A stretch of 64,000 nucleotides of DNA. It comes from a virus. Made by a program: the position numbers and the translations under genes. The notes beneath the pieces were generated by a model. That model worked only from the letters and a program-made list of their open reading frames with translations, did not search any database and was not told where the DNA came from. Positions 1 through 64,000 of this stretch are shown here, one piece after another (positions within the stretch are counted from its first letter, which is position 1; each line of letters begins with the position of its first letter). The stretch spans positions 33,425 through 97,424 of IMG/VR virus record IMGVR_UViG_3300024344_003321; one strand, written 5' to 3'.

Positions 1-236
1 AATTTCCAAAGGGTAAAGATTGGGTTCAACCGACACCAAATCCTCATGGATTTTGTGGATTAAATCCTGATTCATATCATGGGATGGAAACGGTAGCTAT
101 TGATATAGAAAAATATAACAAATTAATGAGAGATTTCAGTCGAGTGGTGGTTGCATTGAACCAATTATTACAAGAAAATCCAGAAGATGGTTATATAAAA
201 ACGGTGCTCCAAGATGTTGGAGTTCACCCTAAATAA
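1..236 (+). CDS. 3' end of an unrecognised protein (5' truncated by window)
   Basis: An open frame enters from the window edge (first whole codon at 3) and ends at a TAA at 234-236, giving about 77 C-terminal residues. The tail is rich in charged and amide residues (Asn-Gln-Leu-Leu-Gln-Glu-Asn) and looks alpha-helical; no motif identifies it. It ends 10 bases before the polymerase start, with an AAAAGG Shine-Dalgarno between them, so it is probably in the same transcript. Function unknown. Confidence 0.6.
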   Translation, partial: FPKGKDWVQPTPNPHGFCGLNPDSYHGMETVAIDIEKYNKLMRDFSRVVVALNQLLQENPEDGYIKTVLQDVGVHPK

Positions 237-246
237 AAGGTTATAG

Positions 247-2778
247 ATGTATCAAAATATATGGGTTAATAGAAAACAAAAGAGTATAGAAGTACATTTA
301 TGGGACGATGTTGCTGGCTATAGTAAATTTCAACATAAAACTTATGCATATAAAAAATCACCTGCAGGCACATATCAATCATTTTATGGTGATAAATTAA
401 AAAAAGTTAATTTTTGGACACAAGACGATTTAGAGCAGAATTTAATGTTTGAATCGGATGTTCCACTGGAAACCCGCCTCTTAATTGATAATTACTATGA
501 TTCAGATGAAGTATCAACGGGGCACAGGGAACTGATATTTGATATAGAGGTTGAAGTAACAGATGGGTTTCCAGACCCACATGCTGCTACCAATAAAATC
601 ACGGCTATAGCAATGTATGATAAAGTTATGGATAGTTATACATGTTTAGTATTGGGTAATGTTGATGCGTATGGAGATGGTAACACGAGCATTGAATCGT
701 TTGAAAGTGAAGAGGAATTATTGCAGCGGTTTTATCAAAAATACCTTGAAATATCTCCTACAATAATTAGTGGTTGGAACACTGACTTTTTTGATGTTCC
801 GTATTTATATAATAGAAGTACCAGAGTAGTTGGTCAGCATGTAGCAGATATGTTATCCCCAATTGGTCAAGTATTTTGGTCCGAGCATAAAAATAGATAC
901 AAAATAGCAGGTGTATCTCAATTGGATTATTTACCTTTATATCGATTATTTACTTATTCACAACAATCATCATATAGATTAGATTTTATTGGGCAACTTG
1001 AAGTCGGTATAGGTAAAATTGAATATGAAGGTACATTACAGAGTTTATATGAAACTGATTTAGAAAAGTATATAGAATACAATTTGAATGATGTGAAAAT
1101 TGTAAAAGCACTTGATGATAAATTAAAATTTATTGATTTAGCTAAAGGTGTAGCACATTTAGGTCATATTCCATATGAAGAGGTATTTTTAAGTAGTAGA
1201 TATTTAGAGGGTGCTATCCTTGTTTATATGAAAAATATAGGAGTAGTTGCACCAAATAAAATACTTGGTAATTCATATGGTGATGATTTGAAATTTAGTG
1301 GGGCGTATGTAAAAACTCCAATCCCAGGTAGATATGACTGGGTTTATGATTTGGATTTAACATCAATGTATCCATCCACTATTATGACATTGAATATATC
1401 GCCGGAAATGAAGCTTGGTAAATTAGATGGTTGGGATGCAGAGGAATTCATTAAAAATACAGATAAAACTTATACATTTACTAAAAATAGTCGTATAAAA
1501 ACAAAACTACCTGAATCCTTTAATAATGAAGAATTACAAATGGTATTCGATAATAATAATATTTCAGTAGCAGCAAATGGGGTATTATATAGAAATGACA
1601 AAAAGGGGTTAATCCCATCTATATTGTCAAAGTGGTTTACTGAACGGTTAGAGTATAAGAGGTTAGCTAAAAAATATAATGACGATGGTGATACTGACCA
1701 ATTTGGTTATTTTAATAGACGGCAACATGTACAGAAAATTTTGTTAAATTCTATGTATGGTGTATTAGGTTCACCAACTTTTAGATTTTATGACATTGAT
1801 AATGCAGAAGCTGTAACAACCACTGGAGTGTCATTGATAAAATATACTCAGCGAATGGCTAATTATTATTACAATAATGAATTGGGTGATGATAAGGATT
1901 ATGTTATATATACTGATACGGATTCCATATTTTGCTCAGCTGTTCCATTAGTAAAACATAGGAAGCCAAACATTGATGTTACAGATAATGATATAATGAC
2001 AGCAGAAATATTAACTATAGCATCCGAAGTGCAAGACTTTTTAAATAAATCGTATGATGTGTTTGCTCTACGCTTACTAAATGTAAAGGGTGACCATAGG
2101 TTCGATATAAAACAAGAAGTGATTGCTAAGAGTGGGTTTTGGGTCACAAAGAAACGATACGGTCAGTGGATTATAAATGATGGTGGTTTTGCATGTGATA
2201 AATTAGATGTTAAGGGGTTGGATATAGTTAGAAGTAATTTTCCACCAGCATTCAGAGATTTAATGACTTTTGTTTTAAAGAATATTTTGAACAAAGCCGA
2301 TAAGGATATTATTGATAACAAAATACTGACCTTTAAAAAACAAATGAAAAACAAACCTATTATTGATATTGCATTACCAACTGGTGTAAAGGGATTAAAA
2401 AAATATATTGATAGGCGCGCCAGAGGTTTTAAATCTACGCAACAGTTTGTTAAGATAAAAAAAGGGTGTCCAGCTCATGTAAGGGCAGCTATTCGGTATA
2501 ATGATTTATTGAAATATTATGGGAAAACAAATTATGAACCAATTAGGAATTCAGATAAAATAAAATGGACATATTTGAAGCAAAACCCATTTAATTTGGA
2601 TAAAATAGCATTTAAAGGTTATGATGACCCCCCTGAAATAATGGAGTTTATTGAACAATATATAGATTACAATCAATTATTCGAGGGACAATTAAAAAAG
2701 AAAATATCAATGTTCTATGATGCATTAAAATGGTCACTGCCAGTAGATAAAAAAAATACATTAGAAAGGTTTTTTTAA
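247..2778 (+). CDS. 43: Family B DNA polymerase, T4 gp43-like
   Basis: Replicative DNA polymerase with 3'-5' proofreading. All the family B landmarks are visible in order: Exo I FDIEV near residues 98-102, Exo II N178-TDFF-D183, Exo III Y278-NLN-D282, polymerase motif A DLDLTSMYPS at 368-377, motif B KILLNSMYG at 497-505 and motif C YTDTDS at 555-560. The 843 residues are close to the T4 gp43 length (898). The ATG at 247 follows an AAAAGG ribosome site at 235-240. No intein or intron is seen, although polymerase motifs are common insertion sites in phages. Its clamp and clamp loader lie 8 kb downstream rather than adjacent as in T4. It replicates the phage genome with gp45/44/62. Confidence 0.97.
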   Translation: MYQNIWVNRKQKSIEVHLWDDVAGYSKFQHKTYAYKKSPAGTYQSFYGDKLKKVNFWTQDDLEQNLMFESDVPLETRLLIDNYYDSDEVSTGHRELIFDIEVEVTDGFPDPHAATNKITAIAMYDKVMDSYTCLVLGNVDAYGDGNTSIESFESEEELLQRFYQKYLEISPTIISGWNTDFFDVPYLYNRSTRVVGQHVADMLSPIGQVFWSEHKNRYKIAGVSQLDYLPLYRLFTYSQQSSYRLDFIGQLEVGIGKIEYEGTLQSLYETDLEKYIEYNLNDVKIVKALDDKLKFIDLAKGVAHLGHIPYEEVFLSSRYLEGAILVYMKNIGVVAPNKILGNSYGDDLKFSGAYVKTPIPGRYDWVYDLDLTSMYPSTIMTLNISPEMKLGKLDGWDAEEFIKNTDKTYTFTKNSRIKTKLPESFNNEELQMVFDNNNISVAANGVLYRNDKKGLIPSILSKWFTERLEYKRLAKKYNDDGDTDQFGYFNRRQHVQKILLNSMYGVLGSPTFRFYDIDNAEAVTTTGVSLIKYTQRMANYYYNNELGDDKDYVIYTDTDSIFCSAVPLVKHRKPNIDVTDNDIMTAEILTIASEVQDFLNKSYDVFALRLLNVKGDHRFDIKQEVIAKSGFWVTKKRYGQWIINDGGFACDKLDVKGLDIVRSNFPPAFRDLMTFVLKNILNKADKDIIDNKILTFKKQMKNKPIIDIALPTGVKGLKKYIDRRARGFKSTQQFVKIKKGCPAHVRAAIRYNDLLKYYGKTNYEPIRNSDKIKWTYLKQNPFNLDKIAFKGYDDPPEIMEFIEQYIDYNQLFEGQLKKKISMFYDALKWSLPVDKKNTLERFF

Positions 2779-2808
2779 CTTGGTTTGTATTGGTTATTTT
2801 TCGTATAT

Positions 2809-2816
2809 TATAAATA
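2809..2816 (+). promoter_or_regulatory. Candidate T4-type late promoter box TATAAATA
   Basis: An exact TATAAATA, the T4 late-promoter core, lies in the 57-base gap between the polymerase stop and the queD start, 20 bases before the ATG. In so AT-rich a genome this 8-mer occurs by chance, so placement is the main support. It may drive queD-queE-folE separately from the polymerase. Confidence 0.35.
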
Positions 2817-2835
2817 TTAGAAACGAGGTAAAAAT

Positions 2836-3384
2836 ATGCAGTATATAACACGCTCCGGTACATTTGATTCTGGACATCGAGTAATGAATGAGGCAATGAA
2901 ATGTTTTAATCTACATGGTCACACTTATTTGTATGATTTGACTTTCTCATTCAATTCTATGAAGGATATAGGTTATCAGATAGATTTCAAGGAAATTAAA
3001 AGAGTAGCATGTCAATGGATAGATGATAAATTAGACCACGGGTTCATAGCTAACTCAAAAGATGTAAATTATATCGAAGTGGCTCTAAAAGAAGGTAGTA
3101 AAGTGTGGGAGATGTCATTAGAAGGAATTGGTAAGTATTGCAATCCATCTGCTGAAAATGTAGTTAAAGAAATATTTTTAGCTATGGAAATTCTATTTGA
3201 AGGATATGATGATTTAAATATCTATGAAATTAAATTAAATGAAACACCCAAATGTTATACTATTTGTAATTCAGAATCTATAAGCGATAGTGATAGAAGT
3301 AATTTTAAAAATGTTAGGTACAAGGAAATAAAACAATATGCAGATGATAAGGGGATTGTAGAATACGATGACAGACTACAATAA
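2836..3384 (+). CDS. queD: QueD-like 6-carboxytetrahydropterin synthase
   Basis: Converts dihydroneopterin triphosphate to 6-carboxy-tetrahydropterin, the second step toward 7-deazaguanines. The zinc histidines are present: H14 in FDSGHR, then H27 and H29 in LHGHTY. The catalytic Cys is C23, D67-H68 matches the conserved DH, a PSAEN motif follows, and a Glu sits in the C-terminal LNETPK. At 182 residues it is longer than E. coli QueD (about 120), because of an insert of some 30 residues before PSAEN and a C-terminal extension. ATG 2836 follows GAGGTAAA. The C-terminus overlaps queE by 17 bases. With queE and folE it forms a compact precursor-synthesis operon. Confidence 0.92.
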   Translation: MQYITRSGTFDSGHRVMNEAMKCFNLHGHTYLYDLTFSFNSMKDIGYQIDFKEIKRVACQWIDDKLDHGFIANSKDVNYIEVALKEGSKVWEMSLEGIGKYCNPSAENVVKEIFLAMEILFEGYDDLNIYEIKLNETPKCYTICNSESISDSDRSNFKNVRYKEIKQYADDKGIVEYDDRLQ

Positions 3385-4120
3385 AAATCAACCATTAGGA
3401 GAAACATACGCTTGTTTACAGGGTGAGGGTAAATATATGGGTATTCCTCATATTTTGATACGAGTCACTGGATGTCGGCTAAGATGTCAATTTTCAGATT
3501 CGTTTTGTGATACACCGTACGCTTCGTGGACACCTGAAAAAGGTAAATATACTTTAAATGATGTTGTTGAATTTTATGAAAATAATAAACATATAAGCCA
3601 CACCATGATAACGGGGGGCGGGCCAACATTACACGCTGAATTGTTAAAAGAGTTATGCATTATAGGTAAGACATATAACCATACAATTACAATAGAAACA
3701 GAAGGTTCGGAGTTTGTTCAAACTGTGGCTGATTGTATTTCACTATCACCGAAATTAAGTAATTCAACACCACAGCCGGGTTCTTGGATGGAATATGCCA
3801 ATAGAGCAGTCACTAAAAAGGATAAACAGCAACATGAAAAGTGGAGATGTAATTATAAAGCTATGAAACAATTAATTACAAAACATCCAGATTATCAGTT
3901 AAAACCTGTTATATCAAATGAAAAAGATTTAGATGAAGTAAAAGAGTTACAACATATATTAGATATACCGAACAATAAAGTTTGGTTAATGCCTGAGGGT
4001 TTGGTAGAAGAACAATTAAATGAACGAAGGAGATGGTTGATGGAATTGTGTACACAAAATGGATACAATTATACAGATAGATTACACATAATAGCTTATG
4101 GAGATACACGCGGGGTATGA
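3368..4120 (+). CDS. queE: QueE-like 7-carboxy-7-deazaguanine synthase (radical SAM)
   Basis: Radical SAM enzyme that rearranges 6-carboxy-tetrahydropterin into 7-carboxy-7-deazaguanine. The N-terminus has the family's [11 protein letters not shown] segment, where QueE binds substrate. The cluster cysteines are C36, C40 and C47: a CX3CX6C spacing, against the usual CX3CX2C, so there is a short insert in the cluster loop as in some divergent QueE proteins. The SAM-binding GGEP motif reads GGGPTL at 83-88, with Gly in place of Glu. Length (250) is normal. It overlaps queD by 17 bases and folE by 4, so translation is coupled. Activity is likely, but both deviations are worth noting. Confidence 0.9.
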
Positions 4121-4758
4121 AAATATTACAAAAATTAGGGTATGCCAATGGTAATATACCATTGACAGGTGAAGAAAAACAAGAAATGATTAGAGAAGCA
4201 GCTGAACACTATGGTCGGTATATGAATGCTTTACGAATCGATTGGAGAAACGACCCAAATTCATCTGATACTCCTATGAGAGTTGCGAAGGCCTTTGTTA
4301 ATGATTTGGCTGAGGGTTGTTATAACGAAGAACCTAAGGTAACAGCATTCGATAATTTAGATAAATATGATGGTATGGTATTTCAAGGTAACATTACAGT
4401 AAATTCATTTTGTTCACATCATCATTTACCGTTTGTAGGTGTAGCTCATGTAGCTTATATTCCAAGTATTGATGGTAAAATAATTGGGTTAAGTAAATTA
4501 AATAGAATTGTTGAACATTATGCAAGACGACCTCAAGTACAGGAAAATTTGACAATGCAAATTCATAACCACATCGATTCTGTATGTGATGGTAATTTAG
4601 GTGTAGCAGTGATGGTATCAGCCAATCACATGTGTGCTTGCGTTCGTGGTGTTAGACATGATGCTACAATGAAAACATCTAAATTGAGTAAGGAGTTTTT
4701 AAACGGTGAGAGCAGGTCAAGCTCAGAATTTTATAGTTTTATTAACGGATTAAAATAG
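4117..4758 (+). CDS. folE: GTP cyclohydrolase I
   Basis: Opens GTP to dihydroneopterin triphosphate, the entry step for both folate and 7-deazaguanine synthesis. The zinc and active-site residues are visible: C99 and H101-H102 in FCSHHHLPF, and C173 in HMCACVRGV. The conserved GLSKLNRIV and [11 protein letters not shown] segments lie between them. Length (213) is typical. It starts 4 bases inside queE (ATGA overlap). Next to queD and queE it supplies the deazaguanine pathway rather than folate. The 8-base gap to the next gene suggests one transcript. Confidence 0.95.
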
Positions 4759-4766
4759 GATAATAT

Positions 4767-6110
4767 ATGATAGATTTACCATTACCTGAAGGGGTAAAAA
4801 TAAAAGATTGGTACCCTGTGTTTGGTAACAAAACTGTTAGGTGTAAGAAATTTAATAGGAGGACATGTTGGGAAAAATCAGATTTTCAAAAATGGTTGGT
4901 AGCATTAGGTAGGGGGCATGTTATAAACCCATTGATTTATGTTCATATTGATAGTTGTGTAAATTCTTGTTTAAGAGAAGGTAAACTTGATGATGTAAAA
5001 TATTTTGAGGATTATAAAAAACAAGGTTATGATTATATTACCCTCGAAGGTGGTAATAGGCATGATTCTACTGAGAAAATATATGAGGTAACTCCTGAAT
5101 TCCATAATAAAAGAATTAATATAGCATTAGTTGATGGTATAGACAGAGAAGAAATGCACGAGCTTTATTTGAATTTAGCAAGTGGTAAATCTCCAAATGA
5201 CCAAGAAAGACGAACTGGTATATATGGGGTAGTATCTGATGTTGTGCGAAAAGTATCTGAGCGATTAATCTCCATGTGGGATAAAGTTAATGGGATAACA
5301 CGACCAAGAATGAAGGATGATGAAATGGTGGCAATGATAATGAATTATGTTACTAATAATAGTTTCGGGACACACCCGCTTACAGGAAAAACTCGTACAG
5401 AAACCCTTGATTCTTTATATGAAACAAATGAATATAATTCTAAATTATTTAATTATGTTACTGAAAGTCTAAAAGCTTTTTGGGAGAGGGTGCGGGATGA
5501 CGAAATTGTCACTAAAAAACAACCAAAAGTAGTAATTTATTTATTAACGATATTATTTTCTCATTTTAAAAATAAATATAAAATAGTTAATGAGAAAAAA
5601 TTTATTAAAGAATTTTTTGATTATTTTAATGATATATATAATTTTGATTATAAGGAGGGTACAACAGAAACACGGGTTAGGTTAAAATTAAGTGGGACAC
5701 ATTATACATATAAGAATTTATTAGGTAATATGTTAAAAAACTTAGGTGTACTTAATGAGGTGGAATATTTAGTTAGGTCAGAACTTATACCAAAATTAGA
5801 AACTGCTAGTGTTATTAAACCAATTAATATGGAAGAATTTACATTTAAACACCGTAAAGAATATATAGGATTGCATAAATTTGACAAGCATGGTAATATA
5901 TATGTCAAAGTTAGAACTAATAATCCAAAGTTAGATTGGTTTCCTGGGCAACCAGAGTTTACAGATATTAGTTTAACGGAATCATTTTCAAATAAATATG
6001 AATTAGACCATATTATTCCTAAATCAAAAAATGGGCCTACTTCAATAGAAAATGCAGAATTAACATCTAAAGAGTATAACAGAAAAAAATATAATATAGA
6101 GGTAAAATGA
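4767..6110 (+). CDS. DUF262-like protein with C-terminal HNH nuclease domain
   Basis: Two-part architecture resembling GmrSD-type modification-dependent restriction enzymes. The N-terminal part (about residues 25-140) matches the DUF262/ParB-like plan: an NRRTCW segment where DUF262 has QR..W, then LEGGNRHDST where DUF262 has DGQQRxxT. The C-terminus (about residues 408-447) is an HNH-type motif: ELDHIIPKS, then IENAELTSKEYNRKK. The middle is helical and unassigned. The DGQQR motif is altered, so NTP hydrolysis is uncertain. It follows the deazaguanine genes and overlaps the next gene by 4 bases. It may cut competing or host DNA that lacks or carries a given modification; a homing role is also possible. 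Confidence 0.7.
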   Translation: MIDLPLPEGVKIKDWYPVFGNKTVRCKKFNRRTCWEKSDFQKWLVALGRGHVINPLIYVHIDSCVNSCLREGKLDDVKYFEDYKKQGYDYITLEGGNRHDSTEKIYEVTPEFHNKRINIALVDGIDREEMHELYLNLASGKSPNDQERRTGIYGVVSDVVRKVSERLISMWDKVNGITRPRMKDDEMVAMIMNYVTNNSFGTHPLTGKTRTETLDSLYETNEYNSKLFNYVTESLKAFWERVRDDEIVTKKQPKVVIYLLTILFSHFKNKYKIVNEKKFIKEFFDYFNDIYNFDYKEGTTETRVRLKLSGTHYTYKNLLGNMLKNLGVLNEVEYLVRSELIPKLETASVIKPINMEEFTFKHRKEYIGLHKFDKHGNIYVKVRTNNPKLDWFPGQPEFTDISLTESFSNKYELDHIIPKSKNGPTSIENAELTSKEYNRKKYNIEVK

Positions 6111-6454
6111 AAACAAACATAATAGTTACATTACAAGTTGAGGGAGTACATAATTGGCCAAACGCTAAGAATGTATTTCCAGAAGTGGCTTTTTTATCGA
6201 GAGCACATAGGCATATATTTCATATAACAGCTAAAAAAAGAGTAAATCACGATGATAGGGATGTTGAATTTATCATGTTCAAACGGGATATATTAGATTA
6301 TATGAAAAATAAATATTGGAGAGAGGTCATACGAGCTTATGACTTTAAATCAAAAAGTTGTGAAATGATAGCTAAAGAAATAGTCAATCGATTTAATTTA
6401 GAATATTGCTCAGTATTTGAAGATAACGAAAATGGAGCTGAGGTCTATGTCTAA
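6107..6454 (+). CDS. Unknown small His-rich protein
   Basis: 115 residues with a distinctive N-terminal half: VEGVHNWP, then HRHIFHI and NHDDRDVEFI. The histidine/aspartate pattern could bind a metal or form an active site, but I do not recognise the family. It begins with ATGA overlapping the DUF262-HNH stop and lies between folE and the heptose-like module, so it may belong to DNA-base modification. That link rests on position alone. Confidence 0.7.
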   Translation: MKTNIIVTLQVEGVHNWPNAKNVFPEVAFLSRAHRHIFHITAKKRVNHDDRDVEFIMFKRDILDYMKNKYWREVIRAYDFKSKSCEMIAKEIVNRFNLEYCSVFEDNENGAEVYV

Positions 6455-6854
6455 TAGAAAATATTTACCAACATTAGCTGAATTAGTGGATAGATTATCG
6501 ATTATCCAATTAAAGGAAGTTTTTATTGTAGAACATAAAGATGAATATGCAAAAGAGATAGCTGCTATTGTCCATGATATTGATGTGATATTAGATGATG
6601 AGAATGTAAAGTTAAGTGGCAAAGATGTTAGAGCTATTATAGTGTTATCGCAAATGAATTTACATATATGGCATAATGAAACACAATATCGTGCAGGAAC
6701 AGGTGATGGGAATCTCGGATTAACACATGGACTAAATGGTATCAGAAATACTGCAAAGAATATAATACAGGATAATATTGGTGGTAGGAAAGATTATAAA
6801 ATTGATTGTATTGCTGCAGAATTTAAAGATTGGGAGATAAGCTGGAGTGAGTAA
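6447..6854 (+). CDS. Unknown protein, LVDRLSIIQLKEVF family
   Basis: 135 residues from the ATG at 6447, which I prefer over an in-frame upstream ATG at 6417 because GGAGCTGAGG lies just before it. The start overlaps the previous gene by 8 bases. The N-terminal segment PTLAELVDRLSIIQLKEVF is amphipathic and helical; a later segment reads THGLNGIRNTAKN. No catalytic motif is evident. It overlaps the start of the sugar kinase gene, so the two are translationally coupled. Function unknown. Confidence 0.65.
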   Translation: MSNRKYLPTLAELVDRLSIIQLKEVFIVEHKDEYAKEIAAIVHDIDVILDDENVKLSGKDVRAIIVLSQMNLHIWHNETQYRAGTGDGNLGLTHGLNGIRNTAKNIIQDNIGGRKDYKIDCIAAEFKDWEISWSE

Positions 6855-7593
6855 AGTTTTAGTTATAGGTGACAGCTGTAGAGATATTTTTATATATGGG
6901 GATATAGAAAGAGTTTCACCTGAAGCTCCAATTCCTGTATTTAAACCAACGCATGAATCTGAAAATGATGGTATGTCGGCAAATGTAGTTAAGAACTTAG
7001 AGGCATTAGGGTGTACAGCTGAGATATTGACAAATGAAAACGATATAAAAAAGATTAGGTATGTCCATACAGCATCAAATCAAATGGTTCTCCGAGTTGA
7101 TGAACATGATTATTGCAGAAGGATACATGAACAAGAGCTTAAGTATGTCAATGATTGGGCTGATACTTTTGATGCAATCATAATATCAGATTATTGTAAA
7201 GGGTTTTTAACTGAGGATGACATAGAATTTATATGTTCTAAGTCAGATAATGTTTTCATTGATACTAAAAAATTGTTAGGTGATTGGATTATTAACGCAA
7301 AATTTATAAAAATAAATGATTTGGAGCATAAAAAAAATTATGAGCGGATACCAAATTATCCACACCTCAATGATAAATTAATTGTTACTCGTGGTGGTAA
7401 TGGATGTGATTATAAAAATACGAATTATCCAGTCCCAGAGGTATCAGTAAAAGATGTATCTGGTGCAGGTGATACATTTTTATCTGGGTTAGTATCTGAA
7501 TATATTAAAACAAAGGATATCGTCCAATCGATAAAATTTGCACAAAAATGTACAACTGCAGTAGTACAAAAACATGGAGTTTCAACTATATGA
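6847..7593 (+). CDS. PfkB-family sugar kinase, HldE N-domain (heptose-7-phosphate kinase) like
   Basis: Ribokinase/PfkB-fold kinase closest to the first domain of HldE (D-glycero-beta-D-manno-heptose-7-phosphate kinase). The opening VLVIGDSCRDIF and the SPEAPIPVF segment match HldE's signature. The C-terminal DVSGAGDTFLSG carries the anion hole and catalytic Asp. At 248 residues it is somewhat shorter than the HldE kinase domain (about 310). In many bacteria kinase and nucleotidyltransferase are one protein; here they are separate genes with an HAD protein and a cupin between them. Expected product: a sugar 1-phosphate or 1,7-bisphosphate for nucleotide activation. The exact substrate is not readable. 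The stop overlaps the next start (ATGA). Confidence 0.82.
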   Translation: MSKVLVIGDSCRDIFIYGDIERVSPEAPIPVFKPTHESENDGMSANVVKNLEALGCTAEILTNENDIKKIRYVHTASNQMVLRVDEHDYCRRIHEQELKYVNDWADTFDAIIISDYCKGFLTEDDIEFICSKSDNVFIDTKKLLGDWIINAKFIKINDLEHKKNYERIPNYPHLNDKLIVTRGGNGCDYKNTNYPVPEVSVKDVSGAGDTFLSGLVSEYIKTKDIVQSIKFAQKCTTAVVQKHGVSTI

Positions 7594-7883
7594 TAATATA
7601 TGTGGATATTGATGGTACAATCTGTCATACTGAAAATTCGGATTATGATAATTCAAAGCCAAGATATAATCAAATTTTAAAAATAAATGAATTATATAGT
7701 GATGGACATGAAATAGTATATTGGACTGCTCGTGGGGGCACGACTGGTATAGATTGGAGTAAACATACAAAAAAACAGATAGATGAATGGGGCTGTAAAT
7801 ATACACGGATAGAAACGCAGAAAAAACCATCATTTGATTTGTTTATAGATGATAAATCAAAACGAATAGAGGAGTTAGCTTGA
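7590..7883 (+). CDS. Small HAD-superfamily phosphatase
   Basis: 97 residues starting at ATG 7590, which overlaps the kinase stop as ATGA. HAD motif I is the N-terminal YVDIDGTICHT, motif II the WTARGG segment, and motif IV is LFIDDKSKRI near the C-terminus. It is a minimal, cap-less HAD, about half the size of GmhB, so calling it a heptose-bisphosphate phosphatase is a guess from its place between a heptose-kinase-like and a nucleotidyltransferase gene. Similar small HAD proteins occur in capsule and LPS sugar operons. Confidence 0.8.
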   Translation: MIIYVDIDGTICHTENSDYDNSKPRYNQILKINELYSDGHEIVYWTARGGTTGIDWSKHTKKQIDEWGCKYTRIETQKKPSFDLFIDDKSKRIEELA

Positions 7884-8257
7884 GTCATAAAATAAAACCA
7901 ACAGTATGTGAGGGGTGCACAGTCCCAAAAGGTTGGGGAGAAGAGCTTATCATAGAAAATAATGAAATGTATTGTGGTAAGATATTGAAATTTAAAAAAG
8001 GGTGTAAGTTTTCAATGCATTACCATCTAATTAAGGATGAAACTTGGTATGTCCAAGAAGGTGAATTTAGATATAGATGGATTGATACTGAAACTGCAGA
8101 ACTACATGGCATTAAACTTAAAGAAGGTGATGTAGTTAGACAACGAATCGGGCAACCACATCAATTGATAGCTGAAACAGATGGAACTATATTTGAAGTT
8201 TCAACACAGCATTTTGATGATGACAGCTACAGAATTTTACCGGGAGATAGTCAGTGA
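7880..8257 (+). CDS. Cupin-fold protein, mannose-6-phosphate isomerase-like
   Basis: 125 residues starting with TTG at 7880, overlapping the HAD stop. The first cupin motif is CKFSMHYHLIKDETWYV (metal-binding H, H and E), followed by the GEFRYRW strand; the second is the GQPHQLIAE segment. This resembles the C-terminal isomerase domain of ManC/ManA-type proteins. It may isomerise or bind a sugar phosphate in this small module, but many single-domain cupins have other roles. Coupled by overlap to the nucleotidyltransferase downstream. Confidence 0.78.
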   Translation: MSHKIKPTVCEGCTVPKGWGEELIIENNEMYCGKILKFKKGCKFSMHYHLIKDETWYVQEGEFRYRWIDTETAELHGIKLKEGDVVRQRIGQPHQLIAETDGTIFEVSTQHFDDDSYRILPGDSQ

Positions 8258-8643
8258 TGAGAATTTGGACAAACGGTTGTTTTGATGTGTTGCATAGAGG
8301 ACATATAGAATTATTTAAATATGCTAGGTCGCTGGGAGATGAATTGATAGTAGGGGTGGATACAGATAGTAAGGTCAAAAAAGATAAAGGAGTAGATAGA
8401 CCATTCAATACTTTGGCTGATAGGATGGCAGTTTTAAATTCCCTTATTTATGTGGATAAAGTGATTCCATTTGATACCACAGATGAATTAAAAGATACAA
8501 TAAAATGGCTGAAACCACATATTATGGTTATAGGTTCTGATTGGAAAGGTAAGGATGTGATTGGAAGACGGTATGCCGAAAAGGTAATATTTTTTGATAG
8601 AATTAGTGGATATTCAACAACTATGATTTTGGAGAATAAATGA
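8254..8643 (+). CDS. HldE C-domain / RfaE2-like nucleotidyltransferase
   Basis: Cytidylyltransferase-fold enzyme that would join a sugar 1-phosphate to a nucleotide. Visible signatures are TNGCFDVLHRGH (the HxGH motif), the RMAVLNSL helix, GSDWKGKDVIG and a C-terminal YSTTMI that matches HldE's STT motif. The sequence fits HldE's second domain better than glycerol-3-phosphate cytidylyltransferase, though the 129 residues would suit either. The start is GTG 8254 or the adjacent ATG 8257; GGAG lies at 8242-8245. With the kinase it suggests ADP- or CDP-heptose-like sugar synthesis. Confidence 0.85.
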   Translation: MMRIWTNGCFDVLHRGHIELFKYARSLGDELIVGVDTDSKVKKDKGVDRPFNTLADRMAVLNSLIYVDKVIPFDTTDELKDTIKWLKPHIMVIGSDWKGKDVIGRRYAEKVIFFDRISGYSTTMILENK

Positions 8644-9647
8644 GTAAAATAATTTATTTACCAGTTGAACATCCGGGTGGGGCAGACGATGTTAGGAATA
8701 ATAGCACATACGATACATATATAACAGATTATTTAACTCAGAATGATAAGGAATATATTAGGATATATCCAAATATTCCACACCCAACAAGTTTAAAGGC
8801 TGGAAGTTTTCTTGATGCAGAGTTTACTATTAGATTTAAGAGTGCACAACTCGCAGAAATAGCAAGATTATATCGTGATGATGTGATTGTTTCTGGTGAT
8901 ATAATATGGAGTGCTGATTTGTGGCACCCAGGTATTGAAAGTATTGCTTACATGAATTATTTTGCTAAGAAGGATGTTAAAATTAGAGGTATGTTACATG
9001 CCGGTAGCTTCACTGATACGGATTTTGTACGGGATTTAGAGAGGTGGGCTAAAAACTTTGAGGATATAGTTTTTGATATATCAGATAAAATTTATGTTGG
9101 TAGTGAATTTATTAAAAATGATGTTATTAAGAAGAGGATAGTTGACCCAAATAAAATGCAAGTTACTGGGTTCCCTCTCGATATAGATAAATTAAGTAAA
9201 TTTCATAACAATAATAAGGAAGATATTGTTTTATTTAGTGCAAGGAATGTAGATGAAAAGCAGCCTTGGTTATTTGAAGAATTATCTAAAAGATTAAAAG
9301 GTAAAGCTAAATTCATAAATACATTAGAGCATAATTTTAGTAAAGAAGAATATTATGAATTGTTATCTAAGTCAAAGATTATAGTGAGTTATGCTTTACA
9401 AGAAAATTTTGGAGTATCAGTACAAGAAGCTGCATATTTAAATTGTGTGCCTGTTCTACCTAATAGGTTAGTTTATCCAGAATTTTTTAGTAAAAAGCAT
9501 TTATATAATACTTTTGAGGAAAGTGTTTCTATGGTAGAACATATTTTAAATAATTGGAATTTTACTGATGTGCATTGGCCAATAGAACAGATTGGCGTGA
9601 GTTGTAATTCAAATAAAAATATAATGGAGGAATGGTTTAATGCGTAA
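8640..9647 (+). CDS. GT-B glycosyltransferase
   Basis: 335 residues. The N-half is divergent (LPVEHPGGADD) with a typical acceptor-side segment YVGSEFIKNDVI; the C-half has VLFSARNVDEKQP and the donor-binding helix ENFGVSVQEAAYLNCVPVL, the E-x7-E type signature of GT4. It ends the heptose-like module and probably uses the nucleotide sugar made by the four genes before it. Start and stop overlap both neighbours, the next gene being the DpdA-like one, which hints that the acceptor might be phage DNA or a base; this is inference. Confidence 0.8.
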   Translation: MSKIIYLPVEHPGGADDVRNNSTYDTYITDYLTQNDKEYIRIYPNIPHPTSLKAGSFLDAEFTIRFKSAQLAEIARLYRDDVIVSGDIIWSADLWHPGIESIAYMNYFAKKDVKIRGMLHAGSFTDTDFVRDLERWAKNFEDIVFDISDKIYVGSEFIKNDVIKKRIVDPNKMQVTGFPLDIDKLSKFHNNNKEDIVLFSARNVDEKQPWLFEELSKRLKGKAKFINTLEHNFSKEEYYELLSKSKIIVSYALQENFGVSVQEAAYLNCVPVLPNRLVYPEFFSKKHLYNTFEESVSMVEHILNNWNFTDVHWPIEQIGVSCNSNKNIMEEWFNA

Positions 9648-10839
9648 ATTTATTTATTTCCCATCATTTTCTGCAGGAGAATATGGTGATAAATTAAAAA
9701 AAGATTATAAGTTTAAAAATGGGCACTCGTGCCGATTTTATTCGGATGATTTTCCTGAACAATATAGACATAATCAAGTTTTAATAACAGCGGGAGCTCA
9801 TTTTAAAACTGATGGTTATCGTAATTTGTTAGGACTATCTAAGGATAATTTAGTGATGGGTGACTCTGGTGGATATCAAATAGCATCTGGTGCTATGAAG
9901 TGGGATATAAAACATAGAGATAGAATTTTTAAATGGTTAGAAGAAAATGCTGATGTTGCTATGAATTTAGATATTCCACCAAGATTGAAATATCAAGGTA
10001 AATATAGAGAATGTTTAGATATTAGCATTGATAATTTTAAATATTTTGATAAACATCAGGATGGTAGCACTAAATTTCTAAATGTAGTACAGGGTGATGA
10101 TGATGTTACATACCAGAATTGGTATGACCAAGTAAAAGATTTTGAATTTTCTGGTTGGGGTGTAGGTGGTGCCGGTGGGAGTATGTATCGGTTCATGTCA
10201 GGTGTTTTAGCATTAATAAATGGTAAAGAACACCTAAAACCTAATAATGAATATTTTCATATTTTGGGAACATCGAAGATTAGAGATTTTTTAATGTTAA
10301 TACAATTGCAGAAGTCACTTGAAGAGGTTGGGAGTAAAGTAACTGTTACTACGGATAGTTCGTCACCAGATAGAGCTGTAGTATTTGGGACATTCTATAC
10401 TAATTTTAGTATTAAGCGGGGTACATTTGAGTCGGTTAATTTTCCCAATGCTAAGCATCAAGGGGATATAATTGATGATTTTTTAACACTTGAAAATATG
10501 AATTGGCCAAACTTGACTAAATTTGATGATAATTTATCAAAATTTGTAGGTTGGAAAGACACAGCAGAATGGAATTCTGATTGTACAATTGGTATGAGAT
10601 TACATAATTTTTTTGTATTCAAGGATGCAATACAGCAGATAACTGATTATGTATATGGTCACAATTATATTTTAGAACAAGTTGTGGATAAAGAAGTATA
10701 TACTGTTTTAATGTCAATTGATGAAATGGTCAAAAGTGATGACCCGAAGCGTGTATTTGAGAAATATAAACCATTGTATTCTAAATTTAGTAATATGAAA
10801 AAAACAATAATAAATAACAGTGCGGGGTTTTGGGAATGA
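9640..10839 (+). CDS. dpdA: DpdA-like DNA 7-deazaguanine transglycosylase (TGT superfamily)
   Basis: Related to tRNA-guanine transglycosylase; phage DpdA proteins exchange guanine in DNA for a 7-deazaguanine base. TGT-type features: GDSGGYQIASG with the substrate-contact Asp at D75, NLDIPP with D111, VVQGDD, a Gly-rich GWGVGGAGG loop, HILGTS, and TTDSSSPDR with the candidate nucleophile D239. The Cys-rich zinc site of bacterial TGT is not apparent, as in other phage DpdA. Length (399) fits. With folE, queD and queE in the same window the DNA-modification role is well supported; tRNA as the target is the less likely alternative. ATG 9640 lies inside the previous gene, after GGAGGAATGG. Confidence 0.88.
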   Translation: MRKFIYFPSFSAGEYGDKLKKDYKFKNGHSCRFYSDDFPEQYRHNQVLITAGAHFKTDGYRNLLGLSKDNLVMGDSGGYQIASGAMKWDIKHRDRIFKWLEENADVAMNLDIPPRLKYQGKYRECLDISIDNFKYFDKHQDGSTKFLNVVQGDDDVTYQNWYDQVKDFEFSGWGVGGAGGSMYRFMSGVLALINGKEHLKPNNEYFHILGTSKIRDFLMLIQLQKSLEEVGSKVTVTTDSSSPDRAVVFGTFYTNFSIKRGTFESVNFPNAKHQGDIIDDFLTLENMNWPNLTKFDDNLSKFVGWKDTAEWNSDCTIGMRLHNFFVFKDAIQQITDYVYGHNYILEQVVDKEVYTVLMSIDEMVKSDDPKRVFEKYKPLYSKFSNMKKTIINNSAGFWE

Positions 10840-10916
10840 TGGATCCAATGTCAATAATGGATCCAATAATGCATCCAGAGCGCCGAATTAATAATATAAA
10901 ACAAGGAAATAATAGT

Positions 10917-11639
10917 ATGGATAAAAATAAAATAGATAGATTTATAACAAAATATTCTTTAGCTGGTAACGCTAATTCAGTTAAATGGAAATTTACTGAT
11001 AATAGGTTAGTAACATCATTTGTAACTGAGGATAGAAGTTTATTGGGTCAAGTAACAGTTGATAATTTTGACTTTGAGGAATGTGAATTGGGGGTTTATG
11101 CAACAGACCAATTGCAAAAATTATTAAGTGTACTTAGTGACAGCGTAAAACTATCTTTAAATAAATTTGGTGATAAGCCACTTTCATTAGGAATTAAAAA
11201 TGATTTTGTCGCAGTGGACTTTGTGTTATCAGATTTATCGGTTATACCAGAACCACCTAAAATGAAAAAAATACCAGACTTTAAAACTAAAATTAAAATG
11301 GATACTGCTTTTATATCTGCATTTATTAAAGGTAAATCTGCATTACCAGATTCAACATCATTTACAGTAACAGGTACCAATGATGGTGATTGTAAAATAG
11401 TTATAGGGTATTCCAATACAACTACAAATAGAGTTAGCTTAGATGTAGAATGTTCAAACTGTGATTTAGATGAAAATGTATCATTTAATGCAGATTTATT
11501 TAAGGAAATTTTAAGTGCAAATAAAGAATGTACTGATGCTGTTCTTGAAGTTTCAAATGATGGTCTTGCTAAGATAAATTTTAAAATAGACGATTTTGAT
11601 GCAGTTTATTATATGGTAGCTAACCAAGAGGATGAGTAA
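10917..11639 (+). CDS. 45: Sliding clamp, T4 gp45-like
   Basis: Processivity clamp for the polymerase and, in T4, for late transcription. From ATG 10917 the protein has 240 residues, near T4 gp45 (228), with the alternating strand pattern of PCNA-type clamps and the central FVAVDFVLSD and PEPPKMKKIPDF linker. AAGGAA at 10903-10908 supports this start. However, the frame is open back to ATG 10836, which overlaps the dpdA stop as ATGA, and this would add a 27-residue Met/Pro-rich leader. Identification rests on pattern and on the two clamp loader genes just downstream. Confidence 0.85.
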   Translation: MDKNKIDRFITKYSLAGNANSVKWKFTDNRLVTSFVTEDRSLLGQVTVDNFDFEECELGVYATDQLQKLLSVLSDSVKLSLNKFGDKPLSLGIKNDFVAVDFVLSDLSVIPEPPKMKKIPDFKTKIKMDTAFISAFIKGKSALPDSTSFTVTGTNDGDCKIVIGYSNTTTNRVSLDVECSNCDLDENVSFNADLFKEILSANKECTDAVLEVSNDGLAKINFKIDDFDAVYYMVANQEDE

Positions 11640-12550
11640 TGAGTGTAACGCATTCACTTTGGGTTGAAAAGTATAGGCCTAATAAATTAGATAATTATAT
11701 AGGTAATGAACATTTAAAGACAAAAGTGCAGCGGTATATAGATGACCAAGATGTCCCTCACCTATTATTATATGGTAGAGCAGGTACAGGCAAAACTACT
11801 TTGGCTAAATTAGTCGTTAAGAATATTGAATGTGATTATCTTTATATAAATGCATCAGATGAAAATAATATAGATACTGTACGGTTTAAAATAAGAGCAT
11901 TTGCATCAACTGTTGGGTTTAAGGATTTAAAAGTTGTGATATTAGATGAGTGCGACTATTTAACGCCAAATGCACAGGCTGCATTAAGAAATGTAATGGA
12001 AACATTTTCAAAACATTGTAGGTTCATATTAACTTGTAATTATGTTGAACGGGTCATCGACCCAATACAATCAAGATGCCAATCATATAAGATTGTACCA
12101 CCTAAAAAATCAGATGTTGCTAGGCACATAGTAACTATATTAAACGCTGAAAAAGTCACCTATGATTTAGATGATGTAGCTACTTTGATAACTGCCGGGT
12201 ACCCTGATATTAGACGAGTGTTAAACTCTATGCAAAGACAGGTAGTCGATGGAAAATTGAAGGTGGATGTTGATACTATAATACAAAATGACTATAAAAT
12301 GAAATTGTTAGAATTATTAACTACTAATGCTAGTTTAAATGATATACGACAATTAATTGCCAACAATTCTATTAGTGATTATTCTGAATTATATAGGTTA
12401 TTATATGATGAGGTTGATAATTATTCTAAGGGGAATGTTGCAGAATGTATATTAGCAATAGCAGAAGGTCAATATCAAGACGTGAATGTGGTTGATAAGG
12501 AAATTAATTTTATGAGTACTATATTAAAAATACAGGAAAAAATAAGATGA
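11639..12550 (+). CDS. 44: Clamp loader ATPase subunit, T4 gp44-like
   Basis: AAA+ ATPase that opens the clamp and loads it on primed DNA. Walker A GRAGTGKTT at 46-54, Walker B VVILDECD with D103-E104 (DECD in place of DEAD), sensor 1 LTCNY, and the SRC motif at 145-147 that contacts the neighbouring ATP site are all clear. The opening WVEKYRP is the usual RFC-box start. 303 residues, T4 gp44 being 319. It begins with TAATG overlap on the clamp stop. Works as a 4:1 complex with gp62 in T4; the gp62-like gene is 0.6 kb downstream. Confidence 0.95.
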   Translation: MSVTHSLWVEKYRPNKLDNYIGNEHLKTKVQRYIDDQDVPHLLLYGRAGTGKTTLAKLVVKNIECDYLYINASDENNIDTVRFKIRAFASTVGFKDLKVVILDECDYLTPNAQAALRNVMETFSKHCRFILTCNYVERVIDPIQSRCQSYKIVPPKKSDVARHIVTILNAEKVTYDLDDVATLITAGYPDIRRVLNSMQRQVVDGKLKVDVDTIIQNDYKMKLLELLTTNASLNDIRQLIANNSISDYSELYRLLYDEVDNYSKGNVAECILAIAEGQYQDVNVVDKEINFMSTILKIQEKIR

Positions 12551-12732
12551 GAACTTTTGAAGTTGTAAATAATAATGATTGTGCGGACAATACTTGGGGT
12601 GATACTGATTGTAGAAAAATTATAGTTACCTTACCCGAAGGACCATATACGGATGAGCGAATTTTAAATAAAACAGGTTATAATCCCGAAAATGTTACAA
12701 TACGGGATATAACATTGGAGGAGATATTATGA
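12547..12732 (+). CDS. Unknown 61-residue protein
   Basis: Short acidic protein starting as ATGA on the clamp loader stop and overlapping the next gene by 4 bases. Two cysteines and an NNNDCADNTWGDTDC segment are the only notable features. It is kept as a gene because of the tight coupling on both sides. Function unknown. Confidence 0.6.
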   Translation: MRTFEVVNNNDCADNTWGDTDCRKIIVTLPEGPYTDERILNKTGYNPENVTIRDITLEEIL

Positions 12733-12953
12733 GTAATGACTTTCAAGATTCAATGGGAATGGATATGACAAAGACCGTTGAATATACATGTGAAAAATGT
12801 AATTTTGATGTGTTTGAGGCAAAATGTAAAATAAGAAAATTGCCTGCAGATATATCACCATCTGGTGAGGATGCTATAATACCTATGCAGGTATTTGCAT
12901 GTGGTAAATGTGGCCATATTAACCAAGAATTTCAACAGGGTGAGTTTGAATAG
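12729..12953 (+). CDS. Small zinc-ribbon protein
   Basis: 74 residues with two knuckles, YTCEKCNFDVF and FACGKCGHINQ, a classic four-Cys zinc ribbon. GGAGGAG just upstream is a strong ribosome site and ATGA overlaps the previous stop. It sits among replication genes and may be a DNA- or protein-binding adaptor, but no specific role can be assigned. Confidence 0.72.
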   Translation: MSNDFQDSMGMDMTKTVEYTCEKCNFDVFEAKCKIRKLPADISPSGEDAIIPMQVFACGKCGHINQEFQQGEFE

Positions 12954-13136
12954 ATGCCGATATACACTTTTAGATGTAAATGTGGAAATGAAAAAGACAT
13001 TATATGCAAGAGCTGTGATACAGAATTACGGATGTGTACTAAATGTGGATGTGGTATGAAGCGGGTAGTGAGTAAGGGTGGTTCATTTAAATTAAAGGGC
13101 AGTGGATTTTACGAAACTGACTATAAGGATAAATGA
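12954..13136 (+). CDS. FmdB-like zinc-ribbon protein
   Basis: 60 residues beginning MPIYTFRCKCG, the hallmark opening of FmdB/CxxC_CxxC_SSSS regulatory zinc ribbons; a second pair, CTKCGCGMKRV, follows, then SKGGSFKLKGSGFYETD, which matches the usual family tail. The start directly follows the previous stop. It is two or so residues short of typical members. Two zinc ribbons in a row between clamp loader subunits may be transcription or replication accessory factors; function not established. Confidence 0.75.
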   Translation: MPIYTFRCKCGNEKDIICKSCDTELRMCTKCGCGMKRVVSKGGSFKLKGSGFYETDYKDK

Positions 13137-13564
13137 TGACAATATTTAATTGGATAGACCAGATATTGGTTAATAAAAAATCATGGGAAAAGTTTGATGA
13201 ATCTGACCATAAAACTTTCAGTCCATTTATCATAAATAGATGGTTATCAATGGATGTGGATTTTCTTGAAATAGTTAATTTTTTTCAAAAATATTCTATT
13301 GGATTGTTAAAACCTAAAGAAGTATATAAATGGTATTGTGATGTATTGCCAAAAGGTAAGAGATTTAATAAATATATCAAGGGGAAAAAACAAGTGAAAT
13401 ATAATAACGATTTGATAGAAATTACATGCAAACATTTTGAAACAAGTAAAAAAGAATGTATGGAGTATATTGAATTAATGAATAAAGAACAATTAACATC
13501 ATTATTAGAATTGTTTGGTAAAAATCCAAAAGAAATTAAAACATTATTAAAGGGCAAAAAGTGA
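13133..13564 (+). CDS. 62: Clamp loader small subunit, T4 gp62-like
   Basis: 143 residues. The segment FSPFIINRWLSMDVDFL followed by a conserved VLPKGKRFNKYIKG block and a C-terminal region of three helices fits gp62 of T4-like and cyanomyovirus genomes (FLPYIVNR.LS and PRGKR/PRKRF). It lacks an ATPase motif, as expected of this subunit. It completes a gp44/62 loader with the clamp 1.5 kb upstream. Shorter than T4 gp62 (187) but like marine relatives. The call rests on pattern recognition and gene order. Confidence 0.78.
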   Translation: MMTIFNWIDQILVNKKSWEKFDESDHKTFSPFIINRWLSMDVDFLEIVNFFQKYSIGLLKPKEVYKWYCDVLPKGKRFNKYIKGKKQVKYNNDLIEITCKHFETSKKECMEYIELMNKEQLTSLLELFGKNPKEIKTLLKGKK

Positions 13565-14001
13565 AACCAAAAATAAAAGTTACAAATGAAAAAGGCGAAG
13601 ATGTTACTATGGACCGACTAAATATCATAGGGCAAAATGGAAATAGTGGGTTACATTATGACAAGATAGAAGATGCTATTTCATTTATAACAAAAAAATA
13701 TCCAGAAACCACAAAAATGTTTCAAGATACACAATTTGAGCAATGGGAGTTATTCTGTAAAAAACAAAAAGATTATGGGCCAAAAAATATATCAGTTGGA
13801 ACTAATTTAGAAACGGATGAAGAAGTTAAATTGGCTCTAACGGGATTGTGGTTTAGAATGAATGACAAAATGCAAAGATTTCAACAAATAGTTATGAATA
13901 ATCAAGAACCTGAAAATGAATCTTTAATGGATACATTTACAGATTTAGCTAATTACGCAATAATAGCACAATTAGTACAAGAAAAAATATGGGGGAAATA
14001 A
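13561..14001 (+). CDS. DUF1599 / Nmad1-type nucleotide-modification-associated protein
   Basis: 146 residues, GTG start at 13561 overlapping the previous stop. The segment KKQKDYGPKNIS, then LALTGLWFRMNDKMQRF and ESLMDTFTDLANYAII, matches the DUF1599 family, called Nmad1 because it co-occurs with base-modification genes. The conserved Asp and Asn residues are in place. The exact chemistry of the family is not established. Its presence 2.7 kb after dpdA fits a modified-DNA phage and it may act on deoxynucleotide pools or bases. Confidence 0.75.
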   Translation: MKPKIKVTNEKGEDVTMDRLNIIGQNGNSGLHYDKIEDAISFITKKYPETTKMFQDTQFEQWELFCKKQKDYGPKNISVGTNLETDEEVKLALTGLWFRMNDKMQRFQQIVMNNQEPENESLMDTFTDLANYAIIAQLVQEKIWGK

Positions 14002-14198
14002 TGGATGAAGAAACAAGGTATCACACAGGTGATGTCGTTACAATAAATAATATAGATTGGATTATTGAATCTGTTACAATGAGATTTGGTAAGATAATGA
14101 ATTACGCGTTAAAATACAAAGATGAAAATGGTGATAGGGAATTTGTTAATATTGAAACGGGTTCACTTGAAACATTAATTAAATTAGGAGAGAGTTAA
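14001..14198 (+). CDS. Unknown 65-residue protein
   Basis: Start ATG 14001 overlaps the previous stop (TAATG) with GGGGGAAA just before it. The sequence TGDVVTINNIDWIIESVTMRFG suggests a small beta-barrel, SH3-like fold. It ends in TAATG overlap with the synthetase-like gene. No function can be assigned. Confidence 0.6.
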   Translation: MDEETRYHTGDVVTINNIDWIIESVTMRFGKIMNYALKYKDENGDREFVNIETGSLETLIKLGES

Positions 14199-15031
14199 TG
14201 AAAGATATGTTCGCATATGATGCGGTAGTATATAAAATGAGGCAGTATTTTAGAGAAGCAAAAGGATTTGTCGAAGTACCGGCACAATCCCGACAGTCAA
14301 TATTAGCAGCGTGTGAGGACCCAAAAACAATCAGCCAGTATGTTTTTAGTGGAACGAATTGGCCACTACCACAAACAGGACAAATGTGGTTGGAACACGA
14401 GCTGTTGAAAAACCCAACGATAAAGGGTGTATTTTGTGTAACTACATCATACAGAAATGAGCCAAATCCAATACCAGGGAGACACGATAAAATATTTCCA
14501 ATGTTTGAATTTGAATCACATGGTAATATGGATGATTTGATAACCATTGAAGAAGAATTATTATCATTTTTAGGGTTTGGTAGTGTGTTAGATTTCAGCA
14601 CTGTAAAATATGAAGATGCTTCTACAAAATATGGTGTATCTGAATTAGATGTTGATGAAGAAGAAAAACTATGTAAGGATTTCAGTACTTGTACATTCTT
14701 AACAGACTTTCCTCAAAGAACACATCCATTTTGGAATATGAAACAAAATGAAGTGGATAAAAATCTATTTAATAAAGTAGATGTCATAATGCATGGAATG
14801 GAAACAATAGGAAGTGCTGAACGGAGTACAAATGTTGAAGAAATGCGACATCAATTTCATACAATTTCAGATGGTGAATATGCGGGATTGTTATTTAATC
14901 ATTTTGGAAAAGAACGAGTTGAAGCTGAATTAGAGGAATATTTATCCCATGATATGTTTCCAAGATTTGGAGCAGGAATTGGCGTTACTCGTATGGTACG
15001 GGCAATGGAATTATCAGGATTATTAAATTAA
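14198..15031 (+). CDS. Class II aminoacyl-tRNA synthetase-like catalytic core (AsnRS/AsnA-related)
   Basis: 277 residues forming only the class II catalytic fold, without an anticodon-binding domain. Motif 2 is TSYRNEPNPIPGRH with R86, followed by FPMFEFE; motif 3 is GAGIGVTRM at 258-266 with R265. The layout resembles archaeal asparagine synthetase-related (AS-AR) proteins, which derive from AsnRS/AspRS and can activate amino acids without charging tRNA. Possible roles are asparagine synthesis, aminoacylation of a phage tRNA, or attaching an amino acid to a modified base. It lies 0.6 kb before an unusual tRNA. GGAGAGTT precedes ATG 14198. Confidence 0.82.
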   Translation: MKDMFAYDAVVYKMRQYFREAKGFVEVPAQSRQSILAACEDPKTISQYVFSGTNWPLPQTGQMWLEHELLKNPTIKGVFCVTTSYRNEPNPIPGRHDKIFPMFEFESHGNMDDLITIEEELLSFLGFGSVLDFSTVKYEDASTKYGVSELDVDEEEKLCKDFSTCTFLTDFPQRTHPFWNMKQNEVDKNLFNKVDVIMHGMETIGSAERSTNVEEMRHQFHTISDGEYAGLLFNHFGKERVEAELEEYLSHDMFPRFGAGIGVTRMVRAMELSGLLN

Positions 15032-15050
15032 ACAATAGGAGAATAAGGTT

Positions 15051-15260
15051 ATGGCACATTATTACGAAGCAAATGTAGTATTTGAGGAAACGGTTGATAC
15101 AAAAAATGGACCGAAAACTAAAAAGACAAAAGAAAACTATTTGGTAGAAGGTGATTCAGTTACTTATGTTGAAGCAAAAGTAAATGAACATCTACAAGAT
15201 AGTGTTCACCCATTTGAAGTAAAATCAGTTAGAGAATCTAAAATAGTAGAAGTTGTTTGA
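15051..15260 (+). CDS. Small DUF4494-like phage protein
   Basis: 69 residues. The pattern YYEANVVFEETVDTKNG, then NYLVEGDSVTYVEAKVNEHL, then FEVKSVRESKIVEVV fits the DUF4494 family of small phage proteins (strand pair, YLV..(S/D)..EAE helix, strand pair). AATAGGAGAATAAGG precedes the start. No function is known for the family. Overlaps the thioesterase start by 4 bases. Confidence 0.6.
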   Translation: MAHYYEANVVFEETVDTKNGPKTKKTKENYLVEGDSVTYVEAKVNEHLQDSVHPFEVKSVRESKIVEVV

Positions 15261-15625
15261 AATTCCTAACACGAAAACTCGTTACACCAGCAGACTTAAA
15301 CCCTCGTGGAACTTTACATGGGGGTATTCTGCTGAAATGGATTGACGAAGAAGCAGGTGTACACGCAGCATTAGAACTCAATACAGGTTTATTAGTCACT
15401 AAATATATGTCAGAGATAGAATTTGTATCTCCAGTGTTACCAGGCGATATAGTTGAAATTGGAATGGAAACTTTAAAGGTTGGGACAACATCAATTACAT
15501 TAAAATGCGATGTTAGGTCTAAACAAATGGATGCTGTTATATTACGAATTGAAAAGATTATATTTGTCAGAGTGAATAAATATGGTCAACCAAAAGCACA
15601 CGGTGCGAGTTGGGATGAAGATTAA
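15257..15625 (+). CDS. Hotdog-fold acyl-CoA thioesterase (YciA-like)
   Basis: 122 residues, TTG start at 15257 overlapping the previous stop. The opening KLVTPADLNPRGTLHGG carries the HGG of YciA/BACH-type acyl-CoA thioesterases, with the hotdog helix LKWIDEEAGVHAAL and later strands VSPVLPGDIVEI and TSITLKCDV. Such enzymes hydrolyse acyl-CoA in the cytoplasm. It is an uncommon gene in phages; it may alter host lipid or CoA pools, or act on a thioester in the modification pathway. The tRNA starts 2 bases after its stop. Confidence 0.85.
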   Translation: MKFLTRKLVTPADLNPRGTLHGGILLKWIDEEAGVHAALELNTGLLVTKYMSEIEFVSPVLPGDIVEIGMETLKVGTTSITLKCDVRSKQMDAVILRIEKIIFVRVNKYGQPKAHGASWDED

Positions 15626-15627
15626 AT

Positions 15628-15711
15628 TGGAGTATGGTGGAATTGGCAGACACGCTATCCTGTTTAGATGGTGATATTTATATCGTGGGGGTTCGATTCC
15701 TTCTGCTCCAG
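15628..15711 (+). tRNA. tRNA with Leu-like class II body but apparent GUU (Asn) anticodon
   Basis: A cloverleaf can be drawn by eye: acceptor TGGAGTA/TGCTCCA (15628-15634 with 15704-15710), D arm GTGGAATTGGCAGACAC as in bacterial tRNA-Leu, anticodon stem CTATC/GATGG with loop CTGTTTA (15660-15666), a long variable arm GATA..TATC (15673-15684), T arm GGGGG TTCGATT CCTTC. The loop puts GTT at 34-36, an Asn anticodon, with an unusual T at 37. Position 73 is G (15711), normal for Asn but not for Leu. CCA is not encoded. The tRNA itself is well supported; identity is uncertain. Confidence 0.85.
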
Positions 15712-15737
15712 CAAAAATAAAAAAAAGAGGTTATAGT

Positions 15738-16598
15738 ATGAGTAGAATATCATATTCACAATTATCATTATATACTAATTGCCCTAAGCAATGGCAATTA
15801 AGGTATATAGACAAAATAACAGAATCCGAATCAAATATATATTTAGTATTCGGTACTGCAATGCATGAAACATTACAACATTATCTTGATGTGATGTACA
15901 AACATACAGTCAAAAAGGCCGATGAAATAAACTTACCAAAATTCTTACAAAAGGCTTTAATAACAGAATTTAAAAAAGCTGAAGAAGCTGATGGCAAACT
16001 ACCTTGCACGAAGGAAGAACTATATGAGTTTTTTCAAGATGGTTGTGATATACTTGATTTTTTCAAAAAACGGCGAAGTGAGTATTTTAGTAAAAACGGG
16101 TGGGAGTTAGTTGGTATAGAAAAACCAATAAATGTCGAGCTAAAAGGGAAATTGAGAATAGTTGGTTTTCTTGATGTGGTGATGTATGATAAAATAGCTA
16201 ATAGAATAAAGATAATTGATATTAAAACATCTACAATGGGTTGGAACAAGTGGCAGAAAAAAGATGAGAACAAAACAGCACAATTATTATTATATAAACA
16301 ATTTTATGCCAAACAATACGGATTTCCGATAGAAAATATAGATGTTGAATATTTTATAGTAAAACGGAAATTATATGAAAATGCACAATTTCCGCAAAAA
16401 AGAGTTCAAAAGTTTTCACCTGCAAGTGGGACGGTATCAATGAATAAAGTTGCTAAAAAAATGAAAATTTTTATGGATGATGCATTTGATGATGATGGTC
16501 AGCATATAATAAAAGAATATCAAACTAACCCATCTAAAAAGGCGTGTAGGTGGTGTGAATTTAATAAAACAGAACATTGTTCGGATGGTGTAAAATGA
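15738..16598 (+). CDS. PD-(D/E)XK nuclease with Cas4/AddB-type Fe-S cysteines
   Basis: 286 residues of the RecB/Cas4-like exonuclease family. The active site is D146 in GFLDVVMYD, D161 and K163 in IIDIKTS, and a QLLLYKQFY helix for motif QhxxY. C15 in TNCPKQWQLRY together with C270, C273 and C281 at the C-terminus make the one-plus-three cysteine set that holds an Fe-S cluster in Cas4 and AddB. GAGG lies before ATG 15738. Likely processes DNA ends in recombination or degrades host DNA. No CRISPR or cas1/cas2 is nearby, so a CRISPR role is not supported. Confidence 0.9.
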   Translation: MSRISYSQLSLYTNCPKQWQLRYIDKITESESNIYLVFGTAMHETLQHYLDVMYKHTVKKADEINLPKFLQKALITEFKKAEEADGKLPCTKEELYEFFQDGCDILDFFKKRRSEYFSKNGWELVGIEKPINVELKGKLRIVGFLDVVMYDKIANRIKIIDIKTSTMGWNKWQKKDENKTAQLLLYKQFYAKQYGFPIENIDVEYFIVKRKLYENAQFPQKRVQKFSPASGTVSMNKVAKKMKIFMDDAFDDDGQHIIKEYQTNPSKKACRWCEFNKTEHCSDGVK

Positions 16599-17509
16599 AA
16601 TGTTTAGTAACAGGTGGTGCAGGATTCATAGGAAGTAATCTTGTAGATAGACTAATTAAAGACAATCATGAAGTAATAATAATAGATGATTTGTCAACTG
16701 GTAAAGAAAAAAATATAAACCCAAAAGCTGAGTTTATGAAGGTTGATATATCAGATAATGATGATATGTTGAGTGGAGCACTTAAAGGTGTTGATGTTGT
16801 ATTTCATTTAGCAGCCAAGGCTCGTGTTCAACCATCAATTGAAAATCCAATTGAATTTCATAATACAAATGTTAATGGAACACTTAATTTATTAAAGGCG
16901 TGTGTAGATAACAATGTCAAACGATTTGTATTTAGTTCATCATCATCTGTTTATGGTGATGTTGAAAAGTTACCAACACCTGAATATCATCCACTTGACC
17001 CAATAAGTCCATACGCATTACAGAAATTAATTGGCGAACAATATTGTAAATTATTTTCAGAACTATATGATATAGAAACTGTATGTTTAAGATATTTCAA
17101 TGTGTATGGTGATGGTATGGATTTGACTAGCACATATAAATTAGTTATACCAATATTTACAGAACAGATACAAAATGGCAAACCAATGACTATTAGAGGT
17201 GACGGTGAACAAAGACGAGATTTTACACATATCGATGATGTAGTTGAAGCAAATATATTAGCAGGCTTTAATTCAAAGATACCTATTTTCAAATGTAAAG
17301 GTGATACTTTTAATATTGGGAATGGTGATAATAGGTCAGTCAATCAAATTGCAGATTTACTTGGTGATAATAAAATCAATGTTGAACCTGTAATTGAACC
17401 AATAGAAACATTGGCTGATAATAGTAAAGCGTTTATGGTGTTGGGTTGGAAACCAAAATTAATGATAAACGATTGGATACAGAAATGGAAGAAGGAGATG
17501 GGTATATGA
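16595..17509 (+). CDS. NAD-dependent nucleotide-sugar epimerase/dehydratase (extended SDR)
   Basis: 304 residues from ATG 16595 (ATGA overlap with the nuclease stop). Rossmann motif TGGAGFIGSN, then HLAAKARVQPS, SSSSSVYGD and the catalytic SPYALQK (YxxxK), then RYFNVYG and GDGEQRRDFTHIDDV. This is the GalE/WbpP/RmlB-type superfamily; the SSVYG and YFNVYG segments favour a UDP-sugar 4-epimerase. Substrate cannot be fixed. It is the first sugar gene before the large glycan cluster. Confidence 0.9.
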   Translation: MKCLVTGGAGFIGSNLVDRLIKDNHEVIIIDDLSTGKEKNINPKAEFMKVDISDNDDMLSGALKGVDVVFHLAAKARVQPSIENPIEFHNTNVNGTLNLLKACVDNNVKRFVFSSSSSVYGDVEKLPTPEYHPLDPISPYALQKLIGEQYCKLFSELYDIETVCLRYFNVYGDGMDLTSTYKLVIPIFTEQIQNGKPMTIRGDGEQRRDFTHIDDVVEANILAGFNSKIPIFKCKGDTFNIGNGDNRSVNQIADLLGDNKINVEPVIEPIETLADNSKAFMVLGWKPKLMINDWIQKWKKEMGI

Positions 17510-17907
17510 AAATTGGTATAGTTGGTAGTCGAATATATGAGAATAAAAAAAAGATAAAAGATTTTATATTTAAATTAAAACAAGAAAAGGGTGAGAATGT
17601 AATAATCGTAAGTGGTGGTTGTCCAGATGGTGCCGATAGGTATGCTAAGAAATACGCATTGGAATTTGGATTGCAGTATGAAGAATATCCACCATTTCAT
17701 GCACAGCATAATTTATATTGTGCATTACCTGAAACTTGTTATGGAAAGCAATATAGTGTTAGATATTTCTTTGCGAGGAATAAATTAATTGCTAAGAACA
17801 GTGATTATATAGTTGGTTTTATCCCAGAGGGTCATACTTCAAATGGTACAAATTCTACATTGAAGTATGCTCAGAAATTTGGAAAAAAAACTTTAATAAT
17901 TGATTAA
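17506..17907 (+). CDS. SLOG-family protein (DUF2493 / YspA-like)
   Basis: 133 residues from ATG 17506, with GAAGGAGA upstream and an ATGA overlap. The N-terminal KIGIVGSRIYE and the VSGGCPDGADRYAKKYA segment are the nucleotide-binding signatures of the SLOG superfamily, DUF2493 branch; FIPEGHTSNGTNSTLKYA follows the usual C-terminal plan. SLOG proteins bind nucleotides or nucleotide-derived ligands and occur in stress and defence systems. No partner effector domain is present. Function here unknown. Confidence 0.8.
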   Translation: MKIGIVGSRIYENKKKIKDFIFKLKQEKGENVIIVSGGCPDGADRYAKKYALEFGLQYEEYPPFHAQHNLYCALPETCYGKQYSVRYFFARNKLIAKNSDYIVGFIPEGHTSNGTNSTLKYAQKFGKKTLIID

Positions 17908-17971
17908 AAAATCGTTGTTTAGTGTGCTTGTGTTATATATATATACATATATACTAAATTAGGAGTAGGTT
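17908..17971 (+). promoter_or_regulatory. AT-rich gap with possible promoter
   Basis: A 64-base gap, one of few in the left half, contains TTGTTT near 17914 and a TATATATATATACATATATAC run at about 17936-17955, followed by TTAGGAG before the next start. It could hold a promoter for the sugar cluster, but no defined consensus is met and spacing is poor. Confidence 0.25.
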
Positions 17972-18166
17972 ATGGATAAAATGAAACTCACCTCAGTTAA
18001 GATTTTAAAATCGTTATATGATAAATTTAAACTTAAAACGGTTAATAGTAAAATGACATTACAAAAAATTACAAATAGGTCTTTATATATGTATCTCAAT
18101 GATGCTAAATTTAATGATGATGTAAATACAATGGATAAGTTAATAGTAAGTGGTAGTAATCTATAA
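17972..18166 (+). CDS. Small ribbon-helix-helix-like protein
   Basis: 64 residues. The order LTSVKILKSLYDKFK (strand then helix), SKMTLQKITNRSLYMYL (second helix) fits a ribbon-helix-helix DNA-binding fold like small CopG/Arc-type proteins in marine phages. GGAGTAGG precedes ATG 17972. As the first gene of the sugar cluster it might regulate it. Confidence is moderate because such short folds are easily mimicked. Confidence 0.6.
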   Translation: MDKMKLTSVKILKSLYDKFKLKTVNSKMTLQKITNRSLYMYLNDAKFNDDVNTMDKLIVSGSNL

Positions 18167-19558
18167 ATGGGAAAACAGATGAATAAAAAGAAAAAAATAC
18201 TATTTTTATCGGATGATATGCGAATGTTTAGTGGTGTTGCAGTCGTAAGTAAAGAATTGATTTTAGGGACAGTAGATACATTTGATTGGGTTCAAGTTGG
18301 GGCTGCAATAAAACATCCGGAAGAAAATAAAAAAATAGATATGTCGGATGTCATACGGGATATAACAGGTGTTCGAGATGCATCAGTAATGATTTATCCA
18401 ACAAGTGGTTATGGTAACCCAAATATGTTGCGTGAATTAATAAAAATAGAACAACCTGATGCTATTTTACACTTTACAGACCCTAGGTTTTGGATATGGT
18501 TATATGAAATGGAACATGAAGTTAGAACCAACATTCCTATATTTTATTATAATATATGGGACGATTTGCCAGACCCACATTATAATAGAGATTATTACAG
18601 GAGTTCTGATTTATTGATGTCAATATCAAAACAAACTTATGGTATTAATAAGCGAGTATTATCTGAGTATGGTTATAAAGATTGGCAACTTAAATATGTA
18701 CCACATGGTATCGACCATAAAAAATTTAATATAGTTGATAAAAATGACACAAAATTTAAAAAATTCCAAAATAAATTTGGGATAGATAAATACAAGTTTA
18801 AAGTATTATACTTGAATAGAAATATAAGACGAAAAAATCCAGGTGATGTGATTTTAGCGTATAAACACTTTATCGATTCATTACCAAAGGAAAAACGGGA
18901 TGAATGTGTTTTAATGTTTCACACTAACCCCGTTGATGACAATGGGACTGATTTAAAGGCAGTGCATACGGCATTAGCTAAGGACTGTAATGTTATTTTT
19001 ACTATGGATTATGACGGTACGGCATTCGATGACCAACAGATGAATTTTATATATAACTCGGCTGATGTGTATATAAATTTAGCATCAAATGAAGGGTTTG
19101 GATTAGGTTCGGCCGAATCATTGATGACAGGAACACCAATTGTTGTAAATGTTACAGGTGGGTTACAAGACCAATGTGGGTTCAAGGATGATAGTGGAAA
19201 TTATCTTACAGAAGATGATTATATATCATTGGGTTCAAATCATAGAGGCCAATATAAAGAACACGGTGAATGGGTAAAACCTGTGTTTCCAAGTAATATA
19301 AGTTTACAAGGGTCACCACTAACACCTTACATATTTGACGATAGAGCAAGTTATGAAGATGCTGGTGATGCATTGAAATACTGGTACGATGTTGGGTCAG
19401 ATAAACGAGGTCAATATGGTAAGTTGGGCCGTGAATATGTGTTGGATAATAGAATAGGTATGTCTGCAGAAAATATGTGTGGTAGGTTAGTTGAATCGAT
19501 AGAGCATTTATTTGAAAATTGGGTACCAAAAGATAAATTTATTTTGGAGGTTGTATGA
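18167..19558 (+). CDS. GT4-type glycosyltransferase
   Basis: 463 residues, GT-B fold. Opening segment ILFLSDDMRMFSGVA, mid-region YVPHGIDHKKF (the linker typical of GT4), VLYLNRNIRRKNP, and the donor-site helix NEGFGLGSAESLMTGTPIV with its E-x7-E pair. The protein is some 80 residues longer than usual GT4 enzymes because of inserts before the C-terminus. Start is ATG 18167 or the in-frame ATG 18179. It overlaps the next glycosyltransferase by 4 bases. Donor and acceptor unknown. Confidence 0.87.
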   Translation: MGKQMNKKKKILFLSDDMRMFSGVAVVSKELILGTVDTFDWVQVGAAIKHPEENKKIDMSDVIRDITGVRDASVMIYPTSGYGNPNMLRELIKIEQPDAILHFTDPRFWIWLYEMEHEVRTNIPIFYYNIWDDLPDPHYNRDYYRSSDLLMSISKQTYGINKRVLSEYGYKDWQLKYVPHGIDHKKFNIVDKNDTKFKKFQNKFGIDKYKFKVLYLNRNIRRKNPGDVILAYKHFIDSLPKEKRDECVLMFHTNPVDDNGTDLKAVHTALAKDCNVIFTMDYDGTAFDDQQMNFIYNSADVYINLASNEGFGLGSAESLMTGTPIVVNVTGGLQDQCGFKDDSGNYLTEDDYISLGSNHRGQYKEHGEWVKPVFPSNISLQGSPLTPYIFDDRASYEDAGDALKYWYDVGSDKRGQYGKLGREYVLDNRIGMSAENMCGRLVESIEHLFENWVPKDKFILEVV

Positions 19559-20910
19559 TAAAAAAACAATTACTTTTATGTGCTCCAGTATCAACTAGGA
19601 GTGGTTATGGTAGTCATTCACGCGATGTATTTCATGCATTACATTTAGTGGATAAATATGATATTAAAATATTAGATGTACCGTGGGGCGACTGTCCACG
19701 CAATGCACTCGATGTTAACAATGAGAATGACAAATTGGTAATTGACAATATTATGGTAGAACCTGTTTTAAAAAGTCAACCAGATATTTATATTGATTTA
19801 AGAATACCAAATGAATTTCAAACTTATGGTAAGATAAATATCGGGTTTACTGCTGGGATAGAAACAAACGCAGTATCAGTTAAATGGATTGATGGGTGCA
19901 ATAAAATGGATTTGAATATTGTACCATCTGAGCATTCAAGGAGGTCATTTATGGATACTAAATTTGATAAAATGGAAGAACATCAAGGTCAAGGTAGTGT
20001 AAAAGTAGGTGAAATATCATTGGAAAAACCAATGGAAGTTGTATTTGAAGGTGTACATGATGACATATATAAAAAAATTAATGTAAGTGACATTGATAAA
20101 AATATTTTAGATAAAATAAATAATACGGTTAAAGAAGATTTTGCATTTTTATTCGTAGGGCAATGGGTCAAAGGTAATTATGGTGAGGATAGAAAGGATA
20201 TTTTTAAATTGATTAAATTATTCCTTGAGTCGTTTGCTAATAAAAAGAAACGGCCTGCACTTGTATTAAAAACAAGTGGAGCTTCATTTTCAATAATGGA
20301 TTATGAACGGACCATTGAAAATATAAAAAGCGTGAAATCGAAGTTTCCAAATGATTGGGAATTACCAAATATCTATTTGATGCATGGTGAATTATCAGAT
20401 GTAGAAATGAATTGTTTATATAATCATCCAAAAATAAAATCGTTGGTGACATTTACCCATGGTGAGGGTTTTGGGAGGCCACTACTCGAAGCTTCGATGG
20501 TAGGGTTGCCAGTCATAGCTTCAGGTTGGAGTGGTCAAATGGATTTTTTAGATAGCGATAGGTCATTGTTATTGCAAGGGAAATTAGAACAGATACCGAA
20601 GTCTGCTAGATGGAAGGATATATTGATAGATGAGAGTAAATGGTTTGTGATTGATGAAAATCATGCATATGATGCGTTAATAGATATGCATCAAAATTAC
20701 TTTGAATATAAGCGAAAAGCTGATGCTTTAATGAATATAAATAGAGAAAAATATACATTGAAAAAAATGTCTATATTACTTGATTCAATTATAACTAAAG
20801 CAACAGAGGGTGTTCCATCTGAAACAAAGTTAAAATTGCCTAAATTGAAAAAATTAAAAACAAATAACGATGAGAAATCATTGAAATTACCTAAATTAAA
20901 GAGAGTGTAA
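19555..20910 (+). CDS. GT4-type glycosyltransferase with Lys-Leu-Pro repeat tail
   Basis: 451 residues. Opening APVSTRSGYGSHSRD, donor-site segment HGEGFGRPLLEASMVGLPVIAS, and the acceptor linker VPSEHSRRSF identify a GT-B glycosyltransferase. The last 30 residues are a basic tail with two LKLPKLKK-type repeats (near residues 425-451), separated by TNNDEK; a weaker LNLPD ends the next gene's product. The tail could be a docking peptide. GGAGG precedes ATG 19555, which overlaps the previous stop. Confidence 0.85.
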   Translation: MIKKQLLLCAPVSTRSGYGSHSRDVFHALHLVDKYDIKILDVPWGDCPRNALDVNNENDKLVIDNIMVEPVLKSQPDIYIDLRIPNEFQTYGKINIGFTAGIETNAVSVKWIDGCNKMDLNIVPSEHSRRSFMDTKFDKMEEHQGQGSVKVGEISLEKPMEVVFEGVHDDIYKKINVSDIDKNILDKINNTVKEDFAFLFVGQWVKGNYGEDRKDIFKLIKLFLESFANKKKRPALVLKTSGASFSIMDYERTIENIKSVKSKFPNDWELPNIYLMHGELSDVEMNCLYNHPKIKSLVTFTHGEGFGRPLLEASMVGLPVIASGWSGQMDFLDSDRSLLLQGKLEQIPKSARWKDILIDESKWFVIDENHAYDALIDMHQNYFEYKRKADALMNINREKYTLKKMSILLDSIITKATEGVPSETKLKLPKLKKLKTNNDEKSLKLPKLKRV

Positions 20911-20912
20911 GT

Positions 20913-21371
20913 ATGGAAATAAAAATAGATTGTACATTATGTAAAAGTAAACGGAGTATATTTTTACTACCAGAGGATAAATTAAAGACAATGCAATGTC
21001 TAAGTTGTGGGTATGCAAGTTCCGATAGATACTTAGGTGAGCAGGCAGAAAATGAAGTTTATAATTCATTGACATCTGAAATGAAGAAGATGGCTATATT
21101 TGAATCCAATCGAACTTGGGTACCATCTTTATTAACTTTGCCTGGAGGTGTATTGGCTCCAATCTATGTTGAGGATGTATTGTTCTGGTCAGTTGTTCCA
21201 GCAGTAGATATTCCTGAAGATGAACAAAAAAATTACCCTGATGGAAATGGTGGTTATTATGAACGAAAATATGATAATAACAATACACAATTATTTAATA
21301 AATTCGCTGAAGCATTAAAGGAAGTTACTACCAATACAGCTTCTGAACCAAAATTAAATTTACCCGATTAA
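20913..21371 (+). CDS. Unknown protein with N-terminal zinc ribbon
   Basis: 152 residues. CTLCKSKRS and CLSCGYASS near the N-terminus form a four-Cys ribbon; the rest is acidic with a PGGVLAPIYVEDVLFWSVVP segment and ends EPKLNLPD, echoing the LPKL tail of the previous gene product. Two bases separate it from the upstream glycosyltransferase. No function can be assigned. Confidence 0.7.
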   Translation: MEIKIDCTLCKSKRSIFLLPEDKLKTMQCLSCGYASSDRYLGEQAENEVYNSLTSEMKKMAIFESNRTWVPSLLTLPGGVLAPIYVEDVLFWSVVPAVDIPEDEQKNYPDGNGGYYERKYDNNNTQLFNKFAEALKEVTTNTASEPKLNLPD

Positions 21372-21376
21372 TACTG

Positions 21377-21973
21377 ATGGCAAATAAAAAATTAAATCAT
21401 AATCGTAGGATATTGGGTAGAGAAGGTATTGCTAAATATGATTTAGTCCCAGGTATGATTATAAATTTTAATTATTCTAAACCAAATGTGCAAGATAAAA
21501 ATCCACTCGTATTATTGTTGGGTGTGGATAATACAACTAATTCAATACATTGCATTAATTTTAATTATTTATATGAGGCCGATGTCCAACATTTATTTGA
21601 TGCAATAAGTAAGCGAGTTAATGTGCAGGTCAGTGATGTGAGTGGTCAAATGAAGTCCACGATTACTGATGGTGGTGTAGCTCATATAGATTATTCTAAT
21701 AAAGTTGATACATATAAATTATATGAACTCGTTATAAAACCTACATTGATGATTAAACCAAGGACAAAAAATTGCTATAGGACATATAAAATATCCAATA
21801 TTCGTAATTTATCGTTAATTAATTATAGATTTGATGTTATAGAGAAAAAAGCCCGTAAAGATGCTAACCTCACTAATTATGCATTAAAATCTGCAGAATT
21901 ATTTAAAGCGTTAATTGAACAGGAAATGGAAGTGCAGACGGATAATGTTCCTCCATCATATAAGGATAAATAA
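21377..21973 (+). CDS. Unknown conserved-looking phage protein
   Basis: 198 residues. LVPGMIINFNYSKP, then PLVLLLGVDN and IHCINFNYL give a pattern (G.I..F.Y, PLV..LG, GINxxYL) found in T4-like phage proteins of unknown role that may be virion or DNA-end proteins. A basic helical stretch lies near residue 155. Not a glycosyltransferase, so it interrupts the sugar cluster. ATACTGATGG precedes the start; the ribosome site is weak. Confidence 0.65.
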   Translation: MANKKLNHNRRILGREGIAKYDLVPGMIINFNYSKPNVQDKNPLVLLLGVDNTTNSIHCINFNYLYEADVQHLFDAISKRVNVQVSDVSGQMKSTITDGGVAHIDYSNKVDTYKLYELVIKPTLMIKPRTKNCYRTYKISNIRNLSLINYRFDVIEKKARKDANLTNYALKSAELFKALIEQEMEVQTDNVPPSYKDK

Positions 21974-21975
21974 AA

Positions 21976-22494
21976 ATGAAAATATCATACGCTATATTAA
22001 CACATAATGAAACACAATCCTTAATGGATTTAATTAATTTCCTTGTGGAATATAAGGATGATGAGGATGAAATTATAATACTCGATGATTATTCGGATAA
22101 TGAAGAAACGAAAAAAATATTGGACGCTACAGTTTCAGTTTATGATATTATATTTGAACAACGGCATTTATTAGGTGATTTTGCGGGTCAAAAAAATCAT
22201 TTAAAAAATATGTGTTCTGGTGATTATATTTTTAATTTAGATGCTGATGAACTCCCACATAAAAAACTTATAAAATCATTAAAACCAATATTAGAAGCAA
22301 ATCCGGCAGTTGATTTATACTGGGTACCGAGAATTAATACAGTAGAGGGTATAACACAAGAACATATACTTGCATGGCATTGGAGTATAGGACATTTAGA
22401 TAGTATGAAACATACTAAAGTATTAGACACAAATTCGGATGAATATAAATTATTGGAAAAATATAATTTAATTATTGAAGAAAAAGATGTTTAA
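21976..22494 (+). CDS. GT2 glycosyltransferase, 5' fragment of a gene split by a homing endonuclease
   Basis: 172 residues ending at a TAA before the GT2 domain is complete. The N-terminal GT-A fold is present: ISYAILTHNETQSL, IIILDDYSDNEETK and the DXD motif FNLDADELP, followed by LYWVPRINTVEGITQEH. The expected continuation (INWPHDYQGRIW..., NKxHE-type segment) is found 0.8 kb on at 23304-23546 in another frame. A homing endonuclease lies between the halves. The break is next to an A-run (GAAGAAAAAG), so a frameshift as well as the insertion may be involved. Could be a pseudogene or a split two-chain enzyme. Confidence 0.75.
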   Translation: MKISYAILTHNETQSLMDLINFLVEYKDDEDEIIILDDYSDNEETKKILDATVSVYDIIFEQRHLLGDFAGQKNHLKNMCSGDYIFNLDADELPHKKLIKSLKPILEANPAVDLYWVPRINTVEGITQEHILAWHWSIGHLDSMKHTKVLDTNSDEYKLLEKYNLIIEEKDV

Positions 22495-22519
22495 TTCTAT
22501 ATTTATATTAGGTACTAAT

Positions 22520-22547
22520 TGTCAGGGAAGGATTTATATGAATAGAC
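22520..22547 (+). repeat. Left copy of partial target-site duplication flanking the homing endonuclease
   Basis: 28 bases matching 23355-23382 at 21 of 28 positions. Both encode a (C/Y)QGRI(Y/W)xNR peptide of the GT2 gene, so the endonuclease start region carries a decayed copy of the host gene sequence it interrupts. The endonuclease ATG at 22538 lies inside it. Confidence 0.6.
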
Positions 22548-23353
22548 AATGGAAAAGAAATTGTCCAGAATGTAATAAAGAAATTACTTATACTCAAAAA
22601 TATAGTAGAGATGATGCTGAACAAAAAAACAGAAAATGTCAGAAATGTGGATGTGGTTGGTCTAAAGGATTAACCAAAGATACTTCACCTTCATTGATGG
22701 GAATGAGTAAAAAAGTTTCTAAAGCTATGGTAGAATATAGAAAAACGGCACCACCGTGGAATAAAGGATTGACTCGTGAAACTAATGAAATATTAGCTAA
22801 AATGGGTGACAATCATAAAGGATTTGTACATACTGAAAATACGAAAAAACTAATATCTAAAGCTTCTATTGAGCATTGGAAAGATACTGAATATAGGGAA
22901 AAAGTTATAAAAAACGCTACAATAGGAATAAGAAAAGCATATGCTGAGGGTAGAGTAAAATATCCTATAAATAGAGATACTAAACCAGAATTAGCAGTGA
23001 TGGGAGTGTTGGATGATATGGAAATAAAATATATAAAACAATATCCTATTTGGTCATCTTATCCCAGAACTGAAAAGACTGTTAGATTTTACGATTTTTA
23101 TTTAACAGATTATAATAAAATAATTGAAGTACATGGTGATTACTGGCACGCTAATCCAACTAAATATTTAGATAGAAATAATTTATCACAAATACAAAAA
23201 GAAACGGTTGTAAATGATGCAGACAAAGTTAAAAGAGCTATGGATGTTGGAAAGGAAGTTTTTGTTATTTGGGAAGAACATACAAAAGATAAAGAGGTGT
23301 TATATGAAAAAATTAGTTACATTTTACAAACCACTAATAAATTGGCCACATGA
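22538..23353 (+). CDS. Homing endonuclease: zinc finger, NUMOD3 repeats, Vsr-like (EDxHD) nuclease domain
   Basis: 271 residues from ATG 22538 (GGAAGG upstream). The N-terminus has a Cys pair CPEC and a later CQKCGC, forming a zinc finger. Two NUMOD3-type DNA-binding motifs follow: GWSKGLTKDTSPSL and PPWNKGLTRETNEIL with HTENTKKLISKASIEHW. The C-terminal half is a Vsr/PD-(D/E)XK-like nuclease: TKPELAVMGVLDDM, VRFYDFYLTDYNKIIEVHG then DYWHANP. This matches the EDxHD class of free-standing homing enzymes. It splits a GT2 gene. There is no room for a group I intron core, so it is probably free-standing. Confidence 0.85.
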   Translation: MNRQWKRNCPECNKEITYTQKYSRDDAEQKNRKCQKCGCGWSKGLTKDTSPSLMGMSKKVSKAMVEYRKTAPPWNKGLTRETNEILAKMGDNHKGFVHTENTKKLISKASIEHWKDTEYREKVIKNATIGIRKAYAEGRVKYPINRDTKPELAVMGVLDDMEIKYIKQYPIWSSYPRTEKTVRFYDFYLTDYNKIIEVHGDYWHANPTKYLDRNNLSQIQKETVVNDADKVKRAMDVGKEVFVIWEEHTKDKEVLYEKISYILQTTNKLAT

Positions 23354-23546
23354 TTATCAGGGTAGGATTTGGAAAAACAGACCAAATATCAGATGGGAAA
23401 AACCAGTCCACGAAACTTTGGTTGGTTATAAAGAGTATTCACATTTACCAGCTCAAGATGAATTTGCAATATATCACCATAAGGACATAAAACGCCAAGA
23501 ACAGCAGAATGAAAAATATTATAACATTATAAATGATAAAAATTAA
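23304..23546 (+). CDS. GT2 glycosyltransferase, 3' fragment of the split gene
   Basis: 80 residues, ATG at 23304 with AGAGGTG upstream, nested in the end of the endonuclease gene. LINWPHDYQGRIWKNRP, then IRWEKPVHETLVGY and FAIYHHKDIKRQEQQNEKYY, is the acceptor-side end of GT2 enzymes of this type (vHExlxG, then H.k). Together with 21976-22494 it would give about 250 residues, a normal GT2 size. Its own ribosome site and start suggest it could still be made as a separate chain. Confidence 0.7.
   Translation: MKKLVTFYKPLINWPHDYQGRIWKNRPNIRWEKPVHETLVGYKEYSHLPAQDEFAIYHHKDIKRQEQQNEKYYNIINDKN
23355..23382 (+). repeat. Right copy of the duplication flanking the homing endonuclease
   Basis: Partner of 22520-22547 (21 of 28 identical). 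It lies in the frame of the GT2 3' fragment, immediately after the endonuclease stop at 23353, and encodes YQGRIWKNR. Confidence 0.6.
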
Positions 23547-24558
23547 ATTATTAGAAAAAAATATACATCGGAACGAAACTACATTTAGACCATTTATTTT
23601 TGCTCAAAATTATTTAAAGGAAATAGGGATTGAGTTTACAGATGGCGATTCGTATGATTATGCATGGGTCGGTCAAGCAAGCATTATAGATAAAAAAAAA
23701 TCACTTAAGGAATCAATAGACGGTGGGTTGGAATTTATTTCAAGGATAACTGGTGATTACATGATAATTGACGGGCAGGATTCTACATCTTTAATTGGAG
23801 CTATTGATGTGTTTAGGGAATCTAATGCTAAGCTATTTCTTAAAAATTCATATCTTAAAGATTTTGATTTGTATAAAAAAGGTTGGGCAAATGGTAGAAT
23901 GTATTGGGGTATAGGTGAATATTCAGTCCCTGATATTGATATGATGAAGTCAAAAATGAAGTTATCTGGATGCAATTGGTTATCAACAATTCAACCGAAT
24001 TGGTATGATTATAAACACATAGAAAAAAAATATGATATATCTTGTATGTTTGGATTTCCAACAAAAACCAAAGTATATGAACATGAATTATGCCAAACGG
24101 ATTATTATGATAAGCATAGAAAGGAATTACTGAACATATTAGGTGATAAATATAATATTGCAAAATTAGATGGTGGTAAGCGTGTATCGCAGAATGAGTA
24201 TTATAAAAAAATGTATAGCTCAAAAATAATAATGGCACCATATGGTTATGGTGAAATGGCACCAAGAGATTTAGAATCTGCTATGTTTGGTAGTGTATTA
24301 GTAAAACCAGATTTAAGTTATATAGAAACTGTACCAAATATTTATCTTGATTCATATAGCTATATTTCCGTAACTTATGATTGGTCGAATATTATAGAAA
24401 AAATTGATATGATATTAGCTGATTATGAAAATATAAGGGAACGATTAGTTAAAAATATGAGAAATGAATTTGATAGAGCAAATAATTATGAGAATTTTGC
24501 AGTACATCTGTATAATATATTTAGTCAATTAGAGGGGGTGAGTGTTGAATATGCGTAA
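23533..24558 (+). CDS. GT-B glycosyltransferase, exostosin/CgeB-like
   Basis: 341 residues. The C-terminal donor region reads MAPYGYGEMAPRDLESAMFGSVLVKPD, the layout of exostosin- and CgeB-like glycosyltransferases, in which an acidic residue contacts the nucleotide sugar. The N-terminal half is divergent, with YDYAWVGQAS and ITGDYMIIDGQDS. It overlaps the GT2 3' fragment by 14 bases and the next gene by 8. Donor unknown. Confidence 0.75.
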   Translation: MIKIKLLEKNIHRNETTFRPFIFAQNYLKEIGIEFTDGDSYDYAWVGQASIIDKKKSLKESIDGGLEFISRITGDYMIIDGQDSTSLIGAIDVFRESNAKLFLKNSYLKDFDLYKKGWANGRMYWGIGEYSVPDIDMMKSKMKLSGCNWLSTIQPNWYDYKHIEKKYDISCMFGFPTKTKVYEHELCQTDYYDKHRKELLNILGDKYNIAKLDGGKRVSQNEYYKKMYSSKIIMAPYGYGEMAPRDLESAMFGSVLVKPDLSYIETVPNIYLDSYSYISVTYDWSNIIEKIDMILADYENIRERLVKNMRNEFDRANNYENFAVHLYNIFSQLEGVSVEYA

Positions 24559-25561
24559 ATTAATAGTATTTGGGCCATGGTGTGGTGAGTTTTGTTATGA
24601 ATTAAGTTGGTGGATTCCTGAAATTAGAAAAATAAAGAATGATAATTATTCAGATTGGGATGCAATAGCTGTTGGTTTCAATGGTCGTCAAGTTTTATAT
24701 GAGGATTTTACTATTGGTTATATATCATATCCAAAAGATGTTGATGATAAATTATTATATCCTGCTACTTACGGTGAGCATATAGCGGGTGGTGGTGATG
24801 TAGTACCAGATTTTTTAATAGATTTTGTCAACGAAAAATTAAATTCTATTAAAGATAATTATGACCATATAGAAGTATATTATCCAGGGATTTATCCAAT
24901 AACAGCAGAGCGAACTTTATCAGAGCAACCATATGGGATTTATAAACATTATACTGCATCACCAAGAATATATAATAAAATAAGAACACAACTAAATGAT
25001 TATTTTGATAATGATAGGAAAACTATTGCAATAATGGCTCGTATTCGGACACGATATGGCAATACATGTAAACTCGATTGGAACCCAACTCATTGGGAAA
25101 CATTAGTGGATATGATTATAAATAAATTGCATGTTAATGTTGTGATGATAGGTATAGCTAGGAAGCCGGATAGTAGTGCAGGCGGGGGCTTGACATTGTC
25201 AGATACAGAGGTATATGAGAAAAATAAAGATTATATTATGCCAATATCATTTAGTGGAGCTGATTCAGTTGAAGAACAGATTGCTTTATTACAATTAACA
25301 GAATGTAGTATATATGGCTCATCAGGGACAGCAGTGTTCCCATTTTTTATAAAAGATGCACCTTCATTTACTCAGCAGACTGTTGAGGAAGGATATAGAT
25401 TAAAATTTAAATGGGAAAGAGAATTAACAAATAATTTAAAAAATATCAAAGTGTTTGATAAATATAATAATTTTGATATTTATGATTCCTCACCTGAGGA
25501 GTTATTCGATGAATTTAAACGGTTTTATGAAAAAATAGATGAAGGATTATGCTATGAATAA
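24551..25561 (+). CDS. Probable glycosyltransferase (GEFCYEL type)
   Basis: 336 residues from ATG 24551; GTG 24542 is a possible earlier start, with GAGGGGGTG just before it. FGPWCGEFCYELSWWIPEI is a segment seen in phage and capsule proteins with a GT-B-like fold. TIAIMARIRTRYGN and the C-terminal STAVFPFFIKDAPS follow the pattern of donor binding. Heptosyltransferase or fucosyltransferase-like relatives are the closest idea; the exact family is not secure. Confidence 0.65.
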   Translation: MRKLIVFGPWCGEFCYELSWWIPEIRKIKNDNYSDWDAIAVGFNGRQVLYEDFTIGYISYPKDVDDKLLYPATYGEHIAGGGDVVPDFLIDFVNEKLNSIKDNYDHIEVYYPGIYPITAERTLSEQPYGIYKHYTASPRIYNKIRTQLNDYFDNDRKTIAIMARIRTRYGNTCKLDWNPTHWETLVDMIINKLHVNVVMIGIARKPDSSAGGGLTLSDTEVYEKNKDYIMPISFSGADSVEEQIALLQLTECSIYGSSGTAVFPFFIKDAPSFTQQTVEEGYRLKFKWERELTNNLKNIKVFDKYNNFDIYDSSPEELFDEFKRFYEKIDEGLCYE

Positions 25562-26669
25562 GTTAGATATACGCGAAAATATGTTACCCGTATTAGGCCC
25601 CCAGGGCGGGTTAGAAGAAGTATCTGCTATACAGCAGGTGATTGAAAGTGGTTGGTGGGGTAAAGGGCCAAAAGTTGCTGAATTTGAAGAAAAGTTTGCT
25701 AAAATGGTTGGACATAAATATGCTATAGCTGTTACAAGTGCATCACACGGCCAAGATTTGGTTATGAAGGCAATGGGCTGGAAAGGAATTGATGTAATCA
25801 ATCCGGCAATATCATTTATTGCAACTGCTATTATACCTCTTTGGAATGGTTTTACTTCAAATATTGTTGATGTTAAACGAGATACATTATGTATAGACCC
25901 AGAAGATGTTAGAAAATATAAAAAACCAAATAGTGAATTATTAATAGCTGTAAATCAAGCAGGAGTCCCAGCTGATTACAGAGAATTACGAAAAGTATTT
26001 GATGGGTTTATACTTGAAGATACTGCACATAGCTGCTGGACACCTGGTGCAGGACTCGGTGGTGATTGTGCTGTTTGGTCATTTCAAGCAGTTAAGACTA
26101 TGCCAATGGGGGATGGTGGCATGATTACAACAGATGATAAACAGCTCGCTGATAAATGTAGGGAGATGACTTGGTTTGGTGTTTCATCGACATGGAGTAG
26201 AAGTCAAGGTGCAAGTGGGAAGCCTGGATACGCTTGGGATTATCAAGTTGATATTCTTGGGTATAAATATTATATGATTGACATATTAGCTGCTATTGGG
26301 TTAGAGCAGATGAAGAAATTACCTAAACATTTAGAATTTAGGAGACATATACAATCAAGATATAATAAAGAATTAAACCCATTAATTGAAAGACCACCAC
26401 ATTCAGAAACGGTGCAATACTATGTAGCAAGAGTCCCATCGGAGCATAGAGATAGTTTAATTGATTATTTGGGTAATAAAAAAATACATACTTCTGTTCA
26501 TTTCAAACCATTATATAAATATGGTCCAATTGTGCATGATAGGGAATACCCAGTATGTGAAACTGAATGGACAAAATTAATATCATTACCATGCCATAAC
26601 AGAATGAAGGAAGAAGATATTGATTATGTTGTGTATTGGGTGAATAAATATTTTGAGGATAAGGTTTAA
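25554..26669 (+). CDS. DegT/DnrJ/EryC1 sugar aminotransferase
   Basis: 371 residues from ATG 25554. PLP-dependent enzyme that puts an amino group on a keto-sugar nucleotide. Family landmarks: VIESGWWGKGPKVAEFE, SASHGQDL, NPAISFIATA, EDTAHSCWT, and the PLP lysine K181 in FQAVKTMPMGDGGMI. The C-terminus has VHFKPLYKYGP. The lysine distinguishes it from the ColD-like paralogue 4 kb downstream, which has His there. Likely substrate is a 4-keto-6-deoxy sugar, giving an amino sugar for the glycan. ATG overlaps the previous stop by 8 bases. Confidence 0.93.
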   Translation: MNKLDIRENMLPVLGPQGGLEEVSAIQQVIESGWWGKGPKVAEFEEKFAKMVGHKYAIAVTSASHGQDLVMKAMGWKGIDVINPAISFIATAIIPLWNGFTSNIVDVKRDTLCIDPEDVRKYKKPNSELLIAVNQAGVPADYRELRKVFDGFILEDTAHSCWTPGAGLGGDCAVWSFQAVKTMPMGDGGMITTDDKQLADKCREMTWFGVSSTWSRSQGASGKPGYAWDYQVDILGYKYYMIDILAAIGLEQMKKLPKHLEFRRHIQSRYNKELNPLIERPPHSETVQYYVARVPSEHRDSLIDYLGNKKIHTSVHFKPLYKYGPIVHDREYPVCETEWTKLISLPCHNRMKEEDIDYVVYWVNKYFEDKV

Positions 26670-26673
26670 TAAT

Positions 26674-27525
26674 ATGTATTTAGACAAATATACAATACAG
26701 GGAACTATAAATAATGATGCAAATCCTTGTTTTCATAATCCTAATACTTTTCCTGATTTTCAAGTTAAATTAGAACAATTTAAAAATCATTTAACGGGGT
26801 TAGTTGATAATAAAGAATCTAAAACTTTTTATAAATTTGGTGATGGAGATTATTACTTTTTAAAGAGAGTGGGAGTGGGTAGTGCATCTCCTGGCAAACG
26901 AGCTTTAAGTAAGTCATATTCTGATATTAATCACAATGAATTTGTCGAAGGTTCAAAATTAAATGATTATTATACTTGTGAGATATATCCTGAAAATGTT
27001 AGTAAATTTAAAGAAATAATACCTAACACGAATATAGATTATCCTGCAGAATATGGTTATGGGTTGGTTGCTAATAAATGGTTTTTTGAAAAATTTAATG
27101 GTAAAATTGGATTAATTGGGGCCAGTGAAAAGTTATATTTAATTGAAGAACTACTGCAACATGATAGGTATAAAGAGTATTTGGGTTTGGACCGTTTTAA
27201 TGATTATATACATTTCCCTCAAAAATATGCTTGTGATGATATTAAAATGGTAGAAGAATTTGTTGGTAATCAATTAAAGCAATCTGATTCTAACATATTC
27301 TTATTGGGAATAGGTCATGCTAAATCAGCCATACTACACAAATTTAAAAAATACACGAACGCTGTTTTTATGGATGTTGGTGCAGGTATAGATATGATAG
27401 CTGGTTGTATCAATGTAAACAGACCTTATGCAGGTGACTGGACAAATTATAGACTTAACAATTACGATTATTCAAAAATCGATTATTTAAAATACATAGG
27501 TGCAGGTAAGGAGGTAGTTTTATAA
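26674..27525 (+). CDS. Possible GT-D (DUF1792-like) glycosyltransferase
   Basis: 283 residues from ATG 26674. YKFGDGDYYFLKR resembles the fGDGE motif of GT-D fold glycosyltransferases (DUF1792), and IFLLGIGHAKSAI plus FMDVGAGIDMI fit that family's C-terminal nucleotide and metal region. The first Asp/Glu position is GDGD rather than GDGE. Gene context, inside an unbroken run of glycosyltransferases, supports the call. Moderate confidence. Confidence 0.6.
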   Translation: MYLDKYTIQGTINNDANPCFHNPNTFPDFQVKLEQFKNHLTGLVDNKESKTFYKFGDGDYYFLKRVGVGSASPGKRALSKSYSDINHNEFVEGSKLNDYYTCEIYPENVSKFKEIIPNTNIDYPAEYGYGLVANKWFFEKFNGKIGLIGASEKLYLIEELLQHDRYKEYLGLDRFNDYIHFPQKYACDDIKMVEEFVGNQLKQSDSNIFLLGIGHAKSAILHKFKKYTNAVFMDVGAGIDMIAGCINVNRPYAGDWTNYRLNNYDYSKIDYLKYIGAGKEVVL

Positions 27526-28226
27526 TGAATATATATATTTTAACATCAGATAAAAGTAATTTTGTGATAAAAGCTTTACAATATTGCATAAATAAATTTT
27601 GGAAACCCAATCCTAAAGTTTTTATATTGGGGTATAAAGAACCAGCTGTAAAACTTGAAAAAAACTTTACTTTTGTTTCATTAGGTGAGGATAGAGGTCC
27701 AGAACATGTTGGGGGTGACTTAATCAGATTTTTTTCAAAAATAAAAGATAAACATTTTATTTTTTCAGTTGATGATTTTTTACCTATTAGGAAAGTAAAT
27801 AAAAAAATGTTAACACATTTAAAACAAAAAATGAGGTTAGATTCAGTTGGTAGAATTTCTTTAACAGACCAAGTTAGTGATAAACAGCATAGTGTAGTTG
27901 AACAACTTGAGCAATATAATATAATAGAAATGGCTCAGAATGCGAATTACAGAAAATCAGCAGTATGGTCATTGTGGTCTAAAGAATATTTTTTAAAATA
28001 TCTTAATCCTAAGATGACATTATGGCAATGGGAATTGGATGAGAGGTGTAAAGGTGATGGTATTCGTATTTTAGGAACTAATACCACATTTATTATGCAA
28101 TCATGCCATTTATTTAAGCGGGGTAAGTTAAAAGCAGATTGGGTAACGGATAGCGAAAGTGATGATGTCATGTTTGAAAAAGACCAAAAAGTAGTTTCTG
28201 AAATAATAGGTATTGTGAATGAGTAA
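27525..28226 (+). CDS. Probable GT-A glycosyltransferase
   Basis: 233 residues. The central IFSVDDFLPIRK places an acidic pair where GT-A enzymes have DXD; ISLTDQVSDKQ and SAVWSLWSKEYFLKYL are consistent with the acceptor half. Starts within TAATG overlap on the previous stop, after AAGGAGGT. Family assignment is not secure and it could be a structural relative without activity. Confidence 0.6.
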   Translation: MNIYILTSDKSNFVIKALQYCINKFWKPNPKVFILGYKEPAVKLEKNFTFVSLGEDRGPEHVGGDLIRFFSKIKDKHFIFSVDDFLPIRKVNKKMLTHLKQKMRLDSVGRISLTDQVSDKQHSVVEQLEQYNIIEMAQNANYRKSAVWSLWSKEYFLKYLNPKMTLWQWELDERCKGDGIRILGTNTTFIMQSCHLFKRGKLKADWVTDSESDDVMFEKDQKVVSEIIGIVNE

Positions 28227-29115
28227 AATATTAGTTACGGGTGGTAGTGGTTTGGTAGGTAAACACCTTAAAGATATTTTACCAGACGCTATTTATGTAT
28301 CATCCAAAAATTTTGATTTGATGGACATCAATCGTGTGGATGCAATGATTGACTTTTTCAGACCCAATATAGTTATTCACTTGGCAGCTAAAGTGGGTGG
28401 TATCATGGATAACATAACCTACCCAGTGGATTATTTAGAAGAAAACATTTTGATGAATACAAATATACTAAAAAAATGTCATGAATTTAAAGTGGATAGA
28501 GTTATAAGTATTTTAAGCACATGTATTTACCCAGACCATGTTGATACTTATCCGATGGTGGAAACAGATTTATTTAATGGACCACCAACACCAACTAATT
28601 TTTCATACGGGTTTGCAAAAAGATGCATGGCCACCCATATTGATTCTTATGTAAAACAATACAATAAAAAATGGTCTTATTTAATACCTTGTAATTTATA
28701 TGGAGAATATGATAAATATGAAGAACATAATAGTCATTTTGTATCTGCTTTAATTAAAAAAATATATGAGAATGATACTGAAATGACTCTATGGGGTACT
28801 GGTAAACCATTAAGGCAATTTATGCATGGTGGTGATTTGGCTAGAGTTATCAAATATATGATTGATAATAATATAGTTGGTAATTTTAATGTAGCTCCAC
28901 CAGAAGTGTATAGTATAGACGAAATTACAGAAATAGCAAAAAAAGCTTGTAATAAAGAAAATTTAGTTGTATATTATGATAATAATAAACCAGATGGACA
29001 ATTTAGAAAAGATGTTGATTCTTCCAAATTATTATCAATTCTAAAAGATTTTAAATTCACATCATTGGAAGATGGTATAAAAATTACTTATGATGCAGTA
29101 AAGGGTAAATTATGA
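28219..29115 (+). CDS. GDP-L-fucose synthase-like / GDP-L-colitose synthase-like (Fcl/ColC)
   Basis: 298 residues, extended SDR. ILVTGGSGLVGKHL is the NADP site, HLAAKVGGIMDN matches the GDP-fucose synthase signature, the catalytic Ser lies in SILSTCIYP, and FSYGFAKR supplies Tyr and Lys; GTGKPLRQFMHGGDLA follows. In GDP-fucose synthesis it would epimerise and reduce the Gmd product. Because a ColD-like dehydratase and gmd lie 1 kb downstream, it may instead be ColC, the matching enzyme for colitose. Overlaps both neighbours. Confidence 0.88.
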   Translation: MSKILVTGGSGLVGKHLKDILPDAIYVSSKNFDLMDINRVDAMIDFFRPNIVIHLAAKVGGIMDNITYPVDYLEENILMNTNILKKCHEFKVDRVISILSTCIYPDHVDTYPMVETDLFNGPPTPTNFSYGFAKRCMATHIDSYVKQYNKKWSYLIPCNLYGEYDKYEEHNSHFVSALIKKIYENDTEMTLWGTGKPLRQFMHGGDLARVIKYMIDNNIVGNFNVAPPEVYSIDEITEIAKKACNKENLVVYYDNNKPDGQFRKDVDSSKLLSILKDFKFTSLEDGIKITYDAVKGKL

Positions 29116-29687
29116 AGCATTTAAGATTACCAGAAAATTATTTAACTGACAGTAGTGTAGTATTTGACTTAGGTGGTTATAACGGCACTTATAGTGGACT
29201 AATACACAATATATGTGCATGTTCTATATTTTTATTTGAGCCAGTTGAAGGATATTATACTCATTGTGTTAATAGATTCAAGGGGAACGATAATATTAAA
29301 TGTTTTAATTATGGGTTAGGTAGTAATAATGAACTTATATCATTATATATTGGTGGTGATTCATCATCAATTTATAAAACAAAACAAAATACAGATGAAT
29401 TAGTATTATGCGAAATAAAACATTTTGGTGAGTTTATAAAACAAAATGAAATTAAACATATAGATTTGATTAAAATAAATATTGAAGGTGGTGAATATGA
29501 TTTATTAGAATATTTAATTGACGGTGGTGACATATTAAAAATAGGTAAACTCCAAATTCAATTTCATAACTTTGATAAAAATGCAGAAAAAAGAAAAAGA
29601 GAAATAGTAAAAAAATTAAAGGTAACCCATTCAATGGATTGGAAACAGGGTGAATGGACTTGGGAAGAATGGAGTTTAAAACAATGA
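29112..29687 (+). CDS. FkbM-family methyltransferase
   Basis: 191 residues. VVFDLGGYNGTYS is the SAM-binding motif I, FLFEPVEGYYTHC follows with its acidic residue, and LIKINIEGGEYDLLEYL is the FkbM signature (D/E-GxE). Expected to O-methylate a sugar hydroxyl. Capping methylation often ends surface glycans, which fits its place among glycan genes. ATGA-type overlap with the next gene. Confidence 0.88.
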   Translation: MKHLRLPENYLTDSSVVFDLGGYNGTYSGLIHNICACSIFLFEPVEGYYTHCVNRFKGNDNIKCFNYGLGSNNELISLYIGGDSSSIYKTKQNTDELVLCEIKHFGEFIKQNEIKHIDLIKINIEGGEYDLLEYLIDGGDILKIGKLQIQFHNFDKNAEKRKREIVKKLKVTHSMDWKQGEWTWEEWSLKQ

Positions 29688-30838
29688 TAACTTTAGTAAA
29701 AGATACAATAGGTAATGATGATATTGACCAATTAATAGATTGGTTAAAAACTTATCCAAGATTAACAAAGGGTCCACTGACCATGGAGTTGGAAAAGAAG
29801 TGGTCTAAATGGTTAGGAAGAAAATATTCAGTATTTTGTAATTCAGGTTCATCTGCTAATCTTTTAATGTTGTCTGCATTAAAAGAAGGTCATTACATGA
29901 AAAACAATAAGGTGGTAGTCCCATCGGTTGCTTGGTCAACAGATTTAGCTCCCGTGATGCAATTAGGAATGGAACCTATTTTATGTGATTCTAACATAAA
30001 AGAGTTGTCAGTTGATTTAAATCATTTAGAACAATTATTTCAACTACACTCCCCATCAGCATTAATGTTTGTATCTGTATTGGGTTTAGTTCCTGATATG
30101 GAAAAAATTGTAAAGTTATGTTTGCAGTATAATGTAACATTGTTAGAAGATACTTGTGAATCAATGGGGTGTGAATATAAGAATAAGAAACTCGGGACTT
30201 TCAGTAAAATGTCAAGCTTTTCAACATATTTTGGACATCATATTTCAACAATTGAAGGTGGTTTTGTTACAACAGATGATGAAGAATTATATGAATTATT
30301 ATTATCATTGAGGAGTCATGGTTGGGATAGGGATTTAAGTAAAAGTTCACAAATTACTTTGCAACACGATTGGTCAGTATCAGAATTTGATGCTATGTAC
30401 ACTTTTTACCATCCTGGGTTTAATCTACGGTCCACAGATTTACAAGCATTTATTGGGATAAATCAAATAGACAAATTAGATGAATGGGGTGAAAAAAGAG
30501 AAAATAATTTTAAGTTATACCAAAAGTTAATAAAGAATGATTATTGGAAAGTGAATCCAACGCCCGATTCATTCATTTCCAATTTTGCTTATCCTATAAT
30601 TCATCCAAATAGAGATAAAATAGTAAAGAAATTACAAGACAATGATATTGAAGTTAGGCCAATGATATGTGGGTCAATGGGAACGCAGCCATTTTATATT
30701 AAGAAATATGGTAGATTAGAATTACCAAATGCATCTATAATCAATAAATACGGGTGCTATGTCCCCAACCATCCTCACTTGACTAATGATGAAATAAAGT
30801 TTATATGTAATATAATTAATGATGAGGTTACTGAGTGA
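29684..30838 (+). CDS. ColD-like GDP-4-keto-6-deoxymannose 3-dehydratase
   Basis: 384 residues from ATG 29684 (ATGA overlap). DegT-fold PLP enzyme in which the PLP lysine is replaced: SFSTYFGHHISTIEGG carries a His pair at 185-186 where aminotransferases have Lys. This substitution marks the 3-dehydratases ColD and the E1 enzymes, which remove the C3 hydroxyl to give 3,6-dideoxy sugars. VPSVAWSTDLAPV and LLEDTCESMGCEY fit too. Next to gmd it points to a GDP-linked substrate, so a colitose-type 3,6-dideoxyhexose. ColD needs pyridoxamine phosphate and glutamate. No second redox protein is required for the ColD type. Confidence 0.85.
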   Translation: MITLVKDTIGNDDIDQLIDWLKTYPRLTKGPLTMELEKKWSKWLGRKYSVFCNSGSSANLLMLSALKEGHYMKNNKVVVPSVAWSTDLAPVMQLGMEPILCDSNIKELSVDLNHLEQLFQLHSPSALMFVSVLGLVPDMEKIVKLCLQYNVTLLEDTCESMGCEYKNKKLGTFSKMSSFSTYFGHHISTIEGGFVTTDDEELYELLLSLRSHGWDRDLSKSSQITLQHDWSVSEFDAMYTFYHPGFNLRSTDLQAFIGINQIDKLDEWGEKRENNFKLYQKLIKNDYWKVNPTPDSFISNFAYPIIHPNRDKIVKKLQDNDIEVRPMICGSMGTQPFYIKKYGRLELPNASIINKYGCYVPNHPHLTNDEIKFICNIINDEVTE

Positions 30839-31812
30839 AAACAGCTTTAATTACGGGAATAAACGGCCAAGACGGTTCTTATTTAGCAGAATTATTACTT
30901 GAAAAGGGGTACGAAGTCCACGGCATCTTAAAAAGAAATTCAGTAGCAGAGAATCAAACTGCGAGATTAGAAAATATATTTACACAATTGAATTTAGAAT
31001 ATGCGGATATGACAGACATGGCATCATTAATAAGTGTGTTACAGAAAGTCCAACCTGATGAAATATATAATTTAGCCGCACAGTCCCATGTTAGAATATC
31101 GTTTGACCAACCAATCTATACTACACAAACTATTGCAATTGGAACACTGAATTTATTAGAAGCTATACGGTTAGTGTGCCCAAAAACAAAAATGTATCAA
31201 GCATCATCATCTGAAATGTTTGGTAATAATATAGACATAGATGGGTATCAACGAGAAACAACACCAATGGATCCAGTGTCACCGTATGGGTGTGCTAAAG
31301 TATTTGGATACAACTTAGTTAGAAATTATAGAAATTCATATGGATTATTTTTAAGTAATGGTATTTTATTCAATCACGAATCGTCGCGCCGGGGTACTAA
31401 TTTTGTTACAAATAAGGTTGCAAAGGAGGCATGTAAAATAAAAATGGGGTTGTCAAATAGATTGACTTTAGGAAACTTAAATGCTAGTAGGGATTGGGGT
31501 CATGCTAAAGATTATGTTAAAGCCATGTGGTTGATATTACAACACGATACTCCAGATGATTTTGTATGTGCTACTGGGATATCTCATACTGTTAGAGATT
31601 TATGTGAATATGTGTTTGCCAGTTTGGATTTAGACTGGAAACAATATGTAAGTCAAGATGATAAATTTTACAGACCAGAAGAATTAGATATATTGAAAGG
31701 TGATTGTTCAAAAGCTAAAAAGATATTAGGATGGGAGCATAATTATACATTTAACACAATGTTGGATGAGATGATTAATTATTGGTTACATTATTATAGG
31801 AGTAAAGGGTGA
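30835..31812 (+). CDS. gmd: GDP-mannose 4,6-dehydratase
   Basis: 325 residues, GTG start overlapping the previous stop. TALITGINGQDGSYLAE is the unmistakable Gmd opening; HGILKRNS, NLAAQSHV, the substrate loop SSSEMFGN, catalytic SPYGCAK, and LFNHESSRRGTNFVTNK follow. Makes GDP-4-keto-6-deoxymannose, the branch point for fucose, colitose, perosamine and rhamnose. It is somewhat shorter than bacterial Gmd (345-373). GDP-mannose itself must come from the host, as no manB or manC is in the window. Confidence 0.95.
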   Translation: MKTALITGINGQDGSYLAELLLEKGYEVHGILKRNSVAENQTARLENIFTQLNLEYADMTDMASLISVLQKVQPDEIYNLAAQSHVRISFDQPIYTTQTIAIGTLNLLEAIRLVCPKTKMYQASSSEMFGNNIDIDGYQRETTPMDPVSPYGCAKVFGYNLVRNYRNSYGLFLSNGILFNHESSRRGTNFVTNKVAKEACKIKMGLSNRLTLGNLNASRDWGHAKDYVKAMWLILQHDTPDDFVCATGISHTVRDLCEYVFASLDLDWKQYVSQDDKFYRPEELDILKGDCSKAKKILGWEHNYTFNTMLDEMINYWLHYYRSKG

Positions 31813-32603
31813 ATAAAAAAAATGTAGTGTGGTGGGTAGGAATAAAAAATTCTGATTTATCTGATAAATATGGTGGGTTTGGATATTTTGAGTATTCAAG
31901 GAAATCATGGGAATATTGGTGTGAAAAAAATGATGTGTTATTTGTACCATTCGAGGAACCTACTGAGCAAGATTTAGTGAAATATAGAGTTAATTGGCAA
32001 AAGGCTATATTTGTGTTTGATGAATTAGATAAGCGAGATATAAATTATAATCAAATTGCATTAGTAGATAGTTCATCAATGATTAAATGGGATGCACCCA
32101 ATTTTTTCGATATGACTGGTGATAGGTTTACTGCATGGGTGGATAACGATAATTTAGGGTGGATAAATAATAGTATTGAGGGGTATAAATCTTATTTTGA
32201 CAATTTTGAGTTTGATATAGCTAAATATATCAGTTCGGGGTTTATGGTTTTTAACGAAAATCATCGAGAATTTTTTGAATCATTTAAGCAGTTGTATTTA
32301 AATAACATAGATGATTTTATAGAAGCACAAGACAATATTATAAAAAAAGGGACAGAACAAACCCCTATAAATTATTGGTTGCAAATTAAAAATATTGATG
32401 TTAATTTAGAGTTACCGATAGCGTTCAAATTAACACATTTGCATAGAAAAGAGATGTTTAGTTATAATTGGCAATTAAATGAAGATAAAACGCCATTTTT
32501 TATCAAATATGGGTATGTTTGGTTTTTTAATGGTATAGCTAAAAATGAGCGAACTAATTTAATGTCCCAAGTGTGGGCTGCAATAGGGAGTAAGTATGAG
32601 TAA
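31809..32603 (+). CDS. Paralogue of the next gene; GT-A-like protein with degenerate DXD
   Basis: 264 residues, GTG start at 31809. Clearly related to the product of 32596-33360: shared SWEYWCEKNDV, VNWQKA, INYNQIALVD, APNFFDMTGDRF and HREFFESF. Where the sister has VDVDSI, this one reads VDSSSMI, so the metal-binding DXD is lost. It may be an inactive partner or use another metal site. Overlaps the sister gene by 8 bases. Confidence 0.75.
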   Translation: MNKKNVVWWVGIKNSDLSDKYGGFGYFEYSRKSWEYWCEKNDVLFVPFEEPTEQDLVKYRVNWQKAIFVFDELDKRDINYNQIALVDSSSMIKWDAPNFFDMTGDRFTAWVDNDNLGWINNSIEGYKSYFDNFEFDIAKYISSGFMVFNENHREFFESFKQLYLNNIDDFIEAQDNIIKKGTEQTPINYWLQIKNIDVNLELPIAFKLTHLHRKEMFSYNWQLNEDKTPFFIKYGYVWFFNGIAKNERTNLMSQVWAAIGSKYE

Positions 32604-33360
32604 AAATGTTGTTTTTGTATTAGCAGTTACAGTCCCAGAATATCCATGGCGAAGTAAACCATATGACTATGGGATAGCATCTTGGAAAAAATGGTGTGAA
32701 AAAAATGATTGTGAGTTATTTGTATTAGATAAACTAATACATCCAAATGAGCACATGAAGGTTAATTGGCAAAGATATTATGCATTTGATTTATTAGACC
32801 AAGAAGGTATCGATTATAACCAAATATTAGTGGTAGATGTGGATAGTATAATCCATCCAGATACACCTAACTTTTTTGATATGAGTGATGGTAAATTTTG
32901 TGCAACTCATTGTGATGGTAGTTATGATTGGACCCTCAGAAGTATGGAAAATTATTCCAAATATCTATTCAATAATAAAATGTTTCCATTTTGGAAGTAT
33001 ATTAATGCAGGGTTTCAAATAATAAATAAAACTCATAGACCGTTATATAAATCTATGATTGAATTTTATAATAACAATAGGGAAGCTATAATTGAGATGC
33101 AAAATACTTTTCATACTGGGACAGACCAACCTGTTTTGAATTTTATATTAAATTTATCTGATTTTGAAACTAAATTATTCCCATATCAATATAGTATGGT
33201 TGATATGTTTAGGAAGGAAATTTTAGATGAACAAATGACATTTGTAAAATGTGGTTGGATATACCAATTTAATGCTATACCTGATAATTCTAACGCTGAC
33301 AAAACGCTGTATTGGATGAAGAAAACTTATGAGTATTTTTATGGGGAGTTAAATGATTAA
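32596..33360 (+). CDS. GT8-like GT-A glycosyltransferase with intact DXD
   Basis: 254 residues. ILVVDVDSIIHPDTPNFFD carries a DXD in the place typical of GT-A enzymes that act on nucleotide sugars, followed by FCATHCDGSYDW and INAGFQIINKTHRPLY, a pattern like GT8 (the NSGV segment). Tandem paralogue of the preceding gene. Acceptor and donor unknown. Confidence 0.75.
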   Translation: MSKNVVFVLAVTVPEYPWRSKPYDYGIASWKKWCEKNDCELFVLDKLIHPNEHMKVNWQRYYAFDLLDQEGIDYNQILVVDVDSIIHPDTPNFFDMSDGKFCATHCDGSYDWTLRSMENYSKYLFNNKMFPFWKYINAGFQIINKTHRPLYKSMIEFYNNNREAIIEMQNTFHTGTDQPVLNFILNLSDFETKLFPYQYSMVDMFRKEILDEQMTFVKCGWIYQFNAIPDNSNADKTLYWMKKTYEYFYGELND

Positions 33361-34378
33361 AATTAAACATAAATTTGCTATTGGTTGCTTAGTTCAATGG
33401 TATGAAATCGAATTGATAGAGGAATATTTACAGAGCGTTAAGGCCGCAGTCGATGTGATTGAAAATAAAAAAAATATAGTAATTGATTTATATTTTAATT
33501 GCTCCCAATCATTGGAAAAGATTGATGATGAACAAATCACTATGGTGTCTATAAAAAATAAATATAAGAAAATATTGAATGATATTTTTAACTATGATGT
33601 TGATTGTGATTTAGCATTAGGATGTGAATATAACTTAAATTTAATCATCAATGATGAGAATATTATTTATACGATAGCAGACTATCGTAGGGATTTTAAT
33701 AACAACTATTGTGAAAAAGTAGATGTTTTGATGTGGGGTGAAACTGATTCATTGATACCAAAACAGACATTTCAAGTATTGGATTCCTTACATAATTCGG
33801 CTCGTGATAGTGAAATTTATAAATATGTAGCCTTTTTTGGGACTTGTAAGATGTGGGATAAAAGCTGGGAACCAGTTGAGCATACAGAGTTCACCATCAA
33901 AGAACATAAAGAAGATTTACAGGGAGCCCCAGTACCTTGGTGGGATGTCAGGCATAATTCTACACTTGATGAAATGAATGCTATTAATGATAAGGTGGAT
34001 GATATAGATATAAGAATATTAAAACAGCCAAAATTTAATGGTTGTGGGTTAGTTATATCAGCCGATTTGATTAGAGCTGGAGTAAATATACCAAAGTCAG
34101 TGTTTTTTGTACATGAAGATACAGCATTCCAAAATATATTTACTAAGTTAATGGGAGACCATACCATCCAATTTGTGATAAAAAATATATTTTTAGTTCA
34201 TAATAGACGGCACCCTAAAAAACGAATGTATGTTTTAGGTGAAAGTGGTGAAACTGTAAATAGACAGAGAATGAGCAACGATTGGTATGCTAAAGGAAAT
34301 AAATGGTGTGAATATAATGCTTATAATATGTTCAACCAAGTGAAGGAATACACATGGGAAGATATATTTAATGAATAA
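33353..34378 (+). CDS. Probable glycosyltransferase, GT-A-like
   Basis: 341 residues. IGCLVQWYEIELIEEYLQS resembles a GT2-type opening, MWGETDSLIP gives an acidic metal motif, and GCGLVISADLIRAG plus VFFVHEDTAFQNIF are consistent with the acceptor side (the ED base). Overlaps both neighbours by 8 bases. The family is not certain. Confidence 0.62.
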   Translation: MIKIKHKFAIGCLVQWYEIELIEEYLQSVKAAVDVIENKKNIVIDLYFNCSQSLEKIDDEQITMVSIKNKYKKILNDIFNYDVDCDLALGCEYNLNLIINDENIIYTIADYRRDFNNNYCEKVDVLMWGETDSLIPKQTFQVLDSLHNSARDSEIYKYVAFFGTCKMWDKSWEPVEHTEFTIKEHKEDLQGAPVPWWDVRHNSTLDEMNAINDKVDDIDIRILKQPKFNGCGLVISADLIRAGVNIPKSVFFVHEDTAFQNIFTKLMGDHTIQFVIKNIFLVHNRRHPKKRMYVLGESGETVNRQRMSNDWYAKGNKWCEYNAYNMFNQVKEYTWEDIFNE

Positions 34379-35213
34379 TTTTAAATTGGGTAATAATAGT
34401 AAAATTTCTTGTCCTCAAATGGAGATAGATGATTCTGTTGTAATAGGTAACAATGTACATATAAAATGTGAAACTATAAAAATTGGTAAATTTTCAGTGA
34501 TTGGTGACAATGTTCAAATAACATGTAACCGTTTTGAAGCTGATGATTGGTTATATATGTGTGATGGAGTCGAAGTTGGTAGAGGTGGTTGTAATGGGCC
34601 AAATTCAAATGTCAAAATAGGTAAACATGTAGGGATATTTGAAAACACAATTATCAACCCATCAGAATCAGTTGAAATAGGTGATGATGTTGGTATAGGT
34701 GCTGAAGTTATGATTTGGACACATGGGGCGTGGTTAGATGTATTACAGGGGTTCCCCTCAGATTTTGGGCCAGTTAAAATTGGAAATAATGTGTGGTTGC
34801 CAGCAAGAAATATAGTTTTACCTAATGTAACTATTGGTGATAATTCAGTCATTGGGATTGGTTCAATAATAAATAAAGATATTCCGGCCGGCTCTTTAGC
34901 AGTAGGGTCACCATGTAAAGTCATAAAAGAAAATTATTACCCAAAAAAGATAAGTGAAGTTGAACAAAGCCAGATAATACAAGGTATTATATCTGATTGG
35001 AATAAATTACATGAAATAAAAAAAATAACAGATACAATAACAAAATATGAAAATGGAAAAATAATACTTGTTCAGCAAAATATGTACACTATTTATTATA
35101 TAGATGATAGAAAAATCGATGGATACATTAATGATGTTTCGGAAGATTTACGAGATTATTTAAGAAGAAGAGGTATAAAAATTTATACTGATAGGTTATT
35201 TAAATCAATTTAA
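34371..35213 (+). CDS. Left-handed beta-helix (hexapeptide) acyltransferase
   Basis: 280 residues. Repeating hexapeptides such as VVIGNN, IKIGKF, VEIGDD, VGIGAE, VKIGNN and VTIGDN form the beta-helix; HGAW provides the catalytic His as in maltose/galactoside-type acetyltransferases; VAVGSP-like LAVGSPCKVIKE ends the domain. The last 90 residues are an extra helical part. Probably acetylates a sugar or amino sugar of the glycan. The aminotransferase at 25554 could supply its amine acceptor. Confidence 0.87.
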   Translation: MNNFKLGNNSKISCPQMEIDDSVVIGNNVHIKCETIKIGKFSVIGDNVQITCNRFEADDWLYMCDGVEVGRGGCNGPNSNVKIGKHVGIFENTIINPSESVEIGDDVGIGAEVMIWTHGAWLDVLQGFPSDFGPVKIGNNVWLPARNIVLPNVTIGDNSVIGIGSIINKDIPAGSLAVGSPCKVIKENYYPKKISEVEQSQIIQGIISDWNKLHEIKKITDTITKYENGKIILVQQNMYTIYYIDDRKIDGYINDVSEDLRDYLRRRGIKIYTDRLFKSI

Positions 35214-35225
35214 AAGAGGTTATAT

Positions 35226-35924
35226 ATGCCACCATATCCAATAGTTTTAAACGATAAAGAATTTAGATTATTAGATTTTAGTAAAGTGTTATGTTTGTCT
35301 CCACACCCAGATGATATTGAATATGCAATGCTGGGTTCGATGATAAAATTTAAAAATACACAATTTGATATTATAGTAACATCGCAGGGTGGTGATTTTG
35401 ATGATACCTCTGCAGTTAATAGACATGATGAATGTAGTTCGATATGGGAATTATATTCTAATATTTCAGGTAAATTTTTAGATGTGAAGTATGTAAAAGA
35501 TGTTGGTGAAGATGAATTAATTAATAAAATAGAAAGTTTAGTAACGGTATCTGATTATGATGCTATATTCGTACCACCTGCTGAAGATGCACACTTTGAA
35601 CATAGGTTTATAAACACAATATCGGATGCATTAGTTCGTAGAAAGTCATGTGGTATAATAAATTATAAAACACCAAGTACATTGGAAAAATGGGAACCAA
35701 ATTTTTTCGTTGACTTAGATTTAGATGTCCGTCGCAGTGATGTTAAAACTCCATATAATATAGTATGGTATAAAAAATTAAGTGGTTTAAAAAAGTTTAT
35801 ATCACAGCAGCATAAGTCATTTTTTAATGAGGATGTATTAACAGATTTTCATAGAGTGTATCAATGTTCAATGCGAGGGTTGTCACATGTCGAATCATTT
35901 AAATTAATCAAAGGATATTTTTAA
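35226..35924 (+). CDS. LmbE/PIG-L-type N-acetyl-sugar deacetylase
   Basis: 232 residues. LCLSPHPDDIEYAMLGS carries the zinc motif HPDD, and the second motif is AEDAHFEHR, matching the family's D.H.DH with Glu in place of the second Asp. Removes acetyl groups from GlcNAc-like residues. Found with sugar biosynthesis genes. ATG 35226 follows AAAGAGGTTA. The pair of acyltransferase and deacetylase next to each other suggests an acyl-swap on an amino sugar. Confidence 0.88.
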   Translation: MPPYPIVLNDKEFRLLDFSKVLCLSPHPDDIEYAMLGSMIKFKNTQFDIIVTSQGGDFDDTSAVNRHDECSSIWELYSNISGKFLDVKYVKDVGEDELINKIESLVTVSDYDAIFVPPAEDAHFEHRFINTISDALVRRKSCGIINYKTPSTLEKWEPNFFVDLDLDVRRSDVKTPYNIVWYKKLSGLKKFISQQHKSFFNEDVLTDFHRVYQCSMRGLSHVESFKLIKGYF

Positions 35925-36859
35925 TGAAAATAGGTTTTTTTACTGAAGGTGGATATACAGGAAAAGTTCCAAGAGAAAATCCTAATATGCGAACTGATAT
36001 GGCCTGGATACATGCACTTGGTGCAGTTCATCACCCATTAACTGCATTAAATGGGTTACCCGATAATTTATATGACATTGGTATTGTAATAATACCTAAA
36101 AAGCGACAGCATTTAATCGAATATCCATTAGTTGAAACATTAAAACGGATATGTAATAAAGTTATATCTATGCAAGAAAGTACATATTGGTATTGGCAAG
36201 ATGACCCTATAGCAGAACAAATTTGGTATTTCAATGTATTAGCTGATATGGATATGATTTTATGTCATAATGATTTGGATTTACAATATTATAGAGGTAT
36301 AGTTGGTGATAAATGCCATTTGATGCAATCATTGATGATAACCGATAATATAAAAGTTAGTGATACTAAAACTAATAGTGTCATGATAGGTGGTAACTTT
36401 GTTAGTATTTATAGGGGGTTCGACTCGTATATGGTAGCACGCGAGCTCGCTGATGATATATGGGCACCGACAACTGGTAGAATGAAAAAAGATGAAACGG
36501 GATTAGACATCAATCATTTACCTTGGGTAACTTGGCGCGATTGGATATTTGAATTATCTAAGCATAAATATGGTGTACAATTAGGGACTCCATCTGCAGG
36601 TACATTTAATTTAAATTGCTCATATCTTGGGATACCGTGTATCGGATATGATAATGTAAATACTCAAAGTATATTACATCCTGCATTATCTGTTTCAGAT
36701 GGTGATATATATAGTGCTAAAAAGTTAGCTAAAAGATTAAAAACAGATATAAAATTTTATGAGCGGTGTTCAAACCAAACTAAGGATTTATATAAAAAAC
36801 ATTATTCAGAACAAATATTTTTAAACAAAATGATAGGAATTTTCAATGAGACCAATTAG
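35924..36859 (+). CDS. Probable GT-B glycosyltransferase
   Basis: 311 residues. Opening IGFFTEGGYTGKVPR and the C-terminal VQLGTPSAGTFNLNCSYLGIPCIGYDN give a GT-B-like arrangement in which a Gly-rich donor loop lies near residue 225-245. MILCHNDLDLQYY marks the end of the first domain. No clear family motif; the context suggests a glycosyltransferase. Confidence 0.62.
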   Translation: MKIGFFTEGGYTGKVPRENPNMRTDMAWIHALGAVHHPLTALNGLPDNLYDIGIVIIPKKRQHLIEYPLVETLKRICNKVISMQESTYWYWQDDPIAEQIWYFNVLADMDMILCHNDLDLQYYRGIVGDKCHLMQSLMITDNIKVSDTKTNSVMIGGNFVSIYRGFDSYMVARELADDIWAPTTGRMKKDETGLDINHLPWVTWRDWIFELSKHKYGVQLGTPSAGTFNLNCSYLGIPCIGYDNVNTQSILHPALSVSDGDIYSAKKLAKRLKTDIKFYERCSNQTKDLYKKHYSEQIFLNKMIGIFNETN

Positions 36860-38042
36860 TTTTATCCAACCATCACGGAACAATCTAAAATACCTACAAT
36901 GGTCATACAATTCTATAAGAAAGAATTTAGACCCAATGCACGAAATATGTATGGCAGATGATTTTTCAGATGATGGAACTTGGGAATGGATGCAAGAAAT
37001 TACTAAAAAAGATAAAAATGTAAAGATACATAGAAACGAAGGTCCAACAAGATTGGGTCATACAATTCTATATGATACATTGATTAACGATTATGCTACA
37101 AACGATATTGTTATGATTTGGCATGCGGACATGTACGCATCTCCAGGGTTAGATAGGGAGATAAATGTACATATAGCTCCTGGTAAAGTAGTTAGTGCTA
37201 CAAGAATAGAACCACCATTACATCCTCCAGGGCCTGAAAAGATACTTAAAGATTTTGGTATAGAACCTGAGGAATTTGATGAGGTTGGTTTCATGAAATT
37301 TGCGAATAAGAATGCAGACGAAAATAGTTATAAATGTACTCGAGGTGTATTTGCTCCATGGGCTATCTATAAATCAGACTTTCAGAAGATTGGTGGACAC
37401 GACCCATTATATGCTCCTCAATCAAAAGAAGATTCCGATATATTCAATAGATTTGTGTTGGCTGAATATGAACTAATTCAAACTTGGGCTGGCACCGTTT
37501 ATCACATGACTTGTAGAGGGAGTAGATTTGCTGATGGGGCTAAACGAAATCCAGATGGTGAGGTATTTATGAAGAACAGAGAAACGAGTGAATGGTTAAT
37601 ACAGAATGAGCGGAGCACACGAAACTTTATCCGTAAATGGGGTCACTTTGTACAGCACGATGAATATCTAAAACCAATCATACCACCAAAATACAATATC
37701 GGGTTTGTTATAAAGAATTGTAATCGTCAGATATTAGAAACACTTGAACCTTGGTGTTCAACAATCTATACAGATTTTGCATGGGAAGATTATAAACAGC
37801 GAGAACAAGTAAATACATTATACAATTTGAATGACCGTGTATATTCAATCCACGCTGAAAAGAATAATGATATACTTGTTAGGTTTGATGGTAAACAATT
37901 AACAAATGAAAGCTTTAACTTTCTAACATCATTACCTGATATAATACGGGATAGTGGTGAATTAGGTGAATTTGAGTTAGATATATTTGAAATAACAATA
38001 AATAGTTTAAAAACTTATGAGGAGGAATTAATACATGTATAA
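36846..38042 (+). CDS. GT2 glycosyltransferase with C-terminal extension
   Basis: 398 residues. GT-A features: ISFIQPSRNNLKYLQWS, ICMADDFSDDGTWEWM, metal motif IWHADMY (HAD in place of DXD), and APQSKEDSDIF with the base region. Then a segment TCRGSRFADGAKRNPDGE. The last 130 residues (from PPKYNIGFVIKNC) form an extra domain of unknown function. Overlaps the previous gene by 14 bases and the next by 8. Confidence 0.82.
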   Translation: MRPISFIQPSRNNLKYLQWSYNSIRKNLDPMHEICMADDFSDDGTWEWMQEITKKDKNVKIHRNEGPTRLGHTILYDTLINDYATNDIVMIWHADMYASPGLDREINVHIAPGKVVSATRIEPPLHPPGPEKILKDFGIEPEEFDEVGFMKFANKNADENSYKCTRGVFAPWAIYKSDFQKIGGHDPLYAPQSKEDSDIFNRFVLAEYELIQTWAGTVYHMTCRGSRFADGAKRNPDGEVFMKNRETSEWLIQNERSTRNFIRKWGHFVQHDEYLKPIIPPKYNIGFVIKNCNRQILETLEPWCSTIYTDFAWEDYKQREQVNTLYNLNDRVYSIHAEKNNDILVRFDGKQLTNESFNFLTSLPDIIRDSGELGEFELDIFEITINSLKTYEEELIHV

Positions 38043-38883
38043 AATAGGTATAGTAGGTAAAGGTTTTGTGGGTTCAGCAGTACAGTTCGGATTTTCACCA
38101 AATGTTGGGTGTGATGCTGAAGTTCGTATATATGATAAAGACCCAGATAAATCGACACATTCATTATATGAAACTGTGAATGAATCAGATTTTATTTTTG
38201 TTTCAGTACCAACTCCAGCTAATCCAGATGGTTCAATGAATTTGAGTATAGTACATAGTGTATTTTCTGACATATCAAGGGTTAATCGTAGAACAGATAA
38301 TATAATGCTATTAAGGTCAACTGTGGTACCGGGCTCAACGGCATCTATACAGGAAAAATTTAAAGGTATTAACATTGTATTTAACCCAGAATTTCTTACA
38401 GAAAGGTCAGCTAAATTTGATTTTATTAACCAATCGAGGATTATCTTGGGTGGTAAAAATTCTCATACTTTGAAAGTGTCTAAATTATTTAAACAACGGT
38501 TTGGTGAAACTATACCAGTTATACGAACTAATTTTGAAACTGCCGAGATTATAAAGTATATGACTAATTGTTATTTAGCTACAAAGGTTTCTTTTTTAAA
38601 TGATATGAAACGGATATCGGATAATTCTAATGTAGATTGGGATATGGCTATAGAAGGATTTGTCAGAGATGGTAGAGTAGGGCACACCCATTTATCAGTT
38701 CCAGGACCAGATGGTAAATTGGGTTTCGGGGGGTCATGTTTTCCAAAAGATGTTCAAGCAATGATAACTTATGCTGAAAGTATTGGGGTTGATGCAAATG
38801 TATTAAAGGGTGCTTGGGAAACAAATTTACAAGTAAGGCCAGAAGAAGATTGGAAGGATTTAAAGGGTAGAGCAGTTGTATAA
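38035..38883 (+). CDS. UDP-glucose/GDP-mannose 6-dehydrogenase, short phage form
   Basis: 282 residues. N-terminal NAD site IGIVGKGFVGSAV, VSVPTPANPDGS, LLRSTVVPGST and FNPEFLTERSA; the catalytic Cys is in GFGGSCFPKD. The third, UDP-binding domain of normal enzymes (about 390-450 residues) is missing. A short form like this occurs in phages. Would oxidise a sugar nucleotide to a uronic acid, if active. Last gene of the glycan cluster; a 60-base gap follows. Confidence 0.88.
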   Translation: MYKIGIVGKGFVGSAVQFGFSPNVGCDAEVRIYDKDPDKSTHSLYETVNESDFIFVSVPTPANPDGSMNLSIVHSVFSDISRVNRRTDNIMLLRSTVVPGSTASIQEKFKGINIVFNPEFLTERSAKFDFINQSRIILGGKNSHTLKVSKLFKQRFGETIPVIRTNFETAEIIKYMTNCYLATKVSFLNDMKRISDNSNVDWDMAIEGFVRDGRVGHTHLSVPGPDGKLGFGGSCFPKDVQAMITYAESIGVDANVLKGAWETNLQVRPEEDWKDLKGRAVV

Positions 38884-38943
38884 AAAAAGACTTGTTTTAT
38901 ATATATATTTTGTTGTAAATTATATCATGGTAGGAGGATTATA

Positions 38944-39099
38944 ATGCCAAAAGTTGACATCCGAGATTTAGAAATGTATGATGAATCAGATGATTGCATT
39001 AAATTTGAAAAGATGAGAAAAAATAATAAACACAAAAAGGAACAGAATGATGAGAAAAAATCAATTAAAACTAAAAAAAAACCTGATAAAATTATATAG
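38944..39099 (+). CDS. Small charged protein
   Basis: 51 residues, strong ribosome site TAGGAGG at 38931-38937. The N-half is acidic (EMYDESDDC) and the C-half strongly basic (Lys-rich), typical of small T4-like phage proteins. Too short for the usual gene cut-off but well positioned. The upstream gap has a TATATATATATTTTG stretch that may be a promoter. Function unknown. Confidence 0.6.
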   Translation: MPKVDIRDLEMYDESDDCIKFEKMRKNNKHKKEQNDEKKSIKTKKKPDKII

Positions 39100-39499
39100 T
39101 TGTATATTTATATATATACTATGTATTGGGTGTAATAATACTTTAATATGTGAATCCGATTGTTACTTGGAATTAGATGTACCATTAGCACATAACAACG
39201 GGTTTTATCACATAGAATTATTGAGTAATTATACACAAACATTTGCTACAATTGAAGCAAATACAGGTTCAGTTGGTTATAACGAAAAGGTTGCGTGGAT
39301 GTCTAATAAAGAAGTATATATCCAAGGTGAGTGGACGAATATAGTAAATAAAAATTCATATACAGATGAAATGGGTGTTGCAAAAACTGTGATAAGTATT
39401 TGGAATGAATTTGTAGGTGATACGATTATAGTTTATTCTGGGTATATTGACCAATGTGAAATACATCATACTGATTCGTTGAAAATTATAGTAAATTAG
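39050..39499 (+). CDS. Putative lipoprotein
   Basis: 149 residues from ATG 39050 (ATG 39047 is also possible), overlapping the previous gene in another frame. A basic N-terminus (KNQLKLKKNLIKL), a hydrophobic stretch ending YILCIGC form a signal with lipobox, so the mature protein would start at the Cys near residue 28. The rest is beta-rich with a further Cys set. Phage lipoproteins often act in superinfection exclusion, but that role is not shown here. Confidence 0.7.
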   Translation: MRKNQLKLKKNLIKLYSCIFIYILCIGCNNTLICESDCYLELDVPLAHNNGFYHIELLSNYTQTFATIEANTGSVGYNEKVAWMSNKEVYIQGEWTNIVNKNSYTDEMGVAKTVISIWNEFVGDTIIVYSGYIDQCEIHHTDSLKIIVN

Positions 39500-39507
39500 G
39501 AGTGATA

Positions 39508-39714
39508 ATGGAAGATAAATATGGGACATATATTCAAAAATTGATGTCAATTATTTTAGATGACAGCCAAGAGTATTTTGTAAGAAATATGGCTTGGAAA
39601 GATTTAAAATTTATAGGAGATGGATTAATGAGTTTTTTAAATAAAACTCAAATGAGTGATACATCTAAGAATGAAGAAAAACAAAAACACAAGCAGCAAT
39701 TGTTGTTTGATTAG
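39508..39714 (+). CDS. Unknown 68-residue helical protein
   Basis: ATG 39508 preferred, with TTAGGAG upstream. Predicted helical with a Lys/Gln-rich tail KQKHKQQLLFD; QLLFD could be a clamp-binding type peptide (Q..L.F) at the extreme C-terminus. That idea is inference. No other feature. Confidence 0.6.
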   Translation: MEDKYGTYIQKLMSIILDDSQEYFVRNMAWKDLKFIGDGLMSFLNKTQMSDTSKNEEKQKHKQQLLFD

Positions 39715-39723
39715 GAGGTTACG

Positions 39724-39957
39724 ATGGTAATAGACAATGAAGGATTAGAAGTAGTTAATTATAAATTAAAGAATGCGTTAGAATCTGTTTATGATAAAAT
39801 AGATAAAGCTGGGAACGGCGGCATCGTTGATGAGGAATTTGATTTTATTTACAAATTGCTTGGTCAAATGGAAAATGAATGGTCACATGATGTAACCAAT
39901 GTTCCGTCTATGCCCGATGAATTAACCATTGATGGTAGAATTTACGCGAGGAGATAA
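39724..39957 (+). CDS. Unknown 77-residue acidic protein
   Basis: AGGAGG lies before the ATG. Helical N-terminus, then GNGGIVDEEFDFIYKLLGQME, acidic throughout. No recognisable motif. It is part of a run of small genes with good ribosome sites. Confidence 0.6.
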   Translation: MVIDNEGLEVVNYKLKNALESVYDKIDKAGNGGIVDEEFDFIYKLLGQMENEWSHDVTNVPSMPDELTIDGRIYARR

Positions 39958-39959
39958 AT

Positions 39960-40184
39960 ATGAATGATTCCGTAGAAGATTTTTATAACCCACCATCAGC
40001 TGGGACAGAGTTTGAACAACTATATTTTTCAGAAATTGAAAATGATGATTTATTTTGGTTAAATACAATGCATAGTGATTCTAATGCACCACATAAAAAA
40101 ATTGAGGATAACAAGGGTGTTAATATGAGAACAGGTGATATTTCAGTGTTCAAACAAAATACTCATGTTTACCAAAAAAATTAA
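39960..40184 (+). CDS. Unknown 74-residue protein
   Basis: Starts 2 bases after the previous stop, with GAGGAG upstream. Acidic N-half (DDLFWLNTMHSD). The last part overlaps the beginning of the HNH-like gene in another frame. No motif recognised. Confidence 0.55.
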   Translation: MNDSVEDFYNPPSAGTEFEQLYFSEIENDDLFWLNTMHSDSNAPHKKIEDNKGVNMRTGDISVFKQNTHVYQKN

Positions 40185-40689
40185 TGTGAGTGGATTTAAT
40201 AAACCATTAAAATTACCTGGTAAACGGCGAATATTAACAAAGAAAATGATTGAGGATTCTCAATCACAATCAAAGTCAGCTGCAGGGGCAGCTCGATGGT
40301 TAGAAGTTTCTTATAATACTTATAAGAAATGGGCTAAATACTATGGTGTATTTGAACAACATAAAAACCCAAAAGGTTTTGGTATCAAAAAAGGTTGGGC
40401 TACTCATAAAATACCTTTAGAGAGGTTATTTTCAGGTGGCCCTATCCCAAGGAATTGGTCCAGAGCAGTCATAAAAAAACGATTAATCAATGAGGGATAT
40501 TTGGAAGAAGAATGTGCTCAATGTGGATATAATGAAACGAATTTAAATACAGATTTAATTTGTTTAGCGATTGATTTTATAGATGGTGATACTAAAAATT
40601 GGTCACAAGATAATATACGATTATTATGCCCTAATTGTCATTATTCATTTAATGCATTCTTTAATAAATCAAAAGTATTTTGTAAATAG
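40165..40689 (+). CDS. HNH-like protein with helix-turn-helix and zinc knuckle
   Basis: 174 residues if ATG 40165 is used; the ribosome site is weak and GTG 40135 or GTG 40186 are alternatives. SAAGAARWLEVSYNTYKKWAKYYG is a helix-turn-helix-like segment. The C-terminal CAQCGYNET, then LAIDFIDGDTKN and LCPNCHYSF form an HNH zinc arrangement in which the first His is replaced by Asp (ID instead of DH). It may be a DNA-binding regulator or a weakened HNH endonuclease. Basic GFNKPLKLPGKRR leader. Confidence 0.65.
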   Translation: MFTKKINVSGFNKPLKLPGKRRILTKKMIEDSQSQSKSAAGAARWLEVSYNTYKKWAKYYGVFEQHKNPKGFGIKKGWATHKIPLERLFSGGPIPRNWSRAVIKKRLINEGYLEEECAQCGYNETNLNTDLICLAIDFIDGDTKNWSQDNIRLLCPNCHYSFNAFFNKSKVFCK

Positions 40690-40697
40690 GAGACGAT

Positions 40698-40844
40698 ATG
40701 GCACAATCAAACGAAGGTAAAAGAGTTAAAAAAACTAAACAAGGTAATGGTATAAACACCAAACGAAGTCACAAAGGTGGTGGGCCAAATGGTTCAACTA
40801 AGGGTAAGTATTATAAAAAACAAAACCGTGGACAGGGTAAGTGA
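40698..40844 (+). CDS. Small, highly basic protein
   Basis: 48 residues rich in Lys, Gly, Asn and Arg, with no hydrophobic core (KRVKKTKQGNG, TKGKYYKKQNRGQGK). TAGGAGACG precedes ATG 40698. Probably disordered, possibly nucleic-acid binding. Below the usual length cut-off but neatly placed between genes. Confidence 0.55.
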   Translation: MAQSNEGKRVKKTKQGNGINTKRSHKGGGPNGSTKGKYYKKQNRGQGK

Positions 40845-40846
40845 CG

Positions 40847-41035
40847 ATGATTGAGATGTTGAAAATAGGCCAAAAAGTTATTATACAGAAAGATATACCG
40901 TCCGTGGATGGTATGTTATATAAAGATACTGAGGTTACAATAGATGAAGTTGCATTCCCAGATAAGGATTTACGAGTCAAAGATGATTTGGGAAAAATAT
41001 GGTATATAAATCTATCTGATATACAAATGAGTTGA
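40847..41035 (+). CDS. Unknown 62-residue beta-barrel-like protein
   Basis: ATG 40847 just after the previous stop. KIGQKVIIQKDIPSVDGMLYKDTEVTIDEVAF suggests a small SH3-like beta-barrel. No function can be given. The short gap to the next start carries an ATAATATAAATG stretch, near but not matching a late promoter box. Confidence 0.55.
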   Translation: MIEMLKIGQKVIIQKDIPSVDGMLYKDTEVTIDEVAFPDKDLRVKDDLGKIWYINLSDIQMS

Positions 41036-41050
41036 ATTGGGATAATATAA

Positions 41051-44000
41051 ATGGCATCCAGGGGTAAATATTTAATTATATTAGCTGATTTGAGTTGGTT
41101 TTATACTTTGATTGAAGAGCATAAACCACCACGCAGTTATATATTAAAAAATGAATGGGACGAATATGTGTCATCGTGTACAGATACAGATGATTGTGGG
41201 AAATTCATGGAACCTACATGGTATCACAATTGTGTGTGTGAAAATGCTAATGGGTGCTGCGAATCTCCTGGGTGCACCGATGAGATGTGGCAACAAGGAA
41301 TGACCCCAGAGTGGATTTGTGAAAATCCCCATGACTTCATGGAGTGGGAAACTGCTAATTTTATAAAATTTAAAAGAACACACGGTTATGAAGTTGAAGT
41401 AGCATATTTAAGAAATAATTATAATGTTTCTATACCAAGTGGTGAGCCTGAAACTAGCCATATAACAGCATTAGATTGGAGTGAGCACTGCAATGATTCT
41501 CCATTTGTCGTTGATGGTCAGGAATGCAACCCTGTATCTGCTGTAATGGAATATTTTTCAGAAAACCCTGATTTAAAATTTGTTTTATTGGTGGGAACAG
41601 TTAGCCACGGTGCTGTCAGAAAAGAAGGGCAGATAGGGGCCATACCTCATGAGGACATATGGCTTACTCCATATGTAGGTATAGAAAGTGGTCAAACGGC
41701 ACCAACTGACGAGGCACGACACAACATGACAGACCAAGATTATTATATAGAAAAACATATAAATCCGGGTTATGGAATCGATTTTGACGCATGTGATATG
41801 AGGGGGGATTATTTCAGTAAAAACCCAAGTTATTCAGTTGGGAGATGGAGTGTTGTAGGTACAGAACCTCTGCGGCGCATGAAATTAAAAACGATTCAAT
41901 ATACAAGACTCGAAATAGTTGATAAATATTACAGAACATTAAGCAGAATAGTGAATAGTGTGGGGGTGGGTAGTGACACATTCTCCGCTATCTCACCCGA
42001 AAATGATTGCATACCAGGGAAAAAATATTTAGATAGAGTTCAACTTCTGGCGTCCACAGCTCATGCGAGTTCAGCGGGCAGGAATATGATTTATATTGGA
42101 GAAAAATTGTATGAGAGTGGAGTATGGGACACTTATACATGCGACCAAACAAGTGACGCTAAAGAAAATATTCAATATAATATGGGGGACTTATCACTTA
42201 AACTACCATTTTCCAGTACTATGAATCCAGCAATCGGAGCCCATTATCTGTATTGGCCATCCCATTTTTGGTTTTACAGAGGTTGGTCAGGTAGTGATGG
42301 TTTTTCAGAACCGTACTGGAGGTCAAACGATATTTGTAGTGAATCTGAAGATTTTAAATATGCTTATGATGGTATGGATGGTGCCCAATCTGGTATTCCT
42401 ATAGAGGCAGGCAATTTTCGACTATATTGCACTAATAATGGAGTACTTACCGATGTCAATGGTATCAGCTCCAGTGTAGCAAATCCGTGGATGCCAACCA
42501 TAAACTTTTTTTGTACTTGTGACTTGGGGGATTCAGATTCTTGGGGGTGGTGGGTTGACAACTGGTTAAACTTAGGGCATCCTACATTGGCTGGAAGTTT
42601 AATCACTGGACCAGATGGTGATGACATGTTCAATTACATTAACCCAGCTGGGGCAGTGGCTCACATAGGTCCTAGTGATTTTCATTTAAGAACAAGATAT
42701 AACAATCCACTTTGCGATGGGTTTGCTAATGCTATATTAGATAATAATATTGAATTTATCGGTGAAGTTATTAATTATGGTAAGAGGCAGTTATTCGAGA
42801 TTTATAATTCCATTGTAATAGACTCTGATATAATTATTGGTGGTTATAATGCAGTCAAGTGTTACGATGCTTGGTATAATTTATTTGGCGACCCAGGTCT
42901 CCCAATATGGAGAGTTCAACCTGATATTATTACAGAACCAAATGATTTCATATTAGATAATAATGAAACTCCAATTACAAATTTATTATCAGCTCAAACT
43001 ACAATAAATGCTACCCCTTTGATGACTTCGAGTTTCAGGATTAAACCAACTGGTGAAGATGTTGATGAAATAGTACATGGCACATATGCAACAATAATGT
43101 ATGCTGACCAATTAATAGATACAGTTTTTGCAGATGAGGGAAGTGGTTTATTACACTTCGATTTAATTAACTATACAGAGTGGCAAAACAATAATGAATA
43201 TTGTAATCAATATTTAGAAGTTCCTGAAGTTGAGGGTGGACCATATTGTGATGCAGTTGATGGGTGTGCATATTCTACATCATTCCCTCCAAGTGAAACT
43301 GACGGTTGTAAGCCTGTATTTGATGTTTGGATAAATAAATTTACACTACCTCAATATGAACAAAAGCATGTACAGATACTAATAGATTATATTTATGTAC
43401 AGGGCTGCACAGACGAATTAGACCAAAATTATAATCCTGACGCTGTGGTTTACAGCTCTGAATTTTGTAGTAACATGAGTATATATGAAAATAGTATAGT
43501 CATTACAGAAATTAATGATAGGTATGTAGGAACTGAATTTATTGAAATATTTAATAATAGTAATAGTCCCATAAATCTTGGTGGATTTAGAATTTATGCA
43601 ATTGGATTTACTAATACTGATGAGATGCCAAATATAACCATACCCCCACATGAATTCATAGTATTGGGTAGTCCCGAGTCAACTATTCAGTTAGATTTAT
43701 TTAATGACCATTTAGTTTCAGGTGTCAATCTATTCAGGTGGCCTGAAGGAAACTCTATATGGAACCAAGGTGAATTAATAAGAATTACAGACCCAAATAA
43801 TAATGAAGTTGATTCTGTTGATACGAGTTTATTATTAGAGTGGCACGCATCACCACAGAATTCGTCATGGGAATTAACTACATTAACACAGGAAAATGGT
43901 GGAAATGCATACCCTGACCATTGGATTGAAAGTGAGTTTTTTGGTGGTACACCTGGTAAACGGTATTTAGATTGGCGAGAAAATGCATGGAACCATATGC

Positions 44001-44209
44001 TAACTGAGTGTAGAGGCATAGCACAATGTCATGACCAGTCACCTACTATATGTCAATTGATTTGGGAAAGCAGTGATGGTATATGTATGCCGCAGTATGA
44101 TGCTGATGAAGTTTTTTCGTGTGTACGAGTTCTTGAACTTCAACCCTTGGTTTGTGAATATTGGGTAATTGAGTTTGGTGTTTGTTTGGAGGGGTGTGAA
44201 CTTGGATAG
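41051..44209 (+). CDS. Gingipain-like (peptidase C25) protein with lamin-tail domain, active site degenerate
   Basis: 1052 residues. Residues about 180-620 follow the C25 plan: FVLLVGTVSHG, DYYIE...YSVGRWSVVGTEPLRRMKLKTIQYTR, then INFFCTCDLGD with C488 and C490, GAVAHIGPSDFH, and NLFGDPGLPIW near 610-618. The catalytic His segment, normally YrGHG, reads FYRGWSG with W412, so protease activity is doubtful. One GCTDELDQNYNPDAV repeat follows, as in the giant protein downstream. Residues about 817-975 form a lamin-tail domain (VITEINDRYVGTEFIEIFN, NLGGFRIY). No classical signal peptide. Cys-rich. Probably a surface or virion protein. Confidence 0.72.
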   Translation: MASRGKYLIILADLSWFYTLIEEHKPPRSYILKNEWDEYVSSCTDTDDCGKFMEPTWYHNCVCENANGCCESPGCTDEMWQQGMTPEWICENPHDFMEWETANFIKFKRTHGYEVEVAYLRNNYNVSIPSGEPETSHITALDWSEHCNDSPFVVDGQECNPVSAVMEYFSENPDLKFVLLVGTVSHGAVRKEGQIGAIPHEDIWLTPYVGIESGQTAPTDEARHNMTDQDYYIEKHINPGYGIDFDACDMRGDYFSKNPSYSVGRWSVVGTEPLRRMKLKTIQYTRLEIVDKYYRTLSRIVNSVGVGSDTFSAISPENDCIPGKKYLDRVQLLASTAHASSAGRNMIYIGEKLYESGVWDTYTCDQTSDAKENIQYNMGDLSLKLPFSSTMNPAIGAHYLYWPSHFWFYRGWSGSDGFSEPYWRSNDICSESEDFKYAYDGMDGAQSGIPIEAGNFRLYCTNNGVLTDVNGISSSVANPWMPTINFFCTCDLGDSDSWGWWVDNWLNLGHPTLAGSLITGPDGDDMFNYINPAGAVAHIGPSDFHLRTRYNNPLCDGFANAILDNNIEFIGEVINYGKRQLFEIYNSIVIDSDIIIGGYNAVKCYDAWYNLFGDPGLPIWRVQPDIITEPNDFILDNNETPITNLLSAQTTINATPLMTSSFRIKPTGEDVDEIVHGTYATIMYADQLIDTVFADEGSGLLHFDLINYTEWQNNNEYCNQYLEVPEVEGGPYCDAVDGCAYSTSFPPSETDGCKPVFDVWINKFTLPQYEQKHVQILIDYIYVQGCTDELDQNYNPDAVVYSSEFCSNMSIYENSIVITEINDRYVGTEFIEIFNNSNSPINLGGFRIYAIGFTNTDEMPNITIPPHEFIVLGSPESTIQLDLFNDHLVSGVNLFRWPEGNSIWNQGELIRITDPNNNEVDSVDTSLLLEWHASPQNSSWELTTLTQENGGNAYPDHWIESEFFGGTPGKRYLDWRENAWNHMLTECRGIAQCHDQSPTICQLIWESSDGICMPQYDADEVFSCVRVLELQPLVCEYWVIEFGVCLEGCELG

Positions 44210-44369
44210 GAGCGGTTTAACAAAAGAACAACAGCAAGAACTATTTAAAATAACAGAAGAAATTTTAAATGCAGCCGAAAATGTGGTTGATGATTATAAT
44301 ACACACCCATCTGAAGCCAGTGGTAGTATAATACAAATTCATCAAAATTCTCCCCTTTTAAATAATTAA
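44202..44369 (+). CDS. Unknown 55-residue helical protein
   Basis: Start TTG 44202 is chosen because GGAGGGG lies 7 bases upstream; it overlaps the stop of the gingipain-like gene. LTKEQQQELFKITEEILNAAENVVDDYN is one long helix. No motif. It may be coupled to the upstream gene. Confidence 0.5.
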   Translation: MDRSGLTKEQQQELFKITEEILNAAENVVDDYNTHPSEASGSIIQIHQNSPLLNN

Positions 44370-44403
44370 TAGTATATTTTTTTATATTTATATTTGATGA
44401 TGA

Positions 44404-44411
44404 TATAAATA
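44404..44411 (+). promoter_or_regulatory. Candidate T4-type late promoter box TATAAATA
   Basis: Exact TATAAATA in the 61-base gap before the giant gene, 20 bases upstream of its TTG, matching the distance seen before queD. TATATTTG at 44389-44396 resembles a Bacteroidota -7 element but lacks a matching -33. Chance occurrence is possible in AT-rich DNA. Confidence 0.4.
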
Positions 44412-44430
44412 TTTATAGGAGATAGTTACA

Positions 44431-47400
44431 TTGGCAATAACATTCCAGCAACCTGATATAATATATGGATTACTATACCCTGATGCAAATCAAAGCGCTC
44501 AACCATTTGGTGGTGCAAACGAAGCGCAAATTAATAATACTGCAAATGAGATTTGTAATGGTCTTGGCTATGATTTATATGAGTATGAAACTATCGATAC
44601 GCAAAGTAGTTTATACTCTGGTGTAAATCAAGATAATGTATGGATACGGAGTTGGAGTACAAATAACGATACATGGGTTGGGCAAAACGGGATTGGTACA
44701 AGTCAAAGCCCCGGGTGTGAATTGGGCCAATTATGTTCGCACCTATTCGCTAGTTTAACATGTTATAATGAAAGTGAAGTTCCTCCTGAACCAATACTCG
44801 GTTGCACAGATTTAACAGCAGATAATTATAACCCACTTGCTACAGAAGATGATGGTAGTTGTGACTTTTCTAGCGGATTTTCTATTACATATTATAGTGG
44901 TATGTGTAGGTACTGTACATTACTACCTAGCTTATCAGGTAATGTTATTGGGAGTGGCATGACACCCGAAGAATGTTGCACGGCCGCTTTTGGAATGAAT
45001 ACTGCAACCCTAAGTTCGGACTGTAATTCTGGGTCATGGCTTGGATATTATTGTTCGTGGACAAGTATCGTATCAGGTTGTATGGATGTTAATGCTTGTA
45101 ATTACAATTCTGAGGCAACAGAAGATGATAATAGTTGCCTATATGGAATTGATGAATGTGGTGTATGTGGAGGTGATAATTCAACTTGTGCTGATTGTGC
45201 AGGTGTTCCGTACGGGAGTTCATCATTAGATGACTGTGGTGTATGTGATGGTGGTAACGATTCTATGGATGAATGTGGAGTATGTAATGGTGATAATTCA
45301 AGTTGTATGGGTTGTACAGAACCATCTGCGTATAACTATGACCCTTATGCAATAATAGATGATGGTTCATGTTATGCTGATAAATGGGGTTGTATAGATA
45401 CGAACGCGTTAAATTATGATGCTGCTGCTACATATCAAACTTCATTTGAATTTCCAAGAACTGCTGATGCTGGACATTATCAGCGATATGAATATATTAT
45501 CAATGATACACCATGTATATACTCGAATAGTAGTCATTCAATCGGTATGACGGACCCACAAACAACAACGGTGCCCGATATATCATCTCTATATATAACA
45601 AATAGAAATGTTAATATTCAGTTTCAATCAGATGAAAGTCCAGTTTATGAGGAATGGAATGGTATTGATTTATACTTCCCAACATGTCATGTAGGCTATA
45701 GTAATTGTATAAACAGTTTTGGTTACACTAAATCTCAAGCAGTACCATATAAACTAGCATGGGATAACGGTGATAATACATGGTTTGGACACGGGGCAGC
45801 AAATAGTTATTGCCAACAATTGGGTTTACCAGCAAAATGGGACGAAGGTGAAGTAAGTAATCAAACATACGATTTTGGTTTAATTCATTACGATTATGAA
45901 AATGACCAATTGTCATTCGATAATCTTATGGGCATGCACGGGTATCGAGGGTTGTATGATGGTGTTGGGTGCCAAGGTCCTGTTACTGCTAACTCACCAT
46001 GGTGTGATGCCTGGGTTTATTACGCAAGGACAATAGAATGCTTTATATCAGTACCGGGTTGTACAGACCCAACGGCTGATAATTATGACGATACAGCAAA
46101 TTATGATGATGGTTCATGCCAATGGGTGGGTTGTTCGGATTTAGTTGCCGAAAATCATTATTGTGAATCATATGCACCAACTATTTTATATTCTTCACCA
46201 TATATTTGCACAAAGTGGTTTAGTAATAACGAATTTAATCTTAGGACATTCCCATCAAGCTCACCGACTGGTGCATGGTATTCTACTGAATTAAACAAAC
46301 CACATATATTAAATGATACGAATACTAACCAAGAAGTTTTATATTTACCTGGCACCATAAAATTTACAGGAAATTCTTCATTTTATAGTTTAGATTCTAA
46401 TTTAAATGACGATGGTTCATGTGAGTATATAGTGGGTTGTACTGACATTGAGGCAGCAAATTATAATTCCGAAACGACTATGGTATGCGATGGTGAAAAT
46501 CACAATATATCTACTATTGGAGTCGATGACTGCACAGCACCGGGTGTTAACTGCTGTTGTATATATGATACTGACGCTCCAATTGGTAGTATTGACTTAT
46601 ATTATGACGGCGAAATACAAGTATCACCTCAGAATAATATTAATGTTTATGATATTCAAGTTTGGAATGATGATGAACCACAATTAATGTTAATGATAGG
46701 AGCTACGGATGACTTTGAAGGTGATATTTCATTTACGGGTACACTAACTGAATCTGCAATAAATACTATTCCAGGTGGTGATACGGGTAACCTTAATATA
46801 TACGGTAATCTTGCTGCATCAAATATAATCACAACATCTAATTTTTCAGGGACACTTGATAATGGTTCTGCTGCTATAAATATTTTTCCGTATATATCTG
46901 TTGATAAATATACTATCCCAGGTGACTATGGGGTTATAATTAATGTACAAGTTTCAGATAATTTTAATAATGTATTATCTATGCAACAGGAAGTGACATT
47001 TTCAATATTATCGCCAAGAAAATTAGTATGTATGTATAATACGACTTTACCAGACACCTCGGAGACATTATATTGGTATCAAGGTATTTATACAGCAGAT
47101 GGTGATAGATTAAACGATTGTGGTAATAATAGTAAATGTAAAAATTCTTGGGATGGCCACAGCCACACTGGCTCAGGTGGGTGGCAATATAGCCAAAATA
47201 ATCTAACATGGGTTAATTCAAACTACACATTACCATTACCGACTGATTATGATTCTTGTAATACTTTTTGTTTTTTCTTTTACGGTAGGTATTGTGATAT
47301 TATTGCTCCAAATCAAATGTGCGGTGTTTCTTTTGCTGGACAGCAATGGACAGATAAATTAAATGAACTTAATGGGGGTGCAAACTCACCATTTTATGTT

Positions 47401-50400
47401 CCAAATGCATATTCATATTCGAGTGGTTTAGATAGTGGGTTTACACATGAATTTTGTCAAAATGTATTAGGGTATGATTCATATATTAGTGACACATTAA
47501 TTGACGATAATCTATCGCATTCGGGGTGGACAAGTAATTTAGCGACAGTCACTGGAGGTACTTGGGGTAATTCAACGAATATGTTACCATATTATGAGGG
47601 TATGGATAGCTGTGTAAGTGGGTTCATGAGTTCTCAGCAAACATGGAGCTGGGCTGTTACATTTGAATGTACTCGTGATGAAAATATTCAGTTAGGTTGT
47701 ACGAATATATTATCTCCAAATTATAATATTAATGCAGCAATAGATGATGGTAGTTGTCAAATTGAAGGGTGTTTAGACCCCCAATCATGTAATTATAAAC
47801 GAGAGGTAACAATACATAACCAAGATTTATGTAGATATCCAATCCATGAAAAATTATTTACTGTGGGTTATAATTCAGAAAATATCAATTCATTCACTAA
47901 TTTACCAGAATGGGTTCCAATACAAGAAATAGTTACACTTGGGGAATATGACACTAATGAGTTGTATTGTTGTGATAATAATACTGATAATATGGAAGGT
48001 AGGATGGATGATTCCTCTATAATATTATGTTGTAGGGATTCTAACAATAATGGTATATGTGACCCATTAATTGTACCATCTACTCCAGGTTCAGATAATT
48101 GGAGGTCAAATATAAGACCTGCATGCTTTAGTTGTGAAACTCTAAATACAGATGGTAATACATGGCTCCCATTAGAATATTCAACTATTGAAATATCTGG
48201 GTGTACAGATTATTTGGCTGTAAATTATATGTCATCTGCTACAATTGAGGGTGGTACTTGTTATTATGAAGGTTGTATGGATGATACTGCATGTACATAT
48301 TTTTGTGACTTAAATCCAGATACTTATCCATGCCAAGGTAGTGAAATGCACGGGTATGAATATAATATTTCTCATGTAGTGAATAACCCTACTATGTGTA
48401 AATACAAAGGAATTTCAGAAGATTATCCTTGTTCATGTGATATGTCGGATGTACCCGTGGTATATTACAGTGATTCGGATAATGATGGGATTGGGTGTTG
48501 TGATGACTCAATATTAGCTTGTTCAGCAGATAAACCTATAAAATTCGTTACTACTTGTGATGAAAGTAGCTCTAGCTGCACATGTTTTGGTATTGTCGAT
48601 GATTGTGGTGTATGTGATGGTAACAATGAATGCATAGGATGTACAGATGTTGGAGAGTATGATTTTGAATGGTTTAATACTACCATCGTATCTGATTTTG
48701 GAACTTATAGTCAATTGACAGGTTACCCCTTTTATCCACCGGCACAATTCCCCGCGGGTGATTATGATTATTTAGATAATACGGCAGGTGCAAATAATGC
48801 ACTTCTATCTTCTGCAAACATAATAACTATTGATGATGGTTCATGTGATTATTGTAGATTTGGGTTAAAAGATGTATCGTGGTATATTAATAGCGATTCT
48901 GGTCAATTAGATTGTTTAAATGACAGTTCATGTTATAGTGAAACTCCAACGGGTTACAATCGCATAAATTATACATGTGATATTGGGTTTCCTTTTAATG
49001 TAGATAATATATATTCGGGGACTGTGATATATAGTGATGGTCAAATTATTGAGGGTGGTTCTCTTGATGCAAGCACGCCAAGGAAATGTTGCGAACGAGC
49101 AACAAATTTGTTGGCGGAAAGTATGGGTAATTCTTATAGTTTAGGTTCAACTCCACATTTACAGGGTTATATTAAATCCTCTGCTGGATTAAATGGTAGA
49201 GTAGGTCAATTTTGTTGTGGAGATGTAGAGGGTGCAAACACTGGAATTGGTGGGTGTACTGATAATCATGCTGATAATTTTAATCCTAATGCTATACACG
49301 ATAACGGGTTATGTATTTATTATGGGTGTAACAATCCGATTGCAGATAATTATAATGAAGATGCTACTCATGATGATGGGACTTGTATTTATACAGGTTG
49401 TATGGAACAAGAATTTTGTAACTATGACCCGATTTATAATAAACCGTGTAAAAAATGTTGTATTTCACCAAATCCAAATGGTTGTGGTGATGGTATTATT
49501 CCTGGATGTGATAGCGACGGGACAATAGGCCCACCTAAAGTTGCGTATTATCAAGATACAGATGGTGATTGTTATTGGAATACACTTGATAATAGTATAA
49601 ATGGTACTCCGATTTTATGTGATGAAGTATGCCCAGGTGATGTTGTTCCAACTTATAATGGATTCGATTGTGTTTTAATATCAAATGGTTGTGGTCCAGA
49701 TTTATACCCAGATGTTCCTGTAGGTGAAGAAATATTTGGTTGTATGGATAACACTGCTTGGAATTATAATGCTTTAGCCAACGCAGATAGTGGAGATTGT
49801 ATATATACCCATTCGGGTGTCGGTGAAGAGTGTATTTGTAATGATGCACCTGATATTGATATTGAATTTTATTATTTTGGGTCAGACACAGCCGACCCAT
49901 GGGTTCATTGTACTGGCTGGGGTGGCACAGGTGATTCTCTGGGTTGGGTACCACCTGTATATTCGTATGATATAAGTGATATGCCACTAACAAATGTTGG
50001 TTATATAAATACTGCAGAAAGTTGTTGTGCATACCAATATGGTGGTAATGAGTTTTATTATAATGCAGTAGTACAATCACCATTCAGATATTGTTGTTGT
50101 TTTAACACTTTAACGGGGTGCACAGATACTGTTGCTTCAAATTATAATCCATATGCTCAAGAGGATGATAATAGTTGCGAATATCATATATGGGTAGATG
50201 TTGCAACAACAATTGGTGGTCAAGGGGCCCCACCTGATTTTGATTGGGATGGCTCAAAGAATTGTAATGATTTATGTGTATTGTATGGTGCTATCAATGG
50301 AGTTGAATCAACTTGTTCAAATCAAGGGTGTGCAGGATTCCATGATAATGTAGCTTTAGATGAAGATTACTCGGAAGTGGTTATGGGTGATGTTTGGCAA

Positions 50401-53400
50401 GATGTGAGTAATTATTGTCCATTTGTTATTTACTTTGGTCAGCAATGCGATACTTGTGATGATATTGGTGGTACATGGAATATATCTAGCAGTGCATTTG
50501 ATTCACCATTAGAAACATGTCAAGCAGTAGGTGGGGGAGAAGGTCCTGCAATATGGGTCGGTCAAGTCCCAGATTATCAGATGAATGGCCAAACTCCATA
50601 TCATAATCAAGATACAGGTGAGGGATTTGGTATTTATTGTTGTAACCCACCAGCAGAGTTGGTAAAAGGGTATCATACAGGTGGTACTAAATACATGTCA
50701 CATTTCGGGGGAAACATAAATGAATTTTGTGAATTAGACAGTGATAACATTATAGATTTATTTTTATGGTTTTCGGGATATGACCCATGTCCAGGGTTGA
50801 CTGACCCAATGTCTTGTGATAATTATTCTACTTTGTATGGTGACCATATATGTAAATGGACTACTGAAATAGGTAGCCCGTTGCAGATGTATTATAATTG
50901 GGATACATGTAATGGGCAAACATTTGAACCGTTAAATCACCCGTTGGCTCTACAAGAAGATTGGGTAGGTGCACCTGTTTGGCCTACATCTGTTCAATGT
51001 TGTTGTTCTTGGGACGAACCAATATTAGGTTGTATGGATGAAATTGCATATAATTACGATTCGGATGTAAATTTCCCATGTGGTGCACCATTCTATGAAT
51101 GTGGTGTTGATTGTGATTGCTGTCAATATTCGGGTTGTATGGATTCAGATGCAACAAATTTTAATATTAATGCTACACTTGATTGTAATGATGAATTAAT
51201 GGGTAATGATAATTCTTGTTGTGAATATGAAATGGGGTGTATGGATTCATCTGCTTTAAATTATAATCCAGATGCAACATATAATAATGGTATCGATTGT
51301 ATTTATGGGACAATAGGGTGTATGGACCCAATTGCATCAAATTATAATCCTAATGCTACACATGACTATTGTTATCCAATGACTGGGATTTATTATGCAG
51401 GATATCCCGCAGGAACAGCATGGGCTGATGTTATCCCAGAGTGGGTGGGTAGTGCACTCGATGGAGCATTATGTCAATGTGGTAGTGGGTTAGATGATAT
51501 TATTGACCCAGGGGAATTGGGGTGCGATATATGTATTATTCCTGATAGGGACCATGACCCTGGTGATATTGGTATAACTGGGTTTCCAAATAATAATTTT
51601 CCGGGTCAATGTAGGTCAAGTTGTACATTTTTACCTGAAATAGAGGTGGGTTATTTTCTGAATGGGCAAAATATGGCGACATCGGGCTTAGATGAAATAT
51701 ACAATGTTCATTATGTGTCCGAAGAACAAATTGCTACTTTGGGGGCTATCGTTACTTTAACTGGAATTACTAATGAAGTTATGTGGATAGAGTGGGGTTA
51801 TGAGTGCAGTCCAGTTGTCCCAGTCACACCGACATGTGAAGAACAAGTGGTTTGTAATCCTAATACTAACAATGCGTTAGCTAATTTACAAATTTCTATT
51901 GATGAAGCTAATAATTCGTATGAACCACAATTGATGTTACCATCATTTGAGTCTGCTAATTTATTTCCGAGTTATTTAACGGTACATGCAACTGTATATG
52001 ATTCAAATAATCAATCATCTTCAGGTGAAATTGTATTATTAATACATGGTTCAGATGATAATTATACTTATTGTGAACCAGAAGATGATGGGGGATATTG
52101 GAATCATTGGGATTATGACCCATCAAACGGCGCACCTTTACCTGACACTCCACCACCTATAACCGTTTATCTATCTGATATCCCTGGTCTTGCAGAAGCT
52201 TTTGAAGATTTGAACCACGGTGTTTCAAATTGTTATTTACCTATTGTAGATTTCATTAACAATAATATGAATGAGCAACCACCATATGGTGGAGATTCAA
52301 TCGGGCCGTTTCAGGGTTGTCCTGCATTTTGTCCTATGGATAGAGGAGTATCAGATTTTGACTGTTGTGGTGACAGTAATGAAATGACATGTATGTGTGG
52401 GCAATATGGTGATTGCAACCATTTAAACAGTTATAAATATAATTTATGTCCACCAGACATACAAGCAATCCAAGAGTTATGGCCATTTGCCATAGATGAT
52501 ATAGGTATAGGTGGTGCATCTCCAGGTAGTCTTGTACAGATACCTCCTTGTTATTATTCTTGTAGTTTAACACCGATTGATATAAGGTGGGCTACATTTT
52601 TTAGAGGTAATGATTCTTGTAATTGGTCAACGAGTGTGTCATGGGATGGGGGCTCATTTGATGGTGAGGATTATGGTTGGCCAAATTTAGCTTGTACAGT
52701 TTGGGATTGGGATGGGGAAGATTGTATCCCAAATTCTGTTCCAAGTGTTATAACTCACTTTAATCAGTTTGGTAATCCATGTGGTTGGACATATAGTGGG
52801 TGGAGAGGGTGCTGGAATTTACCTGAACAAGAATTTGGAGACCAGGCATATCAAGATGCTTTAATTAGTTTCATAGGATTGTTGGGAGAAGATAATTGGA
52901 CTATTACTGATATTCAAGACCAATTGCCCTGGGGTTTTGCTTTGGAGGGTGGATTGGAAGGTGATTTTGCCGAACCTTTGGATGAAATTCTACAAGAAGA
53001 AGCACCATTTAGGCCTGATGTTCCTTTTGAATATGATATTGAATTTAATGACATTCCCATATCCATAGATACAGACTGGCCAGTAGAAGGGTATGACGAT
53101 GCATGGTTAGATGACCAAAATTGGTCTCAGCCCTCAGATGCTTATGCAGATGTCAGTGGTGGTTTCGATGGTGGTGTATATGACCAGAATGGAGAAGCGA
53201 TTGCATTTGAAGCTTCAGGGCTTGTACCAACTGAGTGGACGGGTGCGTGGGAAGATTTTTTCTCTTCGGATGTTTATGATGATTTTTTCGAGGCTCAATT
53301 GAATCTGTACACTTTGTTTGGTGAATTCCAAGAGTGGGCGGACACTATGCCACCAAGTTTTCAAATGCTGCTTGATATGGCTGAAGTTGATTTTTTCGGG

Positions 53401-53634
53401 GGGACACCTTCAACATTTGGGATGCCTGAAGGTTATGAGGCTGAATTTCAACCAGGTATAGTTTCTGAATTATTAGATGATATTCAGAATGGTACCCTCA
53501 CGGGAGATGAGGCGTTAGAAACCCTTCATCAGCGAGCTCATGGGATTATGAGCTATTATTCAGCAGATTATCAAAATTGTTCAAATCCCACTACATGTAT
53601 TTTAAATGGTGGGCATGGGCCTTACCAGGAGTGA
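44431..53634 (+). CDS. Giant Cys-rich repeat protein, probable adhesin or tail-fibre-like protein
   Basis: 3067 residues, TTG start at 44431 after TAGGAGATAG. Contains about 21 copies of a short Cys module of the form GC(T/M)D..A.NYN..A..DDGSC between residues 124 and about 2315, plus [11 protein letters not shown]-type segments near residues 245-290 and 1390-1410. At least three related modules of some 90-120 residues (near 27-115, 423-540 and 963-1087), each with FC..LG or IC..LG followed by W-rich sequence and a closing C, look like repeated binding domains. An Ig/HYR-like domain lies at about 710-865 ([28 protein letters not shown]). The C-terminal 760 residues lack the repeats and are acidic. 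No signal peptide or anchor is apparent. Confidence 0.8.
44800..51378 (+). repeat. Array of about 21 degenerate GCTD..A.NYN coding repeats
   Basis: Counted by eye in the protein: first copy [18 protein letters not shown] at 44800, last [18 protein letters not shown] from 51316. Copies are about 22-25 residues but spaced irregularly (directly adjacent to over 200 residues apart) and diverged, with Cys, Asp, Ala, Asn-Tyr and a closing DDGSC most conserved. They often come in pairs. The same motif occurs once in the preceding protein, near 43400. Confidence 0.85.
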
Positions 53635-53637
53635 TTA

Positions 53638-54426
53638 ATGAGTAAATTTAGAACTATGTATAGGAGAGTAGTAGATAAAATAAACTACCAAGACGGTAGT
53701 GGTTATCAATTGGGGAATTTAATTCAATTTAATGGGATGCTACATAGACCAACTAAATTGCGAGTGTCCAATTGGTGGTCATCTTTTTCTTCGACTCATA
53801 GTGAGTTGTTAGCAAGATATAATTTTTGGATTACAGGTAATTTTATTGCTAAAGGATTTTCAACTTGGGATATAGATATTGTGTTGACACCTAAAAGTGA
53901 TAATTATGTTGATGAATTTAGTAATGATGTTATTTTAGCTGGATTGAAAGATGATTTACAGACAATTATACAGTCATCATTCGCTCAACCAGAACCTTTT
54001 TTAGTTGATGTGTTTTATTCAAATAATTGGGAACCATGGCCAGATGGGTTGAGCCATCAACAATTTGAAAGTTATGCAGATGAAACTCTAACAGGATTTA
54101 CAATAATAAATGAAGTTAGTCAGCATGGTACAATTACCCATGATTACGCCAATATGAGTCCAGCACCCGAACTGATAATCCAAGATTTATTTAAAAGAAC
54201 AACAACCAGATTGTCAGCAAAACATATACTAAAATATCAAAATGAAGGTAAATTTTGGGAAGACCCTATATTAATGAATACACAGGCCCCATCACCTGGT
54301 GTGATTAAACCTGATAAAATTCCAATAATATCAAAAAATAAATTTACAGATAATGCTAAGTTTATGGGTAATACTACATCAATAAATAAAAATCAGGGGA
54401 AGGTTAAACATGTTAAAAGCAAGTAA
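53638..54426 (+). CDS. Nucleotidyltransferase (Pol beta-like) fold protein
   Basis: 262 residues. ITGNFIAKGFSTWDIDIVL carries the superfamily pattern G(S/N)...G.S..D.D with D78 and D80, and FLVDVFYS supplies a third acidic residue, D124, on a following strand. This is the minimal NTase catalytic triad. Gly-Asn replaces Gly-Ser at 67-68. The C-terminal 80 residues are disordered and basic. No known antitoxin partner is evident; the next small gene overlaps it. Could be a nucleotide- or protein-modifying enzyme. Starts 4 bases after the giant gene stop. Confidence 0.65.
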   Translation: MSKFRTMYRRVVDKINYQDGSGYQLGNLIQFNGMLHRPTKLRVSNWWSSFSSTHSELLARYNFWITGNFIAKGFSTWDIDIVLTPKSDNYVDEFSNDVILAGLKDDLQTIIQSSFAQPEPFLVDVFYSNNWEPWPDGLSHQQFESYADETLTGFTIINEVSQHGTITHDYANMSPAPELIIQDLFKRTTTRLSAKHILKYQNEGKFWEDPILMNTQAPSPGVIKPDKIPIISKNKFTDNAKFMGNTTSINKNQGKVKHVKSK

Positions 54427-54607
54427 AAATAAAAACTTATATACAAAAAATAAACATCAACTTGATAAAAAAAACACAATTCGGAAACAAAATAAAAGGA
54501 TTAGTGTATCATCAATGAACTATGAAATTAAACAGGTGATTGACACTAACCTAAGACGAAAAACTTTTACACCAGTGTTAAAACGGTTGACGCCTATACC
54601 AAAATAG
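54410..54607 (+). CDS. Small basic protein
   Basis: 65 residues, about one third Lys/Arg/Asn, starting inside the end of the NTase gene. Probably disordered; it could bind nucleic acid or neutralise its upstream neighbour, but there is no direct sign of that. Low complexity makes the call tentative. Confidence 0.5.
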   Translation: MLKASKNKNLYTKNKHQLDKKNTIRKQNKRISVSSMNYEIKQVIDTNLRRKTFTPVLKRLTPIPK

Positions 54608-54697
54608 TTGTATATTATGATATGTTACATAATAGGACTTATAACTGGTTTTACTATATCTTATATAATCTTGCATTATTATACAGACCACGATTAA

Positions 54698-54773
54698 TTG
54701 TTACAATTTGTTACAATTTAATTGCCGATTTTGTTTGGTTCCAATGGGTACCGCATCGTATATTACAATGTAA
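54698..54773 (+). promoter_or_regulatory. 76-base regulatory repeat, copy 1
   Basis: Begins with two tandem TTGTTACAAT units (54698-54717, period 10) and continues GCCGATTTTGTTTGG..CCAATGGGT.CCGCATCGTATATTAC. Matches 56252-56327 over its full length with only a few changes. TTGGTT (54735-54740) and TATATT (54759-54764) are spaced 18 bases, like a sigma-70 promoter. TAAGATAAATGATAAA follows, shared with 62519-62534. It precedes the first of the small-gene cluster. Confidence 0.75.
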
Positions 54774-54802
54774 GATAAATGATAAACATAAGGGAAATAG
54801 AT

Positions 54803-55021
54803 ATGGCAATAATAAATAAAGATACAACAAAAAAAATGACAATAGATTTGACAGGTCCTGATGGAAATGCATTTATATTGTTAGGAACTGCTAAGAGATT
54901 AGCTAAAGCATTAGGTTTAGACCCATTAGTAGTTACAACAGAAATGACAATGGGTGATTATGACAATTTAATCAATACATTTGATGGTTATTTTGGCGCA
55001 ATAGTAGATTTAGAACGATAA
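54803..55021 (+). CDS. Unknown 72-residue protein
   Basis: ATG 54803 with TAAGGGA upstream, directly after the regulatory repeat. TIDLTGPDGNAFILLGTAKRLAKALGLDP resembles a small, single-domain, alpha/beta phage protein. No assigned function; the position suggests an early gene. Confidence 0.65.
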   Translation: MAIINKDTTKKMTIDLTGPDGNAFILLGTAKRLAKALGLDPLVVTTEMTMGDYDNLINTFDGYFGAIVDLER

Positions 55022-55036
55022 ATAAAGGAATACAAT

Positions 55037-55345
55037 ATGTTAGAAACAACAATATTAACAAGTGTAAATTCATCAATAACAAGTGAAGGTATGGTTTATC
55101 CACTTAATAAAAGTAATGAACCTGAAATACATAATGGTATTCATATATCAGATTGTACAGATGAATGGATAGAATCATTATCAGAAAATGATTATAACAG
55201 AGCAATCAATCGTGGGTTTGAAACTTGTATGCATGGTAACTCGTGGAACTCTGAATGTGATGAATGTGATATAGATGAATATTCAGATGATATGTCAGAT
55301 TTTGATGATAGTGCCTTAGTAGATGTAGATGGGTATTTACTTTGA
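55037..55345 (+). CDS. Acidic protein of unknown function
   Basis: 102 residues with a very acidic C-half (ECDECDIDEYSDDMSDFDDS) and several cysteines. AAAGGAAT precedes the ATG. Such acidic phage proteins may mimic DNA or bind basic host proteins; this is only a possibility. Overlaps the next start by 4 bases. Confidence 0.62.
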   Translation: MLETTILTSVNSSITSEGMVYPLNKSNEPEIHNGIHISDCTDEWIESLSENDYNRAINRGFETCMHGNSWNSECDECDIDEYSDDMSDFDDSALVDVDGYLL

Positions 55346-55872
55346 GCTTCGGAATGGTGGGAAATAATAACAGTTATTTTAATAATAATTCTAGCAATAA
55401 TAAAAAATCTAAATTAAGTACAAACGCTGCGCGCAAGGATGAATTTGCTACTAAATATAAGGTTGAAATTGAATGGTTGGTTGGAAATAAAATAGCTCTC
55501 AATGAAAAGTTTCTACGGGATATGCTTGATGTGTTACAAACTGGGAATAGACAGTTTACGGAAAAGATGCATACGGCTGTATTGAAATCAATGAAAAATC
55601 CAAAGTATGATGAATTTGCTATGATTGAACGCAAAGATAAAATGAAACCTATACTTGAAAAAATTAATCGAGTGTGGGAGATAGTTGCTAAATTGGATGG
55701 TGAAAAAGATGATTACTATTTACAAAACTATTCAGCACTTCCATTTGTTAATTCTCTTAAAGAACAATTTGAAAAGAATTATCATTTATCCGAAAAACAG
55801 ATGACTGCCTTAAATAAAGTCTATGCCAAATACAAAAAAAGATGGGATAAGATTCAGAATGACAAAAGCTAA
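55342..55872 (+). CDS. Unknown helical protein with Asn-rich leader
   Basis: 176 residues, TTG start at 55342 (ATG 55354 is possible). The leader NNNSYFNNNSSNNKKSK is followed by a helical, charged body (KVEIEWLVGNKIALNEKFLRDML). No catalytic motif. ATG of the next gene lies within its end. Confidence 0.62.
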   Translation: MSFGMVGNNNSYFNNNSSNNKKSKLSTNAARKDEFATKYKVEIEWLVGNKIALNEKFLRDMLDVLQTGNRQFTEKMHTAVLKSMKNPKYDEFAMIERKDKMKPILEKINRVWEIVAKLDGEKDDYYLQNYSALPFVNSLKEQFEKNYHLSEKQMTALNKVYAKYKKRWDKIQNDKS

Positions 55873-56230
55873 TGATTGGTTAATTGAAAGATTTAATAAA
55901 CTTAAATATAGGATTACATTTGCCACTGCCGACTCACGCACATCCAGAGAATTAACAGATGTCGAGTGGGTGAAACGACAGCTTGAAGATTTAGATGATG
56001 GTGTTGTTTTGTCAGACTTGGAGTTAGTCAAGGCTAATAATCTGTGTAAAGAATATTCAGGTGAAAAACATACATTGGATGACCGGAAATATATTGATAT
56101 GTGTTTAGAAAGAGATTTTAAAATAAAAGCAATCAAAGAATATAGACGATTGGTTAATTGTAGTTTACGAGAAGCCAAAAATGTGATTGATAAAAGGTAT
56201 ATAGCCATAAAAAATGTATCATCAGTTTAA
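55859..56230 (+). CDS. Protein with L7/L12 C-terminal-like motif
   Basis: 123 residues from ATG 55859, overlapping the previous stop. The last third, KIKAIKEYRRLVNCSLREAKNVIDK, follows the ribosomal protein L7/L12 C-terminal pattern (K.IK..R...xxSLKEAKdlv). In L7/L12 this face binds translation factors. The rest is helical. A translation-related role is a guess. Confidence 0.6.
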   Translation: MTKANDWLIERFNKLKYRITFATADSRTSRELTDVEWVKRQLEDLDDGVVLSDLELVKANNLCKEYSGEKHTLDDRKYIDMCLERDFKIKAIKEYRRLVNCSLREAKNVIDKRYIAIKNVSSV

Positions 56231-56251
56231 GAAAAAAGTTATCAACACTGG

Positions 56252-56327
56252 TTGTTACAAATTGTTACAATTTAATTGCCGATTTTGTTTGGAACCAATG
56301 GGTGCCGCATCGTATATTACTATGTAA
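56252..56327 (+). promoter_or_regulatory. 76-base regulatory repeat, copy 2
   Basis: Second copy of the element at 54698-54773: TTGTTACAAA TTGTTACAAT tandem at 56252-56271, then GCCGATTTTGTTTGG..CCAATGGGT.CCGCATCGTATATTAC. Candidate -35 TTGGAA and -10 TATATT keep the same 18-base spacing. It precedes the lytic transglycosylase gene. Confidence 0.75.
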
Positions 56328-56365
56328 TGAGAATTGAAAAAAAACAACAAATAAAGGAATATTAT

Positions 56366-56995
56366 ATGAATATTAAAAACTTAACACCAATCGCATTCTT
56401 AATTATGGGTGTGATTATGTTCACATTAGGTAAACTATCTACACCAACAAATTCATCAGTAGTTATAGATGAACCAATGACTTTCGATTATACTATTGAA
56501 AGTAATTATGTAATACACGATATTGATTTTGAAAGTGATGCTGAATATATAAAAACAAATTTCAGACCATCTATGAGTATATCAAAGATAAAACATTTAT
56601 TGATTTATATAGATGGTATGTGTGAACATTATAATCTGAATTATAATTTAGTTAAATCTGTTATATCAACCGAATCAAATTGGAATTATAAAGCCAAATC
56701 AAGCGCTGGCGCCGTTGGATTGATGCAGATAATGAAAGCATGTGCTACTGATTATAAAACACCACATAAAGAGATGTATGATCCGTATGTTAATATTACA
56801 ATTGGTATAAAGTATCTATCTAAATTGACAAAACGATTTGGTAATACACCAACTGCATTGGTGGGGTATAATGAAGGCCCAAGAAATGCTGAAAAATATA
56901 AATTTGATTATATCAATGATGCTAAGTATGTCCATAAAGTTATGGATTATATGTTAGCGTTTGAACCAATGAAAGGAATAGCACTCAATGAGTAA
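56366..56995 (+). CDS. Lytic transglycosylase (SLT domain) with N-terminal membrane anchor
   Basis: 209 residues from ATG 56366, AAAGGA upstream. A signal-anchor helix PIAFLIMGVIMFTLGKL lies at residues 7-24. The SLT fold follows: STESNWN with catalytic E103, then SSAGAVGLMQIM and a YDPYVNITIGIKYLSKL helix, and ALVGYNEGPRNA. Cleaves peptidoglycan between MurNAc and GlcNAc. Length and anchor suit a cell-wall-facing enzyme used in infection or lysis, or a host-like housekeeping type. Overlaps the next gene by 8 bases. Confidence 0.88.
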   Translation: MNIKNLTPIAFLIMGVIMFTLGKLSTPTNSSVVIDEPMTFDYTIESNYVIHDIDFESDAEYIKTNFRPSMSISKIKHLLIYIDGMCEHYNLNYNLVKSVISTESNWNYKAKSSAGAVGLMQIMKACATDYKTPHKEMYDPYVNITIGIKYLSKLTKRFGNTPTALVGYNEGPRNAEKYKFDYINDAKYVHKVMDYMLAFEPMKGIALNE

Positions 56996-57185
56996 TAATG
57001 TTGATGATAATATACAAGACGACCAAAAAATAATAAGTGATGTTATGCATGATATGTTAGGTGGACTTTCAGACAAATATAATGCATTCACCAAAGATAT
57101 GCGAGATACAAAATCGATGGGTACTTCTGTTGCAATAATGTCAGCAGAATATTATCAACGATTAATAGATGGAACTTTAAATTAA
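56988..57185 (+). CDS. Unknown 65-residue acidic protein
   Basis: Starts inside the transglycosylase end and stops 1 base before the Ro60-like gene. DDNIQDDQKIISDVMHDMLGG is acidic and helical. Tight placement between two genes supports translation. It could be a partner of the Ro60-like protein, by position only. Confidence 0.58.
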   Translation: MSNNVDDNIQDDQKIISDVMHDMLGGLSDKYNAFTKDMRDTKSMGTSVAIMSAEYYQRLIDGTLN

Positions 57186-57186
57186 T

Positions 57187-58572
57187 ATGACATATACAAC
57201 TACATCAAACGGAGCACTACAACACGAAACATCAGGAAACAAATGTTTAGATTTATTTTCTGTAATTGGCAACTTACGGAATTGTAGTCGTACTGATATA
57301 TTAAAACGATTTGAGGATGCATTCAATGAAAACCCAAAATTAGCTACACAAGTAGCGCATTGGGCAAGAGCAGCAAGACAAGGTTCAGGTGAACGAAATA
57401 CTTTCTATATTATATTAGACGAAATAGCAAAGTGTTCTCCTGAGTTTATAACTGATAACGCGATTACCTTGGCAGAATTGGGTTATTATAAAGACCTTTT
57501 ACGATATTTCAACATTCCAGGTGTTGTATCAGCTTTTGCCCGAAGTATTAAATCAAAAGATAGATTAGCGAATAAGTGGGCACCTCGAAAAGGTGTGAAT
57601 GCTCGTAAGTTAAGAGATGAATTACAATTTACCAACAAAGAATATCGCAAGTGGATTGGTAAATATTCAGATACGGTTGAGGATAAGATGAGCAGTAAAT
57701 TGTTTAATGATATTAATTATTCATCTGTTCCTGGTGGTGCTATGAGGAAATATAAAGAAGCTTTTATGAAAAGAGATTTGGGTAGATTTGATGAATGGAA
57801 GAATGATAAAAACACAACAGCTGCTGTATCAGCCACATATCCTCACCAAATCATGGAGGTAGCTGCTGGTGATGAAGCCTTAGCAGATAAGATGTGGAAT
57901 AGTTTAGAAGATTTTGTAACTGAAGGTGAAAACATTTTACCAATGATTGATACAAGTGGTTCAATGATAGGAACACCTTTACAAGTAGCTATATCACTTG
58001 GTATGTATTTGGCTGAAAAGAATAAATCAGAATTTAAAGATACATTTTTGACATTTAGTGAAAGTCCACAATTAGTTAGATTAGCAGGTGATACTGTCAA
58101 AGAACGAATGGGTAATATCAGTCAAGCTGATTGGGGAATGAATACAGATTTTACAAAGGCTTACGATTTAATTTTACAGAGTGCTATCACTTATAATGTA
58201 GATAAAAAGTCAATGCCGACTATGCTACTCGTACTATCAGATATGCAGTTTGATGAATCACAAGATAGTTGGAATACACGAGTACCAACAGTTCACTTTG
58301 ACGATATAAAGGATAAGTTTAATAAAAGTGGTTATGAAATGCCAAAATTAGTTTTTTGGAATCTTGACCAATATAGTGGAACTCAGGCTACAAATACTGA
58401 GGATGGTGTTTGTATGGTTTCGGGGTTTTCACCTAGCATTATGAAAGCAATTTTAGGTAGTGAAGATTTTAATCCAATGAGCGTGATGATGGAAGCACTT
58501 ACATTCATTGATTTAGATTTTACAAATTTACAAGACAAATTAGACATAAACTATAAGCAGGAGATATTTTGA
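57187..58572 (+). CDS. Ro60/TROVE-like RNA-binding protein with vWA domain (DUF2828-like)
   Basis: 461 residues. The N-terminal helical-repeat part (HWARAARQGSGERNTFYIILDEI, LAELGYYKDLLRYF) resembles the TROVE/HEAT ring of Ro60 or the related DUF2828 family; the GSGER segment is conserved there. The C-terminal vWA has a MIDAS DTSGSM at 255-260 and MLLVLSDMQFD. Such proteins bind small noncoding RNA in bacteria (Rsr with Y RNA), eukaryotes and some phages. No Y RNA could be recognised by eye. Start ATG 57187 is 1 base after the previous stop. The role in infection is unknown. Confidence 0.8.
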   Translation: MTYTTTSNGALQHETSGNKCLDLFSVIGNLRNCSRTDILKRFEDAFNENPKLATQVAHWARAARQGSGERNTFYIILDEIAKCSPEFITDNAITLAELGYYKDLLRYFNIPGVVSAFARSIKSKDRLANKWAPRKGVNARKLRDELQFTNKEYRKWIGKYSDTVEDKMSSKLFNDINYSSVPGGAMRKYKEAFMKRDLGRFDEWKNDKNTTAAVSATYPHQIMEVAAGDEALADKMWNSLEDFVTEGENILPMIDTSGSMIGTPLQVAISLGMYLAEKNKSEFKDTFLTFSESPQLVRLAGDTVKERMGNISQADWGMNTDFTKAYDLILQSAITYNVDKKSMPTMLLVLSDMQFDESQDSWNTRVPTVHFDDIKDKFNKSGYEMPKLVFWNLDQYSGTQATNTEDGVCMVSGFSPSIMKAILGSEDFNPMSVMMEALTFIDLDFTNLQDKLDINYKQEIF

Positions 58573-58712
58573 TGTTAACAATTTACATATCAGCAATAAT
58601 AGGATTTATATTTGGTTACTTTACAGCGTGCCTTATGATGATTGCTAAAGGTAACACACGAGCAGACATTGATTACGAATGTCATTCATTCAATAATAAA
58701 GATGAGGAATAA
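58572..58712 (+). CDS. Small membrane protein, DUF3789-like
   Basis: 46 residues, ATG overlapping the Ro60-like stop. One transmembrane helix (YISAIIGFIFGYFTACLMMIA) at residues 5-25, then an acidic tail. The size and layout match small DUF3789-type phage membrane proteins. GCAGGAG upstream. Function unknown. Confidence 0.6.
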   Translation: MLTIYISAIIGFIFGYFTACLMMIAKGNTRADIDYECHSFNNKDEE

Positions 58713-58713
58713 G

Positions 58714-58929
58714 ATGAAGAAGTTTTTAATATTAATACTAACAATGATAATATTCGGATGTTCAAATAATGTTCAACAATCTGATGAACAGAACTTTGAC
58801 ATAATTAGGTATGATGTAGGTGGATCAATAAACATATATGAAATTACTATTGATGGGTGTTCATATATGGCATATGAAGGATTTAAAAAAGGTGGTATCA
58901 CTCACAAAGCTAATTGTTCAAATCATTAG
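58714..58929 (+). CDS. Small putative lipoprotein
   Basis: 71 residues from ATG 58714. MKKFLILILTMIIFGC is a clear lipoprotein signal with the acylated Cys at 16; mature part carries two more cysteines (DGCSY, ANC). A second lipoprotein besides 39050. Upstream in-frame codons back to 58642 lack a good ribosome site. May act at the cell envelope. Confidence 0.68.
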   Translation: MKKFLILILTMIIFGCSNNVQQSDEQNFDIIRYDVGGSINIYEITIDGCSYMAYEGFKKGGITHKANCSNH

Positions 58930-58949
58930 AATATAAGGAATAAATAGAA

Positions 58950-59483
58950 ATGTTTAATAAATCAAAAGAACCCTGGTATGAAACGGCGTGGGATTTTGTG
59001 TATTTACCTGTGTATATGTTTTTCAGATGGATATTATGGGAAAACATTAAACCATCAAATTTCAAGCATTGGTATCAAAGAGCAAGATACGGATATTCAT
59101 ACAGAGATGTTTGGAGTATTGATTGGTATTTAGCCGACACCATCCCAAAGATGATTAGAGATATGAAGAAAGACCTCAATGGTTGTCCAGGTGATATTGC
59201 AGAAAAATGGAATAATGGTGAAACTGATGATGATATGAAAATGGCAATGTATGACTGGGAAACGATATTAACTAAGATTGCTAATGGATTTGAATTACAA
59301 TATGAAATTATAAACAACACATTATTTGATTGTCCAAGTGAAGATGAAGAAAAAACAATGCGTGAATTAATGGAAGATAAAGATACATTCAAAGGTTGTA
59401 GGATTATGACTTCAAAAGAAAAAAAAGAATTAAATGAGGGGTGGGATTTATTCAGAAAACATTTTATGTCACTTTGGGATTAA
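58950..59483 (+). CDS. Unknown Trp-rich protein
   Basis: 177 residues. The N-terminal 70 residues are rich in aromatic amino acids (WYETAWDFVYLPVYMFFRWILW), possibly membrane associated. Then a helical acidic half, with DMKMAMYDWETILTKIANG. Similar-looking proteins occur in T4-like marine phages but I cannot name a family. AAGGAA upstream. Confidence 0.62.
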   Translation: MFNKSKEPWYETAWDFVYLPVYMFFRWILWENIKPSNFKHWYQRARYGYSYRDVWSIDWYLADTIPKMIRDMKKDLNGCPGDIAEKWNNGETDDDMKMAMYDWETILTKIANGFELQYEIINNTLFDCPSEDEEKTMRELMEDKDTFKGCRIMTSKEKKELNEGWDLFRKHFMSLWD

Positions 59484-59486
59484 ATT

Positions 59487-60044
59487 ATGATAACATACAC
59501 AATAAAAGCAAAAGAAAAAAGTACCGGTAATTCACTAAAAACTACAATCAAGGCTGAAAATGAAATACAGGCTTGGGAATTGTTTTTAGCTGATTATAAA
59601 GATAGTTGGGATTTTGAATCAGATGATTTAGTCTTTGTCAAACCTACAAAGCGTTATTCTTATTCAATCGTTGGTATGGGTATATTCTCATTATTGTCAG
59701 AATTTTATGAAGCTGGTCGTGTAGAAATTTACGATAGAGAAGATGAAAGTGGATATGCAGTAGATGAGGCTTCGTATTTCTTTCCGAAGTCATCAATGAA
59801 AGAATTTTATGATTTTATAGATGATTTAGAAACAGACTTTCCAATAAATCTATCATTTGGCAATCTAAACCAATGTCAAAAAGCAGTTAGTGAAAAATTA
59901 GGTATTCCAGTTGATAAATTGAATCATAAAGAAACAATGAGTAAACGCCGTAAACAGAAGAACAACGAATATTTGGAATCACTTAACCCAAAAGAACGAA
60001 AACGATTAACAGAAAAGTTTGGTGAGTGGGGAGTTGAAGATTGA
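59487..60044 (+). CDS. Unknown 185-residue protein
   Basis: An N-terminal beta-rich part (ITYTIKAKEKSTGNSL, with KAENEIQAWELFLADY) and a basic C-terminus (KRRKQKNNEYLESLNPKERKRL). Starts 3 bases after the previous stop and overlaps the next by 4. No motif recognised. Confidence 0.6.
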   Translation: MITYTIKAKEKSTGNSLKTTIKAENEIQAWELFLADYKDSWDFESDDLVFVKPTKRYSYSIVGMGIFSLLSEFYEAGRVEIYDREDESGYAVDEASYFFPKSSMKEFYDFIDDLETDFPINLSFGNLNQCQKAVSEKLGIPVDKLNHKETMSKRRKQKNNEYLESLNPKERKRLTEKFGEWGVED

Positions 60045-60514
60045 ATACATCATCTGCAGAGGCAGGACTTGCACTTCTAAAAGAAATGGGTGTTATCACC
60101 GAATGGCATGTTGATTTACCCAATGCTGGATATAATTTAATACATCAATATTGGGATAAAAATAAAACACATCCAGTCACAACCAAAGGTTTTTTGAGTA
60201 TGAAAGTTATACAGGGAATTTCATTACCAACAGATTTAACTCACGCAGTTACAGAGATATTTAGTTTACAAAACAAAGCAATGAAAGAAGCAAACATAGA
60301 AAAAATGGTTGAAGGTAAGTTGCATAAGCTATTAGATAGATTACAGAAAATAGATAACGCACCTACATACACTTCATACACCATCAGACATCCAGAATTG
60401 ATTGGTGCTGAAATAGGTTGGGTAAAGGTAAGATTAAAGTTAATGGAAGAAGGAAAACGATTGACTAAAAAAGATATGTTATCGGCAAATAAACTATGGA
60501 GTAAATATAAGTAA
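60041..60514 (+). CDS. Unknown protein, paralogue of the next gene
   Basis: 157 residues, TTG start at 60041. The C-terminus ...TKKDMLSANKLWSKYK corresponds to the ending of the next product, SADDMKECNKLWKKYG, and both have a KLxKL helix followed by IGxxxG-like loop. They are distant duplicates. The first half shares little. Function unknown. Confidence 0.6.
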   Translation: MNTSSAEAGLALLKEMGVITEWHVDLPNAGYNLIHQYWDKNKTHPVTTKGFLSMKVIQGISLPTDLTHAVTEIFSLQNKAMKEANIEKMVEGKLHKLLDRLQKIDNAPTYTSYTIRHPELIGAEIGWVKVRLKLMEEGKRLTKKDMLSANKLWSKYK

Positions 60515-60515
60515 G

Positions 60516-60992
60516 ATGGATAGACATCAAGTAGAAGCAACATTTAATGAATGTGTAAATAAAGGTTATTGTGCTAAATGGGAACATCAATCTTGGCATC
60601 ATAGATATAGTTTAACAGATAAAGATGAAAATTATTTTTATTTGGATGCATCCGATGCACTGTCTTTTGATAAAGATGATTTAACACAAATAGTTAAAGA
60701 TATGTTCCTCATTGATGATGAACCAAAACCATCAATCAAAAGTGGAAAAGCTATATTTGTATCAACACCATCTGGTGAAAACCATTGGAAGGATTTAATG
60801 GAAAATAAACAAGGACTATATTACAGAGTCAAATCAAAATTAGAAAAACTGCATCGTAAAATGGAACATCCTATTGGACCAAATGGTAGAATGTTAGAAG
60901 GTATTATGATTAAGTTTGAACGGGATAATAAAATATCAGCTGATGATATGAAAGAGTGTAATAAACTGTGGAAGAAGTATGGTAGTAAATAA
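60516..60992 (+). CDS. Unknown protein, paralogue of the previous gene
   Basis: 158 residues starting after a TAAG junction. It has a Trp/His/Tyr-rich N-terminus (CAKWEHQSWHHRYSL) and the shared C-terminal helix NKLWKKYG. The segment FVSTPSGENHWKDLM has no known match to me. Function unknown. Confidence 0.6.
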   Translation: MDRHQVEATFNECVNKGYCAKWEHQSWHHRYSLTDKDENYFYLDASDALSFDKDDLTQIVKDMFLIDDEPKPSIKSGKAIFVSTPSGENHWKDLMENKQGLYYRVKSKLEKLHRKMEHPIGPNGRMLEGIMIKFERDNKISADDMKECNKLWKKYGSK

Positions 60993-61034
60993 CTACGATG
61001 GAATACGCGAATAGATTATACAGGAGATATAAGA

Positions 61035-61283
61035 ATGATTAAAAAATACAAAAAGAAACCAGTAGTAATAGAAGCATTGCAGTGGACTGGTGATAACTTA
61101 ATTTCGATAGGACTATTTACTAATGGCTCCTTACGAGGTGGTCAGGTGAGTGATTTATATATTAAAACCTTAGAGGGAGACCATAAGGCAACTATCGGTG
61201 ACTACATTATAAAGGGTGTAAGAGGTGAATTTTATCCTTGCAAGGAGGATATATTTTTAGAAACTTATGAGGAAGTAAAATGA
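61035..61283 (+). CDS. Common phage protein with KKKPVVIEALQWTG motif
   Basis: 82 residues. KKKPVVIEALQWTGDNL at the N-terminus and DYIIKGVRGEFYPCKEDIFLETYE at the end form a pattern widespread in phages and prophages of many hosts. Function of the family is not established. CAGGAGATA precedes the ATG. Confidence 0.75.
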   Translation: MIKKYKKKPVVIEALQWTGDNLISIGLFTNGSLRGGQVSDLYIKTLEGDHKATIGDYIIKGVRGEFYPCKEDIFLETYEEVK

Positions 61284-61717
61284 TTAAATTCATAATATCT
61301 ACAATACTATTCTACATAGGAGATTGGACTTGTAAACTATTACATACAAAACTATTCTTTAATGCTGAAAATAAGTTTACATTTTGGATGGTAGACTTTT
61401 ATCAAAAATGTATGGAATGGTCATTAGATTTCGATGATGGAAAAGTATGGAAATTAGATAAAACAAAAATACCACAGGGCCCATATTGTTATGATAAAAA
61501 TGGTGGGTGCCCTTATTATATCCATTCACATAATCACGATGATATATGTTCATTATTAAATATTGATATAATGGATGAAATAAAAGAGTGTAATTTTAAT
61601 AAAACACATTTAAAAGAAACAGCACCTGAATTGTTTGAAAAAAGAACTGGTATTAAATATCAGAATTGGATTCAAGCAATGGCGGTTACAAAAAAACAAA
61701 ATAAGAAAAAACAATAG
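61280..61717 (+). CDS. Unknown protein with N-terminal hydrophobic segment
   Basis: 145 residues. MIKFIISTILFYIGDW is hydrophobic and may anchor the protein in the membrane. A Cys-rich middle (GPYCYDKNGGCPYY, DDICSLL) and a Lys-rich tail (KKQNKKKQ) follow. Overlaps the previous gene by 4 bases. Function unknown. Confidence 0.6.
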   Translation: MIKFIISTILFYIGDWTCKLLHTKLFFNAENKFTFWMVDFYQKCMEWSLDFDDGKVWKLDKTKIPQGPYCYDKNGGCPYYIHSHNHDDICSLLNIDIMDEIKECNFNKTHLKETAPELFEKRTGIKYQNWIQAMAVTKKQNKKKQ

Positions 61718-61725
61718 GAGAAACA

Positions 61726-61797
61726 ATGTTAGAAGCAATAGGATTCGCAGTAGTATTTTTAGTTGTAGCATACATTTTTGGTAGTATGTTAGACTAA
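61726..61797 (+). CDS. Very small membrane peptide
   Basis: 23 residues, nearly all one transmembrane helix (AIGFAVVFLVVAYIFGSML). AATAGGAG lies before ATG 61726 and the stop overlaps the next start as TAATG, so translation is likely despite its size. It may alter the membrane or regulate lysis. Confidence 0.5.
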   Translation: MLEAIGFAVVFLVVAYIFGSMLD

Positions 61798-62456
61798 TGA
61801 AAATTTGTATAATATCAGATAATCATTCAAACTATGATTTTGAAGTCCCCGAAGCCGATGTATTGATACATTCGGGGGATTTCAGCTATCAGGGAAAACT
61901 TGATGAAATGATAAAGTTCAGGAGTTGGTTAGAAAAACAACCACATAAGCACAAGTTATTCATTTATGGTAATCACGAACGGATGGATAAGCAAGAATTA
62001 TATTGGCGAGATTTTTTAGAAGAAACAGGAGCCACTTGTTTACATAGCACGGAATTACAAATAGATGGATTAAAGTTTTACGGCAGCTCATACACACCAA
62101 CCTTTGGAAATTGGGCATTTATGATGGATGATGAACAAAGAAAACGATATTGGCAAAACGCACCATATGATGTGGATGTATTAGTGACGCATGGACCCCC
62201 ACATGGATTGTTAGATACAGTTGATGGACTTGAAATAGAACCAGGGAAACTTGAGCATTTAGGATGTATTCATTTAAGAAACTACATTGAACGAGTTAAA
62301 CCAAAGTTGGCTTGTTGGGGTCACATCCACGATAGCTATGGTCAGATGACTTTGAAAGCGTGGGAGCCAAATGAACAGAATACATTATGTGTAAATGCTT
62401 CATTATTAGATGAACAATATAAAATGGTGAATAAACCAATTGTAATTGAATTGTAA
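61797..62456 (+). CDS. Calcineurin-like metallophosphoesterase
   Basis: 219 residues, with the five metal-binding motifs in order: SDNHS near residue 8, HSGDFS, YGNHE, THGPPHG and CWGHIHD. Typical of MPPED/UPF0046-type phosphodiesterases. Substrate is not readable: it could be a cyclic nucleotide, mRNA cap-like end or a small phosphate ester. Such enzymes in phages can degrade second messengers of host defence; that is only a possibility. The TAA stop at 62454-62456 lies inside the tandem TTGTAACAAT element. Confidence 0.88.
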   Translation: MKICIISDNHSNYDFEVPEADVLIHSGDFSYQGKLDEMIKFRSWLEKQPHKHKLFIYGNHERMDKQELYWRDFLEETGATCLHSTELQIDGLKFYGSSYTPTFGNWAFMMDDEQRKRYWQNAPYDVDVLVTHGPPHGLLDTVDGLEIEPGKLEHLGCIHLRNYIERVKPKLACWGHIHDSYGQMTLKAWEPNEQNTLCVNASLLDEQYKMVNKPIVIEL

Positions 62457-62534
62457 CAATTTGTAACAATGTAAAATAATGTTAGGAACATATACCAAAA
62501 ATGTCTTATATTATAGTATAAGATAAATGATAAA
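62451..62534 (+). promoter_or_regulatory. Tandem TTGTAACAAT element and promoter-like region, copy 3
   Basis: Two exact TTGTAACAAT units at 62451-62470, period 10; this is the inverse-orientation form of the TTGTTACAA sites at 54698 and 56252. Downstream, TTAGGA (62482-62487) and TATATT (62507-62512) could be -35 and -10, and TAAGATAAATGATAAA at 62519-62534 is identical to 54771-54786. The element precedes the last block of small genes. Confidence 0.65.
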
Positions 62535-62559
62535 TAAGAACGATTAAAGGAGAAATAAA

Positions 62560-62745
62560 ATGAAATATACAAATTTTTGGTTTTGGTTTGTTAAATGGTT
62601 TGTGCCGAAAACAGTGAAATACTATTGCTTTATGGATATTATGGTTCATTCTACAACTGGAAAATATGGAAAAACCATCGTCCCTGAATTGACAGGGATG
62701 GAAGCTATTGAAAGATACGCTAAAGATAAATTAAAGGAGAAATAA
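62560..62745 (+). CDS. Unknown 61-residue protein with aromatic N-terminus
   Basis: AAAGGAG before the ATG. NFWFWFVKWFVPKTVKYYCF is very aromatic and amphipathic; the C-terminus GMEAIERYAKDKLKEK is a helix. Function unknown. Ends 1 base before the next start. Confidence 0.58.
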   Translation: MKYTNFWFWFVKWFVPKTVKYYCFMDIMVHSTTGKYGKTIVPELTGMEAIERYAKDKLKEK

Positions 62746-62746
62746 A

Positions 62747-62887
62747 ATGAAATTATTAGACATAGCTATGATGTTCAATTTAATTGTATCAGTTATATAT
62801 GTACTGATAAATAAATATGATATAGCAACCTATCACCTTGTTTCTGTATCATTAATTATGAATTATAAGTTATTAAAGGAAAAATAA
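62747..62887 (+). CDS. Small membrane protein
   Basis: 46 residues, ATG 62747 after AAAGGAG. Two hydrophobic stretches (MMFNLIVSVIYVLI and YHLVSVSLIMNY) suggest two short membrane helices. Below the usual length cut-off. Function unknown. Confidence 0.55.
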   Translation: MKLLDIAMMFNLIVSVIYVLINKYDIATYHLVSVSLIMNYKLLKEK

Positions 62888-62888
62888 A

Positions 62889-63038
62889 ATGAGTGATAGA
62901 CAAAAATTATTAGAAGATGCTATTGAGTTAATTGAAGATATTATTAGCTATGTGCCTGACTACTTTATGGACAAGTATAAGTACGAAGAAGATTATGATT
63001 CAATTATGAAGAGATATGAGGAGATAAGGGAGGAATAA
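62889..63038 (+). CDS. Small acidic protein
   Basis: 49 residues, ATG 62889 after AAAGGAAAA. Acidic helix (KLLEDAIELIEDIISYV) and a Tyr/Asp/Glu-rich second half (KYKYEEDYDSIMKRYEE). Good ribosome sites on both sides support it. Function unknown. Confidence 0.55.
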   Translation: MSDRQKLLEDAIELIEDIISYVPDYFMDKYKYEEDYDSIMKRYEEIREE

Positions 63039-63039
63039 A

Positions 63040-63393
63040 ATGAGCTACTCAATAGAAATGAGAAACGAAGATGGGAGCAAATGTCAAGTACCAAACCATA
63101 CAGAAGGTGGAAACATTGTAGCAGGTGGTACAACTGACGCAGATATGAGTGTTACATATAATTACTCTTGGTTTTATTACAAATATTTAGATAAAGACAA
63201 AGGATTAAGATGGTTATATGGAAAAACAGGACACGAAGCTACACATAGATTATCAGAAGCAGTCCAAGAGTTAGGTACTAATAGATATATGAAAGACTAT
63301 TGGGCAGATACACCTGGGAATGCTGGGTGGGCCCTAAATGTGTTATTGGACTGGGCTATCGTAAATCCCGATGGCTTTTTTCGAGGAGATTAA
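63040..63393 (+). CDS. Conserved-looking phage protein of unknown function
   Basis: 117 residues. The start MSYSIEMRNEDG, then NITYNYS-like TYNYSWFYYKY, LYGKTGHEATHRL and PGNAGWALNVLLDWA, is a pattern recurring in phage and prophage genomes. AGGGAGGAAT precedes ATG 63040. The role is not known. Confidence 0.68.
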   Translation: MSYSIEMRNEDGSKCQVPNHTEGGNIVAGGTTDADMSVTYNYSWFYYKYLDKDKGLRWLYGKTGHEATHRLSEAVQELGTNRYMKDYWADTPGNAGWALNVLLDWAIVNPDGFFRGD

Positions 63394-63397
63394 TTGA

Positions 63398-63505
63398 ATG
63401 AGTGACTTAGGAATAGGAATGGTTTGTGCAACAATATGTTTTTGTGTGTTTTGGGTAGGTATAGTTGTCATAGATTACACTACGGAGAAATATAAAAATG
63501 AATAA
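63398..63505 (+). CDS. Very small membrane protein
   Basis: 35 residues with one transmembrane helix (MVCATICFCVFWVGIVVI), three cysteines in it. GGAGATTAA upstream. Its end overlaps the next gene start by 8 bases. Function unknown. Confidence 0.5.
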   Translation: MSDLGIGMVCATICFCVFWVGIVVIDYTTEKYKNE

Positions 63506-63728
63506 AAAAGTTAGAATAGTAAAACAAACAGATGTAGATGGTGAAGTCCTTTATATAATTCAACAAAAGCACTGGTTGTTTAGGTGGATGTGGGTTTCAG
63601 CAAGTATTAATAGTCCAGACTTTGTTTACCGTGTCGACTGTTTTACTACATTGGAAGAAGCTAAAAAACATTTATGTTATTTCGATGGAAGTAAAAGTAT
63701 GCATGAGGTGGTTTATGGCGATGAATAA
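63498..63728 (+). CDS. Small phage protein with DCFTTLEEAKKHL motif
   Basis: 76 residues. A beta-rich N-terminus (VRIVKQTDVDGEVLYIIQQKHW) then FTTLEEAKKHLCYF, a strand-helix arrangement seen in small phage proteins of unknown role. ACGGAG lies before ATG 63498. Confidence 0.6.
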   Translation: MNKKVRIVKQTDVDGEVLYIIQQKHWLFRWMWVSASINSPDFVYRVDCFTTLEEAKKHLCYFDGSKSMHEVVYGDE

Positions 63729-63936
63729 ACTAACAGAATTAGCTAACAATGGGTATGAAGATTTAAGTATGTCTGAAACTAAATTGATTGAATTTGTAAA
63801 AAAATATTCATTTGAATTTCCATTGTTGATTGATGGGAATAAAGTATGGATTCATATTCAAAACAATATCCCAAATGATGATATATTATTTGAAACAAAT
63901 ATTGGTGAAAATACAGAGGTTATTGAAAATGAATAA
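63721..63936 (+). CDS. Unknown 71-residue protein
   Basis: ATG 63721 chosen; ATG 63715 is two codons upstream and GAGGTGG at 63705-63711 serves either. Overlaps the previous gene's stop. Acidic, helical N-half with a central FPLLIDGNKVWIHIQNN strand region. No motif. Confidence 0.55.
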   Translation: MNKLTELANNGYEDLSMSETKLIEFVKKYSFEFPLLIDGNKVWIHIQNNIPNDDILFETNIGENTEVIENE

Positions 63937-64000
63937 AGCAACACTCAAATTCAACAATGGAAATGGAGCATTACTTTGTAGTGGGTGTAGAGTTATACTT
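63929..64000 (+). CDS. Start of a small Cys-knuckle phage protein (3' cut by window)
   Basis: The first 24 residues, beginning KATLKFNNGNGALLCSGC, match a small phage protein family seen in many T4-like genomes. The Cys pair suggests a zinc knuckle. The frame runs off the window end. GAGGTT lies upstream and the start overlaps the previous stop. Confidence 0.6.
   Translation, partial: MNKATLKFNNGNGALLCSGCRVIL

Follow-up and report, generated by a model that had tools for sequence, protein, structure and literature searches.

A phage-encoded peptidase C25-like protein with a lamin tail domain and its relation to histidine-less C25 proteins of Bacteroidota

Results

The C25-like gene, its domains and its motifs

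The virus record comprises 97,424 bases, and the window, that is the whole stretch of DNA analysed here, corresponds to its last 64 kb. The ORF listing gives a single unbroken open reading frame at 41051-44209, coding for 1052 amino acids. An in-frame TAA abuts its ATG, so an N-terminal extension is ruled out. The gene and its domains are as follows.

41051..44209, plus strand: C25-like/lamin tail domain (LTD) protein, 1052 aa, with an in-frame TAA immediately 5' of the ATG
41348..42904, plus strand: Peptidase_C25 match, residues 100-618 (Pfam PF01364, 2.8e-13)
42644..42904, plus strand: best-conserved C25 part, residues 532-618, with GDP at its end (sequence comparison with C25 relatives)
43403..43471, plus strand: GCTD repeat unit, approx. 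residues 785-807 (motif scan and sequence)
43490..43822, plus strand: lamin tail domain, residues 814-924 (Pfam PF00932, 5.6e-10)

The Peptidase_C25 match, which spans positions 12-373 of the 374 in the model, scored 50.3 bits (cut-off 23), and the LTD match scored 40 bits (cut-off 34.3). No other Pfam family was found in the protein. The motif scan located GDPG at residue 613 and GCTD at residue 785, with a second GCTD at residue 74. The first-pass annotation had proposed a gingipain-like C25 protein with a lamin tail domain, C25 landmarks running through to GDPG and a GCTD repeat, and all of these were recovered, both domains above the curated cut-offs. The C25 homology was strong in the C-terminal half, recognisable near the GRWS motif at residue 264 and weak in between, and big inserts lie between GRWS and the C-terminal GDP part. 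Gingipains and PorU belong to MEROPS family C25 and PF01364, and the phage protein likewise matches Pfam C25. It differs from them in having large inserts, an uncertain Cys-His dyad and no propeptide, and in apparently lacking export.

No PHROG matched the protein, and no tail-fibre or attachment domain was recognised in it. AlphaFold2 modelled residues 1-643 without a usable alignment at a pLDDT of 32, and the LTD, from two sequences, at a pLDDT of 30.

The phage and the genome slot of the gene

By sequence the contig belongs to a group of T4-like marine phages. Its DNA polymerase matches phrog_262. The capsid protein shares about 48% identity with its counterpart in the Flavobacterium myophage vB_FspM_immuto and 49% with that in Microcystis phage Mel-JY01; both are cultured T4-like phages, and the polymerase of Mel-JY01 is 47% identical. 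IMG/VR contains hundreds of contigs that encode a related polymerase, the closest of them at 66-69% identity. The host is likely Bacteroidota-like.

Several other genes were noted in this phage and its relatives. A class II tRNA-synthetase-like ORF of 277 aa (PF00152) lies at 14198-15031 of the window, near a tRNA-Asn(GTT) gene at 15628-15712. A long cluster at 18167-38883 contains glycosyltransferase, sugar aminotransferase, GDP-mannose dehydratase-like and UDP-sugar dehydrogenase genes, and its content differs among the relatives. Just upstream of the window (L003:11753-12985, equal to G000:31753-32985) a lipoprotein-like S1A protease of the trypsin family is encoded (Pfam Trypsin, 1.7e-37) that has AAHC and GDSGGP motifs; G008, G021 and G023 have homologues in a comparable position, with 38-40% identity and both motifs retained. 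In two related phages (L292:12773-15502 and L305:4937-7702) a protein of approx. 910-920 aa, whose N terminus resembles a signal peptide, adjoins the DNA polymerase; the former has matches to the TonB-dependent receptor Plug and to carboxypeptidase-regulatory domains. Phage G008 has a Cys-rich protein of 388 aa inserted between conserved virion genes (L302:10843-12006), which shows weak Hint/intein-like matches as well as one to AXH.

The C25 gene lies downstream of the sugar/glycosyltransferase cluster and outside the main virion gene block, in a slot bordered by two small phage genes.

40841..41035, plus strand: small conserved phage gene to the left of the slot (homologues in G008, G011, G018, G021, G023 and L348-L351)
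44169..44369, plus strand: small conserved phage gene to the right of the slot, overlapping the end of the C25 gene (beside the left gene in five contigs)
44431..53634, plus strand: giant Cys-rich GCTD-repeat protein, 3067 aa, 6.0% Cys (ORF listing; Pfam)

The slot was empty in five related contigs (G008, G011, G021, L348 and L349), where the two flanking genes are adjacent, at most approx. 200 bases apart. In the window the giant GCTD protein follows the right-hand flanking gene, and no Pfam family matched it at E<=1. Before the gene of the giant, at 44404, lies a T4 late-promoter motif, TATAAATA; it was rejected as evidence, being absent before the virion genes of the phage.

In two other phages the left flanking gene is followed by other large proteins. 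G023 encodes Cys-rich giants of 1845 and 3302 aa at this point. At L351:11705-20520 the left flanking gene is followed by an LTD protein of 240 aa (8.9e-10) with a somatomedin-B match, then by a Cys-rich protein of 1194 aa (L351:12431-16012) with a dockerin type I domain at its end (2.4e-6), and then by another Cys-rich protein, at least 1498 aa long. L351 thus resembles our phage in using the same genome slot, in having an LTD without a recognisable signal peptide and in the Cys-rich partners. It differs in that C25 is missing, the LTD forms a separate protein together with somatomedin-B, and a dockerin ends one giant. At this one site, three related phages have giants of extracellular type in which no signal peptide is recognisable. 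The GC3 of the C25 gene was 0.27, near that of the phage genes (0.20-0.24).

Assignment of the active-site columns

The active-site columns were judged over 21 MAFFT runs with varied settings and reference sets. The candidate positions are listed below; the YRG clade is the group of cellular relatives described in the next section.

42263..42265, plus strand: H405, alternative for the catalytic-His column (8 of 21 alignments)
42284..42286, plus strand: W412 in FYRGW, favoured for the catalytic-His column (13 of 21 alignments; YRG-clade motif score)
42470..42472, plus strand: S474, nucleophile position with the YRG clade alone as reference (6 of 21 alignments; 12 of 2000 shuffles)
42512..42520, plus strand: C488 and C490, of which broad alignments favour C490 as nucleophile column (C490 in 14, C488 in 1 of 21)

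The motif scan placed YRGW at residues 409-412 and FFCTC at residues 486-490. Within residues 300-530 W412 had the top score for the YRG-clade motif, although this was not significant, and His-motif scoring gave no significant match at either W412 or H405. The Gly that flanks the His in the motif is missing at H405, which scored under W412 with the YRG clade as reference. The Cys motif of the YRG clade matched LTDVNGISSSVAN (compared with LTFVTSIGCGVAN), which puts Ser474 and not a Cys at the nucleophile position; the score was equalled by 12 of 2000 shuffled proteins. All six alignments with S474 in the Cys column were those that used the YRG clade alone, and inspection of the alignments showed that the distance to the downstream WL.LG motif favours C490 over S474.

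The favoured reading of these data is that the catalytic His is replaced by Trp (W412) and the Cys is retained. Loss of both residues is possible, as is an intact H405/C490 pair. The earlier statements that the His position is occupied by W412 and that C488 and C490 are the candidate Cys residues were thus borne out in part: both motifs are present and W412 and C490 lead their columns, but the assignment of the His column is insecure with H405 as competitor, and the nucleophile may be Ser474.

The closest cellular relatives are C25 proteins without the catalytic His

C25 relatives were sought among about 400 Bacteroidota genomes, so that the cellular search covered C25 proteins of Bacteroidota only. 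When the whole phage protein was used in tblastn nearly all matches were to the LTD, and one, L206, was to the C25 part. With L206 as query, and then its relative L239, many C25 proteins were gathered. Among these the closest relatives of the phage C25 part form a clade without the catalytic His, here called the YRG clade (L238/L206/L320, L321, L318/L239, L319, L322-L324, L344, L345, L240 and L241). Significant homology of the phage protein was found for residues 520-640, with z = 17 against the closest relative. For this region z was 9.8-17.1 against the YRG clade (L238-L241) and at most 4.5 against any other, His-bearing C25 protein. The split of phage plus YRG clade from the rest was obtained with a UFBoot value of 96 for residues 525-625 and a FastTree value of 0.94 for the full domain, and the phage protein sits on a long branch beside the clade.

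The phage protein shares with the YRG clade the C25 landmarks, YRG before the His column, the GP..H.T.YNN and YN..GDP motifs and, in the favoured alignment, the lack of a catalytic His. Among the 11 distinct YRG proteins the His column contains Glu in nine and Gln in two (YRGEG or YRGQG), whereas the phage protein has Trp412 (or H405) with FYRG retained; Cys is present in all 11. The spacing from His to Cys is short in the YRG clade, unlike in the phage protein, and an LTD was absent from the two YRG proteins scanned. A DNA pattern for NYRGWG gave eight matches in 396 Bacteroidota genomes, all of them in short chance frames.

The first-pass annotation described the catalytic His as lost in a phage. 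This could not be upheld: all members of the nearest clade are without the His, and we rejected the idea that its absence arose in the phage. Should W412 occupy the His position, the phage probably inherited the loss from the cellular clade, since that clade already lacks the residue. As an observation in its own right, the YRG clade consists of secreted cellular C25 proteins that keep the Cys and have Glu or Gln in place of His, and its members could be pseudopeptidases or enzymes with a changed mechanism.

Searches for viral homologues

No C25 relative was found by tblastn in 50,697 phage records (E<=0.01), nor was a viral C25 homologue found in pattern scans of 2.9 million viral contigs. 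The patterns were derived from the complete protein and its middle portion as well as from two C25 alignments, and it was by patterns only that the viral collections were covered. A tblastn search of phages and plasmids gave no convincing match, and PF01364 was not detected in 40 related virus records, many of which are fragments. Within the literature collection searched, no paper combined 'phage' and 'peptidase C25'.

Export features

Neither Propeptide_C25 (PF08126) nor Por_Secre_tail, the type IX C-terminal tail, was found by Pfam in the phage protein. The best match to the beta-1 motif of the C25 fold in the whole protein lies close to the start.

41063..41098, plus strand: candidate first beta strand of the C25 fold, residues 5-16, GKYLIILADLSW (best beta-1 motif match)

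This match was reached by 43 of 2000 shuffles of residues 1-130, which is suggestive. A first strand at residues 5-16 would leave no room for a signal peptide or a propeptide, and the phage protein is apparently without a signal peptide. In contrast, the N termini of the YRG clade are signal-peptide-like, and of the two YRG proteins scanned with Pfam both have Propeptide_C25 before the domain and one has Por_Secre_tail. The phage copy thus appears to have lost the export parts that can be recognised in its cellular relatives, as judged from the TAA that excludes a longer N terminus, the candidate beta-1 strand from residue 5 and the absence of Propeptide_C25 and the Por tail. It had been suggested that the lamin tail domain and GCTD repeat are typical of secreted bacterial proteins. 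This is true of the domains as such, but the phage copy itself lacks the C25 propeptide and the Por tail and apparently also a signal peptide.

Discussion

In this study we describe a C25-like gene in a T4-like marine phage. A host-derived origin of the gene, which had been proposed from its sequence, is supported because the same site is empty in five related contigs and the C25 part groups with a cellular, secreted clade. Our best explanation, to which we give a probability of roughly 0.45, is that the gene codes for a host-derived, non-proteolytic C25/LTD protein that serves in binding or as a scaffold and is made without export. A T4-like marine phage, probably with a Bacteroidota-like host, would have acquired the gene of a secreted C25-family protein from a donor clade that was already without the catalytic His. 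The captured gene would then have dropped its export parts (propeptide, secretion tail and apparently signal peptide), and the C25 part would have been joined to the LTD and the GCTD repeat and kept in a variable cargo slot. The product would be made in the cytoplasm and, without proteolytic activity, would serve for binding or as a scaffold; it would most likely be displayed on the virion or freed at lysis, and outside the cell would meet the cell surface or the extracellular matrix. We infer the lack of proteolysis, the virion location, the binding role, the direction of transfer and the host.

Several points speak against this explanation. The His and Cys columns are insecure, and H405 could form a dyad with C490. 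No tail-fibre domain was recognised, and the slot lies apart from the main block of virion genes. The cytoplasm is an unusual place for Cys-rich proteins, and a closer relative, perhaps with the His, may exist outside Bacteroidota.

The position of the slot also fits a second, unlikely explanation, in which the protein is cargo that is not part of the virion, made late and freed at lysis to act in soluble form, like a lectin or as a decoy, or to alter aggregation or matrix around the host. The unrelated giants of extracellular domains (GCTD, LTD, dockerin and somatomedin B) in the slot of other phages are consistent with it, but making so large a protein would be expensive if it were needed neither on particles nor in quantity.

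It seems rather improbable to us that the protein works as a clan-CD cysteine protease whose active site has been rearranged, H405 with C490 being one example, and that it is released or carried on the virion to degrade surface or matrix proteins of the host. H405 and C490 do occupy their columns in 8 and 14 of the 21 alignments, and phage-made proteases fit a phage group with an S1A trypsin-like lipoprotein. However, H405 has neither the flanking Gly nor a score equal to that of W412, the nearest cellular clade has no His, and no propeptide is present to restrain activity.

We consider it very unlikely that the gene is a recently captured, functionless host gene in decay. That five related contigs lack it at the same site and that active-site residues may have been lost would agree with this, but the 1052 codons are free of stops, GC3 is near that of the phage genes, the divergence from the cellular relatives is very long and the same slot in other phages holds intact giant ORFs. 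An assembly chimera, or host DNA misjoined to a phage contig, would account for domains of host type but is extremely improbable, given that phage genes syntenic with the relatives lie directly on both sides, one of them overlapping the end of the C25 gene, and that comparable proteins are found in the homologous slot of independent contigs.

The preferred reading of a non-proteolytic, host-derived binding or scaffold protein can be extended to the phage group. T4-like marine phages may keep a dedicated slot for giants built from domains of the host secretome (here a C25-type pseudopeptidase, LTD, dockerin and GCTD repeats), stripped of export and carried on the virion as adhesins, with the C25 fold binding and not cutting. 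This broader proposal is doubtful. Should virions carry the protein, this would mean that phages of marine bacteria build surface proteins from the secreted proteins of their hosts and that a protease fold has been turned into a binding module. The phage finding also points to a secreted, His-less C25 clade in Bacteroidota with a function that can be tested.

Follow-up and report, generated by a model that had tools for sequence, protein, structure and literature searches.

A 3067-residue cysteine-rich modular protein of a T4-like phage and its putative association with the virion

Genomic context of the locus

The window analysed here, a stretch of 64,000 nucleotides, runs from base 33425 to base 97424 of a linear virus record that is 97,424 bases long (IMGVR_UViG_3300024344_003321). 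The contig belongs to a T4-like myovirus, with genes for a major head protein, Ad2, sheath, hub, tape measure, UvsX, DnaB and RNR. The nearest relatives of the head protein are found in an uncultured phage (50%), Microcystis phage Mel-JY01 (49.3%) and Flavobacterium phage immuto (47.7%), and the host, which we infer, is probably a marine member of the Bacteroidota.

The gene P0001 (44431..53634, + strand, as are all features of the window described below) lies outside the tail/baseplate operon, in a variable locus behind a glycosyltransferase/sugar-nucleotide cassette of about 20 kb (18167..38883) that is conserved in the relatives G002 and G005. Between the cassette and P0001 lie, in this order, a small lipoprotein-like ORF with the motif LCIGC (39047..39499), recognised from its sequence only, an HNH endonuclease gene (40135..40689), with homologues in G002 and near the corresponding locus of G005, and P0002 (41051..44209). 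P0003 (262 aa; 53638..54426) begins right behind the P0001 stop codon and carries a nucleotidyltransferase-like stretch (GNF..STWDIDIV). Further downstream, positions 57187-58572 of the window encode a DUF2828/DUF7788 protein of 461 aa whose relatives occur in 680 phage records. A chimeric contig was considered and is unlikely, since the genes to the left and to the right of P0001 both have phage relatives.

Composition and layout of P0001

P0001 is an intact ORF of 3067 codons, initiated at a TTG codon preceded at 9 bases by a Shine-Dalgarno sequence (AGGAG, 44417..44421), and a reading frame of this size is too large for a chance origin. The encoded protein contains 184 cysteines (6.0%) and 440 acidic against 62 basic residues, in agreement with the first-pass annotation of the locus as a Cys-rich mosaic. 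Its GC content (0.369) and GC3 (0.215) match those of this phage's structural genes (0.369 and 0.192 for the MCP), so the gene is not compositionally foreign. Searches of Pfam, PHROGs and NCBIfam with P0001 returned zero matches; tblastn searches of isolated phage genomes with P0001 and P0002, and single-sequence viral scans with P0001, P0002 and P0003, were equally without a match, and the Pfam/PHROG and tblastn searches revealed no likeness to a known fibre family. A simple hydropathy rule detects no signal peptide, as had been noted earlier, and neither a transmembrane segment nor a C-terminal sorting domain of the Type IX secretion system (T9SS; PF18962) was found.

The most frequent element of the protein is a short Cys-containing module, termed GCTD, which occurs 20 times under the strict pattern GC[x][DNE]....[NTDS][YF] and once more in a degenerate form at residue 567, matching the earlier count of about 21. 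Modules form a tandem array of three at residues 1608-1680 (49252..49470) and a second array of four at residues 2200-2320 (51028..51390). Two others, at residues 216 and 294, flank repeats of a 13-residue type (45076..45375), a region whose sole PDB similarity is to ADAMTS5 (E=0.6). P0001 also contains domains of another kind: three segments of about 90 residues, designated A domains, are located at residues 29-114 (44515..44772), 451-542 (45781..46056) and 994-1087 (47410..47691). They resemble one another at 21-29% identity, a weak likeness (z = 2.3 for A1/A3), and have no Pfam match at E<=5 and no PDB match; the AF2 model of an A domain is unusable (pLDDT 41). The first-pass annotation had proposed at least three repeated lectin-like modules, of which the threefold repetition stands, if weakly, and the lectin assignment finds no support. 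Its Ig-like domain, for which a nearly Cys-free region (46573..47028) is the candidate, is likewise left without a confirming Pfam match. The C-terminal region is acidic and almost Cys-free, and carries no sorting tail (52828..53550).

The module resembles the truncated EGF-like hinge of perforin-2

An alignment of triple modules (A4) was used both for a sequence profile and for an AF2 model, which reaches a pLDDT of 88 over P0001 residues 1604-1683. Searched against PDB sequences with hmmsearch, the profile matches MPEG1/perforin-2 (E 0.002) at a 21-residue segment that agrees with the phage module consensus (PDB 6u2j, 6u23 and 6sb3), and the P0001 modules fit the MPEG1-type truncated EGF-like pattern GCxD....NY......DDGSC. 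Foldseek with the module model retrieves MPEG1 entries only, at E values of 2.6-5 that are not significant alone, the module being very short; the best local fit to one MPEG1 entry is 0.7 A over 24 columns. Profile and model agree in suggesting the truncated EGF-like hinge of perforin-2/MPEG1 as the counterpart of the module. A truncated EGF-like domain has been described in MPEG1 at the hinge that joins MACPF to P2 (PMC6989145), and an EGF-like linker has been postulated (PMC7593815); the matched segment is equated with this domain because of its place in the chain. The GCTD module thereby gains a likely structural identity. In MPEG1, a single copy serves as the hinge of an animal pore former, whereas P0001, a phage protein with neither the MACPF nor the P2 domain of MPEG1, carries about 20. 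As far as these models go, P0001 consists of truncated EGF-like modules of the perforin-2 type joined to phage-specific domains.

Distribution of the module in viruses and cells

The first-pass annotation had called for a search of metagenomic phages for the repeat. A back-translated 19-residue module pattern, scanned over IMG/VR and cellular genomes, occurs in at least 120 stretches of the former and at least 119 of the latter. Among the matches listed, the cellular ones are mostly from Flavobacteriales, followed by Neomarinimicrobiota, Poseidoniales and a few others, which agrees with the likeness to marine bacterial surface proteins noted earlier. These surface proteins bear the same module as P0001 but mostly possess a signal peptide. 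When only 5'-complete ORFs with a length of 200 aa or more are counted, and signal peptides are called by the simple hydropathy rule, 63 of 96 viral carriers lack one, against 15 of 105 cellular carriers (Fisher 3.5e-14, the sequences being uncorrected for relatedness), leaving 33 viral and 90 cellular carriers with a signal peptide. None of the 48 complete viral carriers without a signal peptide has a T9SS-type tail.

The two kinds of viral carrier also differ in their surroundings. Genes beside those without a signal peptide match baseplate wedge, head closure (Hc2), tail fibre, MCP and virion structural families, whereas genes beside those with a signal peptide match endonucleases, endolysins, RNR and chaperonins, plus some head/portal genes. 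In one record (L047), the modules sit within a 2095-aa protein that itself matches a virion structural family (phrog_14478). The gp232 protein of the isolated cyanophage S-CAM3, a Synechococcus phage (YP_009321289.1), annotated as virion structural and encoded in a tail-fibre cluster, is, like P0001, a module protein of a T4-like phage without a signal peptide; it differs from P0001 in its length (516 against 3067 aa), in its number of modules (two against 20), in showing no A domains and in its genomic surroundings. The earlier impression that proteins of this type are absent from phage tails is therefore not borne out: in uncultured viruses the module is frequent near virion genes, and in S-CAM3 it is present in a structural gene of the tail-fibre cluster. 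Literature searches found no report of this module in phages.

An exported counterpart in a related phage

Among 23 clade records, P0001 has a match in G005 only, a phage whose sheath is about 60% identical to the one encoded here. The corresponding G005 locus encodes P0004, a 981-aa protein with a signal peptide, 13 modules and a Por_Secre_tail match (8.5e-15); G002 has no P0001 match, which shows the locus to be variable. P0004 appears to be of an exported type and P0001 is devoid of export signals, so related phages show two alternative deployments: the module seems to be host-exported in one case and, as we infer for P0001, virion-associated in the other. Phage-coded T9SS cargo has been proposed for Cryophage (PMC7468147), and this cargo shares with P0004 a host-like modular architecture of surface proteins and, among Bacteroidota phages, a location at a variable locus, in contrast to P0001, which has neither signal peptide nor C-terminal sorting domain (CTD). 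The T9SS-tailed module protein of the relative (L372:14233-17175, - strand) adjoins a protein with a signal peptide that resembles an outer-membrane barrel (L372:13199-14233).

How a protein of this kind leaves the cell had been posed as a question by the first-pass annotation, and the comparison answers it in part. The relative uses a signal peptide and a T9SS tail, P0001 uses neither, and leaving the cell through lysis or with the virion would consequently be the simpler route.

A promoter-like motif upstream of P0001

A promoter-like sequence, ATATTTATATTTGAT (44384..44398), lies 32 bases before P0001 and differs by one mismatch from a 15-bp motif, ATATTTATATATGAT. If as many as two mismatches are allowed, this motif occurs six times on the + strand and never on the - strand of the 97.4 kb contig, always in intergenic positions, where a Markov model of intergenic DNA predicts a mean of 0.22 sites; the motif was first noticed by inspection, so this test is partly post hoc. 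The five other sites (L004 708, 4170, 7497, 9306 and 11335) precede structural or structural-region genes, which begin at 839, 4203 (Ad2), 7560 (sheath), 9350 (the next gene) and 11355 (the tape-measure cluster). When a matrix is derived from these five sites only, the P0001 site is the top remaining site on the + strand, and two sites on the - strand score as high or higher. The motif core, TATTTATA, also precedes late genes of G005 as well as some non-structural genes, and is absent upstream of P0004, the gene of the exported module protein. The RNR gene has the core in a weaker form, as does the gene for the first glycosyltransferase in G005, so structural genes are not the only ones with the motif. 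Judged by this distribution, the motif (ATATTTATATATGA) is promoter-like and a candidate late promoter. Read on the coding strand, the core corresponds to the T4 late promoter, TATAAATA, in reverse complement. In its forward orientation, the T4 promoter was itself considered as the relevant signal and rejected, as it is not enriched (14 occurrences on the + strand against 17 expected); one copy lies at 44404, ahead of P0001.

Possible roles of P0001

With somewhat better than even confidence, we favour the view that P0001 is a virion-associated adhesive or coating protein of this T4-like phage. Because the protein has no host export signals and follows a motif otherwise associated with virion genes, it is most likely carried on the virion. 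The same motif and the proximity of viral carriers without a signal peptide to virion genes support the earlier proposal of an extracellular or virion action. Late in infection, P0001 would be synthesised in the cytoplasm and would then join the tail or capsid; its cysteines would oxidise once outside the cell, and the protein could form a stiff acidic arm or coat touching host or particle surfaces. Counted against this interpretation is the position of P0001 outside the baseplate/fibre operon, at a locus where the module protein of G005 is an exported one. Its match in a single one of 23 clade records, the occurrence of the motif outside structural genes and the failure of domain searches to reveal any part of P0001 with a known binding function count against it as well.

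That locus, together with the T9SS cargo proposed for Cryophage, lends some weight to the idea that P0001 acts at the surface of the infected cell or is secreted from it, in superinfection exclusion or host adhesion, after export without a classical signal. We consider this unlikely: neither P0001 nor P0002 has a signal peptide or CTD, sorting domains are missing throughout the complete viral carriers without a signal peptide, and P0004 is not preceded by the motif of P0001. A soluble matrix or decoy protein, freed by lysis and coating debris or neighbouring cells instead of being bound to the virion, would suit the late-type motif and the lack of export signals, as well as the very acidic, Cys-rich and adhesin-like composition of P0001. 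Carriers without a signal peptide nevertheless lie elsewhere within virion gene clusters, which favours the particle over soluble release, and this too is a reading to which we give rather little credence.

The remaining possibilities are more remote. An intracellular metal-binding or host-takeover protein with reduced cysteines would agree with the absence of export signals and with a Cys and acidic content that could bind metal, but it is highly improbable in view of the match to an extracellular EGF-like module and of a promoter motif common to P0001 and structural genes. Recently captured host DNA, decaying or functionless, is what modules typical of Flavobacteriales, Neomarinimicrobiota and Poseidoniales might suggest; against this stand the 3067 intact codons, the phage-like GC and GC3, and the gene's own promoter-like motif and Shine-Dalgarno sequence. 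There is no sign of a pseudogene, and we regard this last alternative as the least credible of all.

If the virion-associated reading is true, P0001 would be an extreme case of module-based virion parts in marine phages. The module raises the question of how proteins seemingly made for disulfide bonding come to be carried by phages that assemble in a reducing cytoplasm. One tentative and at present doubtful answer is that marine phages turned a disulfide module shared with host surface proteins and animal perforin-2 into virion parts, dropping the export signals and using a late promoter. The cysteines would then be reduced at assembly and the protein would harden only after lysis, in an oxidation-triggered maturation of adhesive appendages.

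The neighbouring protein P0002

P0002 (1052 aa) combines a Peptidase_C25-like domain of the gingipain family with an LTD and a single GCTD module (43403..43465). The C25 domain scores 50.3 bits against a gathering score of 23. Aligned to a profile built from about 15 C25 sequences of hosts, P0002 keeps the cysteine (TCDLGD) and has a Trp where the GHG motif has its His, so that the catalytic His-Cys pair is incomplete. P0002 thus shares the domain and its conserved Cys with C25 proteins such as gingipain and PorU, and differs from them by the His to Trp change and by having no signal peptide; a T9SS CTD is missing as well. By this alignment, P0002 is a gingipain-family C25 homologue in which the catalytic His is lost, and it is probably not a protease. 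No C25 match above the cut-off occurs in 50 other virus records, and peptide patterns of P0002 have no match in cellular genomes. A weak P0002 match in the relative G001 was discarded after a PF01364 search there found nothing. With its one module, this pseudo-C25 protein may belong to the same assembly as P0001.
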